Positions 1 through 64,000 of a DNA stretch of 64,000 nt are shown piece by piece; within the stretch, counting starts at the first letter, position 1, and each line of letters begins with the position of its first letter. Both the position numbers and the translations under genes were made by a program. The stretch comes from Acorus gramineus. Its lineage: Eukaryota; Streptophyta; Magnoliopsida; Acorales; Acoraceae. The notes below the pieces were generated by a model, which worked only from the letters and a program-made list of their open reading frames with translations, made no database searches and was not told the DNA's origin. The DNA is taken from positions 992,001-1,056,000 of the forward strand of contig JAUJYN010000016.1 in NCBI GenBank assembly GCA_030737835.1, written 5' to 3'.

Positions 1-1922
1 CACATCACAAGTGATAGGACCAATAGATATCATCAAGAAGCAACACCACTGGACTGAAGGCACATACTCTGAAATCACCCATCAAGCAAAGAAGGTCAAT
101 TAACTCCTTGATGGCACTCGAGATGTCACAATTCTACAAGAATGATAAGAGAATCACAACTCTGGCTCCTGAATGACCGAAGCGCCGGATAGACCATCTA
201 CATGACCCCATCTCGGCCCCTATGTCCGGGATGTCCACATCTATACCTCTCGCGTGTGGCCCTCGGAACGTCCACCGCGGAATCGCTACCTGGCCCTCGG
301 AACGTCCAGGCATGGCAGGGTATTCTCAAGTCCCCCTCGCTGGACCGTACGTACTCATGCGCGCTGGGGAGGTAATCCTCAACCCTCACTGTAAGGTCTA
401 TGGTCATCCAACTCCAAGAATACAAGAGGTAATATAAAAGCAATGAAACAAACACAGTACAAGGCTTCATGGTCGGACAGCACGACCATGCAGATCATAG
501 ATCAATGGCAAGACACTGGGATGAATACATCATGATCAAAGGAAGGCTCACAAATCAACTATAGATTTAGAACTCTCAAAAACTGTCTAGAACAAGGATA
601 AATGACAACGATTAGATAATGATGATGAATCACGAAGCGAACCTCAATAATGACACTTCAAGGACTAATCTGAACTGGGATAATATAAATCACATTCTCA
701 AGTGATAACTGAATTATAGTGGATAAGTATGAAGCAAGCCTCAATGAGAAACAATTCTAATTAATAAAGGTGACATGAATAATTATGGGTCTCAACAATA
801 TAGTATAGTAACCGATCGGGTCTCAACAATATCAGAGATGATAAGAAACAACAATGAAGCGCAGAATTGGAAATAACAAACACAAATATTGGGTCACTTA
901 TAACAAAACCACGTGGAGTGGAATGTAGGACAAACAAATATCGATCGGGTTACTTACCTCGCAATTCACCACCTCAACTGGACTCACCCTATTCCAACTC
1001 TTAAAACAAGCAGAGAGGAAATCCACTGATAAAAATATAATCTCAATCAGATACTAACATATAATTCTAATAATCAAGAAATTCTCAGTTTCCCCAAATC
1101 AAATCCGATGTCCTAAATACAAACCCTAAGTTAACGCAATCAAAATAACTCTCCAATTCTTATTTACCCAACCCCAAAAACAAATTCATATTTCAGTCCC
1201 AAATCACAATTTTTAATTTAGAACTAAAATAGAACAACCCTAGATGAAGAATAACGATGAAAAGAACAAGAATCCTTACCCAGTATGGCACGAAAAATAT
1301 TCCACGAAGCTTTTCCTAATTTTTCCTAATTTTTCCCCTTTTTTATTTTCCCTCGAATGAGTCTCGGACGACTCTCCCACTCTCACGTATATAACCACCA
1401 CTGACTCACCTAATTAAATGAAATTTATAAATCCGCTAAAATTACCAAAGTACCCCTCCTTAATAACCTGCGCAGCCTCGACTCAAACCGCTATATCTTG
1501 TTGTAGGAGAGTCCACTTCAAATGATTCAACTTCTGTTGGAAAGGTAACGAAAATATCTATAACTTCTATGTCTAGACCAAGATCAAAAGAAACCTCCAA
1601 CTATATTAAAAATAACGACAAACAGAAGACCTCGCAATTTCTTCTTCTATGGGCAGAAACGGTAAAATAGCCATAACTTTTCTAATATAGCTCCAAATGA
1701 CACCAAACTAATTTTATATGAGAGATAACTCAAAAATGAAGACTTCATATGTTTAGCACAAAACCCAATTATGCCTCGAAGGTGCTTTCTGAAAATGTAA
1801 CCAAATGCAAGGCTTCAATAATAATAAGGACAAAAAGCTTAATAACATAAACTTATCCTATTTTGCAATCCAAACACGTAAATATTAGCATAATTCGGCA
1901 TAAGAGGATCCGGGCTATTACA
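1..1922 (-). mobile_element. Partial 3' LTR, family E (Ty3/gypsy)
   Basis: On the minus strand it begins TGTAATAGCCCGG at 1922, directly after a polypurine tract that follows a pol stop codon. It reaches the window edge, so its other end and length are unknown. I see no similarity to the other LTRs here and no supportable gene; a GC-richer patch at about 200-400 has only short chance reading frames. Confidence 0.7.
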
Positions 1923-1938
1923 TCCTACCCCCCTTAAA
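1923..1938 (-). other. Polypurine tract
   Basis: The minus strand reads AAGGGGGGTAGGA just before the LTR start TG at 1922, the usual position of the plus-strand primer of an LTR retrotransposon. Confidence 0.75.
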
Positions 1939-1972
1939 TAGGATTTGGTCCTCCAAATCCGCAAAGCATACC

Positions 1973-2422
1973 TCAGGATGAAAACAGATGAGGATAACGC
2001 TCCCTCATCTCCGCCTCACGCTCCCATGTCGCATCCTCGGAGGTCTGATGTTGCCATAGGACCTTAACCAATGGAATGGTCTTAGTCCTCAACTGCTTCT
2101 CTTGACGTGCTACAATGTGAATGGGTCGCACCTCGAACGTCAAATCATCATGAACCTCTAAAGGTCGATAATCGATGATGTGCGACGGATCCGGATGATA
2201 CTTCCTCAACATGGACACATGAAACACGTTATGAACACCTTCCAATTGTGGCGGGAAAGCAAGCCGATATGCCAACGTACCAATTCTCTCTAGGACCTCT
2301 AACCAAAACTCGCACTGGATCTTCCATCCATCTGATGCTTCCATGGTATCCCTTACCTGGGAAAAGAAACCTCGGGAGGGCACCATGAAATCCCGATATA
2401 GGATACCCCGACAACCAAACAA
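1973..2422 (-). pseudogene. Ty3/gypsy pol C-terminal fragment (RT scrap fused to integrase tail/chromodomain-like end)
   Basis: The 149-residue frame holds a few residues of RT (CEFWLE), then jumps to the integrase C-terminal region (RIGTLAYRLAFPP, VFHVSMLRKYHPDPSHII) and a chromodomain-like end with W-x-H, ATWE and a final YPHLF, where plant gypsy polyproteins normally stop. The stop is about 50 bp from the polypurine tract, as in intact elements. RNase H, the HHCC zinc finger and the DDE core are missing between CEFWLE and the tail, so this is an internal deletion. The upstream Met-starting part is not pol; it is translated from the 118-bp module next door. Known for the family: this region guides integration and chromatin targeting. 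Inference: inactive. Confidence 0.8.
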
Positions 2423-2476
2423 GGAACAAGAAGTACCCTAGCCCGGGTTTCAACGCCGACCTCACAAGGCCCCTTA
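2359..2476 (-). repeat. 118-bp interspersed module, copy 1 (internal)
   Basis: On the minus strand it runs from AAGGGGCCTTGTGAGG to GAGGTTTCTTTTCCC, with the shared core TTCCTTGTTTGGTTGTCGGG. The same unit recurs nine more times in this window, in LTRs and in internal regions. Here it separates gag-side sequence from the pol fragment. Confidence 0.75.
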
Positions 2477-3053
2477 ATCCAGAAAGGAACACTAGAAGAA
2501 GACATCATTTTAAAGAACACTACTAACCCCTCCGGATCATCTACCTCTAGATGATCACCCAACGATGTCCTTCAACATCCACTACAAGACCGGACCCAAC
2601 ATCATTGGGAACGGTCCAACAGAAACTGGGTCACGAGCGACCCGTCTTCGCCTCATCCACACCCTCACTCCCGAAAGGAGACATTTTGGGACTTTGGGAG
2701 AGACTTAGACTGCTCTCTACCCCTGGTCCACCGGTAGCCTCTCCCCGCTCCGTAGCTCGCCTGGTCCTCTGATCGGGAGCCTGTCTAACGCCGGGGCTGT
2801 ACTACGCGGATCCAACGAAGAGGAGAGCGATTCCACGCTCGTGGCACCATTCAATAATCTCTTCCCAGGTAGCCTCTACCTGGTATACTCCCAGATTCAG
2901 TACCCCTCCGACTGCATCGGTGGTACCTACTGATGGAAACTCTCTACTAGGACGGCTACAACCCGGCTTCCCTAACTCAAACATCCGCTCTTGACACTCG
3001 CTCACCCAATACCACACACACTTGCATAACCGCAACCAAACACACACCCACAA
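2477..3053 (-). repeat. Spacer of LTR-like blocks between gag and pol
   Basis: This stretch has no gene. It matches blocks found in the LTRs, for example 57540-58080 and 24100-24350: the GGAGTGAGGGTGTGG run, the CTCTCCCAAAGTCCC run, the ACCGGTGGACCAGGGG run and GGTACCACCGATGCAGTCGG. Such LTR-derived sequence between gag and pol recurs at 49690-50095. Confidence 0.6.
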
Positions 3054-4430
3054 TTATATCCTATTACTGGAGAGCTGGGAACACAAAATAATACCTCGAG
3101 CCATGATACCCGAAGACTGCGCCTCCTCGGCCGCAAGCGCTACAACTCTGCCCTGGACCAACCGCGGCTGAGGAGCAGGAGCACGTCTCGCCGGCTGCAC
3201 TGGCTGCCTCCACTGGTCAACTCGACCACCCTGTGGCTGCTGCTGACGCGGAAGCTGCTGCTGAGGTGGCACGCGGGGTCGGCCAGCATCTGGGCAATTG
3301 TATCTGATATGCCCGATGCGCTGACAATGGAAGCAGCGCCGCTTCTCCGGCTGCCTGGACTGGATGGGCACTGCTGCAATGGGTGCTGGATCCCACACTG
3401 GCACCGCATCTGCTGGAGGAGAGGCAGCCGCTGACTGATCGAAGCGGGGTCTCTTCCTCTTGCGCTGCCCCTGGTCCTGACTCCCGGAAGGACTCTGATC
3501 TGCAGAAGGGGTCGGAACCCCCACGATGATCCCGAGGTCTCGCTCGACTGTCTTCGCCCGAGACACCAAGTCCGAGAACCTCGAGAATGCCTGGGAGGTG
3601 ACGTGCACCCGGATAGCGCTGCTGAGACCCAGCTCGAATCGATGGCACCTCGTGTCCTCGTCCATCACCAAGGCTGGAGCAAATCTGGAGAGCCTCGTGA
3701 AGCGCGTAGAGTAGTCAGCAACCGACATGGAGCCCTGCGTCAACTGCTCGAACTCCCGCATCACGATCTGGCGCGTCGAGAACGGAAAGCACTCCTCCAG
3801 AAAGTACCTCCGGAAACCCACCCAAGAAAGCTGCTCCACTCCCTCTGGGATGTCCACCACTCGGGTAGCCCACCAGTCGGCGGCGTCACCCTTCAGCATA
3901 AAGGTGGCCAGGGAGACTCGCTGGCGATCAGTGCAAAGCATGGCCGAGAAGATAGTGTCCACCTCCCTCAACCAACGCTCTGGTGCAAGAGGATCTGCCG
4001 ACTGACCATGAAACTCGGGAGGGTGGAGCTTCAAAAAGGCGCTGAGGCCGCTCTGCTGCACTTGCGCCGCCGCCTCTAGCTCCTCCTCCCTCTCCAGGGG
4101 ATCCTCAACTCCTACCGCCGGAATCACCACTGGGACTGGGGGTACATCGGGTACCATAGGCGGATCTGCTACTAAGGGGACCTGCGGAACAGCCTCGCGA
4201 GTCGCCCTCAGCTCCTGAATCTCTCTAGCCTGCTCTGCCAAAGCTCTGGCCTGGGCCTCCAGCGCCCTCGTCTGTGTCTCCACCAAATCAGCCAACCGAG
4301 CGAAAGCACGCTCCCAAGCAGGAGGCTCCTGCGTCAAGGGCTCTCCGGTAGCATCCTCGTCTCTGGTAGGTCCGGAAACCTCCAAAGACCGAGAGGGACC
4401 TCGTCCGCGCCGTCCTCTGCGAGGAGGCAT
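3054..4430 (-). CDS. gag: Ty3/gypsy gag protein (458 aa, open)
   Basis: The frame starts MPPRRGRRGRG, about 100 bp after the primer site, with an arginine-rich N-terminus. Residues 45-78 are heptad-like and Leu/Ala/Glu-rich, a likely coiled coil. The retrotransposon gag domain spans about 132-285 (FLKLHPPEFHG, WLREVDTIF, the paired Trp at 186-187, YSTRFTRLSRFAP). A Gln/Pro-rich linker leads to a CCHC zinc knuckle, C366-x2-C369-x4-H374-x4-C379. In the family gag forms the virus-like particle and binds the genomic RNA. The frame ends soon after the knuckle, in the LTR-like spacer, with no protease DTGA motif. It is the only gag here without frameshifts, so it may still supply particles to relatives; that is inference. 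Confidence 0.85.
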   Translation of the reverse strand: MPPRRGRRGRGPSRSLEVSGPTRDEDATGEPLTQEPPAWERAFARLADLVETQTRALEAQARALAEQAREIQELRATREAVPQVPLVADPPMVPDVPPVPVVIPAVGVEDPLEREEELEAAAQVQQSGLSAFLKLHPPEFHGQSADPLAPERWLREVDTIFSAMLCTDRQRVSLATFMLKGDAADWWATRVVDIPEGVEQLSWVGFRRYFLEECFPFSTRQIVMREFEQLTQGSMSVADYSTRFTRLSRFAPALVMDEDTRCHRFELGLSSAIRVHVTSQAFSRFSDLVSRAKTVERDLGIIVGVPTPSADQSPSGSQDQGQRKRKRPRFDQSAAASPPADAVPVWDPAPIAAVPIQSRQPEKRRCFHCQRIGHIRYNCPDAGRPRVPPQQQLPRQQQPQGGRVDQWRQPVQPARRAPAPQPRLVQGRVVALAAEEAQSSGIMARGIILCSQLSSNRI

Positions 4431-4532
4431 ATCAGCACCCTAAGAAAACCAGACACTAGGATCAGAATACTCATATAGAAATCCTAGGACTCATCTCTAC
4501 GAAAAGAAGACCATTGGCTCTGACAGGACCAG

Positions 4533-4544
4533 GCTCTGATACCA
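4533..4544 (-). other. Primer binding site, initiator-Met tRNA
   Basis: The minus strand reads TGGTATCAGAGC, complementary to the 3' end of plant initiator-Met tRNA, six bases from the LTR end. This is the usual primer of plant chromovirus-type gypsy and many copia elements. Confidence 0.9.
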
Positions 4545-5122
4545 ACTTTTTGTCACGCCCCAGGGCGGCCGTCCCCGGGACGCGGCAAGTGTATATAAAA
4601 TATCAAAATCTACACAGGAGGTCAATAATATATCATACACAAACAACCAGAATGACACACAGACAACAAAGAGGCTGACATGATATATACACCAAATGCG
4701 GAAGCAAAAGACTGAATCTGTAAATAAACATACTACAGACACGATACTCAATCATCTATCCTGTCAGAGCCAATATACACAAATACAACTGAATATATAC
4801 AAACGCGAGCCAAGCACAGAAATAAAATACATACAGTCAAGAAGGGATGCTGATAGCCTCTGGCACTCGCGGAAACGTAGCGCTGCTCCGCTAGTGAATG
4901 AATCCCTCAGAAAGCTCCAACTGCTGCTCCGGCTCCAGCTCAGGCTCAGTGGCAACTGGGGAAAAACATATGCGAGGGGTGAGCCACACGCTCAGTGAAC
5001 AGCACAACCCATGCATCACAGACAATATTGACCACTATCCAAATCTTAATAATCCACAATCTCTTATTAACAACCACAAAATGGTAACAAATACTCAAAC
5101 TAGTGGGTCGCTCACTCGCCAA

Positions 5123-5146
5123 CCCACTACACCCTCACCCTCACCC
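5123..5146 (-). other. G-quadruplex motif in LTR
   Basis: Minus strand (LTR sense) has four GGG runs with loops TGA, TGA and TGTAGT. The same motif is kept in other LTR copies. Confidence 0.65.
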
Positions 5147-5673
5147 TTCAATGGGTGACATAGGATTTTGGGACTGATAATCATCCAATCACAACTCCAA
5201 TGGGTCGCTCATCGCCAACCCATTACACGCTCACCCTCACCCTTCCACGGGTGACATAGGATTTTGGGCCTGACTAGGCTGTTGGTCACCCTTGGTCCAC
5301 CGATAGTCTCTCCTCCACTCCGTAGGCCGCTGGGCTATCACCCCCACAACTTCAGCACAGTCCATCACAAATATCGGGAGGCGCCTACTGATGGGAGCCC
5401 TCACCCACAACTTCAGCACAGTCCGTCACAAATATCGGGAGGCGCATACTGATGGGAACCCTTGGAAGGGACGGCCTTTCTAACGCTAGGGCAGCCTCTA
5501 CCGGATCCAACGAAGGGGACAGAACAGCCTATCCATACGCATATGATCCACTCGGATCCGCCGACAACGCATCTCTACAATTCTAATGTCCTGAATTCCT
5601 CAGAATTCCTCAAAGGCGCATAACCAATATGCGGGGAAGCATACACAATAATTAGCAAGGGTGGAATATCATT

Positions 5674-5793
5674 GGGGGAAAGAAACTCGGGAGGGTAGCA
5701 TGAGTTCCCGATACAGGACACCCCGACAACCAAACAAGGAACACGGAGTACCCTAGCCCGGGTCTCACCGCTGTCCTCGCGAGGCCCCTCCCC
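5674..5793 (-). repeat. 118-bp module, copy 2
   Basis: LTR copy with the core TTCCTTGTTTGGTTGTCGGG on the minus strand, flanked by AATATTATA-like sequence. Confidence 0.75.
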
Positions 5794-5857
5794 TATAATA
5801 TTCACTAAGTATGCTAATAATCATATAATTTGGTATAACATTTCTTATAATATTATT

Positions 5858-5976
5858 GGGACAAGAAACCTTGGGAGGGCAGCGTGAGTTCCTGATACAG
5901 GACACCCCGACAACCAAACAAGGAACACGGAGTACCCTAACCCGAGTCTCAGTGTTGACCTCGCAAGGCTCCTCCC
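5858..5976 (-). repeat. 118-bp module, copy 3 (tandem to copy 2)
   Basis: Second copy in the same LTR, separated from copy 2 by about 65 bp of AT-rich sequence and again bordered by AATATTATA-type sequence. The pair recurs at 21167-21467, so the duplication predates both insertions. Confidence 0.75.
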
Positions 5977-6409
5977 TATAATATCATCTAAGGCATGCAG
6001 TTTGTCATACACTAGCATTTAATTTAATAAATAAACTAGTAGGACACATGCATAGGCCAAGGCTTCCTAGCATGAGAACAGGGGGACATGATGCATGGCT
6101 CATACACATATCCTAAGGGTGCAAGTCCCTAACATGCAAAGTCTAGGGTAGCATGCATTCTACATTTAAATCATGCTCGCATGGAATACACGTTACAATA
6201 GGTTAATATAAATCCATGGTGCCCCAGGAGAGGTCGGTATACGCCCAAATGCGTATAACGCCTTTCTACTGGGTTGGATTGTCCCACTCACCGGAATCCG
6301 GGTCGTCGCGCGACCGCCCGTCAAGATCTGCAAGACAGACATTTATACGGTGAGTTAAAATACACAAATACATCAAAATACTCACAAAATACACCAAAAG
6401 AACTCAACA

Positions 6410-6452
6410 CTCGGGCAAACGTACATACGGCCCGTACGCACGTTAGCCCGAG
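6410..6452 (-). repeat. Conserved hairpin, family A form
   Basis: Outer arms CTCGGGC and GCCCGAG, inner arms AACGT and ACGTT, loop about 17 nt. It is one of eight copies at the same LTR position. Confidence 0.75.
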
Positions 6453-7400
6453 CACCCTGACTCACTCCCGAACCCACGGCAACCACCCGCACGGCCATCC
6501 GCCCCCGGACGCGCCGCTTCGCCTCCGCCCGCGTACCCAGGCGCACCGCCGGCCCCCTGCCCGCACGCCTGGACCCGCAGCCGAGCCACCCGGTGCGCCG
6601 CGCGCCCACTGCGCCCCGCCGCAGCAGCCCGCGCGCACCCCGCACGCCCCGCGAGCACACCGCACACCCCGCGCGCCCAGCGCCTCGCCCCGCGCGCACC
6701 CCGCAGGCACCACCAGCCCCGTCCCGCCTGCACTTCGCGCGCACCACCAGCCTCTACCCGCGCGCACTCCGCGCGCACCACCAGCCTCTACCCGCACGCA
6801 CGCCTGCCTCTGCCCAGCGCCCCGCGCGCATGCTCCTCTGCAGTGCCCAGCGCCCAGCACCCTAGCGCCCAGCGCTCAGCACCCTCGCCCAGCACCCGGT
6901 ATCCGTGACCCAGTGCCCGACGCTCAGCGCCCAGCACCCGGGACCCTCACCCAGCGCCCACGCGCACGCCCGCGCAACACGCGCCCAGCGCGCCTGGCAG
7001 CACTCGCCCAGCGTGCCTGCCAGCCTGCCAGCGCGGCTGCCCGCGCTGCCTGCTTGCGCGCATCGCCGAGTTGCCAGAGCACTGCTCGCATGCACGCCTG
7101 GGCACTGCCCGCCTGATGCCCGAGAGCCCCCTGCCAGCTGCCCGTGCATGGCCTGCCCAGCCGGTCCGCAGCCATCCTACCCCGCACTAGCCCTGCCAGC
7201 CTACCCTGCGCGCCCGTACGCCCAGAACCCAGCACGCCCAGCGCCAACCCGAGCGCACGCCCGCACGCACGTCCGCACGCACGCGCGCGCGCGCCCTGCC
7301 GCTGCACGCCCGCTGCGCCTGCCTGGGCGCTGCCTGTGCTGCCTGCTGCCCGGGACTGCCAGCCTGCCAGCCCGAGCTCCTCTACCACCCACCTCCGACC
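6453..7400 (-). repeat. GC-rich low-complexity tract of the LTR
   Basis: Dense GCGCAC/CACGCG and CCCAGCGCC-type degenerate repeats with long alternating purine-pyrimidine runs. Frames across it on both strands encode only Ala/Arg/Pro-rich or Gly/Arg/Ala-rich low complexity; no gene is supported. Confidence 0.8.
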
Positions 7401-7835
7401 ACCCCAAGGACTCCGACCACCTCCCACTGCCCTTCGACGGCCACCCACTGCCGCCGACCGCCTCCCAACCTCACACCCACCTCCTAACATACATCTATAC
7501 AAGAAAAGAGAGGAAAAAGAGGCTTACCAAGGGGAGGAAGGGAAGTCCGGTTGCTCTCCGCGCACCGAAACCTCTCCCAAAAGGCTTCCAACTCCCGGAT
7601 CTCTCTTGGCCTCCGAAATGGTCCAAATCAGGGAAGAAGAGAGGGGGGATGGAGGGGCAAAACTCGCCGGAATCCTGATTTGAAACCACCGGGGACCCGA
7701 TCTACACTTCCTATGCTTTGGGTTTTAAGTTCTAAGCCCTCCAAGGGGCTCAAAACTAAGAAAAATGGAGAAGGGGAGAGAGAGAAAGCTTTTGGTAGGG
7801 ATGATGAATAGTGCCAACAAGATTTTAGATTTCAT

Positions 7836-7843
7836 TTATATAG
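7836..7843 (-). promoter_or_regulatory. TATA box of the family A LTR
   Basis: Minus strand GCTATATAAA, about 230 bp inside the LTR. The same element is found in the sister copy at 19350-19356. Confidence 0.6.
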
Positions 7844-8329
7844 CGAGTCACTTAAAATACCCGTGTATGCCCCAGAACTGTGAAATTTTTGTGAGAGGCC
7901 TAAAATGGCACCAGGACACCAAATATGCAGTTAGATTTCCAATCGGAGTCCTCTAACTCAGGACGATAGCTAACAGTCCAAAAATTAGCGGTTTCGAAAA
8001 CCAAAAAAAACGAAAAACTGCCAGAACGCTCCAACGGTTACCAGCAGGTTAAAAGTGACACATATATAACATAGTGGGCTTGGGAGGCTACCAGGTAGAG
8101 GCCACACCGGGAGAGTGCTACTGGATGATGTCGAGAGCGTGGACTCCCCGTGATGAATCTGCTCCTTGAGTGCAGGATGCTGGAGTTCCAATGGTTATAG
8201 TTGAGCGACCTATCGCTAATGTCAGGTTCGGGTCACGACGCCGTCTAGGTGATCATTGACCGACTGACTAAGTCCGCGCTTCCCTCCCTAATCCGACTGA
8301 TTGAGTCTCTGGACTCCTTGACGTGGGTT

Positions 8330-9190
8330 TCCACCTTCGCAATTGTTCGTCTTCATGGCACTCCGGTCGGTGCTATTTCAGGTTGAGATGCGAGGGTTAC
8401 TTTGAGGTTGTGGCGCGGCCTTGGCAGGCTTTGGCGCGAGCCTCCATCTAAGTGCAATGTTTCACCGCCGATGAATGGCCAAGCAAGAGGACAATTTTGA
8501 CCTTGGAGACCATGCTAAGTGCCTGCATGCTCGATGATAAGGGCAGTTGGGTGAGGCACCACGCATTTGTTGGGGTATGCCTGCAAGACGACTGCCATTC
8601 GAGCATCAAGTTGGACCTAAAAAACGCACTCTTCAGGCACAGTTTTATACCTCCCTTGTGTTGGGATGGTTGAGGAGCGCCAGTTGGAGGGGCCACAAGT
8701 TATTTATTTGACCTTGCAGTGGCCAGGTTGGTTCATGTGTGCATCTGCACCTCCCAGAACCGATAGAAGGGCTATGCAGGTCATCGTCGCCAGGAGCTTA
8801 CCTTCGGGTTTGGCGACCATGTTTTCGTGAAGGTGTCCCAGTTTAAGGGCATCCTCCGTTTCGACGTTCGGGGCAAGCTAAGTCAGCCCTTCATCGGACT
8901 GGTTCTCATCTCTGAGTGGATTGGGGAGGTGGCTTGTCATTTAGCCTTTCTCCCATAGCTGGCTCATGCCCACGAGGTCGTCCTTGTCTCATGGCTGAGG
9001 CGTTATGTCCACGATCCTGCTCAGTCATTCCGTTCGACCGCCTCATCCTCGAGCTGGATTTTTTGTTCATGGAGCAGTGGATCGAGGTCAAGGACCAACA
9101 TGAGAAGATGCTCCACGCTAAGACTGTTCCTTTGATTAGAGTGTGTCGGTAGCACCAGTCTGGTGCATAGACCACTTGGAAGCAAAAGGT
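8330..9190 (+). pseudogene. Ty3/gypsy integrase remnant
   Basis: Broken frames give recognisable integrase pieces: IVRLHGTPVG, then RTILTLETMLSACMLDDKGSW (a degraded RTIQTLEDMLRACVLDF block of plant gypsy integrases), then the C-terminal WIGEVACHLAF and WIEVKDQHEKMLHAKT. Stops and frameshifts separate them and the DDE core is incomplete, so no catalysis is expected. The copy at 26770-27587 has the same order and similar damage. Confidence 0.75.
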
Positions 9191-9259
9191 CTATGCGTGA
9201 TACTTGCTACATTCAGTCTTCCCTTTGGGTTTCCTTAAATTTCGAGGACTAAATTTCCT

Positions 9260-9272
9260 AAGGGGGGGAGAA
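9260..9272 (+). other. Polypurine tract
   Basis: AAGGGGGGGAGAA immediately before the LTR start TGTTATGCC. Confidence 0.8.
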
Positions 9273-9462
9273 TGTTATGCCTGTGTCATTTGGAGCCATT
9301 TCGGTTAAGCCTTAGTCGCATCTGGGTCATTCAGAGCCTTTTTCTTTTTCGATTGGAATCGCTAAAATTTTGGCGACTCTGATTGAAAAAGAAAAAGGCC
9401 TTGGATGACCCAGATGCGACCAAGACTTAACCGAAATGGCTCCAAATGACACAGGCATAACA
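9273..9462. repeat. 190-bp palindrome of two head-to-head LTR starts
   Basis: It starts TGTTATGCCTGTGTCATTTG and ends with the reverse complement of the same sequence. The arms are about 95 bp and, by eye, roughly 90% identical, with almost no loop (the centre is around AAAATTTT at 9367). Each arm matches the first 95 bp of the family C LTR (compare 61775-61869). Confidence 0.85.
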
Positions 9463-9479
9463 TGTTGTAATTGGAGTAG

Positions 9480-11218
9480 CCTCTATAGAGGCTGAGTGAG
9501 GGACATCAGCTGCCATGACAGTAGAAGGAGAAGCCTCCGACACTTCAACGGAGGGAACATTCGAATGAGGAGGCACTGAGGAGATGACCATAGTCGGAAC
9601 GACTAGGGGCATCCTTGGTGATGGTACCATGGAGGGTGTAGCCTCCACTACAACGGCTGGGGGCAGCTCCGACAAGACTATAGAGGGAGGTGCTGACTCC
9701 ATTGCTATGGCTAGGGAAATCCCTAGCGTGACAACCGAAGGAGGTGCGACCTGTACCACCTTGGTTCAAGATAGATCAACACGTGCCGGTTCGACTAACG
9801 GGACAGCAGGACAAGAAGCCTCGACCATTTCAACTTCTGGAGAGCAGGGAACCACTACCACCTCTAGAACGAGCTGATGGTAGGACTTGGTAGACATCCC
9901 TCTTCAACAGAAGGCAGAGCAGACCTCGCTTCTTGATCGACTGCAGCACTTGTGGGCAGATCGCCTAGACTCCTGAAAGGAGAAGCCAGAGGTACGCTAG
10001 ACAAGGCAACTGCTCCACCTTCTTCCTCGCCAGCTATTGAAATCGTGCGTAAAGCTTTGATCCTTCTCTTCAAGGGAAGTAGCTTCCTTGACTTTCTCTT
10101 CAAAACGGAGGCAGATTTGGCCTTAAGTGCAGCAACCTGCTCAGCCACCTCGTCGTTGATAGCAGGAGAAGGAGCAGAAGGTGTTCCTATCTCCAATGAT
10201 GTACCAGCAACCATCGAAGAAGAACCAATGACCCTTGAGGCAAGGAGGTGAAGGATTTTGCAAAAATCCTTCACTTCCGACTCTTGGGCACGAGCAATTT
10301 GATCAAACTTCACCACCAAAGGACCTGGGGTCGCTCACTCAAAGTCATTTGAGAGAAGGAGATGAGATTCATTGGCCACAAAGAAGGGGTTAAAAGTGTA
10401 AAAGTGCAGTCACTTTTGTGCTTACCCAAATTCATCGGGCGAAGGCGACAAGGCACCCTAGGCTCATCTTGTGGTCCGGGGGTTGGAAATGCCCAAAGGT
10501 CAAACAGCTACACGAGGCACTCATCTCTCCACCCACTATCAGATGAGGGATGCTTCTCTACGAGAGGAACCGCATCTATTTTGGCCTGGAAATAGAAAGC
10601 GTGCTCTGACTTCCTCAGGTCATACAAATGGTAGATGTCGTCTACCCCGAGGTCGAGTTGCAGCGAACGGTTTATGGGGACAACACACATCAAAACCCTT
10701 AGCAGGCTAGGGGAGCATTGTGTCGGAAGAAGTTTAAACCAACACATGAAATCCTTAACTAGTTGGGAGATTGGAAAAGAAAGGGAACTTCTCAGCATCT
10801 GAGAAGGATACATGTAGAGCTTGTGAGGACCCTCATCCTTCGTATCAACCAAGGATTTGCAAGGAGTAGGGCTAATGATAATTGAATCGGGGATGGATAG
10901 GGAGGATCGTAACCTTTGAACGATGTCCAACGACATGACGACAACAATGGAGAAAACGAGAGCAAGTGAAGCTTCAAACACGAAAAGGAAATTTGTTCTT
11001 TTTTAACTTTCTCTCTCTTCTCCTCGTGGCCTGATGTTTGCATTAAGGGGAAGGTTCCTCCTCGAGAACCCCCCATAATCATGGCAAAGGGGCTGAAAAT
11101 CGAGATCATGGAAGATTTGCCGCCAAAATCTTCTATAGAGATCGAAGGACAGCTGGTGTAGAAGACGAGGCGTCAGTTTTGACAGACGTGCAGTTGACAT
11201 GGCAAGTTTATGATGCAT
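9480..11218 (-). pseudogene. Antisense gypsy-type transposon ORF remnant 1 (resembles PF04195)
   Basis: The best part is the 10508-10981 frame, which contains a pattern typical of the putative gypsy-type transposon family: FPISQLVKDFMCWFKLLPTQ, then LLRVLMCVV, then YDLRKSEHAFYFQAK. Downstream frames (9864-10319 and 9427-9759) continue with a Lys-rich stretch and Pro/Ser/Val-rich repeats (EATPSM type), as in the long C-termini of these proteins. Frameshifts and stops break it into at least three pieces. The function of these proteins is not known. The last bases of the 9427-9759 frame run into the palindrome. Confidence 0.6.
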
Positions 11219-11759
11219 TTATCTCAAGCTTTCCACGTGGCATCACGTAAAGACAAATGCGACTAGGTACATCCTGCTCGTAGATATTTGACAAGGCATT
11301 TCTATTCGTTCATCCCAAGTTTGTCTATTCGCATAGTGAAGGTCATTGCGAAGAGAAATGAGGTGCCTTGGTTTTTTAGCTCTATGGCATGAATAGGGAA
11401 CATGCAACGAGAAGAAAAGTCTACGTGAGTAAACAAGATAAGATCAAGGTTGAGCCAAAAAGTAATTTTTATTCATTAATTGGATAGAGATTACAAAAAA
11501 AAAATCCTATCTAGGATGATCAGTCCTCTGCTCTATCTCCTGCTCAGTTCTTCCCGCGGTATCTCCTCTCCCTTGCAGCTCGATGAAGCATTAGCAACTC
11601 CTCATTGCTCATCTCTCGAAAACCATGTGAGTGGTCAGCGTAGCCCAGATGGTATCCGCTGATGAACTCCAAGAGATGTTCTTCCTCGACGCCCGCACAA
11701 GCTTCACGGAGGTCTCGCATCTGGCGGTTCAGGGAAATGAAGGCAGCATTTGATGAGGC
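11219..11759. other. Unassigned spacer
   Basis: No gene or repeat that I can name. There is an A-rich run near 11495-11505. It lies between the two antisense ORF remnants. Confidence 0.5.
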
Positions 11760-12861
11760 TTACAAGTTCCTTGATGAACCGGCCAGAGGGAGATCAACAT
11801 CCAAAAGACAATCTTCCAGAGTAGGAGCAGCTTCTGCACCAGCACCTTGGATCACTGGGGGCACCACAGGATTCATGTCACTGGTGGGAGGAGCAATACC
11901 CGTAAGCGCAGTGGAGGATGAAGAGGGTGAAGATGATGAAGAAGAAGAAGACGATGAGGAGGAAGATGATCGAACGGAGGGTAGTGGCGAAGAGGTAAGG
12001 TCCACCGATAGGGCAATGGAACATGACCTAGAACCCAACCTGACGAGCCTCAGAGAGTGCCACCGCGATCGAGAGCGGAAGGAGTGGGAACCGAACCGAG
12101 GCCACCAACGGACTAAACCACATCGGCAGGAAACGTCTCTATGGGTGGCAAGTGCCTTGGTTCCTCCAATCCAAGCAGCTCCCACCATAACCGGTCTGGA
12201 TACTCCATCACCCGAGAGATATCGCCCATATTCACCTCGTCGATCTCCGGCCTGGGGGCATCCACCTTTGGCTTCCAGGGATGAGACAGATGGCAGCGTG
12301 ATAAGTCCTAGCCATCTGGCATCTAGGGACCCTGGACCCGGATCCAGAGACCCTGCCAATTGAAGATGTCACCTCGGGACATGCCGAGGACCAGCTCTGG
12401 CACCCTAGCCCGGCGGGAGATATAGAAGGAGGGGGACCGCCTGGAGGTTGAAGCCTTGACCTGGTAGATCCAGCTGATTTCGAACAGGCCAAGTTCAACC
12501 CCCCTCCTCCTTCCCAACGCGACCACACACATCAGGATGCGGTACACGTTGGGGATTACCAAAATGGGATGGAGGCCTAAGAAATAAAGAAACTCTGCCA
12601 CCAAGTGTGGCAGAGGAAGAAATAACTCGGTTGGCAAAGAACGGTGTCTTGGTAGAGAGCAGGGACTTCATCCTCAGCAAACTCGTCTACCACGTAGTCT
12701 GAGGAAATACCTAACTCTCTATGAAGGGCTGCAGTAATGGCGATTTTATCCAAATCCATGGAGTTTTCAAGAGTCAAAGGAAAGGAAGAGATGAGGTAAG
12801 AAGCACTTCCCACTCGGCCTTTAAATATTATCGAGGCGACGCTTCGGAAGGGCGGCAGCAC
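11760..12861 (-). pseudogene. Antisense gypsy-type transposon ORF remnant 2
   Basis: It is homologous to remnant 1: LPHLVAEFLYFLGLHPILV, then YRILMCVVALGRR, then ISWIYQVK and SPSFYISRR, in two frames (12577-12861 and 12323-12637) joined by a frameshift. Downstream on the minus strand is a long Ser-rich tract (around 11930-11990) which the opposite strand reads as an acidic Asp/Glu run; neither is likely functional. The N-terminal piece has an ATG at 12861, about 300 bp from the LTR. Two diverged copies side by side suggest an old tandem duplication or two insertions. Confidence 0.6.
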
Positions 12862-13163
12862 TTAATCAATGCGGATACTGAGGTGTAATCAATGCCTTGA
12901 AAATGGGTTTCACAAAATCCAAAGAGATGCTAACGTTTGGGTTTTCTAAGAGAAGACCATAGGAGGCCACGCGCCATTAAAGCTGACATAGCAAATCAGC
13001 CATAAAATCCTCAACATATGAGAAAATCCCAAGTAGACAGACGACCATATCTTTGACTTCCCAAAAAGCGGAGACGAGGTGATTTTTTTTCCTAATCTCC
13101 TGCTCTCTCAACAATTCAAAAGAATAGGAGAGGGGGAATCTTTGGAGGTAAGAATCCACACCA

Positions 13164-13175
13164 TGACACGTGTCA
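13164..13175. promoter_or_regulatory. Perfect palindrome with G-box
   Basis: TGACACGTGTCA, containing the CACGTG core bound by plant bZIP/bHLH factors, exactly at the LTR start. Confidence 0.4.
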
Positions 13176-13332
13176 CGCCAAGACGGATATGGGCATCACT
13201 CTTGGGGCCCACAAATCCGGATCCAAATCCATAATGTCATGATGACACTCTTGAATACGTTGACACGATTAGATCAAGGTTCTAGTTGAACAGTCAGAGA
13301 CCTCATGGAAAATGTCACATAAGTAGTTAAGG

Positions 13333-13434
13333 CACGATCAGATTAGAGGTTTGGTCGGACGATCTTACTTATCGCGAACGAGCAGGGAAGACACGACTAG
13401 ATAAGAGGTTTGGTCGGACGATCTTTCACCTCGC
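13333..13434 (+). repeat. Tandem direct repeats in U3
   Basis: Two 43-bp units 59 bp apart share AGAGGTTTGGTCGGACGATC; a weaker third unit starts near 13263. Repeats in U3 upstream of a TATA box often act as enhancers. Confidence 0.6.
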
Positions 13435-13667
13435 AGACGTACTCGAAGACGTAACATACGGACAAGCAGGCCAAAGGGCCACAAGCAGATTAAAGAAACA
13501 GTTAAAGGATCATAAACGCCTGTAATTGCCAAGCGTTGCGTGACCTGGGCACGACGTGCCTCATTAACACGTGGGGGTTCCCACCAAAATCACCCACTAA
13601 GTGATCAATGAGGAGACAGTTATAACAGCCAAAGAATAGTGGAAGCGGCAATGAGCCAAGGTGACCC

Positions 13668-13678
13668 TATAAAAAGGG
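13668..13678 (+). promoter_or_regulatory. TATA box of the Tat-like LTR
   Basis: CTATAAAAAGG, about 505 bp inside the LTR. It sets the element's orientation as plus. Confidence 0.55.
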
Positions 13679-13776
13679 AAGTAACTCAAAAAGCTAAGGT
13701 ATCGAATCAAATTTGATTTACTACTTTTAAGCCACCAAAATTTGAGTGAGTATTGTATTGAATACTTGACTGATAT

Positions 13777-15323
13777 TGTTACATATGTGTCACTTTTTAG
13801 CCTATTGGTCACATTTGAGTCATTTCTGGCCATTTTCCAATTTTTCTTTTTTTGATCAAAGCCGCTAAAATTTTAGACTTTCAGCTACTTGTGTGATTTT
13901 GAGTACTCTGATTGGAAATCTAACTGCATATTATGGGTCCTGGTACCATTTAGTACTACTCATAGAAATTTCATCGAATTCCAGTAACGTTTTAAAAATT
14001 ATGCAATTCTGAATCGTATCCAGGTTTCAGTCGTTACTGGTTTGTTTGGTGGAATAGTGTTGGGATATTTTGGTGGTTATGGTCACCTTGGGTAACCTCA
14101 CCCCCCTCTTGCTTAATGGTTAAGAAACCATTGGTTATTGTGGTTTGAGTGAGGGTGAGCCTAACCCTAACCTCACCACCCCCCTTATGGTCACCCCTAG
14201 ACACTATTTGGGCATGAAAATGACATTTTTGCTCTCTCTCTCTCTCCCCCTCTCTCCCATTTCGTGGAACACTCCCTCTCCCTCTCTTGTGTGTGTGTGT
14301 TTTGAAGGAAAAGAAGGAGAAGAAAGAAGCACAAGAAGAGGAGTAGTGAAGGAGAAAGAACACACAAAGGTGTGTATGTGTGTTGTTGTAGTGGTTGTTG
14401 ATTCCCTTCTCTTAGGCTCCCTCTCATGCTCCCTTTGCCCCTAATTTTCAGCCAAGTAAGGCTTGAGGAGTGGCTGAGGAGGTGATTGTGTTGGTGGTGG
14501 CGGTTGCGGTGGTTTTGGTGCGCCAAGAGCACCCGAATATCTCCCCTTTTCTTTCCCCTCCTTTGGTAAGCTCTCCTCCTCCCTTATCTTTGTTTTAATG
14601 GTTGTTAGGGCTGTTAGGGTGATCATGCATGCAATGTATGTGGGTTAGGGTGTGTGTGAGGGTAGTGGAGAGGATGGGAGAGGTCTGGGCGCGCGCGCGG
14701 GGCAACCAGATAGAGGCTACCCGGGAAAAGGGCTACTAGTGGACCAAGGGTGTAGAGCAGTCTAATCTCTCCCAAAAGCCCTATGTCACCTCTAAAGGGT
14801 GAGGGTGTGGTGGGTCGGTGTCGCTACGACCCACCAATTTGTACAGTTACTCCCATCTTAGGGACTTTAATGATTTTAAAGGTTAAATATGAGTTGTGTT
14901 GCATGGATTGTACCATTCACTGAGCGTGTGGCTCACCCCTCGCATACCCCTTTTTCCTCCAGTTGTCGCTGAGTCGGATCTGAAGGAGGAGCTCCCCGAG
15001 GCGTCGCACCAGTAGCGGAGCAGCGTTCGTGTTTTGGGTCTTGCGAGTGAGAGGCCATTAACATCCCCCTTTTTCCTTGTATGTATTGTTACTTGTGCTT
15101 GGGCATAGTACTTGTAAGTTGATGTCATTGTTTTATATTCGCTCTCACAAGACAATTGATTATGTATTCTGGTGTGTAATATGTCTTTGAATTACAGACT
15201 TAGTCGTTTAAGCTTCCACTATATGTATATATATTATGTCAGCTACCTTGTTAATTGTGTTATGGACTGCTGATATTATATATATTTGCTACATATCGGG
15301 GACGGCCGCCCTGGGGCGTGACA
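13777..15323 (+). mobile_element. Solo LTR, short GC-tract-less variant
   Basis: TGTTACATATGTGTCAC to GGGGCGTGACA, 1547 bp. Target duplication GATAT (13772-13776) and GATAC (15324-15328), one C/T change. It keeps the first leader intron (14370-14451) and the second donor (14566), but jumps at a short GCGCGCGCGCGG run (about 14690-14703) straight to the late LTR block. The GC tract, hairpin and 37-bp exon are therefore deleted. Confidence 0.85.
14370..14451 (+). other. Putative LTR leader intron 1 (82 bp)
   Basis: Donor CACAAAG/GTGTGTATG and acceptor AATTTTCAG/CCAAG, followed by a 114-bp exon that ends CTTTG/GTAAGC at 14565. Confidence 0.55.
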
Positions 15324-15425
15324 GATACATCTCTTCGGAGGGCCTTTGGCTGGCACCACACTAGTGTCCCCCTGATTTCTTTGTGAGTGTAGGATCCATT
15401 CTTATTCGGGTCCGGGTTCGTGAAG

Positions 15426-16635
15426 GACTGCTCCAAGGACCGATAGTTTAACTGAATGATAAAATATCTTCCTCAAGGGGTATTTATGTAATCGTGAAAA
15501 TAAAAGGGGTAATTATGCAAATACGAATTTTAAGAGGGGTATATATGTAAAAAAATAAAAAATAAAAATAACACTCACTTTGGGTCATTTCAAACGGAAT
15601 GAAAAAGGAAAATATTAACCAAACCAGACGGAATTTGACCACATGGACACGGTTGCACTCACTTAAGGTTTTTGAGAGGTATTTTTGCACTGTGAGTTTT
15701 TTGAGGGGTATTTTGACAAAATTCAAATTTATCAAAGGCATATATGCAAAAATCCCTTTAAAAAACCACACCCCATTTAGAAAGAATGACAGTAAGATAC
15801 TCCAAATTCGAGGGTCAAAGAGTTTCATTTCTGTATACTTTCCCCGGTTCTGTTGTTACCACGGGCTATAGACTCGGGAAACAAAGAGAAGATGCAAACG
15901 ATCTTCCTCTCTGTAATTTCTCGATAGAAAGGATTCCGCTACTCAAATGAAGTGTTTTGTAAAACACTACGTTTTTCATTCAAGTGTCAATTTCTATTGC
16001 AACTGTACTAATAAATAGACAGCAAAAAATCATCTTTTGCAACGAAATTAATGTCGTCGCAACAAATACATTTTGCTACGAAATTAAGTTCGTAGCCAAA
16101 GGTATTCTGTTGCTGTGAAAATAATTTTGTAGCCAAATGTTTTCTTTTGCTACGAAAATATACCTTATGCTACAAAAATATTTTCATAACAAAAGGTCAC
16201 ATTTTATTACGAAAAAAAATTTTCGTAGAAAAACGGAATCCCATACGGGGCTTTTGCAATGATAATTGCAATGAACATGTTTCGTTGAGAAAGAGTTTTT
16301 GCTACGAAAAATTTCGCAGCTAAGGCCCATATTTCTTGCCCCTTGGCTCCAACCCTCGAAATATATACTATGTAAATGAATGGCTTCACAAGGAAACATT
16401 ACTCTTATACATAATCTGTCATGTTTTTATTTATTTTTAAATCATATATACACCTCATCTAATTAGGGTATCTAGTACTTTTATTAAACATAAAGTATAT
16501 AATCCAATAAATTAAATGACATTATTTATGTAAGATGCAGAAATATTTCAATGAGATATATACATATCGTGTTACAAAGACTAACGAGACTGTATTTAAA
16601 ACTATAAAAATGATTAAGTGCAAAAATGTTGGAAA
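15426..16635. other. AT-rich flank of the host locus, no gene
   Basis: Low-copy-looking AT-rich sequence without a convincing gene. Several stretches near 15480-15780 resemble one another (AGGGGTATTTATGTAA-type phrases). Before the retrotransposon nest arrived it would have continued directly into 33124. Confidence 0.4.
16030..16225. repeat. TTTGCTACGAAA / TTTCGTAGCCAAA short inverted and direct repeats
   Basis: About five degenerate units of 35-50 bp built on TTTTGCTACGAAA and its near reverse complement. Such clusters are seen in subterminal regions of CACTA-type DNA transposons, and a CACTACGTTTTT lies at about 15965. No transposase or matching end is visible, so the class is only a guess. 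Confidence 0.45.
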
Positions 16636-16947
16636 GATGTAGTTGTGCCTGTGTCATTTGGAGCACTCTGATTGAAAATTTGGTTACATAATTTTTTTCC
16701 TCGAAGTTATGTATTTCCAATTTGGTATTTGGATTTCATTTTGTTAAAATCCAAGATGAAGAGGTTTAAATATGATTTTATTATGAGATGTCCAGTTTTG
16801 AGTTAGCTTTCGTACAGAAGTGGAATTAGGTCAACTGGATTCATGTAGTAAAAGTTATGGGTATTTTACCAAGTATACCCCGAGGATGAGAATTCTGGCA
16901 GCAGCCCTGTTCAATGTTTAGCTCGAATTTCGAAATAGCCCTGTTCA

Positions 16948-17262
16948 ATGTGCGTGCGAGCGCGCGGGTGCCCGCGGAGTGGGCGCGCGGGGCGTGCGCG
17001 CCAGTGCACGCGGGCACGCGTGAGTGTGTGCGCACGCGGGGCAGTGCGCCTGGGCATGCGCCTGGGCGTGGGGCTGGGGGCCAGTTCGCGCGTGCGTGTG
17101 CGTGCGCGTGCTGGGGCATGCGCGAGGGCGCGCGGGCTAGACGCGCAGTGCGCGCGGGCGCGCGCGAGCGGGCACATGCGCGCGACAGTGCGCCAAGGGT
17201 GCTGGGGCGCGTGCGTGCGCGTGCTGGGGGCCCTGCGTGTGGCTGCCCGAGGGTTCAGGTAG
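16948..17262 (+). repeat. GC-rich tract of the outer LTR
   Basis: GTGCGCGCG-type alternating purine-pyrimidine sequence; frames through it are low complexity. Confidence 0.75.
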
Positions 17263-17273
17263 GTGTCGGGGCA

Positions 17274-17337
17274 CTCGGACTCGCGTGCGTACGTGCATGC
17301 TCGCATGCGTGCGAGTCCGTATGCATGCTTGTCCGAG
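17274..17337 (+). repeat. Conserved hairpin, family D form
   Basis: Outer arms CTCGGAC and GTCCGAG. It has a longer interior than the family A form, with a second small stem CTCGCATGCGTGCGAG. Confidence 0.75.
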
Positions 17338-18520
17338 TATTTGGTATTTCTAATGATTTCTATGTGTAAATTGTGTTGTTACTCACCAAATTGGATGGCC
17401 CTACCTTACAGATCTCGTCGGAAGGGATGCGCGAGGTCCCGGGTTGTAAGGTGAGTGGTTCGATTCCAATCCCCCCCCTCCTCTCTAGGGATGCGCTCAA
17501 CCCGCGTAGACGCGCGTCGCGCATCGATGGGGTTCCCTTAGCTATACTACTTTTGTAGATAAGTAGTATGGCCATGCTTAAGCTATAATATGTAGATATC
17601 TTGCATGCTAGGCTTATATACATGTGTTGTATCTATGTGTAAATGATTGTGTTGCATGCGCCCTCTGGTATGGGCATGTATGTTGTAAATGTGTATGGAT
17701 GTATAGAATATGGCATGCCTTAGATAGTATTGTAATACTACTCCCATCATATTAATTGGAATATCCAGTGTGATTAATGGCCATGTACGCAGATTAAGTG
17801 GGCCATACCTTGTAGGTATGTTGTATGATTGCTGTTATGATATAAATCCAAGATTAGGGAGTATCCCTACGATTAATTGATATGTGATTGTTGTGCCTGT
17901 GTCATTTGGAGCGCTTTGTTTGAAAATTTGGGTACATAATTTTTTTCCTATAAGTTATGTATTCCTGATTTGGTATTTGGATTTGATTTTGTTAAAATCC
18001 AAGATGAAGAGGTTTAAATATGATTTTACTATGAGATGTCCAGTTTTGAGTTAGCTTTCGTACAGAAGTGGAATTAGATCAACTGGATTCTTGTAGTAAA
18101 AGTTATGGGTATTTTTCCAAGTATACCCCGGGGAGGGAAATTCTGGCAGCAGCCCTGTTCTATGTTTAGATCTAATTTCGGAATAGCTAGAGGGATTATT
18201 TGATCTTGGCGTGAACATGAAAGTTGTAGATAATCCTCTTGGCTTTCCAATGGACTTGGAATTGTGCGATTCGGAGCTGTATTGGGGAAGTTATGGCTGT
18301 TCCAGTGAAGCTTGCGCAGAATTTCTAGTCAAAGGGCGACTACGTCATTTCCCCTTTAGATATTTGTGTGCTAAATCTCTCTCTCTCTCTCTCTTCCCCT
18401 CTCATTCCCACGTCTACCTTCACATTTGCTCTCCTTCTCTCTTTTCAAACCCCCCACCAAGTGTTTGTTGATATGCCTCAAAGAGAAGAAGAGAAGGAGA
18501 TGGTGGAGAAGGAAGTGATG

Positions 18521-18598
18521 GTAGGTTTGGTTGTTGTTGTTTGTTCTCCTCTCTCTCAAGCTCCCTTTCTTGATCTCCCCCCCCCCACTGATTTGCAG
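18521..18598 (+). other. Putative LTR leader intron 1 (78 bp)
   Basis: Donor GTGATG/GTAGGT and acceptor ATTTGCAG/CCATGG, with a C-rich tract before the acceptor. The next exon is 112 bp (18599-18710) and ends CTCAAAG/GTGAGC. Confidence 0.6.
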
Positions 18599-18829
18599 CC
18601 ATGGGAGGGCTGAGAAGGCCGAGGAGGTGGTGGTGGTGGTGGTGGCGGTTGAGGTGGTCGCGGGTGCGTCGAGGGCCCCCGAACCTTCCCCTTTTGTTCC
18701 CCCCTCAAAGGTGAGCTCCTCCCCTTCTTTTCTTGGTTTTATTAGCTTAAGGGGTTGTGGGAAAGTCATGCATGCTAGGTAGATGTGTTAGGGTGTGTGG
18801 GAGGGGTTGGGAAGGGTTAAAATGACGTT

Positions 18830-19085
18830 AGGATGGGCTGGGCACAGTCGGGGGCGCAGACGCTGGCGGGCGTGTGCGCGCGGGTGTGCGTGGGTATGCG
18901 CGCAGGTGAGCGGGTGCGCGCAGGAGTGTGCGCGGGTGCTGGCGCGAGCGGGGGTGCGCGGGAGTGCGAGCGCGTGCGCACGCCCGCGCGGCAGTGCGCC
19001 TGGGCATGTGCCTGGGCGCGGGGCAGGGGACCAGTGCGCGCGCGTGCGTGCGTGCGCGTGCCTGCGTGTGCTGCGGCATGCGCGG
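18830..19085 (+). repeat. GC-rich tract, left part (continues at 22506-22700)
   Basis: GTGCGCGCGGGTG-type sequence interrupted by the solo LTR. It includes a run of GCGCGCGTGCGTGCGTGCGC, strictly alternating purine and pyrimidine. Confidence 0.8.
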
Positions 19086-19349
19086 TGTTATATATGTGTC
19101 ACTTTTAACCTGCTGGTAACCGTTGGAGCGTTCTGGCAGTTTTTCGATTTTTTTTCGGTTTTCGATCAGAACCGCTAATTTTTGGACTGTTAGCTATCGT
19201 CCTGAGTTAGAGGACTCCGATTGGAAATCTAACTGCATATTTGGTGTCCTGGTGCCATTTTAGGCCTCTCACAAAAATTTCATCGAATTCCGGTAACGTT
19301 TCCGAAATTTCACAGTTTCGGGGCGTATCTGGTTTTTAAGTGACCCGGC

Positions 19350-19356
19350 TATATAA
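19350..19356 (+). promoter_or_regulatory. TATA box of the family A LTR
   Basis: CTATATAAGG, about 265 bp inside the LTR. Confidence 0.6.
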
Positions 19357-19899
19357 GGTGGGTGAGAAAATATCTTGGGCACTATTCATCATCCCTACCA
19401 TTTGGATTTTCTCTCTCCCCTCTCTCCATTTCAAGCTTTTGAGCCCCCTAGAGCCCTCAAACCCAAAAACCTAAAGCATAGGAAGTGTAGATCGGGTCCC
19501 GATCTACACCCCGGTGCTTTCAAATCCCGATTCTGGCGAGATTAGCCCCTCCGTCCTCCCTCTCTTCTCCTCTGTTTTGGGCTGTTTCGAAGGCCGAGTA
19601 AGATCTGGGCGTTGGAAGCCCTTGGGGAAAGGTTTCGGTGCGCGGAGAGCATCCGGACTTCCCTTCCTCCCCTTGGTAAGCCTCTTTCCTCTCTTTTTCA
19701 TGCTTAGATGTATGTTAGGAGGGTAGATTTGGGGTTGGGAGGCGGTCGGCGGCGGTGGTTGGCCGTCGGAGGGCTATGGAGGTGGTCGGAGGCCGGGGGT
19801 GGCGGGTGGTGGAGGTTGGGTGGCTCAGTCTAGGAGTTGGGCTGTCCGGGTAGGCTGGGCGGCTGTTCCGGGAGAGTAGGCAGCGGGCGCAGCAGGCTG

Positions 19900-20680
19900 G
19901 GGCACCAGGTGCCGGGCGCGCATGCGCGTGTGCGCGGCGTGCGCACGGGTGGTGCTGTAGGCGTGCTGGGCGTGCTGGGAGAGCAGGGGTGCTGAGCGTT
20001 GGGCGCTGGGGCGCTGGGCACCGCAGGCGGGCGTGCGCGTGGCGTGCGCGTGGCGTGCGCTCGGGGCAGGCAGGCAGGCTGGGCGCGCAGGCGTGCTGGG
20101 TAGGTGGTGCTCGGGCGCCAGGCGGACAGTGCTCGGGTGGGTAGGCGAACAGGGCTCGGGCCACTCGGCGACGCGCGCAGGCAGGCAGCGGCAGGCTGGC
20201 AGGCGCGCTGGGCACGTGCTGCCAGGCGCTCTAGGTGCGTGCTGCGCGGGCATGCGCGTGGACGCTGGGTGAGGGTCCCGGGTGCTGGGCGCTGAGCACC
20301 AGGCGCTGGGCCGCGGGTACCGGGTGCTGGGGGTGATGGCCGAGGGCAGTGCGTGCAGGGAGGTCGTGCAGGGTGCGCGTGGGGTGCGCGGGGGGCTCGG
20401 CGAAGCAGTGGTGGTGCGCGCGGGGTGTGCGCGAGGCGAGACGCTGCGCGCGGGGCGTGCGGGGTGCTCGCGGGCTAGCGCAAGGCATGCGGGGTGTGCG
20501 CGGGCGGCTGCGCTGGGGCGCAGGGGGCGCGCGGTGCACCCGGGAGGCTCGGCGGCGTGTCCAGGCGGCGGGCAAGGGCCCGGCGGTGGGCGAGGTGCGT
20601 GGGCTGAGGCGCGGTGGTGCACCCGGGCGGTCGGGTGGCCGTACGGGGGGGGGGGGTTGCCGCCGTGCGGGTGGTTGCCG
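19900..20680 (+). repeat. GC-rich tract, family A type
   Basis: Degenerate GCTGGGCGC and GTGCGCG repeats with a 13-G run near 20644. Long Ala/Arg/Gly frames on both strands are low complexity. Confidence 0.8.
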
Positions 20681-20685
20681 GAGTG

Positions 20686-20728
20686 CTCGGGCTAACGTGC
20701 GTGCGGGTCGTATGCACGTTTGCCCGAG
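20686..20728 (+). repeat. Conserved hairpin, family A form
   Basis: CTCGGGC-T-AACGTGC, a 13-nt loop, then GCACGTT-T-GCCCGAG: 14 paired bases with one T-T mismatch. Confidence 0.85.
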
Positions 20729-21166
20729 TGTTGGGTGTTAGTTGTGGGTTTTGTATGTTTTGGTATTTTAGAGTATCTATGTATTGTTCTCACCATATTG
20801 AATGTCTGTCTTGCAGATCTGGATGGACGGTCGCGCGACGACCCAGATAACCGGTGAGTGGGACAATCCAACCCAGTAGAGAGGCGTCATACGCATTTGG
20901 GCGTATACCGACCTCTCCTGGGGCACCATGGATGTATATTAACCGGCAATAATATGTAATCCATGCTTGCATGATTTAAATGTAGAATGCATGCTACCCT
21001 AGTCCTTGTATGTTAAGGACTTGCACCCATAGGATAGGTGTAAGAGCCATGCACAATGCCCTCTGCTTCATGTTAGGAAACCTCGGCCTATGCATGCGTC
21101 CTACTAGTTTATTTATTAATTTAAATGCTAGTGTATGTTAAATCGCATGCCTTAGATAATATTATA

Positions 21167-21285
21167 GGGAGGAGCCTTGCGAGGTCAACATTGAGACCCG
21201 TGTTAGGGTACTCCGTGTTCCTTGTTTGGTTGTCGGGATGTCCTGTATCGGGACCTCATGCTGCCCTCCCAAGGTTTCTAGTCCC
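21167..21285 (+). repeat. 118-bp module, copy 4
   Basis: Flanked by AATATTATA on both sides (left TAATATTATA, right TTAATATTATA). Confidence 0.8.
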
Positions 21286-21348
21286 ATTAATATTATAAGT
21301 AATGTTATATAACTGGTATGATTATTAGCAATTCTAGTGAATATTATA

Positions 21349-21467
21349 GGGGAGGGGCCTTGTGAGGACAGCGGTGAGACCCGGGTTAGGGTACTCCGTG
21401 TTCCTTGTTTGGTTGTCGGGGTATCCTATATCGGGAACTCACGCCGCCCTCCCGAGTTCTTTCCCCC
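21349..21467 (+). repeat. 118-bp module, copy 5 (tandem)
   Basis: Left border GAATATTATA and right border ATGATATTACA. Same pair arrangement as 5674-5976. Confidence 0.8.
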
Positions 21468-21835
21468 AATGATATTACAACCTTGTTTTTATTGTACGTG
21501 TTCCCCGCATCTTGGTTATGCGCCCTGGAGGAACTCTGAAGAGTTCATGGCATTAGAGTTGTAGAGATGTGTTGTCGGCGGATCCGAGTGGATCATATGC
21601 GTATGGATAGGCTGTTCTGTTCCCTTCGTTCGATCCGGTAGAGGCTGCCCCAGCGTTAGAAAGGCCGTCCCTTCTAAGGGCTCCCATCAGTAGGCGCCTC
21701 CTGATATTTGTGACGGACTGTGCTGAAGTTGTGGGGGTGATAGCCCAGCGGCCTACGGAGTGGAGGAGAGACTATCGGTGGACCAAGGGTGACCAACAGC
21801 CTAGTCAGTCCCAAAATCCTATGTCACCCGTGGTA

Positions 21836-21859
21836 GGGTGAGGGTGAGGGTGTAGTGGG
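21836..21859 (+). other. G-quadruplex motif in LTR
   Basis: Four GGG runs with loops TGA, TGA and TGTAGT on the sense strand. Confidence 0.65.
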
Positions 21860-22718
21860 TTGGCGATGAGCGACCCACTGGAGTTGTGATTGGATGATTA
21901 TCAGTCCCAATAGCCTATGTCACCCATTGATGGGTGAGGGTGAGGGTGTGGTGGTTCGGCGAGGTACGAACCACTGGATTATGTTGTTATGTCACGTAGA
22001 GGCTGGATAAATAATTACAATGTGGTCAATATTGTCTGTGATGCATGGGTTGTGCCGTTCATTGAGCGTGTGGCTCACCCCTCGCATATGTTTTCCCCAG
22101 TTGCCACTGAGCCTGAGCTGGAGCCGGAGCAGCAGTTGGAGCTTTCCGACGGATTCCTTCAGTAGTGGAGCAGCGCCACGTTCCGCGAGTGCCAAAGGTT
22201 ATCAGCATCCCATCTTGGCTGTATGTATTTTATTTCCGTGCTTGGCACGCGTCTGTGTATATTTAGTTGTATTGGTGTATATTGGCTCTCACAGGACAGA
22301 TGATTGAGTATCGAGTCTGTAGTATGTTTATTTACAGATTCAGTCTTTTGCTTCCGCATTTGGTGTATATATCATGTCAGCCTCTTTGTTGTCTGAGTGT
22401 CATTCTGGTTGTTTGTGTATGATATATTATTGACCTCCTGTGTAGATTCTGATATCATATATACACTTGCCGCGTCCCGGGGTCGGCCGGCCCTGGGGCG
22501 TGACACGCGGGGTACTGCGCGAGGGGCGCGGGCTGGACGCGCAGTGCGCGCGGGCGCGCACGAGCGTGCGTGTGCCTGCGGCAGCGCGTCTGGGCGCGCG
22601 AGCAGCGCACGGCAGTGCGCCGAGGGTGCTGGGGTGCATGCGTGCGTGCGCATTCGTGCATGTGAGTGCGGGGGGCCATGCGTGTGGCTGCCCGAGTGTT
22701 CGGGTAGGTGTTGGGGCA

Positions 22719-22781
22719 CTCGGACTCGCGGGCGTACATGCGTGGTCGCATGCGTGCGAGGCCGTATGCATGCTTGTCCGA
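22719..22781 (+). repeat. Conserved hairpin, family D form
   Basis: Arms CTCGGAC and GTCCGAG, about 75 bp before the TTGCAG acceptor at 22855. Confidence 0.75.
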
Positions 22782-23688
22782 GTATTGGGTATTTCTAATG
22801 ATTTCTTTGTGTAAATTGTGTTGTTTCTCACCAGTTCGATGCCCCTACCTTGCAGATCTCGTCGGATGGGATGCGCGAGGTCCCGGGTCGTAAGGTGAGT
22901 GGTTTGATTCCAATCCCCCCCCCCTCCCCCCTCTAGGGATGCGCTCGACCCGCGTAGACGCGCGTCGCGCATCGATGGGGCCCCCTAACTAATATGTAGA
23001 TATTTTGCATGCTAGGGATATACATCCATGTATCGTGTATAGAGGCCCGTACATGCCTAGACACCATGTCCTGTACTTAAAAGCCTTGATCTATGCATGA
23101 TCAATATGATGTATCCATGCCACCTTAGACTTGTATGCTAGGGATATGCACCCTCATATTCATTAATATGATGTATCCATGCCACATTAGACCTTGTATG
23201 CTAGGGAAATGCATCCTGACACCATGTTTCATGCTAGGAAAGCCTTGACCTATGCATGTTCCCATTTAGTTTAATTTATTTAAATCAAGATGGGATTATG
23301 TGATTATACTGTTGTAAGCATGCCTTAGAGAATATTATAACCTTGTGGTTATAATATATGTCTCCCCGCATCTTAGTTATGCGCCCTGGAGGAATTCTTG
23401 AGAATTCATGACATTAGAAATGTTAGGAAGCGTTGTCGACGGATCCAAGAGGGATCGCATGCGTGTGGGTAGGCTGTTCTCTTCCCTTTGTTGGATTCGT
23501 GTAGAGACTCCCCAGCGTTAGATAGGCTGTCCTGACAGAGGGCTCCCATCTGTAGGTACCTCCGATGAGTCGGACTGTGCTGATCGTGGGAATAGACCAG
23601 GCGAGCTACGGAGTGGAGGATAGGCTATCGGTGGACCAAGGGTGATTAACAGCCTAGTTAGTCCCAAAAGATCATGTCACTCCTTCGA

Positions 23689-23717
23689 GGGTGAGGGTGA
23701 GGGTGAGGGAAAGTGGG
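23689..23717 (+). other. G-quadruplex motif in LTR
   Basis: Five GGG runs, four of them spaced by TGA. Confidence 0.65.
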
Positions 23718-25119
23718 TTGGCGATGTTATGACCCACTAGCTTGTGTAGTTACTCCCGCTTAGGGACTATGACTACTTTAAGGGTAATATGAGTGTGTTG
23801 CATTGCATAGTTTGTGCCATTCACTGAGAGTGTGGCACACCCCTCGCATTTTCTTCTCCTCCAGAGTGGTAGTTGTTTCCATGGGGTTCGCTTTGCGAAC
23901 ATGGAATGTTCACTCCCAAAGTTGTCCGAGTTGAACTGGCCGGGTTGTAGCTGTCCTGATAGAGGGCTCCCATCCGTAGGTACCACCAATGCAGTCGGAG
24001 GAGTACTGATCATGGGAGTATACCAGGTAGAGGCTACCCGGAAGAGGGTTAATGAATGATGTCGCGAGGGTGGAATCGTTCTTCCCTTCGTTGGATTCGT
24101 GTAGTGACAGCCCCGGCGTTAGACAGGCTATCCTGACAGAGGGCACCCATCTGTAGGTACCTCCGATGTGTTCGAACAGTGCTGATCGTGGGAGTATACC
24201 AGGTAAGCTACGGAGCGGGGAGAGGCTACCAGTGGACCAGGGGTGTAGAGCAGTCTAAGTCTCTCCCAAAGTCCCAAGATGTCTCCTTTCAAGAGTGAGG
24301 GTGTGGATGAGGCGAAGACGCGTCGCCTCGTGACCCATTCGTTGTTCGACCGTTCCCATATTTGTTTGGTCTGGTCTCGTGATCGATGTTGAAGGACATC
24401 ATTGGGCGCTTATCTAGATGTAGATGATCCAGTAGTGTTGAGTAGACCAGTAAATCCGGGTCTCTTCGACCGACGGTATGGTCTCTAGACCAGTAAATCT
24501 GGGTCTCTTCGACCGACGGTATGGTCTCTCCCCATAAGTCCCAAAAGACTCCTCCGGGAGTGAGGGTGGGGGTGAGGTTGGTCGCGCTACCGCGTGACCC
24601 TGTTATCCATTGGGTTTCTACCCATGTTCTCCTTGAAAAAGGAAATTGATTATGTATTGAACTGTAGAATGGTGATTGGTTTCCAGCCACTCACTGAGCT
24701 TGTAGCTCACCCCTCGCATACTGTTTCTTTTCAGGGGCAGTGTTGGGCGTGGAGCTGGAGCTTTCCTGTGGCGTGGTCTTATGGGCGTGGAGCGTTCTGC
24801 CGGTGGGTGGCGAGTGCGAGGCTGTCAGCATTCCTAGAGTCATTTTATGCTTTGTAAATCGTGCATGTGGCACAGGTTGTATTTTCTTTGGTCTAGACTT
24901 GGCTTTCACAGGACATTGATTGTGTATTCGGGTCTATAATAATGTTTTTGATTTACAGACATTGTTATATATTATGCTTCCGCTTTTCAGTCAGTTATCA
25001 TTATCTTGCTTTGCCGCCTTGTGTATTGTTGTTGGTGTCCTTATTGACCTCAGGTATTGATAGCTGATATTATATTAATTTTGCCACATCTCGGGGACGC
25101 CTGGGGCGTGACAAAAAGT

Positions 25120-25131
25120 TGGTATCAGAGC
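25120..25131 (+). other. Primer binding site, initiator-Met tRNA
   Basis: TGGTATCAGAGC, six bases after the LTR end at 25113. Confidence 0.92.
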
Positions 25132-25228
25132 CTGGTCCTGTCAGAGCCAAAGTCTAGTCGTATAGGTGATGAGTCGTAGGATTGTCATCCGAGTCCTCTT
25201 GTGTTAGAGGTTATCTTAGGTTGCTGAC

Positions 25229-25510
25229 ATGCCTCCTCACATCCGTTGACGTGGACGTTGTCGACTGGTTAGGGTCAGTTTTTAAATCTCTTGTGCGGGA
25301 TTAAGGTTTGGGTAGGAGATTTATGCCCAGTAGTGTGATAGTGATGAATTGGTTGCAATTTCTAAGGTATGGATTGTGTCTCGATAATGGAGCTCTTCTC
25401 CGTGTATCCGTATCGCTGGTAACCATTGAGTTCGCGTGTGGCGCCAGTGTAAAGTGTTGAGGATGTGGTATATTGCTCATTAAGGGATGATGTCTTCTTC
25501 TAGCCTTCCT
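25229..25510 (+). pseudogene. gag start remnant
   Basis: ATG CCT CCT at 25229 aligns with the MPPRRG start of the intact gag (3054-4430), and the following R-rich codons are still visible. The frame is lost within 20 codons and no gag domain or zinc knuckle follows, because the region jumps to the 118-bp module. Confidence 0.55.
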
Positions 25511-25518
25511 ACTCAGGA

Positions 25519-25637
25519 TTAAGGGGCCTTGCAGGGTCAGCGTTGAGACCCGGGCTAGGGTACTCCGTGTTCCTTGTTTGGTTGTCGGGATATCCTATAT
25601 CGGGACCTCATGGTGCCCTACCAAGGTTTCTTTTCCC
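25519..25637 (+). repeat. 118-bp module, copy 6 (internal)
   Basis: Sits between the gag remnant and RT-derived sequence, the same position as copies 1 and 8. Confidence 0.75.
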
Positions 25638-26339
25638 AGTCAAGGACTACCTTAGAAGCATCAAATTGATGGTGGATTTTTCCCTCTCACTTGGAAGGTG
25701 CTGTAGCGAGTGGTGATGCGTACGATCGGGATTGGGTGCGTCCTATTGCAGCTCAGTGGGCGATTGCTTGTGGACAGGGTTCCATAGTGGCATCTGGAGT
25801 CGCTTCGATATATCATTGTGCGTTGTAGCTGCCCGGTTGAGGCCAGAGCCCTGTGAGGTGCTCCCAGATGCTATGCTTGTTGGTGCGCCCATATGGCAGA
25901 GATAGTAGGCTTGGGAGGCTACCAGGTAGAGGCCACACCGGGAGAGTGCTGCTAAATGATGTCGAGAGCGTGGATTCCCGTGATGAATCCACCCATGGAG
26001 TGCAGGATGCTGGAGTTCCAATGGTTGTAGATGAGCGACCTATCTCTGGCGGCATGTGAAGCACAGTTGTGGATACTGTCGCGTTTTGCCCCACATTGGT
26101 CGCAAATAAGGAGACGCGATTTTAGCGTTCGTGATGGGATTCAACTGCCCTATCAGATAGATGACGTCGCATAGGCATTGTCGAGGTTCGACGACCCCTT
26201 ATTGCATGTCTTGTTGATTAAGTGCGGTTGAGCAGCTTACCAAGCGTGTAAGTGTTATCATGAGCGCCAGCCATGCTCGAGGAGCAGAATCTGGACTTAA
26301 TTGTTCGAGGTGTTGTTTTGATCTCCCTGTGGAGGTTGT

Positions 26340-26700
26340 AGATCAATTACCTTTGCTGTGAATCGATGATCTGTTTGACCAGCTCTGGGAGCGAGTGTCT
26401 GCTGTTAGATCGATCTTCGCACAAGGGTACCACAAGTTAAAGATCTGGGAGTTAGACATCCTGTAGATGGCCTTTCGTGACCGTTTCGAAGCACTACGAG
26501 TTTTAAGTGCTGCCGTCGGAGTTGACGAAGCGCTGGATGCCCTTGTGGATCTCAAAAGTTTTATTGGGTTCCCGAGGACTACTTTGGGGTAGTCTTCTTT
26601 GAGATTGCTGTGGTGTGATGAAAAGGTGATGTGGGTGACCTTGTTTCCCCAGGTTGGCATGCCCTCAGGCAAGTTTGAGAATCATCATTGAGTGAAAAGC
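26340..26700 (+). pseudogene. Ty3/gypsy reverse transcriptase remnant
   Basis: The plus strand reads LFDQLWE, then GYHKLKIWELDIL, then MAFRDRF, a degraded form of the RT block around the catalytic palm. A later piece reads VDLKSFIGFPRTT. Frameshifts and stops are frequent and the YxDD motif is not visible. Non-functional. Confidence 0.6.
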
Positions 26701-26769
26701 GTCAGTCCATCGAGATTTCCTCAGTGGACGTGGGAGTGGGTTATCAGGGATTGTTGCGGACTCGCTAAT

Positions 26770-27587
26770 GTCACGTTACCTTCGCGATTGTTCGTCTTCA
26801 TGGCACTCCAGTCGGCGCTATTTTCGGTTGAGACACGAGGGTTACTTTGAGGTTGTGGCGCAGCCTTTGGCGCGAGCCTCCATTTAAGTATAGCGTTTCA
26901 TCGCTGATGGACAGCCAGACAAAGAGGACGATTCAGACCTTGGAGGACATGCTAAGTGCCTGCGTGCTCGATGATGAGGGCAGTTGGGTGAGGCACCACC
27001 CATTTGTTGGGGTATGCCTGCAAGACGACTGCCATTCGAGCACCCAGATGGATCTGTGAAGGCACTCTACAGGCGCAGTTTTATACCTCCCTTGTGTTGG
27101 GACGGTTGAGGAGCGCCAGTTGGAGGGGCCATAAGTTAGTTGTTTGACCTTGCGGTGGCCAGGTTGGTTCGTGTGTACATCTGCACCTCCTAGAACCGAC
27201 AGAAGGGCTACCCAGGTCATTGTCGCCAGGGGCTTACCTTTGGGTTTGGCGACCATATTTTCAAGGTGTCCTGGTTAAAGGGCACCCTCTGTTTCGACGT
27301 TCAGGGCAAGCTGAGTTTGCTCTTTAATGGGACCATTTCTCGTCATTGAGTGGATTGGGGAGGTGGCTTATCATGTAGCCTTTCCTCCACGGCTGGCTCA
27401 TGCCCACGACGTCGTCCTTGTCCAATGGCCGAGGCGTTATGTCCACGATCCTGCTCATGTCATTCTATTCGACCGCCTCATCCTCGAGGTGGATTTGTCG
27501 TTCGTGGAGCAGTGGATCGAGGTCAAGGACAAGCATGAGAAGAGGCTCCACGCTAAGACCGTTCCTTTGATTATAGTGTGTTGGTAG
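26770..27587 (+). pseudogene. Ty3/gypsy integrase remnant with C-terminal tail
   Basis: Pieces in order are IVRLHGTPVG, KRTIQTLEDMLSACVLDDEG with GSWVRHH, then a frame (27327-27587) with VIEWIGEVAYHVAFPPRLAH, RRYVHDPAHVI and WIEVKDKHEKRLHAKTVPL. The C-terminal frame is open but starts in the middle of the domain. The HHCC finger and most of the DDE core are missing or broken. The distance to the polypurine tract is about 100 bp. Confidence 0.75.
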
Positions 27588-27686
27588 CGCCAGTCCGGTG
27601 CGAAGACCACTTGGGAGCAAAAGGTTTATGCATGATACTTCAGTCTTCCTTTTGGGTTTCCTTAAATTTCGAGGACTAAATTTTCT

Positions 27687-27699
27687 AAGGGGGGAAGGA
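27687..27699 (+). other. Polypurine tract
   Basis: AAGGGGGGAAGGA directly before the 3' LTR. Confidence 0.9.
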
Positions 27700-28327
27700 T
27701 GTTATGCTTGTGTCATTTGGAGCGCTCTGTTTGAAAATTTGGGTACATAATTTTTTCCTATAAGTTATGTATTTCCAATTTGGTATTTGGATTTGATTTT
27801 GTTAAAATCCAAGATGAAGAGGTTTAAATATGAGTTTACTATGAGATGTCCAGTTTTGAGTTAGCTTTCGTACAGAAGTGGAATTAGATCAACTGGATTC
27901 TTGTAGTAAAAGTTATGGGTATTTTTCCAAGTATACCCCGGGGAGGGAAATTCTGGCAGTAGCCCTTCTCTATGTTTATCTCTAATTTCGGAATAGCTAG
28001 AGGGATTATTTGATCTGGCATAATCATGAAATTTGTAGATAATCTTCTTGGCTTTCCAACGGACTTAGAATTGTGCAATTCGGAGCTGTATCGAGGAAGT
28101 TATGGCTGTTCTAGTGAAGCTTGTACAGAATTTCTAGTCGAAGGGCGACTAGGTCATTTCTCCTTAAGATATTTGTGATAAATATCTCTCTCTCTCTCTC
28201 TCTCCCCTCTCACTTCCACGAATACAACTCATTTGCTCTCCTTCTCTCTTTTCAAACCCCCCACCAAGTGTTTGTTGATATGCCTCAAAGAGAAGAAGAG
28301 AAGGAGATGGTGGAGAAGGAAGTGATG

Positions 28328-28407
28328 GTAGGTTTGGTTGTTGTTGTTTGTTCCCCTCTCTCTCAAGCTCCCTTTCTCATGATCTTCCCCCCCCCCACTG
28401 ATTGCAG
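28328..28407 (+). other. Putative LTR leader intron 1 (80 bp)
   Basis: Donor GTGATG/GTAGGT, T-rich then C-rich body, acceptor GATTGCAG/CCATAG. Confidence 0.6.
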
Positions 28408-28516
28408 CCATAGAGGGCTGAGGAGAGGCCGAGGTGGTGGTGGTGGTGGTGGCGGTTGAGGTGGTCACGGGTGCGTCGAGGGCCCCCGAACCTCCCCCTT
28501 TTGTTCCCCCTCCAAG

Positions 28517-29215
28517 GTGAGCTCCTCCCCTTCTTTTCTTGGTTTTTATGGCTTAAGGGATTGTGGGAAAGTCATGCATGCTAGGTAGATGGGTTAGGGT
28601 GTGTGTGAGGGGTTGGGAAGGGTTAAAATGAGGTTAGGACGGGCTGGGTGCGCGTTGGCAAGTGCAGTCGGGGGCGCAGACGCGCGCGGGTGAGCGGGTG
28701 CACGCGGGAGTGCGCGCGGGTGCTGCCGCGAGCGGGGGTGCGCACGAGGGTGCGCGCGGGCGCGCGCGGGCGTGTGCGCGAGCGTGCGCGCGCGCGGTAG
28801 TGCACCTGGGCATGTGCCTGGGCGCGGGGCAGGGGACCAGTGCGCGCGCGAGCGGGCGTGCGCGTGCTGGGGCGTGCGTGGGGTGTTGCGCGAGGAGGCG
28901 GGCTGGATGTGCAGTGCGCGCGGGCGCGCGCGAGCGTGCGGCAGCGCGTCTGGGCGCATGGGCAGGCGCGCGGCAGTGCGCCGAGGGTGCTGGGGTGTGT
29001 GCGTGCGTGCGCATTCGTGCGTGCGTGTGCGGGGGGCCATGCGTGTGGCTGCCCGAATGTTCGGGTAGGTGTCGGGCACTCGGACTCGCGTGCGTACGTG
29101 CGTGCTCGCATGCGTGCGAGCCCGTATGCATGCTTGTCCGAGTATTGGGTATTTCTAATGATTTCTTTGTGTAAATTGTGTTGTTTCTCACCAGTTGGAT
29201 GCCCCTACCTTGCAG
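28517..29215 (+). other. Putative LTR leader intron 2 (699 bp)
   Basis: Donor CTCCAAG/GTGAGC, acceptor CTACCTTGCAG/ATCTCG; encloses the GC tract (28645-29075) and the hairpin. The next exon is 39 bp. Confidence 0.6.
29079..29141 (+). repeat. Conserved hairpin, family D form
   Basis: Arms CTCGGAC and GTCCGAG with an inner CTCGCATGCGTGCGAG stem. Confidence 0.75.
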
Positions 29216-31779
29216 ATCTCGTCGGATGGGATGCTTGAGGTCCTGGGTTGTAAGGTGAGTTGTTTGATTCCAATCCCCCCCCCCTCTCTAGGGATGCGCT
29301 CGACCCGCGTAGACGCGCGTCACGCATCGATGGGCCCCCCTAACTAATATGTAGATATTTTGCATGCTAGGGATATACATCCATGTCTCGTGTATAGGGG
29401 CCCGTACATGCCTGGACACCATGTCATGTACTTAAAAGCCTTGATCTATGCATGATCAATATGATGTATCCATGCCACCTTAGACTTGTATGCTAGGGAT
29501 ATGCACCCTCATATTGATTAATATGATGTATCCATGCCACATTAGACATTGTATGCTAGGGAAATGCATCTTGACACCATGTTTCATGCTAGGAAAGCCT
29601 TGACCTATGCATGTTCCCATTTAGTTAATTTATTTAAATCAAGATGGGATTATGTGATTATACTGTTGTAAGCATGCCTTAGAGAATATTATAACCTTGT
29701 GGTTATAATATATGTCTCCCCGCTTCTTAGTTATGCGCCCTGGAGGAATTCTTGAGAATTCATGACATTAGAAATGTTAGGAAGCGTTGTCGACGGATCC
29801 AAGAGGATCGCATGCGTGTGGGTAGGCTGTTTCTCTTCCCTTCGTTGGATCCGTGTAGGGACTCCCCAGCGTTAGACAGGCTATCCTGACAGAGGGCTCC
29901 CATCTGTAGGTACCTCCGATGCGTCGAACTGTGCTGATCGTGGGAGTAGACCAGGCGAGCTACGGAGTGGAGGAGAGGCTATCGGTGGACCAAGGGTGAT
30001 TAACAGCCTAGTCAGTCCCAAGAGACCATGTCACCCCTTCGAGGGTGAGGGTGAGGGTGTGGTGGGTTGGCGATGTAACGACCCACTGGCTTGTGTAGTT
30101 ACTCCCGTATAGGGTCTATGTCTACTTTAAGGTTGATATGAGTGTGTTGCGTTGCATAGTTTGTGCCATTCACTGAGATTGTGGCACACCCCTCGCGTAT
30201 TCTTCTCCTCCAGAGTGGGAGTTGTTTCCATGGGGTTCGCTTTGCGAACATGGAATGTTCACTCCCAGGGTTGTTCGAGTTGAAGAGGCTGGGTTGTAGC
30301 TGTCCTGATAGAGGGCTCCCATCCGTAGGTACCACCGATGCAGTCAGAGGGGTACTGATCATGGGAGTATACCAGGTAGAGGCTACCCGGAAGAGGGCTA
30401 ACGAATGATATCGCGAGCGTGGAATCGTTCTTCCCTTCGTTGGATCCATGTAGTGACAGCCCCGGCGTTAGACAGGCTATCCTGACAGAGGGCTCCCATC
30501 TGTAGGTACCTCTGATGTGTTCGGACAGTGCTGATCGTGGGAGTATACCAGGTAAGCTACGGAGCGGGGAGAGGCTACCGGTGGACCAGGGGTGTAGAGC
30601 AGTCTAAGTCTCTCCCAAAGTCCCAAGATGTCTCCTTTCAGGAGTGAGGGTGTGGATGAGGCGAAGACGCGTCGCCTTGTGACCCATTCGTTGTTCGACC
30701 GTTCCCATAGATGTTGGGTCCGGTCTCGTGATCGATGTTGAAGGACATCGTTGGGCGATTATCTAGATGTAGATGATCCAGTAGTGTTGAGTAGACCAGT
30801 AAATCCGGGTCTCTTCGACCGACGGCATGGTCTCTAGACCAGTAAATCCGGGTCTCTTCGACCGATGGTATGGTCTCTCCCCATAAGTCCCAAAAGACTC
30901 CCTCCGGGAGTGAGGGTGGGGGTGAGGTTGGTCGCGCTACCGCGTGACCCTGTTATCCATTGGGTTTTTACCCATGTTCTCCTTGAAAAAGGAAATTGAT
31001 TATGTATTGAACTGTAGAATGGTGATTGGTTTCCAGCCACTCACTGAGCTTGTAGCTCACCCCTCGCATACTGTTTCTTTTCAGGGGCAGTGTTGGGCGT
31101 GGAGCTGGAGCTTTCCTATAGCGTGGTCTTATGGGCGTGGAGCGTTCTGCTGGTGGGTGGTGAGTGTGAGGCTGTCAGCATTCCTAGAGTCATTTTATGC
31201 TTTGTAAATCGTGCATGTGGCACAGGTTGTATTTTCTTTGGTCTAGACTTGGCTTTCACAGGACATTGATTGTGTATTCGGGTCTGTAATAATGTTTTGA
31301 TTTACAGACACTGTTATATATTATGCTTCCGCTTTTCAGTCAGTTATCATTATCTTGCTTTGCCGCCTTGTGTATTGTTGTTGGTGTCTTTATTGACCTC
31401 AGGTATTGATAGCTGATATTATATTTATTTTTCCACGTCTCGGGGACGCCTGGGGCGTGACAGTGATCGTGCATATGGTTCATGCACCCAACTAAGATTA
31501 AATTCTTCTATAAAATATATGCGCATGTTAAAAACTAAGATAGGTGTGGATATGACCCACTATCGGGTTGTACCTTAGTAATTAGAGCGCTAGCGATGTA
31601 ATCGCCCCGTGCATCCGAGCGATGCACTCGTTTGGAATTCAGGAGAATTCATTAGCTTATGGGTTTACTTCTACGTGAGAGCAGAGGTAACCCCCTTTGT
31701 GTCTGAGCGACGCAACGGTGTGGGAGTACAGTAGTATTCTGTATCTCAATAAGTGAGTATGGAGGGTAGTTGTTTTCCA

Positions 31780-32340
31780 TTGGGTTCCCGTTGCGAACAT
31801 GGGATCGTTCTCCCCTTCGTTGGATCCGATGTAGGAACTTCTCGGGTTTAGTTGTCCTGACAGAGGGCTCCCATCCGTAGGTACCACCGATGCATTCAGA
31901 AGAGTACTGATCGTGGGAGTATACCAGGTAGAGGCTACCCGGGAAAAGGGCTACCGGTGGACCAAGGGTGTAGAGCGGTGAGTTGAGGAGATCGGGTTGT
32001 AGCTGTCCTGACAGAGGGCTCCCATCCGTAGGTACCACCGATGCATTCGGAAGCGTACTGATCGTGGGAGTATACCAGGTAGATACTACCCGGGAGAGGG
32101 TTAACGAATGATGTTGCGAGCGTGGGAATCGTTCTCCCCTTCGTTGGATCCGAGTAGGGACTCCCCGGTGTTGGAAAGCTGTCCTGACAGAGGGCTCCCA
32201 TCTGTAGGTACCTCCGATGCGTCGGAGGGTGCTGATCGTGGGAGTATACCAGGTAGAGGCTACGGAGTGAGGGAGAGGCTACCGGTGGACCAAGGGTGTA
32301 GAGCAGTCTAAATCTCTTCTAAAAGTCCCAAGTGTCTCCC
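31780..32340 (+). repeat. Tandem 150-180-bp LTR units
   Basis: Three successive copies of a unit containing TTCGTTGGATCCGA, CCTGACAGAGGGCTCCCATC, TGTAGGTACC and CTGATCGTGGGAGTATACCA (GACAGAGGG at about 31858, 32006 and 32186). Related units are in every D, A and C LTR here and between gag and pol of the non-autonomous elements. Confidence 0.7.
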
Positions 32341-33128
32341 TCCAGGAGTGAGGGTAAGGATGAAGTGAAGAATATCACCGCGTGACCCATTCGTTGTTCG
32401 ACCGTTCCCATAGTTGTTGGGTCTGGTCTTGTATCGATGTTTAAAGGCATTGTTTGAGCAGTTATCTAGATGTAGATGATCCAGTAGTGTTGTGTAGACC
32501 AGTAATTCCAGGTCTCTTCGACCGACGGTATGGTCTCTCCCCAAAAGTCCCAAGAGTCTCCCTCCGGGAGTGAGGGTGAGGGTGAGGTTGGTCGCGCCGC
32601 CGCGTGACCTGTTATCCATGGGTTTCCACCCATGTTTTCCTTGAAAGGAAAGTGTATATGTATTGAACTGTAGTATGGTGATTGGTTTCCAGCCACTGAC
32701 TGAGCTTGTAGCTCACCCCTCGCATACTGTTTCTTTTCGGGGGCAGTGTTGGGCGTGGAGCTGGAGCTTTCCTGTGGCGTGGTCTTATGGGCGTGGAGCG
32801 TTCTTCCGGCGGATGGTGAGTGCGAGGCTGTCAGCAGTCCTAGAGTCATTGTATGTATTGTAATTCGTGCATGTGACACATGTTGTATTTTTCTTTGGTC
32901 TAGAGTTGGCTCTCAGAGAACAGTGATTGTGTATTCGAGTCTGTAATAATGTTTTTGATTTACAGACACTGTTTACATATTATGCATCCGCTTTTCAGTC
33001 AGTTATCATTATCTTGTTTTGCCACCTTGTGTATTGTTGTTGGAGTTTTTATTGACCTCAGGTATTGATAGCTGATATTTTACCATTGCCACGTCTCGGA
33101 GACGGCCGCCCTAGGGTGTGACAGATGT

Positions 33129-33764
33129 AGTTGTAGGGCCGTATGTATCCTCATGTCTGACCAAACGACAAAAACGGACCCTGATAACCCAGGCCAATTC
33201 ATTCCCCAATTATGACAAGGTTCGTCGCACGAGATTAGATCTCACTGAATCCTGCGTTAGATCGCTCGGGCCGTTTGACCGAAAGGCAAAACCCACTCGA
33301 TCAGAGGCGGTACAAGGTGAAACAAATCCCCCCCTCCCCCTTATACATGATCGTATCCTCCGGATCAGGGATGTAATTCGGCGCCTCCACAGCATATACA
33401 TGAGTAAAAAAATAGGGCGGCATGAGAATGATTAGGAGGTTGATTGTGACATGTGTAAAGCCCCCATTTGTGCATCCTGTGACAGACCAGGACCACACCT
33501 TTCAAAGATGACAATTGTTTTGCTCCAATTAGAATTTGAGTCTTGGAATACAATGTACCTTACCCTTTTGGTAGTGGGAGGAGGTGGCGTGTGATTTGTT
33601 TTGTTGTCCCGTAACCGTCCAAATTCTCTATTTCTCTCTCTCTCTCTCTCTTCTCTTCTCTCCTTTCATCTCAGCCACCCCCACGCGCAATGAATACACT
33701 AAAAACCCTTCTCTTCCACACACTCTGTGTCTTTTTCTTGTGTATATATGTACAGCTCCTTCAC
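33129..33764 (+). promoter_or_regulatory. Proximal upstream region of the VND7-like gene
   Basis: Unique-looking sequence between the outer solo LTR and the putative TATA box. It contains a C-rich run (about 33330), a CT microsatellite (33632-33660) and no gene. Short frames in it have no recognisable product. Before the retrotransposon nest arrived, 16635 and upstream would have followed on directly. Confidence 0.5.
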
Positions 33765-33772
33765 TTTATAAG
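33765..33772 (+). promoter_or_regulatory. Putative TATA box of the VND7-like gene
   Basis: CACTTTATAAGAC, followed after about 40 bp by a CT-rich leader (33811-33840) of the kind found at plant transcript starts. Confidence 0.4.
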
Positions 33773-33870
33773 ACATTCCTACCAGTATTATCTCATCCAC
33801 CATAGCCTAAACATCTCTCTCTCTCTCACTCTCTCTCTTATTGGAGGACGCAAGGCCTTTGATTTTTCAA

Positions 33871-34615
33871 GTGAGTGTACTCTCTTTCTTTATATCTTGG
33901 CTAGTCAAGAGATGTTTAAAAGTATACCATGTGTAGAACCTGAGCATGGTATCATTTGGATCCACGTTTTGAGATGATTCAGGATTCTTGAAATCAAAAG
34001 CGGATACAAACAATACCATAGAATTCACTGTGATATCAAAACGCAAAATCGTCTTAGGGTTTGTTCATAGAGATAGGGAAGCATTATTTCGGATGCTGCA
34101 TGTGGGAAGTCAATCTTCTATGAAAGTTTCTCCAAATTAACCATTGATTTCATATTCTTTCAGCAATATAAGAAGCAGAGCACAACACATAGAGGGGTTT
34201 TATATCGGGTTAACAATGTCATTTATCATTTTTATTTTTATTTTTGCAATTTATTTAAACTGTATTATATAATTGACCTCATTTTGATTAATTCTTTTGT
34301 GACAAACCCTTAAACTAAAACCACCTGGCCTCTGTACTCTTTTTTTTTTTATCTCTGTTTGGAGTCAAAAATGCATTTGAAAACAATCATGTTATTGTTG
34401 TTGTTAATCTTCCATATGTAAGTATGACATTGTCACTGTTGAGTGCATATGGGTAGGGTTGGTGGATGCCATAGCACATTTTCACCATGGAGTGCACTCA
34501 AAGTAAACATGAGCATGCTTTGAAATTTTAAGTCAATTTTTTTTTTTTTCCCCCTCCCTCTCTCTCACACCATTCTCTAACAAAGAGGTGCATGTTTTTT
34601 TTTTTTTTTTGTAAG
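33871..34615 (+). other. Possible 5' UTR intron
   Basis: A donor-like TTTTCAA/GTGAGTGT at 33871 and an acceptor after a 16-18-base T run (TTTGTAAG/AGTC) at 34615 would join a CT-rich leader exon to 14 bases before the ATG. There is no coding content between. Splicing is inference from the signals only. Confidence 0.35.
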
Positions 34616-34629
34616 AGTCATCATTGGCA

Positions 34630-37600
34630 ATGAAAGTGGATTCATGTGTGCCACCAGGCTTCAGATTCCATCCCACAGAGGAAGAGCTTGTGGGCTATTA
34701 CCTTGCAAGAAAAATAGCTTCACAGAAGTTTGATTTAGAGGTCATCGCAGACGTCGACCTCTACCGAATAGAACCATGGGATCTCCAAGGTTAAGACACA
34801 TTTCCTTTCAAAGATGATCAATCAGGTTTCTGTTTTAGTATTCCTTGTCATTAATACGTAATTCCTGTTGTAGATAGGTGCAAGTTTGGTTCTGAGGAGC
34901 AGAATGAGTATTACTTCTTCAGCCACAAAGATAAGAAGTATCCGACGGGAACTCGGACAAATAGGGCAACTGCGGCCGGGTTTTGGAAGGCAACAGGGAG
35001 AGATAAGGCTGTGCTTTCAAAGTTTAAGCTTATAGGGATGAGGAAGACCTTGGTGTTTTACCAAGGCCGAGCGCCCACTGGAAGGAAAACTGATTGGATC
35101 ATGCATGAGTATCGTCTTCAGACCAGTGAGCATGGACCTCCTCAGGCAAGTTCTTTTTGTCATAACAATTATAATTGATTTTTTTATTTTTTTTGGTGGG
35201 TAAAAGTAACTGAATGCATTATTAAGAAGAGAATGTACAAGAACTCAAGGAGGGCAAATGATTTCAAAGAGTGCAGACTTTATAAGACCTTATTGCATCA
35301 AACAAACTATTTATTAAAAAAGCAACCAATTAACAGCAATGATCTTTAGATTCTTAGATTCTTGTAGCTACGAGATAATAAATTTTGAGTTTTCTTTGAT
35401 AATTAGTCAACTGGCTATTTGGCAATCAACTTTGGGTGAAATTCTACGAGCACCAATGTATCAGATCTCATCCCAATGGACATCCTTTTACCAAGCAAAA
35501 ATATAAATATAAATAAAATAAAATAAAATCCAGTGGCATTGTGTCTCTGTTGATGTATATGGTCATTGGCTCCTTTTCATTATTATTATTCTTTTTTTAT
35601 TAATTTAAAAATGTTTATCAGCTTGATACAATAAAATTTTGTTCCAATATATTTTATTTTTTCTTGTTTTCTGCTTGGCCGATGGTCTTACATGTGCCAT
35701 TTCAGCTCACAGGTAATGTAAATTCAGGTCTTTCTAAAAATAATAATATTTAGTTTCATATAGCATGACCTTCCTAAAATAACTTTCACACCATAGAATA
35801 GCACGAAGGATTACAATTTAATTTTACTACCCCATAGAAAAGCCTAGAGGATAACAGAGGCCGGATCCAGTCAGAACTCTATTCAGTCAGTTCAGTCAGT
35901 CCCAAACTGGATATCCCTTTAATCGAACTGCATAATGTATATATCAAATTGCACATTCAATTGTTGAGTATATATTTCACTCTTCTATTGGATAGTGATG
36001 ATACTTAGAAATTCATATTTTCTCTAATAGCTGATTGGATCCAATAAGAGAGTGAAATATATACCCAACAATTAGTTGTGTAATTCGATTTATACATTGT
36101 GCAGTTCGATTAAAGGGGTGTTCAGTTCGGTATTGACCGAACTGACTGGATCCAAGTCCTGACTTGATCCGATCTCAAGATAACAATCATAAATTACATC
36201 GAATAAGGGCTTTCCCAAATTAGGTTTCCCAGTAATAGGAGAATTGTAGGAATAAACTCCACCGTTTATATGATTAATTTCGTTGAGAGCATCAAAAATT
36301 AAATTCAAACAGGTCATGCTAGTCTTTTCCCACGCACAATGTGCGTGTAAAAAAATATTTTAGAAAAAAATTTCAATCCATTTATATGTGATTTAATATA
36401 TCATGTTTATATATAAATAAATGAAATAATGAAAATTCTAATAATGATAAAATAAATCATCTGTAAATTTTAAAATGAAACATAAAAGAGATATGTTACA
36501 ACTAAAATGAGTGTTTTTACATATATACCCCTCCACTAACCCTATATTGTAATCATTTGAAACTCTAAAACCAACAATATTGTTCGAATGGATAAAAAAT
36601 AAATTTTATGTACAATTTAAATCTTTTAGAATTACAAGTGTAACTTGGACGAGTTGAACCCAACCTAAAATTTTAGCAAGTTTGGGGTGTGATTTTAGCG
36701 TTCGGGTTCAACCTGAACCTAATTTGGTTTGGGTGTGGATTTAGGTTCAGGGTTTGGGTAACCCAAACCAACCCAAATCCGAAGTTTTTATATCTAAGTA
36801 AAATGTTCTAAGTGAAATTATCATTTTTTAATGTGTATGATAAATTTTGAATTATACAATTTATTTTTATGTAGAACTTTCACTTCTATAATTTTTATAT
36901 ATTTATTCTCTAAAAAGAGATATTCCATATTTTCATCTTTTTTATTTTTTTTATGCATATAATTGACTTTTGCAAAGTTTTAATTGCTTAAAATAATACA
37001 TTTTAAAAATCAAATCATAATTCAACCCAAGCTCAACCCGAACCCAGCTCAACTCTAATTAATCAAACCCGAACCCAACCTGAACCCAACCTTATCAAAC
37101 CTGAACCGAAACCCAAACAAAACCCAACAGGTTGGGTTCAGGTTAAATTTCTCAAACCATATGATCAGGGTGGGTTCAAGTTAAGTTTTTCAAACCCAAG
37201 AATCGGGTTGGATTTGGGTTAGGTTTCTTCAACGTCAGGTTGGGTTGGGGTTGTGTCACATCTTCTAAACATTCATTTAATATATAGATAGGTAATCAAT
37301 TACCATATATAAAATCAGGGATTACATTATATTAATTTTGTGCTTTAAAAAAAATGATATATCACATATTCTTAATATTTTGAGTACCCTAAAATTAATT
37401 ATAAATAGTAATAAATTTTAAGATGTAATATAAAATCATTAAAAAAATATTCCAAAAATATACTACAAATATATTATAAAATGATTATGAATAAATTACA
37501 ATTAAAAAATAATCCATTATATTTTCAGAATTGAATGAGATTTGGTGGATTTGGATATGTTGTTATGGTATTTAAAATCTATCTATTATCCATGATTTTC

Positions 37601-39207
37601 TTAACATAAATCTAATAAAAAATAATACCAAATAAAAATACGGTGATGTGGCATGATCACCACCATTCTTTCAATATATTTTTAAAAAATTATTAGTGTG
37701 ACACAGTTGAAAATACTTTTGGTTAGTAATATAGATAGATGTTATATTTAAATAAAACACATGTGCGTATCACATGTCAGGATTATTTATGTTTTCATTA
37801 AAACAGCGGGAATCCAAATACATACAATGATTTAAAAAGTTATTCTTATGTAAATCAAATTTTTAATTGTTTTTTATAGTAAAAAAAACCAAAATCTTAC
37901 AGGGTCACCACATTTTTCAAAATTCTGTACTGCGTAAGTTTCAAAGATTTCTAGTTCTGCGGGAATCCAAATACATACAATGATTTAAAAAGTTATTCTT
38001 ATGTAAATCAAATTTTTAATTGTTTTTTATAGTAAAAAAAACCAAAATCTTACAGGGTCACCACATTTTTCAAAATTCTGTACTGCGTAAGTTATTTTGG
38101 TGTCTAACTTGGCTTACATTTTACAAACTTTTCTTTACATCAAGTGTTCTGATTTGTTAATTTAGCAGGTTTGGTGTTTTTGTTTAGTGAAAAGATTCTG
38201 ATTCATAAAATCCTTCTAAAGAAGAAAAAAATATTTACTGAATCAAGTTAACCATGAAATTTAACCGACATAAAGTGAGGCTTTTAGATGAATAGGAGTT
38301 CTCATTTGCTAGACAAATGCTTTCTTCAGTGAATATTCCCATCACATACTAGAACAAAAAGGGCGTTGCGGTACTGTCAAGTGCAAAACACTATTTATTA
38401 GAATGCTGCATGCATGTCCTAATTTTAGTACATCTAACTATGGATGTAGATTATTGAAAAGCACTATTTGTACGTTTTCCATTATTTTTTTCTCATATAT
38501 GATAATGAAGCAATGTTATGCAGTAGTATTTATAATATAAATATATGGTGCAAGTTACCAGCTCTTAATTTAGTTGGCGGCCGGGAACTCTATTGATGAT
38601 AATTGCTTGAGATTTGTTTTGATTAGGATATTCCATTGGGGGGTTAGAGAATTTTTTCTCTCTAAGCTTTTCATATTTTTTTTTTCGCGGCTTGCATCAT
38701 CTATTGAATTTACCAAATTTTAATGAATTGCAGGAAGAAGGATGGGTTGTATGTCGCGTATTCAGGAAGCCAAGTCCAAACCAAAGGCAAAGGTTAAACA
38801 CGTGGAACCCTCACAACTACATCAGAGAAGCCGACTTCAGAGAATCAGATGGTATAAATCACCCTGCACACATCATTGACTACATTTTTCAAGGAAACAA
38901 CGTCGGCGAGGCCTCGTTCGCCCCCAATCTAGACCTTCAATCCGAGCGCGCTTGCATCAACCAAGTTGTTGAACTTCCAAAGCTGGACAGCCCAAGTGTT
39001 GAGACAAGTTTCAATACTACTGGGAGTTCTGATCATCAGCATCAAAGGAATGACAATTGTGGAGGGCAATTTGTTGATTGGAACGTTTTGGACAAGCTAT
39101 TGGCAACACAATCAAGGGAGGCTGCGTCGTATTCAACATCGAGTTTGTATGAAGCAGATGCTCAAGATCATGATAATCAGTTCCCTTTGCCTTTTCCAAA
39201 CCTGTGA
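34630..39207 (+). CDS. VND7: VND7-like NAC transcription factor (3 exons, 301 aa)
   Basis: Exons 34630-34789, 34874-35145 and 38734-39207 join in frame to 301 codons plus TGA. Exon 1 carries NAC subdomain A ([18 protein letters not shown]) and B (EPWDLQ). Exon 2 carries C ([20 protein letters not shown], then [17 protein letters not shown]) and D ([24 protein letters not shown]). Exon 3 starts with E ([13 protein letters not shown]) and PNQR. The C-terminal ELPKLDSPS and [14 protein letters not shown] match the LP and WQ motifs of VND proteins. AVLSK, PNQR and LDSPS point to VND7 (Arabidopsis 324 aa) over other VND or SMB members. VND7 is a nuclear activator that switches on secondary wall and cell-death genes in xylem vessels. 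Oddities: intron 2 is 3.6 kb with a GC donor; EQNEYYFF replaces the usual EQNEWYFF. Confidence 0.92.
34790..34873 (+). other. Intron 1 of the VND7-like gene (84 bp)
   Basis: Donor CTCCAAG/GTTAAG, acceptor GTTGTAG/ATAGG; phase 1, restoring an Asp codon. Position after subdomain B is the usual one in NAC genes. Confidence 0.92.
35857..36177. mobile_element. Foldback MITE, hAT-like duplication
   Basis: Two arms of about 140 bp pair with each other: left GGATCCAGTCAG, CCCTTTAATCGAACTGCA, TATATTTCACTC; right the reverse complements in order. The outermost bases are GAGGCCGGATC and the complement of TGAGATCGGATC. Flanks are GATAACA on both sides (35850-35856, 36179-36185), or 8 bp with one mismatch, which fits hAT. 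There is no coding capacity. Confidence 0.75.
36650..37260. repeat. AACCC / GGGTT-rich inverted repeat block
   Basis: Dozens of AACCCAACC, AACCCGAACC, GGGTTGGG and GGGTTCAGG words at both ends of an AT-rich core, with a small palindrome TTTGGGTAACCCAAA in the left part. The left end reads GAACCCAACC and the right end GGTTGGGTTGGGG, so the outer parts are roughly inverted. Such blocks are common in plant introns and are usually unclassified DNA transposons. Confidence 0.6.
37806..38093 (+). repeat. Perfect 135-bp direct duplication
   Basis: Copies 37806-37940 and 37959-38093, which appear identical, separated by 18 bp (TCAAAGATTTCTAGTTCT). Both begin GCGGGAATCCAAATAC and end CTGCGTAAGTT. Confidence 0.9.
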
Positions 39208-39396
39208 CATTAAACATGTGACAACCAAAAATAGATGGTTAGTATATAAATAGCTTCTTTTTTTATGGGTAATCAAATTTCTATTCCTACGAAGGAAGAA
39301 CGTTTACATTTACACAGATCTTTACAATGGGTGAAAATGGAATAGGTTTTGTATAAATAGTTATTCTACAGGTTCTAAGACTCCGAAGGGAAACAC
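39208..39396 (+). other. 3' UTR region of the VND7-like gene
   Basis: Short AT-rich stretch from the stop codon to the copia LTR. I see no clear AATAAA in it; the first is at 39409-39414, inside the LTR. Confidence 0.45.
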
Positions 39397-39872
39397 TGTT
39401 GAGATTTCAATAAAACCCCAAACCCTACATCTCATGCAGATTTATGAAGAAAGAAAAATAATATGCACACATTTCGCCACTGTTTTGAGGATCTGATTGT
39501 AGGTCTTCTATCTCTTAAGTTCCTCTCTTTTGCCTTATCTCACACAATGATGGGATGGGTAAGAGAGAAAAATTACAGTTTGCAATGGGGACCTTAACCA
39601 TTTATATAGGCAACCCAAAATTCTGTCTTTACTCATCATAATGACTGGAATTACGAATGGGTTCTTAATAAGTCTCTACACATAAAAACTGAATATGTAC
39701 TCACTTAATATACATGTAATTGAATGTGCATAAGAGATGTGTTATTAACCTTCTACAATTAAATCACAACTAAATAGGTATAATCAATACCACTCATTTT
39801 TTATTTGAAAGCTAACAATGCCTAATAATGTGATTTACATTATGTAGGCCCACCATAAAGAAATTTCTAACA
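39397..39872 (-). mobile_element. Copia 3' LTR (476 bp)
   Basis: Minus strand TGTTAGAAATTTCTTTATGG to AAATCTCAACA, preceded on the minus strand by the purine tract AAATGGGAGAT. Its outer end is 190 bp after the NAC stop codon. On the plus strand it has AATAAA at 39409-39414, which could end the NAC transcript. Confidence 0.85.
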
Positions 39873-39883
39873 ATCTCCCATTT
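39873..39883 (-). other. Polypurine tract of the copia element
   Basis: Minus strand AAATGGGAGAT, typical of this copia group. Confidence 0.8.
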
Positions 39884-40319
39884 GGGCCACATACATCATT
39901 ATGAAATTAGGTATTGTAACTTTACGAGCACAACATTTATTGTCAAAATTTATGAGTGACATCTCTTAAAAAATTTGGTCCATTGAAACCACCAATATAG
40001 TATGATGGCAGCCTTTATCACATTTATTGTGATAGAACTTATCCATCGTCACGAATACTAATGACCTCAATGACATAGATCAAGTACAAAACGCAAAGCA
40101 TGGAAATTACATATGAATGTTATTTTTTTTATGCTTATTTCCAACTGGCTCACCTTAATGACTCAAAATGAGTCTCTATATTCTACTTAATCAAACCATA
40201 TATGTGCAACCATAATTGAAAAAGTAGATTAATTTCTTTCAGAATTATCAATAAACTAAAGTGGGCATTCCAAATGTCAATCTAAAAAATAAAACAAATA
40301 ATTCAACAATACAAACTCC

Positions 40320-42754
40320 CACTAATAAAATACATCACGAGGACAAACCACACCCATATGAGCAACATGCTCCTTGAAAACTTTAGGACAAACCACACCC
40401 TTAGCAAGCGGGCCCGCAATCATAAGATTTGTAATAATGTATTTGATTGACATATGATAATTTCAAAATCTTTATTTAGCGAACAAAATCTGAATATGAA
40501 TATCTAACCAATTCCAATTGATCGGATTATCGAGTGTGAGCATTAAATTTTTGTTGTTTGCTAGAACTGTATAATGCTTTTAATCATTTTCCAGCAATTC
40601 ATTCATGATTGCTTAATTATTTGCCAAACATCCTAACAACATACGCAATATCTGGATGTGTACAAACTTGAGCATGCATGAGACTCCCTACTGTTGCTGA
40701 GTAAGGGATATTCTCCATTTATTTTTCTTTAAATTATTCTTTGGGCAATTGAGTAATCTTAATTTATTCCCCTTAGCAATGGGTGCATCACGTGGTACAC
40801 AATTTTGTATAACAAATCTAGTAAGCACTTTATTGACATAAACCTTTTGTGACAAATCAATAATATCGCGTGATCTATCATGTTGGATCTGTATGCCTAT
40901 CACAAAAGATGCTTCACCAAGATCTTTCATTTAAAATTTCTTCGAAAGAAATCTCTTAGTCTCATGCAATAAACCTATGTCACTGATTGCTAGTAAAATG
41001 TCATCAACGTATAGCACCAGAAAAATAAATTTATTCCCACTAGTCTTATGATAAATGCATTGATCTATGGTGTTTTCTTTAAACCTGAAAGAAGAAATCA
41101 CTTGATCAAACTTTAGGTACCATTGATGGGATGCTTGCTTTAAGTCTAGATGGATTTCTTTAATTGGCGTACCAGATAATCTGATCCTTTAGCCTAAAAA
41201 TCTTTTGGTTGCACCATATATATCAACATCAACATTAAGAAACATAGTCTTGACATCCATCTGAAGTAGCTCTAGGTCATAATGAGCTACAAGTGCAATA
41301 TTAAGCCTGAATGAGTCTTTCATTGATACCGAAGATAAAGTCTCTTTATAATCAATGCATTCCTTTTTAGTAAAGCTCTTAGCGACAAGTTGTGCCTTAT
41401 ATCTTTCGATACTACCATTAGAATCTCGTTTGGTTTTAAATACCCATTTACAACTAGTTGTCTTTATATCCTTAGGCAGTTCGACAAGATCCCAAATGTC
41501 ATTGTCACTCATGAACTTCATCTCATCTAACATGGCATTGGTCCACTGTAGGGAATGAGCGCTTTGTTTGGCTTGACTGAAAGACTGAGGATCATCTTCC
41601 ATTCCTACATCAAACTCATGCTCTTGGAGATAAACAATATAATCACTTGGAATTGCTGGTCTCCTCTTCCTCTGTGATCTTCTCAATGGCACTTCCAATT
41701 GAGGTAGTTCGGGTTCTCCCATATTAGCAAGAGGCAACTCAGGAATATCTTGGTGATCTGTATTCACATCTTGCACAATGACAGGTGCGATCACCTCATC
41801 ACTTTCAACAATTGTCATGGGAATGACAATTTGTTCTTCTTCAAGAATGATATTCATATGTTGTAAGCTCCCACTACTTTAAATATCCCAAATAAATTTG
41901 GCATTATCGATCTCAATCAAACTATTGTAGAAGGGCAATAAAACTTAAAACCTCTTGACTTTTTGGAGTATCTGACAAAATGGTAACTAATTGTCCTTGA
42001 ATCTAACTTTCTTTCATAAGGCTTGTAAGGCCTAGCTTCAGCAGGACAACCCCAGACATGAAGATGCCTAATACTAGAAAATTTTCTAGTCCATAACTCA
42101 TACGGTTTTAGCTACCAATTTATTGGCCCATTAAGAATGTAAATTGCAGTCTTTTAGGTTTCTTCCCACAATAACTCTGGTTGTGAAGATTGACATATAT
42201 ACTCCTAACCATATCGTTTAGGGTTCAATTTCATCTCTCCGACACACCATTTTGACATGGTGTCTCTGGCATGATGTATTGGGGAACAATGCCACATTTT
42301 TTTAAGTATCTCGCAAATGGTCGTGGACATTGACCTGATATGTCATATCTACCATAGTATTCACCACCATGGATAGACCTAATTGCTTTAATATTCTTAT
42401 TGTGTAGATTTTCAACTACAGCTTTATAGGCCTTAAAAACGTCAAAAGACTGTGACTTTTAATGAATTAAGTGTAACGCGAATAGTTGTCTGTAAAAGTA
42501 ATAAAATGCATTTGACCATTCCAAGCAACCATAGGGAATGGATCACAAATATCTATATGTATTACTTCTAAGAAATCTAGACTCCTTGATGCACCATGCT
42601 TCTTTATGTTTGTTTGTTTTCCCTTGATGCAATCAATGCACATCTTAAAATCATAAAAATCAAGGGGACCAAGAACTCCATTTGATACAAGCCTTCCAAT
42701 TCTCTCTTTCAAGATATGTCCTAGACGCTTATGCCATAACGTAGAGGAGCTCTC
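40320..42754 (-). pseudogene. Ty1/copia pol remnant (pre-integrase, integrase, RT, RNase H)
   Basis: On the minus strand, in order: GAG pre-integrase zinc region (SSTLWHKRLGHI, MCIDCIKGKQ) and the start of the integrase core (IHIDICDPFP, FITFTDNYSRYT) at 42467-42740; a linker; RT start at 41189-41857 (SCKWVFKTKRDSNGS, ERYKAQLVAKSF, LELLQMDVKTMFLN); RT YVDD intact at 41000-41011; RT end at 40688-40930 (MKDLGEASFVIGIQIQHDRS); RNase H scraps and the terminal ADPLTKG-like tail near 40330-40420. Stops and frameshifts divide all parts. The reading continues across the solo LTR into 45848-45877. Inactive. Confidence 0.85.
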
Positions 42755-45700
42755 TGTCACGCCCCAGGGCGGCCGTCCCCGAGACGTGGCAATATATAAA
42801 GTATCAGCTACCAATTACAAGAGGTCAACAATGACTCCAATAAATAACACACAAAGCTGGCAAACAATGATAACTGATAGTTCAACTAAAATACGGAAGC
42901 ATAAAAATATCAATAAGTCTGTAAACCAAAAATATTATTCCAGACTCGAATACATAATCATTGTCCAATGAGAGCCAAATCTAGTCCAAATAAAGTACAA
43001 CCAATGCAACACGCATGATTTCAAATACATAAATGACACTAGAACTGTTGACATTCTCGCACTCGCCAACCGCCAGACGGGACACTCCACACACTCAAAC
43101 CCCGCCAAAGAGAAGCTCTAGCTCCACGCCCAACACTGCTCATGAAAAAGAAACAGTATGCGAGGGGTGAGCTACAAGCTCAGTCAGTGGTTGGAAACCA
43201 AACACCATTACAATAATTCAATACTAAGGCAATTTTCTTTCAAGGAAAAACATGGGTAGAAACCCAATGGATAACAAGGTCACGCGGCGGCGCGACCAAC
43301 CTCACTCTCACCCTTACTCCTAGAGAGAGACTCTTGGGACTCTTAGGGAGAGACCATACCATTTGTCGAAGAGACGCGGAATTACTTGTCCACATAACAC
43401 TACTATATTATCTACATCGAGATAACTGACAAACGATGTCTTTGAACATCGACACATAACTGGACCAAACAACTATGGGAACGGACGAACAACGAATGGG
43501 TCACGCGGTGACGTGACTTCACTTCATCCCCGCCCCTGCCCGAAGGGAAACTTTTGGGACACCGGGGAGAAACAAAGGGTCAACCATAACACCTACTGCT
43601 ACTTGATAACCTAAACAACCAGTCCCTCCGCTATGAGGTAGAGATGTCGCTACGATACCTCGAGGCATTAGGAAAAACTTGCCTGAAGTACGCTCAACAG
43701 GTAAAAGGGTCACGTGACCACGTGACTTCAGCTCACCCTCACCCTCACCCCTAAGGGTAACACAGGACTATTGGGGGAAAATCCAATGGCTCTACACCCT
43801 TCGTCATCCGGTAGCCCTCTCCCGAGTAGCCTCTACCTGGTATACTCCCATGATCAGTACATCTGCCGAACACATCAGTAGTACCTACGGGTGGGAGCCC
43901 TCCGTCAGGACAGCTTCAACACCGGGCAACTTCAACGCAGATCCGATGAAGGGGAGAACGATTTCATGCACACAATGTGAATCACGTAGGTTGACTACTC
44001 TCGATAGTCATATACCGATGATATCGAATACCCTTGAACTCCCATGCAGATGCGTCGATCAGACGCAAGGAGTTAACTATACACTCGTGTAGAAATAAGC
44101 CAAGGGCATAACCCAACAGGCGGTTCATACACACGCCTAGCACAGGTAGGCCTTGCTTAATGCCATAAAGACCGGCTTAACAAAACCGATATGACAATGA
44201 ATTCTCCTGAATTCCAATCAAATGCATCACTTGGATGCAAGGGGGCAATTACATTGCTAGTGTCAAACTAATAGGGTACAACCTGATAGCGGGTCATACC
44301 CATGCTTATTTCAGATAGGTCTAATCAGTTTTAACTTACGTTTATATATTTTAGGAGAATTATATCACCGAAGGAACTTGATCCACATGCACAATAACAT
44401 ATGATTAACTATAGGGGGTTCTCTCTAACATGAGTATATGGCATAAACAACACATTATGCAACTTACATACAAGGCAAGGCCTAACTACACATGCATATG
44501 AGGGCACTATTCATATAAAAATACAAAATATACTCTAGCATGCGTTGAATATTACCAACTAAGAAAATGAAGGGTCAAGCGCGATCTCGCGCACTAACAA
44601 GTGCATGCCAATATTCCCAAACGAACCTGAGTCAAGTAGGAACCGCATCTACTTACTCAGTTCGTACAAAGAGAGAGGGCGAGAGAGAGCTCATCATCTC
44701 ATTAAGTTGGTCATAGCTTTGCCCCATTAGCATGGGCGCAACAACTACACCACGCCCTCGAGTCTTATGACTAGGGAATATTAAATGTGAACCTAGTTAT
44801 TAACCCAGGCTTAAACATGATGGATATTACAATTAATATGGTAGTATTACTCATAGGGACTACCTAAGGCATGCCATATTCTATACATTCATAAGACTCA
44901 TACGAAAAAACATGCCCAACAAGAAGGGCGCATGAAAACACAATTATTCATACATGAATACAATACATAGGCTAGTATATGGTAGAATAGGGGTTCTACG
45001 CAATATACGAGCTATACAAACCTAGCATGCAAATATCTAGCATATTTTGGATTATACATGACCATACTACTTATCTAAATAGGTAGTATAATCAGGGTGC
45101 CCAACGGATGCGCGACGCACGATTACGTGCATCCAACGCTTCTCGAAGGGTTGGATCGAACCACTCACCTAACGACCCATTCATCGCGAGTTCCGCCAAC
45201 GAAAGCATAAGAGGGGGAGGGAAATGGGGAGATGCAAGGTTCTCGACACACCCACGACCACCTCAACCACCACCACTACTACCACCACCTCACCAACATC
45301 TCCTCAAGCCCTTCTTGGCCTCTTGCACTCTCTCTTGTGCTTCTTCTTCTTCTTTTCCTTCTTTAACACACACACAAAAAAAAATAGAGAGGGAGAGAGA
45401 GAGATGAGAGTGAGAGAGTGAGGGATTTTCTCACTTGGGGGGGGGGGGTGGTTGATGAGAAGGAAAGAAAAGGGGGTGAACTTAAGCCTATTCTCACCCT
45501 CTATTCTCACCCTAACACAAAAAAATAACCAAATGTTGCTTAACCTTAAGAAAGGGGGGGTGAGGTTACCAAAGGCCACCATATTCACCAAAATATCTAA
45601 CACGATTAGACCAACCAAACCAGGAACTCTCAAAACCCGGATACGGTTCAGAACTGCATATTTTTCAAAACGTTACCGGAATTCAATGAAATTTTTATGG

Positions 45701-45842
45701 GTAGTACAAAACGATACCAGGACCCATAATATGCAGTTAGATTTTCAATCAGAGTACTCCAACTCCCGCAGGTAGCTAAAAGCCAAAATTTTAGCGACTC
45801 CGATCGAAAAAAAATAAGGGTCCAAATGACACGGGCATACTA
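42755..45842 (-). mobile_element. Solo LTR, family C, apparently intron-less
   Basis: Minus strand from TAGTATGCCCGTGTC (mutated TGTTATGCC start, at 45842) to GGGGCGTGACA (42755), 3088 bp; target duplication CTCTC at 42750-42754 and 45843-45847. It lies inside the copia pol. Leader exons 1, 2 (45206-45318, 113 bp) and 3 (45169-45205, 37 bp) are fused with no introns between them, unlike the sister copy ending at 61869. The third donor TTAG/GTGAGTGG is intact at 45168. Confidence 0.88.
45169..45345 (-). other. Fused leader exons 1-2-3 in the family C solo LTR
   Basis: Exon 1/2 junction at 45319/45318 (GCAAGAGG/CCAAGAAGG) and exon 2/3 junction at 45206/45205 (CTCTTATG/CTTTCGTTGG). In the copy at 61086-61279 the same positions carry an 82-bp and a 181-bp intron with GT and AG ends. 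Confidence 0.65.
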
Positions 45843-46810
45843 CTCTCATTTATTAATCTTCGCTTTATACCACCACCTGTCACACCCCAGGGCGGCCGTC
45901 CCCGGGACGCGGCAAGTGTATATATGATATCAGCAGTCTAAACAGGAGTTCAATAATATACCCTAAACAACATCCACAATGACAACACAGACAACAATGA
46001 GGCTGACATGATATATACACAAATAGCGGAAGCTAAAAGACTGAATCTGTAATTCAAAGACATATTACAGACTCGATACATAATCAACTGTCCTGTGAGA
46101 GCCAATATATACAACGACATCCAAATATAATACAAACGTGTGCCCAAGCATGGAATACAATACATACAATCAAGAAGGGATGCTGATAGCCTCTAACACT
46201 CGCGGAATGTGGCGCTGCTCTGCTACTGCTGAAGTCCCTCGGGGAGCTCCTCCGGCTAATCCGACTCAGATAACACTGGAGAAAAATATTATGCGAGGGG
46301 TGAGCCACACGCTCAGTGAATAGCACAACCCATGCATCACAATTCATATTAACCACAATTAATTTATTGAAAGCCTCAAAGTGGCAGGAACTACAACAAT
46401 TTAGTGGGTCGCTACATTGCCCACCCACCACACCCTCACCCTCACCCTCCAATAGGTGACCCAGGATATTGGGACTAACTAGGCTGTTAATCACCCTTGG
46501 TCCACTGATAGTCTCTCCTCCACTCCGTAGACCGCTTGGTCTACTCCCACATTCAGCACAGTCCGTCACCAAATCAGGAGGTGCCTACTGATGGGAGCCC
46601 TCTGTCAGGAAGGCCTGTCTAATGCTGGGGCAGTCTCTATACGGATCCAACAAAGGGAACAGAAACAACCTATCCACACGTATACGATCCACTTGGATCC
46701 GCTGACACCGATCTCAACTTATAAATGTCATGAATTCTTCAGAATTCCTCCAGGGCGCATAACTAAGATGCGGGGAGACACATATTATAATAACGAGGTT
46801 ATAATATTAT

Positions 46811-46931
46811 CGGGAAAAGAAACCGTGGGATGGCACCATGAGGTCTCGATATAGGATATCCCGACAACCAAACAAGGAACACGGAGTACCCTAGCCCGGG
46901 TCTCAACGCTGACCCCACAAGGCCCCTTCCC
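46811..46931 (-). repeat. 118-bp module, copy 7, with clear target duplication
   Basis: Minus strand AAAATATTATA/GGGAAGGGGCC ... TTTCTTTTCCCG/ATAATATTATAACC. The empty site in family D LTRs reads GAGAATATTATAACC (for example 23329-23343). Confidence 0.8.
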
Positions 46932-47357
46932 TATAATATTTTCTAAGGCATGCTAATAATCATATGCTCGCATTTGATTTAAAGAAATTAAACTAATAGG
47001 ACGCATGCATAGGTCAAGGCTTTCCTAGCATGAAAAACATGGTGTCAGGATGCACGACTCTTACAGATATCCTAGGGGTGCAAGTCCCTAACATACAAGG
47101 TCTAGGGTGGTATGCATACTACATATTAATCATGCTACATAGATTACATATTATACAAGTTAATATTAAACTATGGTGCCCCAGGGGAGGACGGTGTACG
47201 CCCAAGTGCATATAGCGCCTCCCTACTGGATTGGATTGTCCCACTCACCATAACCCGGGTCGTCGCGTGACCGTCGTCAAGATCTGCAAGACAGGGCATT
47301 CAACATGGTGAGTAAAATACACAAATACACACAAAAATACACTAAAAATACCCAACA

Positions 47358-47400
47358 CTCGGGCAAACGTACATACGGCCCATACGCACGCTAGCCCGAG
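47358..47400 (-). repeat. Conserved hairpin, family A form
   Basis: Arms CTCGGGC and GCCCGAG. Confidence 0.75.
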
Positions 47401-47970
47401 CACCCCGACTCACTCCCGCACCCCCGGGCAGCCATACGCACGGCCACCCGCCCCGGGCGCACAGTCGCGCCCCGGCCCGCGCGCCCAGACGCACTGCCGA
47501 GCCCCCTACCTGCACGCCCAGACACGCTGCCGAGCCCCTGCCCGCACGCCCAGACCCGCCGCACGTTGCGCGCACGCTCGAGCGTGCTCACACGCACCAC
47601 GCGTCCAGCTCCGGATGCACCCCCGCGCACTGCGCCCCAGCGCAGCACCTCGCGCGCACACCCGCACGCACTGCGCCCCAGCGCAGCACCCCACGCGCAC
47701 CCCGCGCACACTCCCGCTCGCCTCCCCCGCGCACACTGCACGCAACGCGCCCCTGCGCAGCGCTTCGCACGCACGCCCCCGCACGGCGCCCAGCGCGCAG
47801 CACCCGCACGTGTGCCCGCACGCACGCCCGTCACTGCGCCCAATGCGCAGCACCCGCGTGCACGCGCGCGTCCCCTGCCAGCTCACCCGACAGCGCGCTT
47901 GCCCTGCGCCTGCCAGCCTGCCCTACCTGCCTGCCTGCCGCCTGCGCCTGCTTGCCTGTGCACGCCGCTG
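47401..47970 (-). repeat. GC-rich tract of the A2 LTR
   Basis: CACGCGCACCCCGCGCAC-type repeats; low-complexity frames only. Confidence 0.8.
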
Positions 47971-48232
47971 AGCCCGCATGCACCTAGGCCAACCCTAACA
48001 CCTCCAACCGCCACCAACAGCCCCCCAAACAACCCCCAAACCACCAAGCTCCCCTAGCACACCCATAAACACCTCCTATACATTCATCTAAACAAGAAAG
48101 GAAGGAAAGAAAACTCACCCAAGGAGAGGAAAGGAATGGAGGGAACTTCGGGTGCACTTCGCGCACCGAAACACCACCTCCAAGACCACCACCACCAAGG
48201 TCTCCACTCAGCCAAAGAGGGGCTGAAAACAG

Positions 48233-48313
48233 AGGAGAAGAGGGTCCATTAGAGGAGGAAAAACAAAGGGAAATGAAGATCCAAGACCATGGATGGATAA
48301 ATCGGGACAATAC
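48233..48313 (-). other. Putative LTR leader intron 1 (81 bp)
   Basis: Donor GGCAAG/GTATTG, acceptor CTGTTTTCAG/CCCC. Confidence 0.55.
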
Positions 48314-48861
48314 CTTGCCTTTCTCCTTCTAGGGTTTCTTCTTTTGAACACCCTAAGTAGGTCCAAATGGGGATTTAAAGAGAGGATGAGAGAGAGATTT
48401 GGTGGAGAAGATGATGAATAGGAGGGCTTATGTTGTCGTGGGATTTGTTTATACTCACACCCACACCACACACACTCACACCACTTAACTTAGCCCTAAT
48501 TAGGTTTAGGCTAGGTTTAGGTGCACTTTGACTTGGGTCAACCCATCCACACTAGAAAACAAAGGAGTTGACCAAGTCATGGGCCCACATTTGACCAAGT
48601 CAAGTCTCCCAATGACTTCTCGCTCGGTCAAAACCCGGATACGATTCGGAACTGTGAAATTCTGAAACGTTACCGGAATTCGATGAATTTTTCGGGAGTG
48701 GCTTGGAATGGCACTAGGACACATAATCGGAGTCCTCAAACTCAGGATGATAGCTAAAAGTCCAAAATTTTAGCGGTTCCGATCGAAAAACAAAAAAGCT
48801 GAAAAACTGCCAGAATGTTCCAATGGTTACCAGAAGGTAAAAAGTGACACATATATAACAT

Positions 48862-48878
48862 TCTCCCCCCCTTAGGAA
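48862..48878 (-). other. Polypurine tract
   Basis: Minus strand CCTAAGGGGGGGGAGAA before the LTR start. Confidence 0.85.
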
Positions 48879-48959
48879 ATTTTGTCCTCAAAATAAATAC
48901 AAGAACATCTAAGAAGGAAAAAGATGCGGATACGCGTCACGCAAGGCGTCCTCGAGCTC

Positions 48960-49530
48960 CTAAGTGGCCTCGGCACCGGAACGGTGCTGCCATCGCACTT
49001 TGACCAACTGGACGGTCTTGGTGCGGAGCCTCTTCTCGCGGTGATCCAGGATCTCGATCGGCTGCTCGATGAATGACAAGTCCGGCTCGAAGACGAGCGG
49101 CTCGAACGGGATGACGTGAGCAGGATCGTGGACGCAACCCACACCCAACCGCGATGCCTCGGAGCAACCTGCGAACCCACCCCTCCCAGATGGAAGGGTA
49201 AGAACTGGCGCTGAGGTGAGCCTTCGCTTAAACTCCAGGAAGCTCTCCTCGCAAGACGGGGACCATTCGAACCGGACATCCTTCCGAGCGAGGCGGTTAG
49301 GAGGTACAGCCATCTTCGAGAAACCCTCGACAAACCTCCTGCAATAACCCGCCAAGCCCAGGAAGCTCCGAATCTCAATGGGGTTCGACGGTCGATGCCA
49401 ATTTGACACGGCGAGCATCTTGACCGGGTCCACAGATATGCCCTCGCCGGAAATCACGTGGCCCAGAAAAACCATACTCTCCAATCAAAACTCGCACTTA
49501 ATCCACCATCAATTTGATGCTTCTAAGGTA
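48960..49530 (-). pseudogene. Ty3/gypsy RT thumb fused to integrase C-terminus
   Basis: Minus strand: CEFWLESMVFLGHVISGEGI and IEIRSFLGLAGYCRRFVEGF are the RT segment after the catalytic palm; FEWSPSCEESFLEFK and LTSAPVLTLP lead toward RNase H. Then, at about residue 105 of the frame, it switches to the integrase tail (VHDPAHVIPFEPLV, IEILDHREKRLRTKT, VKVRWQHR). RNase H, the zinc finger and the DDE core are deleted in between. The frame itself is open over 174 codons, so the deletion kept the phase. Same left breakpoint (CEFWLE, next to the 118-bp module) as the copy at 1973-2422. Confidence 0.85.
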
Positions 49531-49540
49531 TTCCTTAACT

Positions 49541-49658
49541 GGAAAAAGAAACCATGGGAGGGCACCATGAGGTCCCGATATAGGATATCTTGACAACCAA
49601 ACAAGGAACACGGAGTACCCTAGCCCGAGTCTCAACGCTGACCTCGCAAGGCCCCTTA
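49541..49658 (-). repeat. 118-bp module, copy 8 (internal)
   Basis: Lies between the RT fragment and the LTR-like spacer, as in copies 1 and 6. Confidence 0.75.
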
Positions 49659-50095
49659 ATCCAAAAAAGGAACACTAGAAGAAGACATCACCCTTAAACA
49701 CTATTAATTCTACTGAAAACCCAAGGATCACTGGGTCACAAGGCGACGTGTCTTCGCCTCATCCACACCCTCACTCCTGAATGGAGACATTTTGGGACTT
49801 TGGGAGAGACTTAGACTGTTCTACACCCCTAGTCCACCGGTAGCCTCTCCCCACTCCGTAGCTCACCTGGTATACTCCCACTATCAGCACTGTCCGAACA
49901 CATCGGAGGTACCTACAGATGGGAGTCCTCTGTCAGGATAGCCTGTCTAACGCCAGGGATGTCACTACATGGATCCCACGAAGGGAAGAGAGATTCCACG
50001 CTCGCGGCACCATTCAATAACCCTCTCCCGGGTAATATCTACAACCCGATCTCCTCAACTCGAACAACCACTCTCGATACTCGCTTATCGAGATA
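49659..50095 (-). repeat. LTR-like spacer between gag and pol
   Basis: Closely follows LTR blocks at 57540-58080: the GTGTCTTCGCCTCATCC block, the CTCCCAAAGTCCC block, GTACCTACAGATGGGAG and CACTCTCGATACTCGCTTAT. No gene. Confidence 0.65.
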
Positions 50096-50109
50096 TCACA
50101 CACATGCAT

Positions 50110-51556
50110 AACAGCAACCAACACACATATATATAGGGACTGGGAAAAAAAACATTACCTCGGACCATGATACCCGAAACGTGGGCCTCCTCGGTCGAAA
50201 GAGCTGCAACTCTGCCCTGAACAAACTGCGGTTGAGGAGCAGGGGCACGCCTCGCATGCTGCGCAGGCTGCCTCCACTGGTCAACACGGCCACCCTGTGG
50301 CTGCTGCTACTGACGCTGAGGCTGCTGCTGATGGTACGGCTGCTGCTGTAGCTGCTGTTGCTGCTGCTGCTACGGAGGCAGCACGCTGGTTCGGCCAGCA
50401 TCTGGGCAATTATACGAAATATGCCCGATGCGCTGACAGTGGTAACAGCGCCGCGTCTCCGGTCGCCTGGCCTGGATTCGCACTACCGCAATGGGTGCTA
50501 GACCTCGCACTGGCACCTCATCGACTAGAGGAGGGGTAGCCGCTAACTGATCAAAGCGGGGCCTCTTCTTCTTGCTCTGTCCCTGGTCCTGGCTCATGGG
50601 AGGTCTCTGGTCTGCAAAAGGGGTCAAAACCCTCACGAGGATCCCGAGGTCTCGCTCGACTATCTTCGTCCGAGATACCAAGTTCGAGTACCTCGTGAAT
50701 GCCTAGGAGGTGACATGCACCCGAATGGTGCTGATGAGACCCATCTCGAATCGACGACACCACGTCTCCTCGTCCATCACCAAGGCTGGGGAAAATCTGG
50801 AAAGCCTCGTGAAGTGCGTGGAGTAGTCCGCGACTGACATGGAGCCCTGCGTCAGCTGCTCAAACTCACGCATCACGATCTGGCGCATCAAAAACGGGAA
50901 GTACTCCAGGAAATACCTCCGGAACCCCGCCCATAAAAGCTGCTCCACTCCCTCGGGGATGTCCACCGACCTAGTAACCCACCAGTCGGCGGCGCTACCC
51001 TTCAGCATAAAGGTGGCCAGGGAGACTCGCTGGCGGTCGGTGCAGTGCATGGTCGAGAAGATCTTGTCCATCTCCATCAACCATCTATCAGGGGCAAGGG
51101 GATCCGCCGACTGTCCATGGAACTCGGGAGGGTGGAGCTTCAGAAAGGCAGTGAGGCCACTCTGATGCACTCGCGCTGCAGCCTCTAGCTCCACCTCCCT
51201 CTCCAGGGATCCTGAACTCTCACCGCCAGAAACACTACGGGGACTGGGGGTACATCGGGTACCACAGGCAGATCTGCCTCAAAGGGGGCCTGTGGAACCA
51301 CATCACGGGCCGCCCGCAGCTCCTGAATCTCTCGTGCCTGCTTAGCCAATACTCTAGTCTGGGCCTCCAGTGCCCTCGTCTGAGTCTCCACCAAATCTGC
51401 TATCCGAGCGAAAGCACGCTCCCATGCAGGAGGCTCCTGTGCCGGTCCTGGCCTCACAGCCGAGGACTCTCCAGTAGCATCCTCGCCTCCGGTAGGTCCG
51501 GGAACCTCCGAAGGTCGAGAGGGACCACGTCCACGCATTCCTCTGCGAGGAGGCAT
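50110..51556 (-). pseudogene. Ty3/gypsy gag, frameshifted
   Basis: It starts MPPRRGMRGRGPSRPSEVPG at 51556 and matches the intact gag at 3054-4430. N-terminal coiled-coil part in 51185-51556, gag domain in another frame (50703-51194: FLKLHPPEFHG, ADWWVTRSVDIPEG, YSTHFTRLSRFSP), then the zinc knuckle CYHCQRIGHISYNC in 50370-50681. At least two frameshifts separate these parts. A CAG/CTG-type trinucleotide run (about 50290-50390) follows the knuckle, encoding Gln in the original frame. Confidence 0.85.
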
Positions 51557-51659
51557 ATCAGCAACCTAAGAAAACTAGACACTAGGATCAGAATACTCAT
51601 ATAGAAATCCCAGGACTCATCTCTACGAAAAAGAAGACCATTGGCTCTGACAGGACCAG

Positions 51660-51671
51660 GCTCTGATACCA
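51660..51671 (-). other. Primer binding site, initiator-Met tRNA
   Basis: Minus strand TGGTATCAGAGC, five bases from the LTR end. Confidence 0.9.
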
Positions 51672-51676
51672 ACTTT

Positions 51677-53627
51677 TGTCACGCCCCAGGGCGGCCGTCC
51701 CCGGGACGCGGCAAGTGTATATATGATATCAGCAGTCTAAACAGGAGGTCAATAATACACGCTAAACAACATCAACAATGACAACACAAACAACAATGAG
51801 GCTGACATGATATATACACAAATAGCGGAAGCTAAAAGACTGAATCTGTAATTCAAAGACATATTACAGACTCGATACATAATCAACTGTCCTGTGAGAG
51901 CCAATATATACAACGACATCCAAATATAATACAAACATGTGCCCAAGCACATAATACAATACATACAATAAAAAGGGGATGCTGATAGCCTCTAACACTC
52001 GCGGAATGTGGCGCTGCTCAGCTACTGCTGAAGTCCCTCGGGGAGCTCCTCCTGGTGATCCGACTCAGATAACACTGGAGAAAAAAAATATGTGCGAGGG
52101 GTGAGCCACACGCTCAGTGAATAGCACAACCCGTGCATCACAATTCATATTAACCACAATTAATTATTCAAAGCCTCAAAGTGGCAGGAACTACACAATT
52201 TAGTGGGTCGCTACATCGCCGACCCACCACACCCTCACCCTCACCCTCCAATAGGTGACCCAGGATATTGGGACTGACTAGGCTATTAATCACCCTTGGT
52301 CCACCGATAGTCTCTCCTCCACTCCGTAGACCGCCTGGTCTACTCCCACATTTAGCACAGTCCGTCACAAAATCAGGAGGTGCCTACTGATGGGAGCCCT
52401 CTATCAGGAACGCCTGTCTAATGCTGGGGCAGTCTCTATACGGATCCAACAAAGGGAACAGAAACAACCTATCCACACGTATACGATCCACTTGGATCCG
52501 CTGACACCGATCTCAACTTATAAATGTCATGAATTCTTCAGAATTCCTCCAGGGCGCATAACTAAGATGCGGGGAAACATATATTATAACAACGAGGTTA
52601 TAATACTATCAGGAAAAGAAACATTGGGAGGGCACCATGAGGTCCCGATATAGGATATCCCGACAACCAAACAAGGAACACGGAGTACCCTAGCCCGGGT
52701 CTCAACGCTGACCTCGCAAGGCCCCTTATGATATTTTCTAAGGCATGCTAATAAACATATGCTCGCATTTGATTTAAATAAATTAAACTAAATGGGAACA
52801 TGCATAGGTCGGGGATTTCCTAGCACGAAAACATGGTATTAGGGTGCATGGCTCTTACACATATCCTAAGGGTGCAAGTCCCTAACATACAAGGTCTAGG
52901 GTAGCATGCATACTACATACTAATCATGCTTGCATAGATTACATATTATACAAGTTAATATTAAACTATGGTGCCCCAGGGGAGGACGGTATACGCCCAA
53001 GTGCATATAGCGCCTCCCTACTGGGTTGGATTGTCCCACTCACCAATATCCGGGTCGTCGCGTGACCGTCCGTCAGGATCTGCAAGCAGGGCATTCAACA
53101 TGGTGAGTAAAATACACAAATACATACAAAAATACACTAAAAATACCCAACACTCAGACAAGCGTACATACGGCCCGTACGCACGCGAGCCCGAGCACCC
53201 CGACTCACTCCCGAACCCCCGGGCAGCCATACGCATGGCCACCCACCCCGGGCGCACAGCCGCGCCCCAGCCCGCGCGCCCAGACGCACTGTCGAGCCCC
53301 CTGCCCGCACACCCAGACACGCTGCCGAGCCCCTGCCCGCACGCCCAGACCCGCCGCACGCCGCGTGCACCACGCGTCCAGCCCCAGGTGCACCCGCGCG
53401 CACTGCGCCCAAGCACAGCACCTCGCGCGCACACCCGCACGCATTGCGCCCCAGCGCAGCACCCCACGCGCACCCCGCGCGCACTCCTGCTCGCCTCCCC
53501 CGCGCACACCGCACGCAACGCGCCCCTGCGCAGCGCTCCGCACGCACACCCTCGCACGGCGCCCAGCGCGCAGCCCAGCGCCCAGCGCGCCGCTAAGCCC
53601 GCATGCACCCGAGCCAACCCTAACACG
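51677..53627 (-). mobile_element. 5' LTR of the A2 element, truncated in the GC tract
   Basis: Its right edge (minus-strand upstream side) stops in CCAACCCTAACA/CGCGCGCGCG at about 53627, where the match to 47966-48000 ends. U3, TATA and leader exons 1-2 are therefore missing. It contains a 118-bp module (52611-52728), a degraded hairpin (about 53152-53194) and the TTGCAG-type acceptor region near 53085. Confidence 0.85.
52611..52728 (-). repeat. 118-bp module, copy 9
   Basis: Framed by AATATCATA and AGTATTATA, decayed copies of the AATATTATA duplication. Confidence 0.75.
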
Positions 53628-54519
53628 CGCGCGCGTGCGCGCGGGCGTGCACGCGTGCGTGCGCTCGGGCAGTGCTGGGGGCCAGCAGGGCTGGGCGTGC
53701 GGGCGCTCGGCTGGCGCTGGAGGCCAGCAGGGCTGGACGTGTGCGCTGGGCAGGCTGGCAGGGTTAGCTCGGGTAGGCTGGGAGCAGGTGCACCAGTTTG
53801 CCGGGCGCGCGAGCGCGTGCGCGCGGGTGCACGCGCGGGCTTGCGCTCGGCGGGTGCAGGGAGATGCGTGCGAGTAGGCTAGCTGGGCTGTGCGCCCTGG
53901 CAGGCCGGGCGAGCAGGGCAGGGGCGCTCGGGCATCAGGCGGGCAGTTCCCCGGGCGTGTAGGCGAGCGGTGCTTGGGCCACTCGGCGACGCGCGTAAGC
54001 AGGCAACGCGGGCAGCAGCGTGGGCAGGCTGACAGGCGCGCTGGGCGCGTGCTGCCAGGCGCGCTGGGCGCGTGTTGCGCGTGCGTGCGCATGAGCGCTG
54101 GGTGAGGGTCCCGGGTGCTGGGCGCTAGGTCGCGGGTACCGGGTGCTGGCGGAGGGTGCTGGGCGCTGGGCACCGCTGTGGGGCGTGCGTGCGGGGTGCT
54201 GGGCAGAGGCAGGCGTGCGCGCGGTGTGGGAGCTGGTGGTGCGCGCGGAATGCGCGTGGGGCGGAGCTGGCGGTGCGTGCGGGGTGCGCGCGGGGCGTGC
54301 GGCGCGCTCGTTTGGTGTGCGCGGGGAGCGCGGGGGTGCGCGCGGGCTGCTGCGGCGGGGCGCAGTGGGCGCGGTGCACCGGGTGGCTCGGCTGCGGGTC
54401 CAGGGCGGCGGGCAGGGGCCCGGCGGCGCTTGGGCGCGCGGGCTGAGGCACGGCGGCGCACCCGAGGGGTCAGGTGGCCGTGCGGGTGGTTGCCGGTGGT
54501 GCGGGAGTGAGCCGGAGTG

Positions 54520-54562
54520 CTCGGGCTAGCGTGCGTACGTGCCGTATGTACGTTTGCCCGAG
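54520..54562 (+). repeat. Conserved hairpin, family A form
   Basis: Arms CTCGGGC and GCCCGAG, inner ACGT-rich stem. Confidence 0.75.
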
Positions 54563-55002
54563 TATGGGGTATTTTTGGAGTAGTTTAATGTATTGTTGGG
54601 TATTTTTAGTGTGTTTGTAGATTTTACTCACCGTATAAATGCCTGTCTTGCAGATCTAGACGGACGGTCGCGCGACGACCCGGATTTCGGTGAGTGGGAC
54701 AATCCAACCCAGTAGAGAGGCGTTATACGCATTTTGGGCGTATACCGACCTCTCCTGGGGTACCATGGATGTATATTAACCAGCAGTAATATGTAATCCA
54801 TGTTTGTATGATTTAAATGTAGAATGCATGTTACCCTAGACTCTGCATGTTAGGGACTTGCACCCTTAGGATATGTGTATGAGCCATGCACCATGTCCCC
54901 TGTTTCCATGCTAGGAAGCCCGACCGATGAATGTGCCCTACTAGTTTATTTATTAAATTAAATGCTAGTATTTGTTAAATTGCATGTTATAGTGAATATT
55001 AT

Positions 55003-55124
55003 AGGGGAGGGGCCTTGCGAGGACAGCGGTGAGACCCGGGTTAGGGTACACCGTGTTCCTTGTTTGGTTGTCGGGGTGTCCTATAACGGGAACTCACGCT
55101 GCCCTCCCGAGTTTCTTTGCCCCA
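55003..55124 (+). repeat. 118-bp module, copy 10
   Basis: Left border GAATATTATA, right border AATGATATTCCA. Single copy in this LTR. Confidence 0.75.
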
Positions 55125-55484
55125 ATGATATTCCACCCTTGTTATAATCTTATGCATGTTCCCCGCATCGTAGTTATGCGCCCTGGTGGGTTCTAAGGAA
55201 TTCAGAACATTAGTGTTGTTATGATGTGTTGTCTGCGGATCCGAGTGGATCGTATGCGATGGATAGGCTGTTCTGTTCCCTTCGTTGGATCCGTGTAGAG
55301 ACTACCTCAGCGTTAGACAGGTTGTCCCGTGCAGGGGCTCCCAGTAGTAGGCGCCTCCTGATTGGTAGAAGGACTGTGCTGAACGTGGGAGTGGCCAAAC
55401 GACCTACGGAGTGAGGAGAGACTATCAGTGGACCAAGGGTGACCAACAGCCTAGTCAGTCCCAAGAGCCTAGGTCACCTGTTGA

Positions 55485-55588
55485 GGGTGAGGGTGAGGGT
55501 ATGGTGGGTCGGCGATGTGGCGACCCACTGGATTGTAAGTCCCAATATCCTTGGTCACCCATTGAGGGTGAGGGTGAGGGTGTAGCGG
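55485..55588 (+). other. Two G-quadruplex motifs in LTR
   Basis: 55485-55508 and 55566-55588, each four GGG runs with loops of 3 to 6 bases. A similar G-rich run follows at about 55660-55685. Confidence 0.6.
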
Positions 55589-58500
55589 GTTGGCGGAAGC
55601 GACCCGCTGGCTTTGTGATTGGATTTTGATTAGTCCCAATATCCTTGGTCACCCATTGAGAGTGAGGGTGAGGGTGTAGTGGGTTGGCGTTAACGACCCA
55701 CTAGTTTGAGGAATTGTTGTTATTTTCTGGCTATGGTAATGTGGTTGTGGATGTTAAGAATTATCTGGTTGTGGTCAATATTGTCTGTGATGCATGGGTT
55801 GTGCCGTTCACTGAGCGTGTGGCTCACCCCTCGCACAATATTTTTCTTCAGTGTCATCTGAGTCGGATCTGGAGGAGGAGCTCCCCGAGGGACTTCATCA
55901 GTAGCGGAGTAGCGCCACGTCCCGCGAGTTTCAGAGGCTATCAGCATCCCTTGTGCCTGTATGTATTTTCCGTGCTTGGGCACGCGTTTGTGTTGTATTT
56001 GGATGTCTTTGTATGTATATTGGCTCTCACAGGACATGTGATTATGTATGGAGTCTGTAGTGTGTTTTGATTACAGATTCAGTTATTAGCTTCCGCATTT
56101 GGTGTATATATCATGTCAGCCCTGCTTTTGTTGTCTGTGTGTCATTCTGGTTGCTTGTGTATGATATATTATTGACCTCCTGTGTAGATTCTGATATTTT
56201 ATATACACTTGCCGCGTCTCGGGGATGCCCGGGGCGTGACAGGTAGGCCTAGCTTAATGCCACAACTACCGGCTTAACAAAACCGATAAGATAATGAATT
56301 CTTCTGAATTCCAAACGAGTGCATCGCTCGGATGCACAGGGCGATTATATCGCTAGCGCTCTAACTAATAAGGTACAACCCGACAACGGGTCATACCCAC
56401 GCCTATTTCAGATAGGCCTAATCAGTTTTAACATGCGCATAATTATTACAGGAGAATTCTATCACTGAAGGAACTTGATCCACATGCACAATAACATATG
56501 CTTAACTATAGGGTTTCTCCCTAACATGAGTATATGGCATAAACAACACATCATGCAACATACATACAAGGCAAGGCCTAACTACACATGCATATGAGGG
56601 CACTAATCGCATAAACATCCAAAAAATACACTAACATGCGTTGGATATCGCAAACTTAAAAGGGAAGGGTCAAGCGTGATCTCGCGCACTAACAGGTGCA
56701 TGCCGATATTCTAAACGAACCTGAGTCGAGTAGAAAATCGCATCTACTTACTCAGTTCGTACAAAGGTTGTCACGCCCCAGGCGTCCCCGAGACGTGGCA
56801 AAATTAATATAATATCAGCTATCAATACCTGAGGTCAATAAGGACACCAACAACAATACACAAGGCGGCAAAGCAAGATAATGATAACTGACTGAAAAGC
56901 AGAAGCATAATATATAACAATGTCTGTAAATCAAAAACATTATTACAGACCCGAATACACAATCAATGTCTAGACCAAAGAAAATACAACCTGTGCCACA
57001 TGCACGATTACAAAGCATAAAATGACTCTGGGAATGCTGACAGCCTCGCACACGCCACCCGCCGGCAGAACGCTCCACGCCCATAAGACCACGCCACAGG
57101 AAGCTCCAGCTCCACGCCCAACACTGCCCCTGAAAAGAAACAGTATGCGAGGGGTGAGCTACAAGCTCAGTGAGTGGATGGAAACCAATCACCATTCTAC
57201 AATTCAATAAATAATCAATTTCCTTTCAAGGAAAACATGGGTAGAAACCCAATGGATAACAGGGTCACGCGGCGGCGCGACCAACCTCACCCCCACCCTC
57301 ACTCCCGGAGGGAGTCTTTTGGGACTTATGGGGAGAGACCATACCGTCGGTCAAAGAGACCCGGATTTACTGGTCTAGAGACCATACCGTCGGTCAAAGA
57401 GACCCGGATTTACTGGTCTACTCAACACTACTGGATCATCTACATCTAGATAATCGCCCAACTATGTCGTTCAACATCGATCACGAGACCGGACCCAACA
57501 ACTATGGGAACGGTCGAACAACGAATGGGTCACGAGGTGACGTGTCTTCACCTCATCCACACCCTCACTCCTGAAAGGAGACATCTTGGGACTTTGGGAA
57601 GAGACTTAGACTGCTCTACACCCCTGGTCCACCGGTAGTCTCTCCCACCCTCATGGCCTCCGCCTAGTCCTCTGACAGGTATAGCCAACGCCGGGGAGTT
57701 CCTACATCGGATCCAACGAAGGGGAGAACGATTTCCACGCTCGCGACATCATTCATTAACCCTCTCCCGGGTAGTATCTACAACCCAATCTCCTCAACTC
57801 ACCGCTCTACACCCTTGGTCTGCCAGTAGCCCTTTCCCACCCTCGTGGCCTCCACCTAGTCCACTCCCACCATCCGTACTGTCCGACACATCGGAGGTAC
57901 CTACAGACGGGAGCCCTCTGTCAGGTACAGCCAACGCCGGGGAGTTCCTACATCGGATCCAACGAAGGGGAGAACGATCCCATGTTCGCAAAGCGAAACC
58001 CAAAGGAAAACAACCACTCTCGATACTCGCTTATCGAGATATCACACACATGCATAACAACAACCAACACACTCATATTAACCTTAAATAATTACAGTCC
58101 CTAAACGGGAGAACTGCACAAGCTAGAGGGTCGTAACATCGCCGACCCACCCCACGCTCACCCTTTAGGGGTGTCATGGGTCTTTTCAGACTAGGCCGCT
58201 CTCCACCCCTGGTCCACCCGGTAGCCTCTCCTCCACTCCATAGCTTGCCTGGTATACTCCCACGATCAGCACAGTCCGACGCATCGGAGGTACCTACAGA
58301 TGGGAGCCCTCTGTCAGGACAGCCTGTCTAACGCTGGGGAGTCCCTACATCGGATCCAACCAAAAGGAGAAGACAGCCTACTCACGCGCGTACGATCCTG
58401 TTGGATCCGTCGACAACGATTTCTAACACTACTAATGCCATGAATTCTCAAGAATTCCTCCAGGGCGCATAACTAAGATGCGGGGAACCATATATTATAA

Positions 58501-58917
58501 CCACAAGGTTATAATATTATCTAAGGCATGCTTATCTCAATATGCTCACATTTGAGTTAAATAAATTAAACTAAATGGGAAACATGCATAGGTCGGGGCC
58601 TTCCAATAAAAAGGACATGGTGACTAAACATGCATAGGCCGCTATGCATGATATAAGGGTACATATCCCTAGCATACAAAGTCTAAGGTGGCATGCATAT
58701 TATTTACATATTATAGCTAGGGGGCCCCATCGATGCGTGACGCGCGTCTATGCGGGTCGAGCGCATCCCTAGAGAGGGGGGGGGGATTGGAATCAAACCA
58801 CTCACCTTACGACCCGGGACCTCGCGCATCCCATCCGACGAGATCTGCAAGGTAGGGGCATCCAACAGGTGAGAAACAACACAATTTACACATAGACAAC
58901 ATTAGAAATACCCCATA

Positions 58918-58980
58918 CTCAGCCAAGCATGCATACGGCTCGCACGCATGCGAGCACGCACGTATGCACGCGAGTCCGAG
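58918..58980 (-). repeat. Conserved hairpin, family D form, decayed
   Basis: On the minus strand the left arm is CTCGGAC; the right arm is decayed (GGCTGAG instead of GTCCGAG). Confidence 0.55.
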
Positions 58981-58984
58981 TGCC

Positions 58985-59480
58985 CCGACACCTACCCGAA
59001 CACTTGGGCAGCCACACGCATGGCCCCCCCGCACGCGCAAGCACGAATGCGCACGCACGCACGCACCACAGCACCCTCAGCGCACTGCCGCGCGCCTGCC
59101 CGCACTCCCAGACGCGCTGTCGCGCGTGCGAGCACGCTCACGTGCGCCCGCGCGTCCAGCCCAGCGCTTACCCGCGCGCACCCCCCCCCCCCCCCCCCCC
59201 CGCGCAGCACCCCGCGCACACCCCAGCATGCGCACGCACACGCACGCACTCACGCGCGCGCACTGGTCCCCAGCCCCGCGCCCAGGCACATGCCCAGGAG
59301 CACTGCCGCGCGTGCGCACGCTCGCGCGCACACCTGCGCGTGTCCCCGCGCACTCCCGTGCGCACCCCAGCTCGCACCAGAGCCTGCGCGCACCAGCGCA
59401 CTCGCGCGCACGCGCCCGTGCCTGCCAGCGCCCGCCTGCGCGCGCACGCGCGCAGACTGCGCCCAGCGCGCGCCCAGCCC
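58985..59480 (-). repeat. GC-rich tract, family D
   Basis: CACGCACGCACG-type sequence with a 21-base C run near 59180-59200. Low-complexity frames on both strands. Confidence 0.8.
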
Positions 59481-59702
59481 CTCCTAACCCCATTTTAACC
59501 CTTCCCAACCCCTCACACACACCCTACCCCTATGCATAGCATGCAAGACTTCCCCAACATCCCCTTAAGCCATGAAAACCAAGAAAAGAAGGGGAGGAGC
59601 TCACCTTGGAGGGGGAAGGAAAGGGGGAGGTTCAGGGGCCCTCGACGCACCCGCGACCACAACCACCACCTCCACCTCAGCCCTCCTCAGCCTCCTCCTT
59701 GG

Positions 59703-59790
59703 CTGCGAAAAACAGTTGGGGGGGGGGGGAACAAGATATGAGAGCTTGAGAGGGGAGAAGACAAGCAACAACAATAACACAAAGACTCAC
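59703..59790 (-). other. Putative LTR leader intron 1 (88 bp)
   Basis: Donor GTGAAG/GTGAGTC, acceptor TTTTTCGCAG/CCAAGG. Confidence 0.6.
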
Positions 59791-60904
59791 CTTCACTTCC
59801 TCCTCCACCTTCTCTTTGAGGACATTAAACAAACACTTGGTGGGGGCTTGAATGAGAGAAAGAGAGACAAGAAAAATGGCGTGGAAGTGAGAAGGGAAGA
59901 GAGAGAGAGAAGATATTTATCACAAATATCTAAGGAGGGAATGACTAAGTCGTCCTTTGACTAGAAATTCTGCGCATGCTTCACTGGAACAGCTATAACT
60001 TCCTCAATATAGCTCCGAATTGTACAATTCCAAGTCCGTTGGAAAGCCAAGAAGATTATCTACAACTTTCATGTTTATGCCAAGATCAAATAAGCTCTCC
60101 AGCTATTCCGAAATTAGAGCTAAACATAGAACAGGGCTGCTGCCAGAATTTCCCTCCCCGGGGTATACTTGGAAAAATACCCATAACTTTTACTACAAGA
60201 ATCCAGTTGATCTAATTCCACTTCTGTACGAAAGCTAACTCAAATCTGGACATCTCATATTAAACTCATATTTAAACCTCTTCATCTTGGATTTTAACAA
60301 AATCAAATCCAAATACCAAATCAGGAATACATAGCTTCGAGGAAAAAAAATTATGTAGCCCAAATTTTCAAACAGAGTGCTCTAAATGACACAGGCACAA
60401 CAAAGGGAGAGGGCGAGAGAGAGCTCATCATCTCTTGAAGTTGGTCATAGCTTTGTCCCACTAACATAGGCGCAAAACTACACCGCGCCCTCGAGTCTTA
60501 TCGCAAGGGAATAATAGGCAGGTGCCCGTTATTAACCCAGACTTAATCATGCTGGATATTCAATTAATATGGTGGGAGTAGTACTACAAAACTACCTAAG
60601 GCATGCCATATTCTGTACATCCATACACACTACAGAAATACATGCCCATACTAGAGGGGCGCATGCAACACAATCATTCATACATGGATACAATACATGC
60701 AATATAAGCCTAGCATGCAAGATATCTAGCATATTTAGTTTAAGCATGGCCATACTACTTATCTACACAAGTAGTATAGCTAGGATGCCCCATCGATGCG
60801 TGACGCGCGACTACGCGCGCCGAGCGCATCCCGAGGGGGGGGGGGAGAGATTGGATCAAACCACTCACAGATACCCGAATCGTCGCTCGTCCGGTCTACG
60901 AGAT

Positions 60905-61085
60905 CTGCAAAATACAACCAATGATCCACTATTAAAATATGGAACCTCCTATCACACAAATAATCCTACTTCATGAAGACACTAACCCTTGATACTTCCA
61001 TATTATCACACAAGACATAATCATAGGATTGTGCCTCTAAATACTAGATTCACTGAGCTCTTTAAAATACAGAGTGCTGCCTTAC
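60905..61085 (-). other. Putative LTR leader intron 2, family C (181 bp, no GC tract)
   Basis: Donor CTGTTTTG/GTAAGG, acceptor TATTTTGCAG/ATCTCG. Lacks the GC tract and hairpin seen in families A and D. Confidence 0.6.
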
Positions 61086-61197
61086 CAAAACAGGGGGAGG
61101 GAAATGGGGAGATGCGGGGTTCTCGACACACCCACGACCACCTCAACCACCACCACCACTACCACCACCTCATCAGCATATCCTCAGCCATCTTTGG

Positions 61198-61279
61198 CTG
61201 AAAAACAGGGGGGGGGGGAGACATGAGAGGGAGCTTGAGAGAGGAGAAACCACAACAACAACACATACACAAAACTCAC
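61198..61279 (-). other. Putative LTR leader intron 1, family C (82 bp)
   Basis: Donor AAAGAAG/GTGAGT, acceptor GTTTTTCAG/CCAAAG. Confidence 0.65.
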
Positions 61280-61869
61280 CTTCTTTGTGCTTCCTTCTTC
61301 ACCTTCTCCTTCATTTGCTTCTTCCTCCTCCTTCTCCACACACAAAGAGGGGAAAAAAGACCAAGAGAGGGAGCTTGAGAGAGTTCCACGAAATGGGAGA
61401 GAGGGGGAGAGAGAGAGAGGGCAAAAATGTCTTTTTCAAGCCCAAATAGTGTTTAGGGGTGACCATAAGGGGGGGGTGAAGTTAGGGTTAGGCTCACCCA
61501 CTCACAAATCAAATAACCAATGGTTTCTTCATCCCCAAGCAAGGTGGGGGTAAGGTTACCAAGGGTCACCACATCCCCAAAATATCTCACACTATTCGAC
61601 CAACCAGGAACTCTCAAAACCCGGATACGGTTCGGAACTGCATATTTTTTCAAAATGTTACCGGAATTCGATGAAATTTTTATGGGTAGTACGAAACAGA
61701 ACCAGGACCCATAATATGCAGTTAGATTTTCAATCAGAGTACTCCAACTCCCGCAGGTAGCTAAAAGCCAAAAATTTTAGCGACTCCGATCGAAAAAGAA
61801 AAAGGCCCTGAATGACCCATATGTGACCAAGGCTTAACCGAAATGGCTCCGAATGACACAGGCATAACA

Positions 61870-62107
61870 TTCTTCCCCCCTTTGGAAATTTAGTCCTCGA
61901 AATTTAAGGAAACCCAAAGGGAAGACCGAATATAGCAAGTATCACGCATAGACCTTTTGCTCCCAAGTGGACCATGCACCAGACTGGCGCTACCGGCACA
62001 CTATAATCAAAGAAACGGTCTTAGCGTGGAGCCACTTCTCATGCTGGTCCTTGACCTCGATCCTCTGCTCCACGAACGACAAATCCAGCTCGAGGATGAG
62101 GCAGTCG
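61870..62107 (-). pseudogene. 3' end of a family C element: polypurine tract and integrase tail scrap
   Basis: The minus-strand purine tract (AAAGGGGGGAAGAA) touches the LTR. The scrap to its right reads, in broken frames, like the integrase tail at 27490-27640 (CTCATCCTCGAGCTGGATTT, GACCAGCATGAGAAG, GTGTGCCGGTAGCGCCAG). It is cut at 62107 by the next LTR. Confidence 0.7.
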
Positions 62108-63076
62108 TGTCACGCCCCAGGGCGGCTGTCCCTGAGACGTGGCAATAATAAAATATCAGCTATCAATTCCTGAGGTCAATAAAGACTCCAACAACAACAC
62201 ACAAAGTGGCAAAGCAAGGACAATGATAACTGACTGAAAAGCGGAAGCATAATACATAAACAATGTATGTAAATAAAAAACATTATTACAGACTCGAATA
62301 CACAATCACTGTCCTATGAGAGCCAAGTCTAGACCAAAGAAAATACAACCTGTGCCACATGCACGATTTACAATACATACAATGACTCTAGGACTGTTGA
62401 CAGCCTCGCACTCGCCACCCGCCGGAAGAACGCTCCACGCCCATAAGACCACGCCACAGGAAAGCTCCAGCTCCACGCCCAACACTGCCCCTGAAAAGAA
62501 ACAGTCTGCGAGGGGTGAGCTACAAGCTCAGTGAGTGGCTGAAAAACAATCACCATACAACAGTTCCATACTAAAGCAATTTTCTTTCAAGGAAAACATG
62601 GGTGGAAACCCATGGATAACAAGGTCACGCGGCGGCGCGACCAACCTCACCCTCACCCTCACTCCCAGAGGGAGACTCTTGGGACTTTTGGGGAGAGACC
62701 ATACCGTTGGTCGAGGAGACCCGGGATTACTGGTCCACACAACACTACTGGATCATCTACATCGAGGTAACTACCCAACGATGTCTTTGAACATCGATAC
62801 GAGACCGGACCCAACAACTATGGGAACGGATGAACAACGAATGGGTCACAAAACGACGTGTCTTCACCTCATCCTCACCCTCACTCCCGGAGGGAGACTC
62901 TTGGGACTTTTGGAAGAGACTTAGACTGCTCTACACCCTTGGTCCACCGGTAGCCCTTTTCCCCGTGTAACCTCTACCTGGTATACTCCCACGATCAGTA
63001 CCTTCCGAACGCATAGGTGGTACCTACAGGTGGGAGCCCTCTGTCAAGACAGCTTTCCCAACGCCGGGGAGTTCCG
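62108..63076 (-). mobile_element. Family D-like LTR, 3' part, cut by the next insertion
   Basis: Starts TGTCACGCCCCAGGGCGG at 62108 inside integrase-tail sequence and follows the D LTR blocks until GGGGAGTTCCG, where a plus-strand LTR begins. Left flank AGTCG. The other half is outside the window. Confidence 0.8.
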
Positions 63077-64000
63077 TGTTATATATGTGTCACTTTTTAG
63101 CCTTCTGGTAACCATTGGAACATTCTGGCAGTTTTTCAGCTTTTTCGTTTTTCGATCGGAACCGCTAAAAGTTTGGACTTTTAGCTATCACCCTGAGTTT
63201 GAGGGCTCCGATTGGAAATCTAACTGCATATTATGTGTCCTGGTGCCATTCCAAGCCACTCACAAAAATTTCATCGAATTCCGGTAACGTTTCAAAATTT
63301 CACAGTTCCGAAGCGTATACGGGTTTTGACCGAGCGAAAAGTCATTGGGAGACTTGACTTGGTCAAGGTTGACCTTTGACTTGGTCAAATGAGTTTGGAT
63401 TTTAGTGTGGTTGGGTTGACTAGGGTCAAACCACACTTAAACCTAATCTAATCCTAGCCTAAACCTAATTACGGCTAATCTAAGTGGTGTGAGAGTGTGT
63501 GGTGGGTGTGTGAGCATAAAGAAATCCCACGACAACATAAGCCTCATATTCATCATCTTCTCCAAAATTTCTCTCTCTCTCCCTCTCTTTAATCCCCCCA
63601 TATGACCTAGTTCTAGTGGTGGAAACCAAAAAACCTAAGAAGAGAAAGGATAGGTAAGAACCCGATCTACCTTCCGGTGGTCTCGGATTCGAATTCCCAC
63701 ATGTGTGTCCCCTTCTCATACCCTCTTTTCTCCGCTGTTACAGCCCCTCTTTGGCTGAGTTGGAGATCTCGGTGGTGGTAGTCTTGGAGGCGGTGTTTCG
63801 GTGCCCGAAGAGCACCCGATTTTCCTCCCCTTCCTTTCCTCTCCTTGGGTGAGTTTCTTTTCCTTCCTTTCTTGTTTAGATGCTTGATTAGGAGGTGTTT
63901 TTGGGTATGTATGGCTTTCATGGTGGTTTGGGTGGCTGTTGGTGGCGGTTGGTGGCTGTTGGTGGCCATTGGTGGCCGTCGAGGAGGTGGTAGGGTGTTC
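63077..64000 (+). mobile_element. Family A2 LTR start (runs off the window)
   Basis: TGTTATATATGTGTCAC at 63077 onward, closest to the LTR 45878-48861. Leader intron 1 63654-63743 (90 bp: AGGATAG/GTAAGA, TTACAG/CCCC), exon 2 63744-63848 (105 bp), donor CTTGG/GTGAGT at 63849. Left flank TTCCG. Whether it is a solo LTR or a whole element cannot be seen. Confidence 0.85.

Follow-up and report, generated by a model that had tools for sequence, protein, structure and literature searches.

Background

A leader intron in a position comparable to the one described here is known from SIV and HIV-2, which carry a functional intron in the R-U5 leader (accessible text of PMC1766366, citing Viglianti 1992). 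The likeness lies in an intron inside the R-U5 leader and the difference in the host, SIV and HIV-2 being animal lentiviruses; a limited search of the literature at title level recovered no report of integrated SIV/HIV-2 copies without the leader intron. For HIV-1 and RSV, spliced RNA makes up to 10% of the packaged RNA, according to the accessible part of PMC5086612. Plant LTR elements are generally intron-free, with Ogre and EVADE (EVD) given as exceptions in the consulted part of a 2025 review (PMC12786077); Bagy2, Ogre and CRR are named as spliced in an excerpt of PMC3735527, and spliced isoforms are recorded for sunflower elements in an excerpt of PMC7730604. The elements Ogre, EVADE, CRR and Bagy2 thus also have spliced transcripts, but their splicing, as described in these excerpts, concerns the coding part. 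The barley Copia element BARE1 uses a spliced RNA for Gag and a separate RNA for copying (same excerpt of PMC3735527): it shares with the present case the separate RNA pools for translation and replication and differs in that its 104-nt intron is at the gag end, outside the LTR. In the intron-marked Ty assay of 1985, performed with a TyH3 element carrying an inserted intron (same part of PMC12786077), intron loss likewise marks passage through spliced RNA; there, however, the intron was engineered and lay within the element, whereas the case below is natural and located in the LTR, so that an intron would vanish from both LTRs at once.

Retroelements must exclude the spliced messenger from the copying pathway, and with introns inside the LTR each failure would leave a permanent scar in both LTRs. 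A genome rich in such copies would record the frequency of spliced-RNA reverse transcription without any experiment. We analyzed a window of 64,000 nucleotides of Acorus gramineus DNA (contig JAUJYN010000016.1, positions 992,001 to 1,056,000), which suggests that some plant LTR elements carry leader introns inside the LTR, an arrangement not found described in our open-access literature search. That search, by title, for introns in LTRs returned matches only on conjugative or retrotransposable elements and on lentiviral vectors; excerpts from a paper on maize CRM1 (PMC7010299) and from a review of retroviruses (PMC12789967) contain nothing on LTR introns, and the words intron, spliced, splicing and leader have 0 occurrences in an overview of centromeric retrotransposons (PMC3059260).

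An LTR without leader introns

LTR B (Table 1) is a solo LTR with well supported ends, as both a 5-bp duplication and the LTR ends of the family are present: it ends in TGACA like the other copies and starts with TAGTATGCC, where LTR A has TGTTATGCC. It sits inside a Copia ORF, and when the flanks are joined an uninterrupted Copia frame (GGIKRRLINESSSTLWHKRLGHI...) results; the part of this ORF that enters the 3' flank has a gag_pre-integrs match (Pfam). LTR B is continuous at the two places where LTR A, its nearest relative, carries an 82-bp and a 181-bp intron with GT..AG ends. A sequence-only reading of the window had placed these two introns in the leader of LTR A and had described the adjoining exons as whole in LTR B; the coordinates and ends of both introns were re-read and stand, as does the integrity of exon 2 (113 bp in LTR B, 112 bp in LTR A) and exon 3 (37 bp), which abut. 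The stretch 45169-45345 of LTR B spans exons 3 and 2 and the last part of exon 1, and its exon 2 is 89.5% identical to that of LTR A over 114 columns. The third donor is retained in LTR B, together with 2414 nt of LTR past exon 3. LTR B is a single copy (n = 1).

The alignment of LTR A and LTR B contains four gaps of at least 30 bp: stretches of 41, 92 and 181 bp are absent from LTR B and 42 bp are extra in it. The 41 bp near the LTR start (61828-61868 in LTR A, absent from LTR B near 45842) are flanked by GTCATT repeats in LTR A, as read by eye, and resemble an ordinary deletion.

A leader composed of exon 1, intron, exon 2, intron and exon 3 is common to three LTR families in the window: A/A2, N and D. 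The N LTRs start at 60402 (N60), 27700 (N27) and 17889 (N17), and the D LTRs at 48860 (D48) and 63077 (D63). LTR A2 (13777-15323) has an A-like first part and a D-like 3' end and is probably a recombinant LTR.

Table 1. Positions of the LTRs, leader exons, putative introns and associated signals in the window
Feature	Positions	Strand	Remarks
LTR B	42755-45842	minus	solo LTR of 3088 bp; leader introns 1 and 2 absent
Target-site duplication, 5' side of LTR B	45843-45847		GAGAG
Target-site duplication, 3' side of LTR B	42750-42754		GAGAG
Exon 2 of LTR B	45206-45318	minus	113 bp; joined to exon 1 upstream and to exon 3 downstream (45205/45206)
Exon 3 of LTR B	45169-45205	minus	37 nt; nhmmer match begins past the acceptor columns
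Third donor in LTR B	45163-45168	minus	GTGAGT; top donor-like of 40 GTs scored in the leader stretch of LTR B
LTR A	61869 to 60403	minus	intron-bearing relative of LTR B
Intron 1 of LTR A	61198-61279	minus	82 bp, GTGAGT...TTTTTCAG
Exon 2 of LTR A	61086-61197	minus	112 bp
Intron 2 of LTR A	60905-61085	minus	181 bp, 35% GC, GTAAGG...TTTTGCAG
Exon 3 of LTR A	60869-60904	minus	36 bp, then GTGAGT
Intron 1, LTR A2	14370-14451	plus	
Element N	17889-31462	plus	target duplication GTGAT; introns in both LTRs
Intron 1, 5' LTR of element N	18521-18598	plus	
Intron 1, 3' LTR of element N	28328-28407	plus	
Intron 2, 3' LTR of element N	28517-29215	plus	699 bp, 67% GC
Intron 1, N-type LTR 60402-56769	59703-59790	minus	
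Intron 2, N-type LTR 60402-56769	58845-59604	minus	760 bp
Intron 1, outgroup LTR D48	48223-48313	minus	
Intron 2, outgroup LTR D48	47284-48118	minus	835 bp
PBS of a D-type element	4533-4544	minus	TGGTATCAGAGC; within proposed intron 3
Proposed intron 3 acceptor and gag ATG	4428-4449	minus	TTAG (G at 4440), ATG at 4430-4428; putative

Exactness of the junctions

The junctions in LTR B are sharp at three of the four intron edges, namely at both edges of intron 2 and at the acceptor of intron 1. When a fixed length was excised from LTR A, the five best of 441 placements for 181 bp were tied at offsets -1 to +3, with 0 included, and the three best of 441 for 82 bp were tied at offsets -2 to 0. With both ends free (6561 pairs per intron), exact excision of intron 2 was unbeaten, six co-optimal solutions shifting in step with it (one being shorter by 1 nt), and the five best pairs for intron 1 had their acceptor edge at 0 to -2. 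The intron 1 donor edge behaved differently: its free-end position was 13-16 nt upstream of the GT against LTR A and 15 nt upstream against LTR A2, with score gains of +9 and +31 units, respectively.

A pair-HMM that has no knowledge of splice signals assigned 81% and 76% of its probability to positions no more than 3 nt from the two intron 2 ends of LTR A. For the intron 1 acceptor the share within 3 nt was 97% (A2), 65% (N60) and 53-59% (A), and the intron 1 donor edge against N60 was at +3. The version with costlier skips covered A, A2 and N60; the figures for N27 and D48 come from a first version, in which additional skips were permitted (3.0 to 4.7 for A, N60 and N27; 2.2 for D48). Against these two copies its boundaries were blurred, and just 13% (N27) and 2% (D48) of the probability fell within 3 nt of the intron 2 acceptor.

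The end of exon 1 is made of purine-rich repeats, which read GTGCAAGAGG before exon 2 in LTR B and GTGAAGAAGGAAGCACAAAGAAG in LTR A. The offset at the intron 1 donor could reflect a separate exon deletion of 12-13 nt next to an exact junction, or one merged deletion; the scoring prefers the latter, partly because one gap fewer is opened, and the data therefore make no safe choice between the two. Use of an alternative upstream donor was considered and rejected: there are GTs in LTR A (GTGAAG) and LTR A2 about 8-10 nt before the best-fit junction, but they leave the offset unexplained, since LTR B retains bases past them (read by eye). The exact loss of both introns that the sequence-only reading had put forward is thus borne out for intron 2 and for the acceptor of intron 1 and not for the donor of intron 1, and the ragged junctions that it had named as contrary evidence are seen at that one edge of four only.

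Two independent DNA deletions, by slippage or microhomology repair, that happened to remove both introns are an unlikely explanation. The blurred donor edge of intron 1 and the further, ordinary-looking 41-bp gap relative to LTR A would agree with it, but intron 2 is missing to the base and the intron 1 acceptor to about one base, and the flanks of the lost introns share just 2 nt and 1 nt (read by eye). In a control of 21 pairs formed by seven other leader copies, moreover, none of the 9 internal gaps of at least 30 bp coincided with an intron to within 5 nt on either side jointly, although the control is weak in that several pairs are only 46-54% identical. By the same 5-nt rule, the 181-bp gap between LTR A and LTR B (intron 2) passes and the 92-bp gap (intron 1) fails, with offsets of 2 and 8. 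The earlier judgement that random deletion is hard to credit accordingly applies to the three sharp edges, while slippage may have acted at the intron 1 donor edge.

Loss of the introns after integration, through gene conversion with a spliced cDNA, would yield identical junctions, and one copy cannot tell the two routes apart; it is nevertheless very unlikely, as it requires an extra step for which LTR B gives no call.

Leader introns in the related LTRs

Complete copies of intron 1, with GT..AG ends, occur in A, A2, N60, N27, N17, D48 and D63; complete copies of intron 2 occur in A, N60, N27 and D48, and its donor side is visible in A2, N17 and D63. In the latter three, intron 2 is incomplete: the first part is followed by an internal deletion in A2, a nested insert splits it in N17 (the 5' LTR of element N, where the acceptor (22849) and exon 3 are found within 22849-22915), and in D63 it leaves the window. 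Together these amount to 11 introns covered end to end (seven times intron 1 and four times intron 2) with GT..AG ends conserved between relatives.

Profiles of exon 2 and exon 3, built from 5 and 4 copies, respectively, taken from A, A2, N and D (LTR B excluded), were used to search the window. The exon 2 profile gave 12 matches, of which those at 18483 and 28290 (in exon 1 of N copies) were dropped. Intron 1 DNA is kept between exons 1 and 2 in nine of the ten remaining copies (seven with GT..AG), LTR B being the sole exception. The two weak matches, at 7579 on the minus strand (D7) and at 19630 on the plus strand (D19), keep the intron 1 DNA without an AG acceptor. Splice-site decay in these two D-type copies has left the DNA in place, whereas in LTR B the DNA is gone. 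For exon 3, TTGCAG or TTACAG followed by ATC precedes the exon in 10 of 11 copies and is absent only from LTR B. The D-type leaders to which the two weak matches belong, at 7490-7780 (minus) and 19420-19710 (plus), lack the AG acceptor where D48 and D63 have one. The stretch 16642-17777 joins an N-type U3 to the 3' half of intron 2 and then to exon 3, resembling an internal leader deletion.

Donors, acceptors and pyrimidine tracts are conserved across the families, and the intron bodies vary in length and sequence. The body of intron 2 in LTR A has no match elsewhere in the window, and N and D carry a CG-rich intron of 699-835 bp at that junction; judging by this comparison, the intron 2 body at this exon junction seems to have been swapped. 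On a lenient score against the U1 consensus, 9/9 is reached by the first donor in A and N60 and by the third in N60 and N27; donors 2 and 3 of A, donor 2 of A2 and donor 1 of D48 are mediocre at 6/9.

It is highly improbable that the missing segments are insertions or deletable blocks whose GT..AG ends arose by chance, rather than spliceosomal introns. Such blocks would fit the four donors at 6/9, the intron 1 DNA without AG acceptor in D7 and D19, the CG-rich intron 2 of N27, N60 and D48 (67-69% GC and 90-95 CpG, which is odd for a plant intron) and a splicing pattern that is read from DNA, but they would leave the 9/9 donors, and splice sites and pyrimidine tracts that are conserved in spite of differing bodies, to coincidence.

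Age of the two leader states

In the U3 tree (8 rows; the N rows were left out as their U3 did not align), LTR B, LTR A and the fragment X9462 are apart from A2 and D (98 with IQ-TREE and 0.965 with FastTree). Two other trees, one built on the sequence past exon 3 (11 rows) and one on the LTR end (12 rows, without LTR A, whose end falls outside the window), place LTR B with low support (52 and 61), on the same side of D as A and N. Family D is about 50-74% identical to A and B, depending on the part. The long CG-rich intron 2 is shared by D and N, including its 3' end, and the introns would therefore be older than LTR B. From these relationships the intron-bearing leader is taken as the older state. 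An intron-less ancestral leader, listed by the sequence-only reading as a possible objection, is not what the window shows, as A, A2, N and the outgroup D all have introns at matching positions. The corresponding alternative, an ancestral intron-less leader into which introns were inserted in the other families, hardly deserves credence: the content at the intron 2 position has changed at least once (the body in A is unmatched, and N and D have another), but the same-place introns of A2 and the distant D, together with the closeness of B to A in U3, lead us to reject it.

Proposed origin from partly spliced RNA

LTR B was probably copied from an incompletely spliced RNA that had lost introns 1 and 2 and still contained intron 3, as read from the arrangement of exons and signals. 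During reverse transcription, the 5' end of the RNA is the template for R-U5 in both new LTRs. The leader transcript of these Ty3/Gypsy elements would start within the 5' LTR and contain three introns, the first two in the transcribed R-U5 part. By homology, introns 1 and 2 would lie within R-U5; TATA-like motifs are found ahead of exon 1, 407 bp from the LTR start in D48 and 477-481 bp from it in N27 and N60, and none was found with the patterns used in A, B, A2 and D63.

The third intron would run from the GTGAGT after exon 3, which is present in 11 of 11 copies (LTR B included) and among the best conserved columns of the stretch, probably to just before gag, and would contain the remaining U5 and the PBS. 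With at most two mismatches, the PBS pattern occurs at five places, of which the three that follow an LTR end were examined (4544 minus, 51671 minus and 25120 plus). In all three, the stretch from PBS to gag contains TTAG, nine bases (GGTGCTGAT, GTTGCTGAT and GTTGCTGAC) and ATG; the TTAG 9 nt before gag and past the PBS is the likely intron 3 acceptor. Many ATGs lie in the stretch from donor 3 to the LTR end (62 in N27 and 30 in D48), which would be a reason for gag to need a splice. Depletion of upstream ATGs in exons 1-3 is not a general rule (5 ATG in N27 and 1 in D48, with exon 1 assumed to start 32 nt past the start of the TATA-like motif). Exact-pattern scans with the LTR end (viral contigs) and the PBS flank (viral and prokaryotic contigs) gave 0 matches, in collections that say little for a plant element.

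The fully spliced RNA would serve as gag mRNA and would not be primable, and an RNA that keeps intron 3 would be primable. As the PBS would lie in intron 3 and an RNA without PBS is not tRNA-primed, introns 1 and 2 could be lost through reverse transcription, but intron 3 could not. In the template of LTR B, introns 1 and 2 would have been removed and intron 3 kept, the order of splicing being part of the proposal; minus-strand strong-stop DNA would then have copied the joined exons, both new LTRs would have been intron-less from birth, and a later LTR-LTR recombination would have produced the solo LTR. The pattern of LTR B, with introns 1 and 2 missing and donor 3 present, is the one proposed for a template that retains intron 3. 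The origin by reverse transcription of spliced RNA that had first been proposed for LTR B thus gains support from the intron-bearing relatives, the exact loss of intron 2 and the retained donor 3. The normal separation of messenger RNA from copying RNA appears to have leaked once, and LTR B would be a natural counterpart of the intron-marked Ty experiment.

Element N has introns in both of its LTRs, so unspliced leaders also serve as templates. That introns 1 and 2 have persisted in three families would need either unspliced RNA as the usual template or selection that keeps them. We tentatively consider, as a possibility that we would not call probable, that the arrangement acts as a lock: with the PBS in intron 3, splicing would set whether an RNA is messenger or genome, half-spliced templates would permanently erase introns 1 and 2 from both LTRs, and LTRs like B would be the escapees. 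If so, the survival of the leader introns in three families would point to selection for them (e.g. intron-mediated enhancement), and the frequency of B-like LTRs would measure the failure rate of the lock.

Element class and surroundings

The D-type gag (3054-4439) matches Retrotrans_gag (6.6e-16) and Ty3_capsid (6.2e-08), and by this gag, which is not that of the A/B family, the elements are classified as Ty3/Gypsy. SH3_Tf2-1 is just below the cut-off at 27315-27584 and 8767-8955, with no Chromo match at either place; the only Chromo match, also below the cut-off, is in another element at 1973-2437. Going by the long LTRs and the PPT, the elements may be chromoviruses of the Tekay/Del clade.

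Comparison of the window with itself shows many nested plant LTR elements. Two further features were seen: 310 bp at 35862-36171 match their own reverse complement (78%), and an ORF at 38623-39207, without Pfam match, contains WVVCRVFRK, which we take to be reminiscent of plant NAC proteins.
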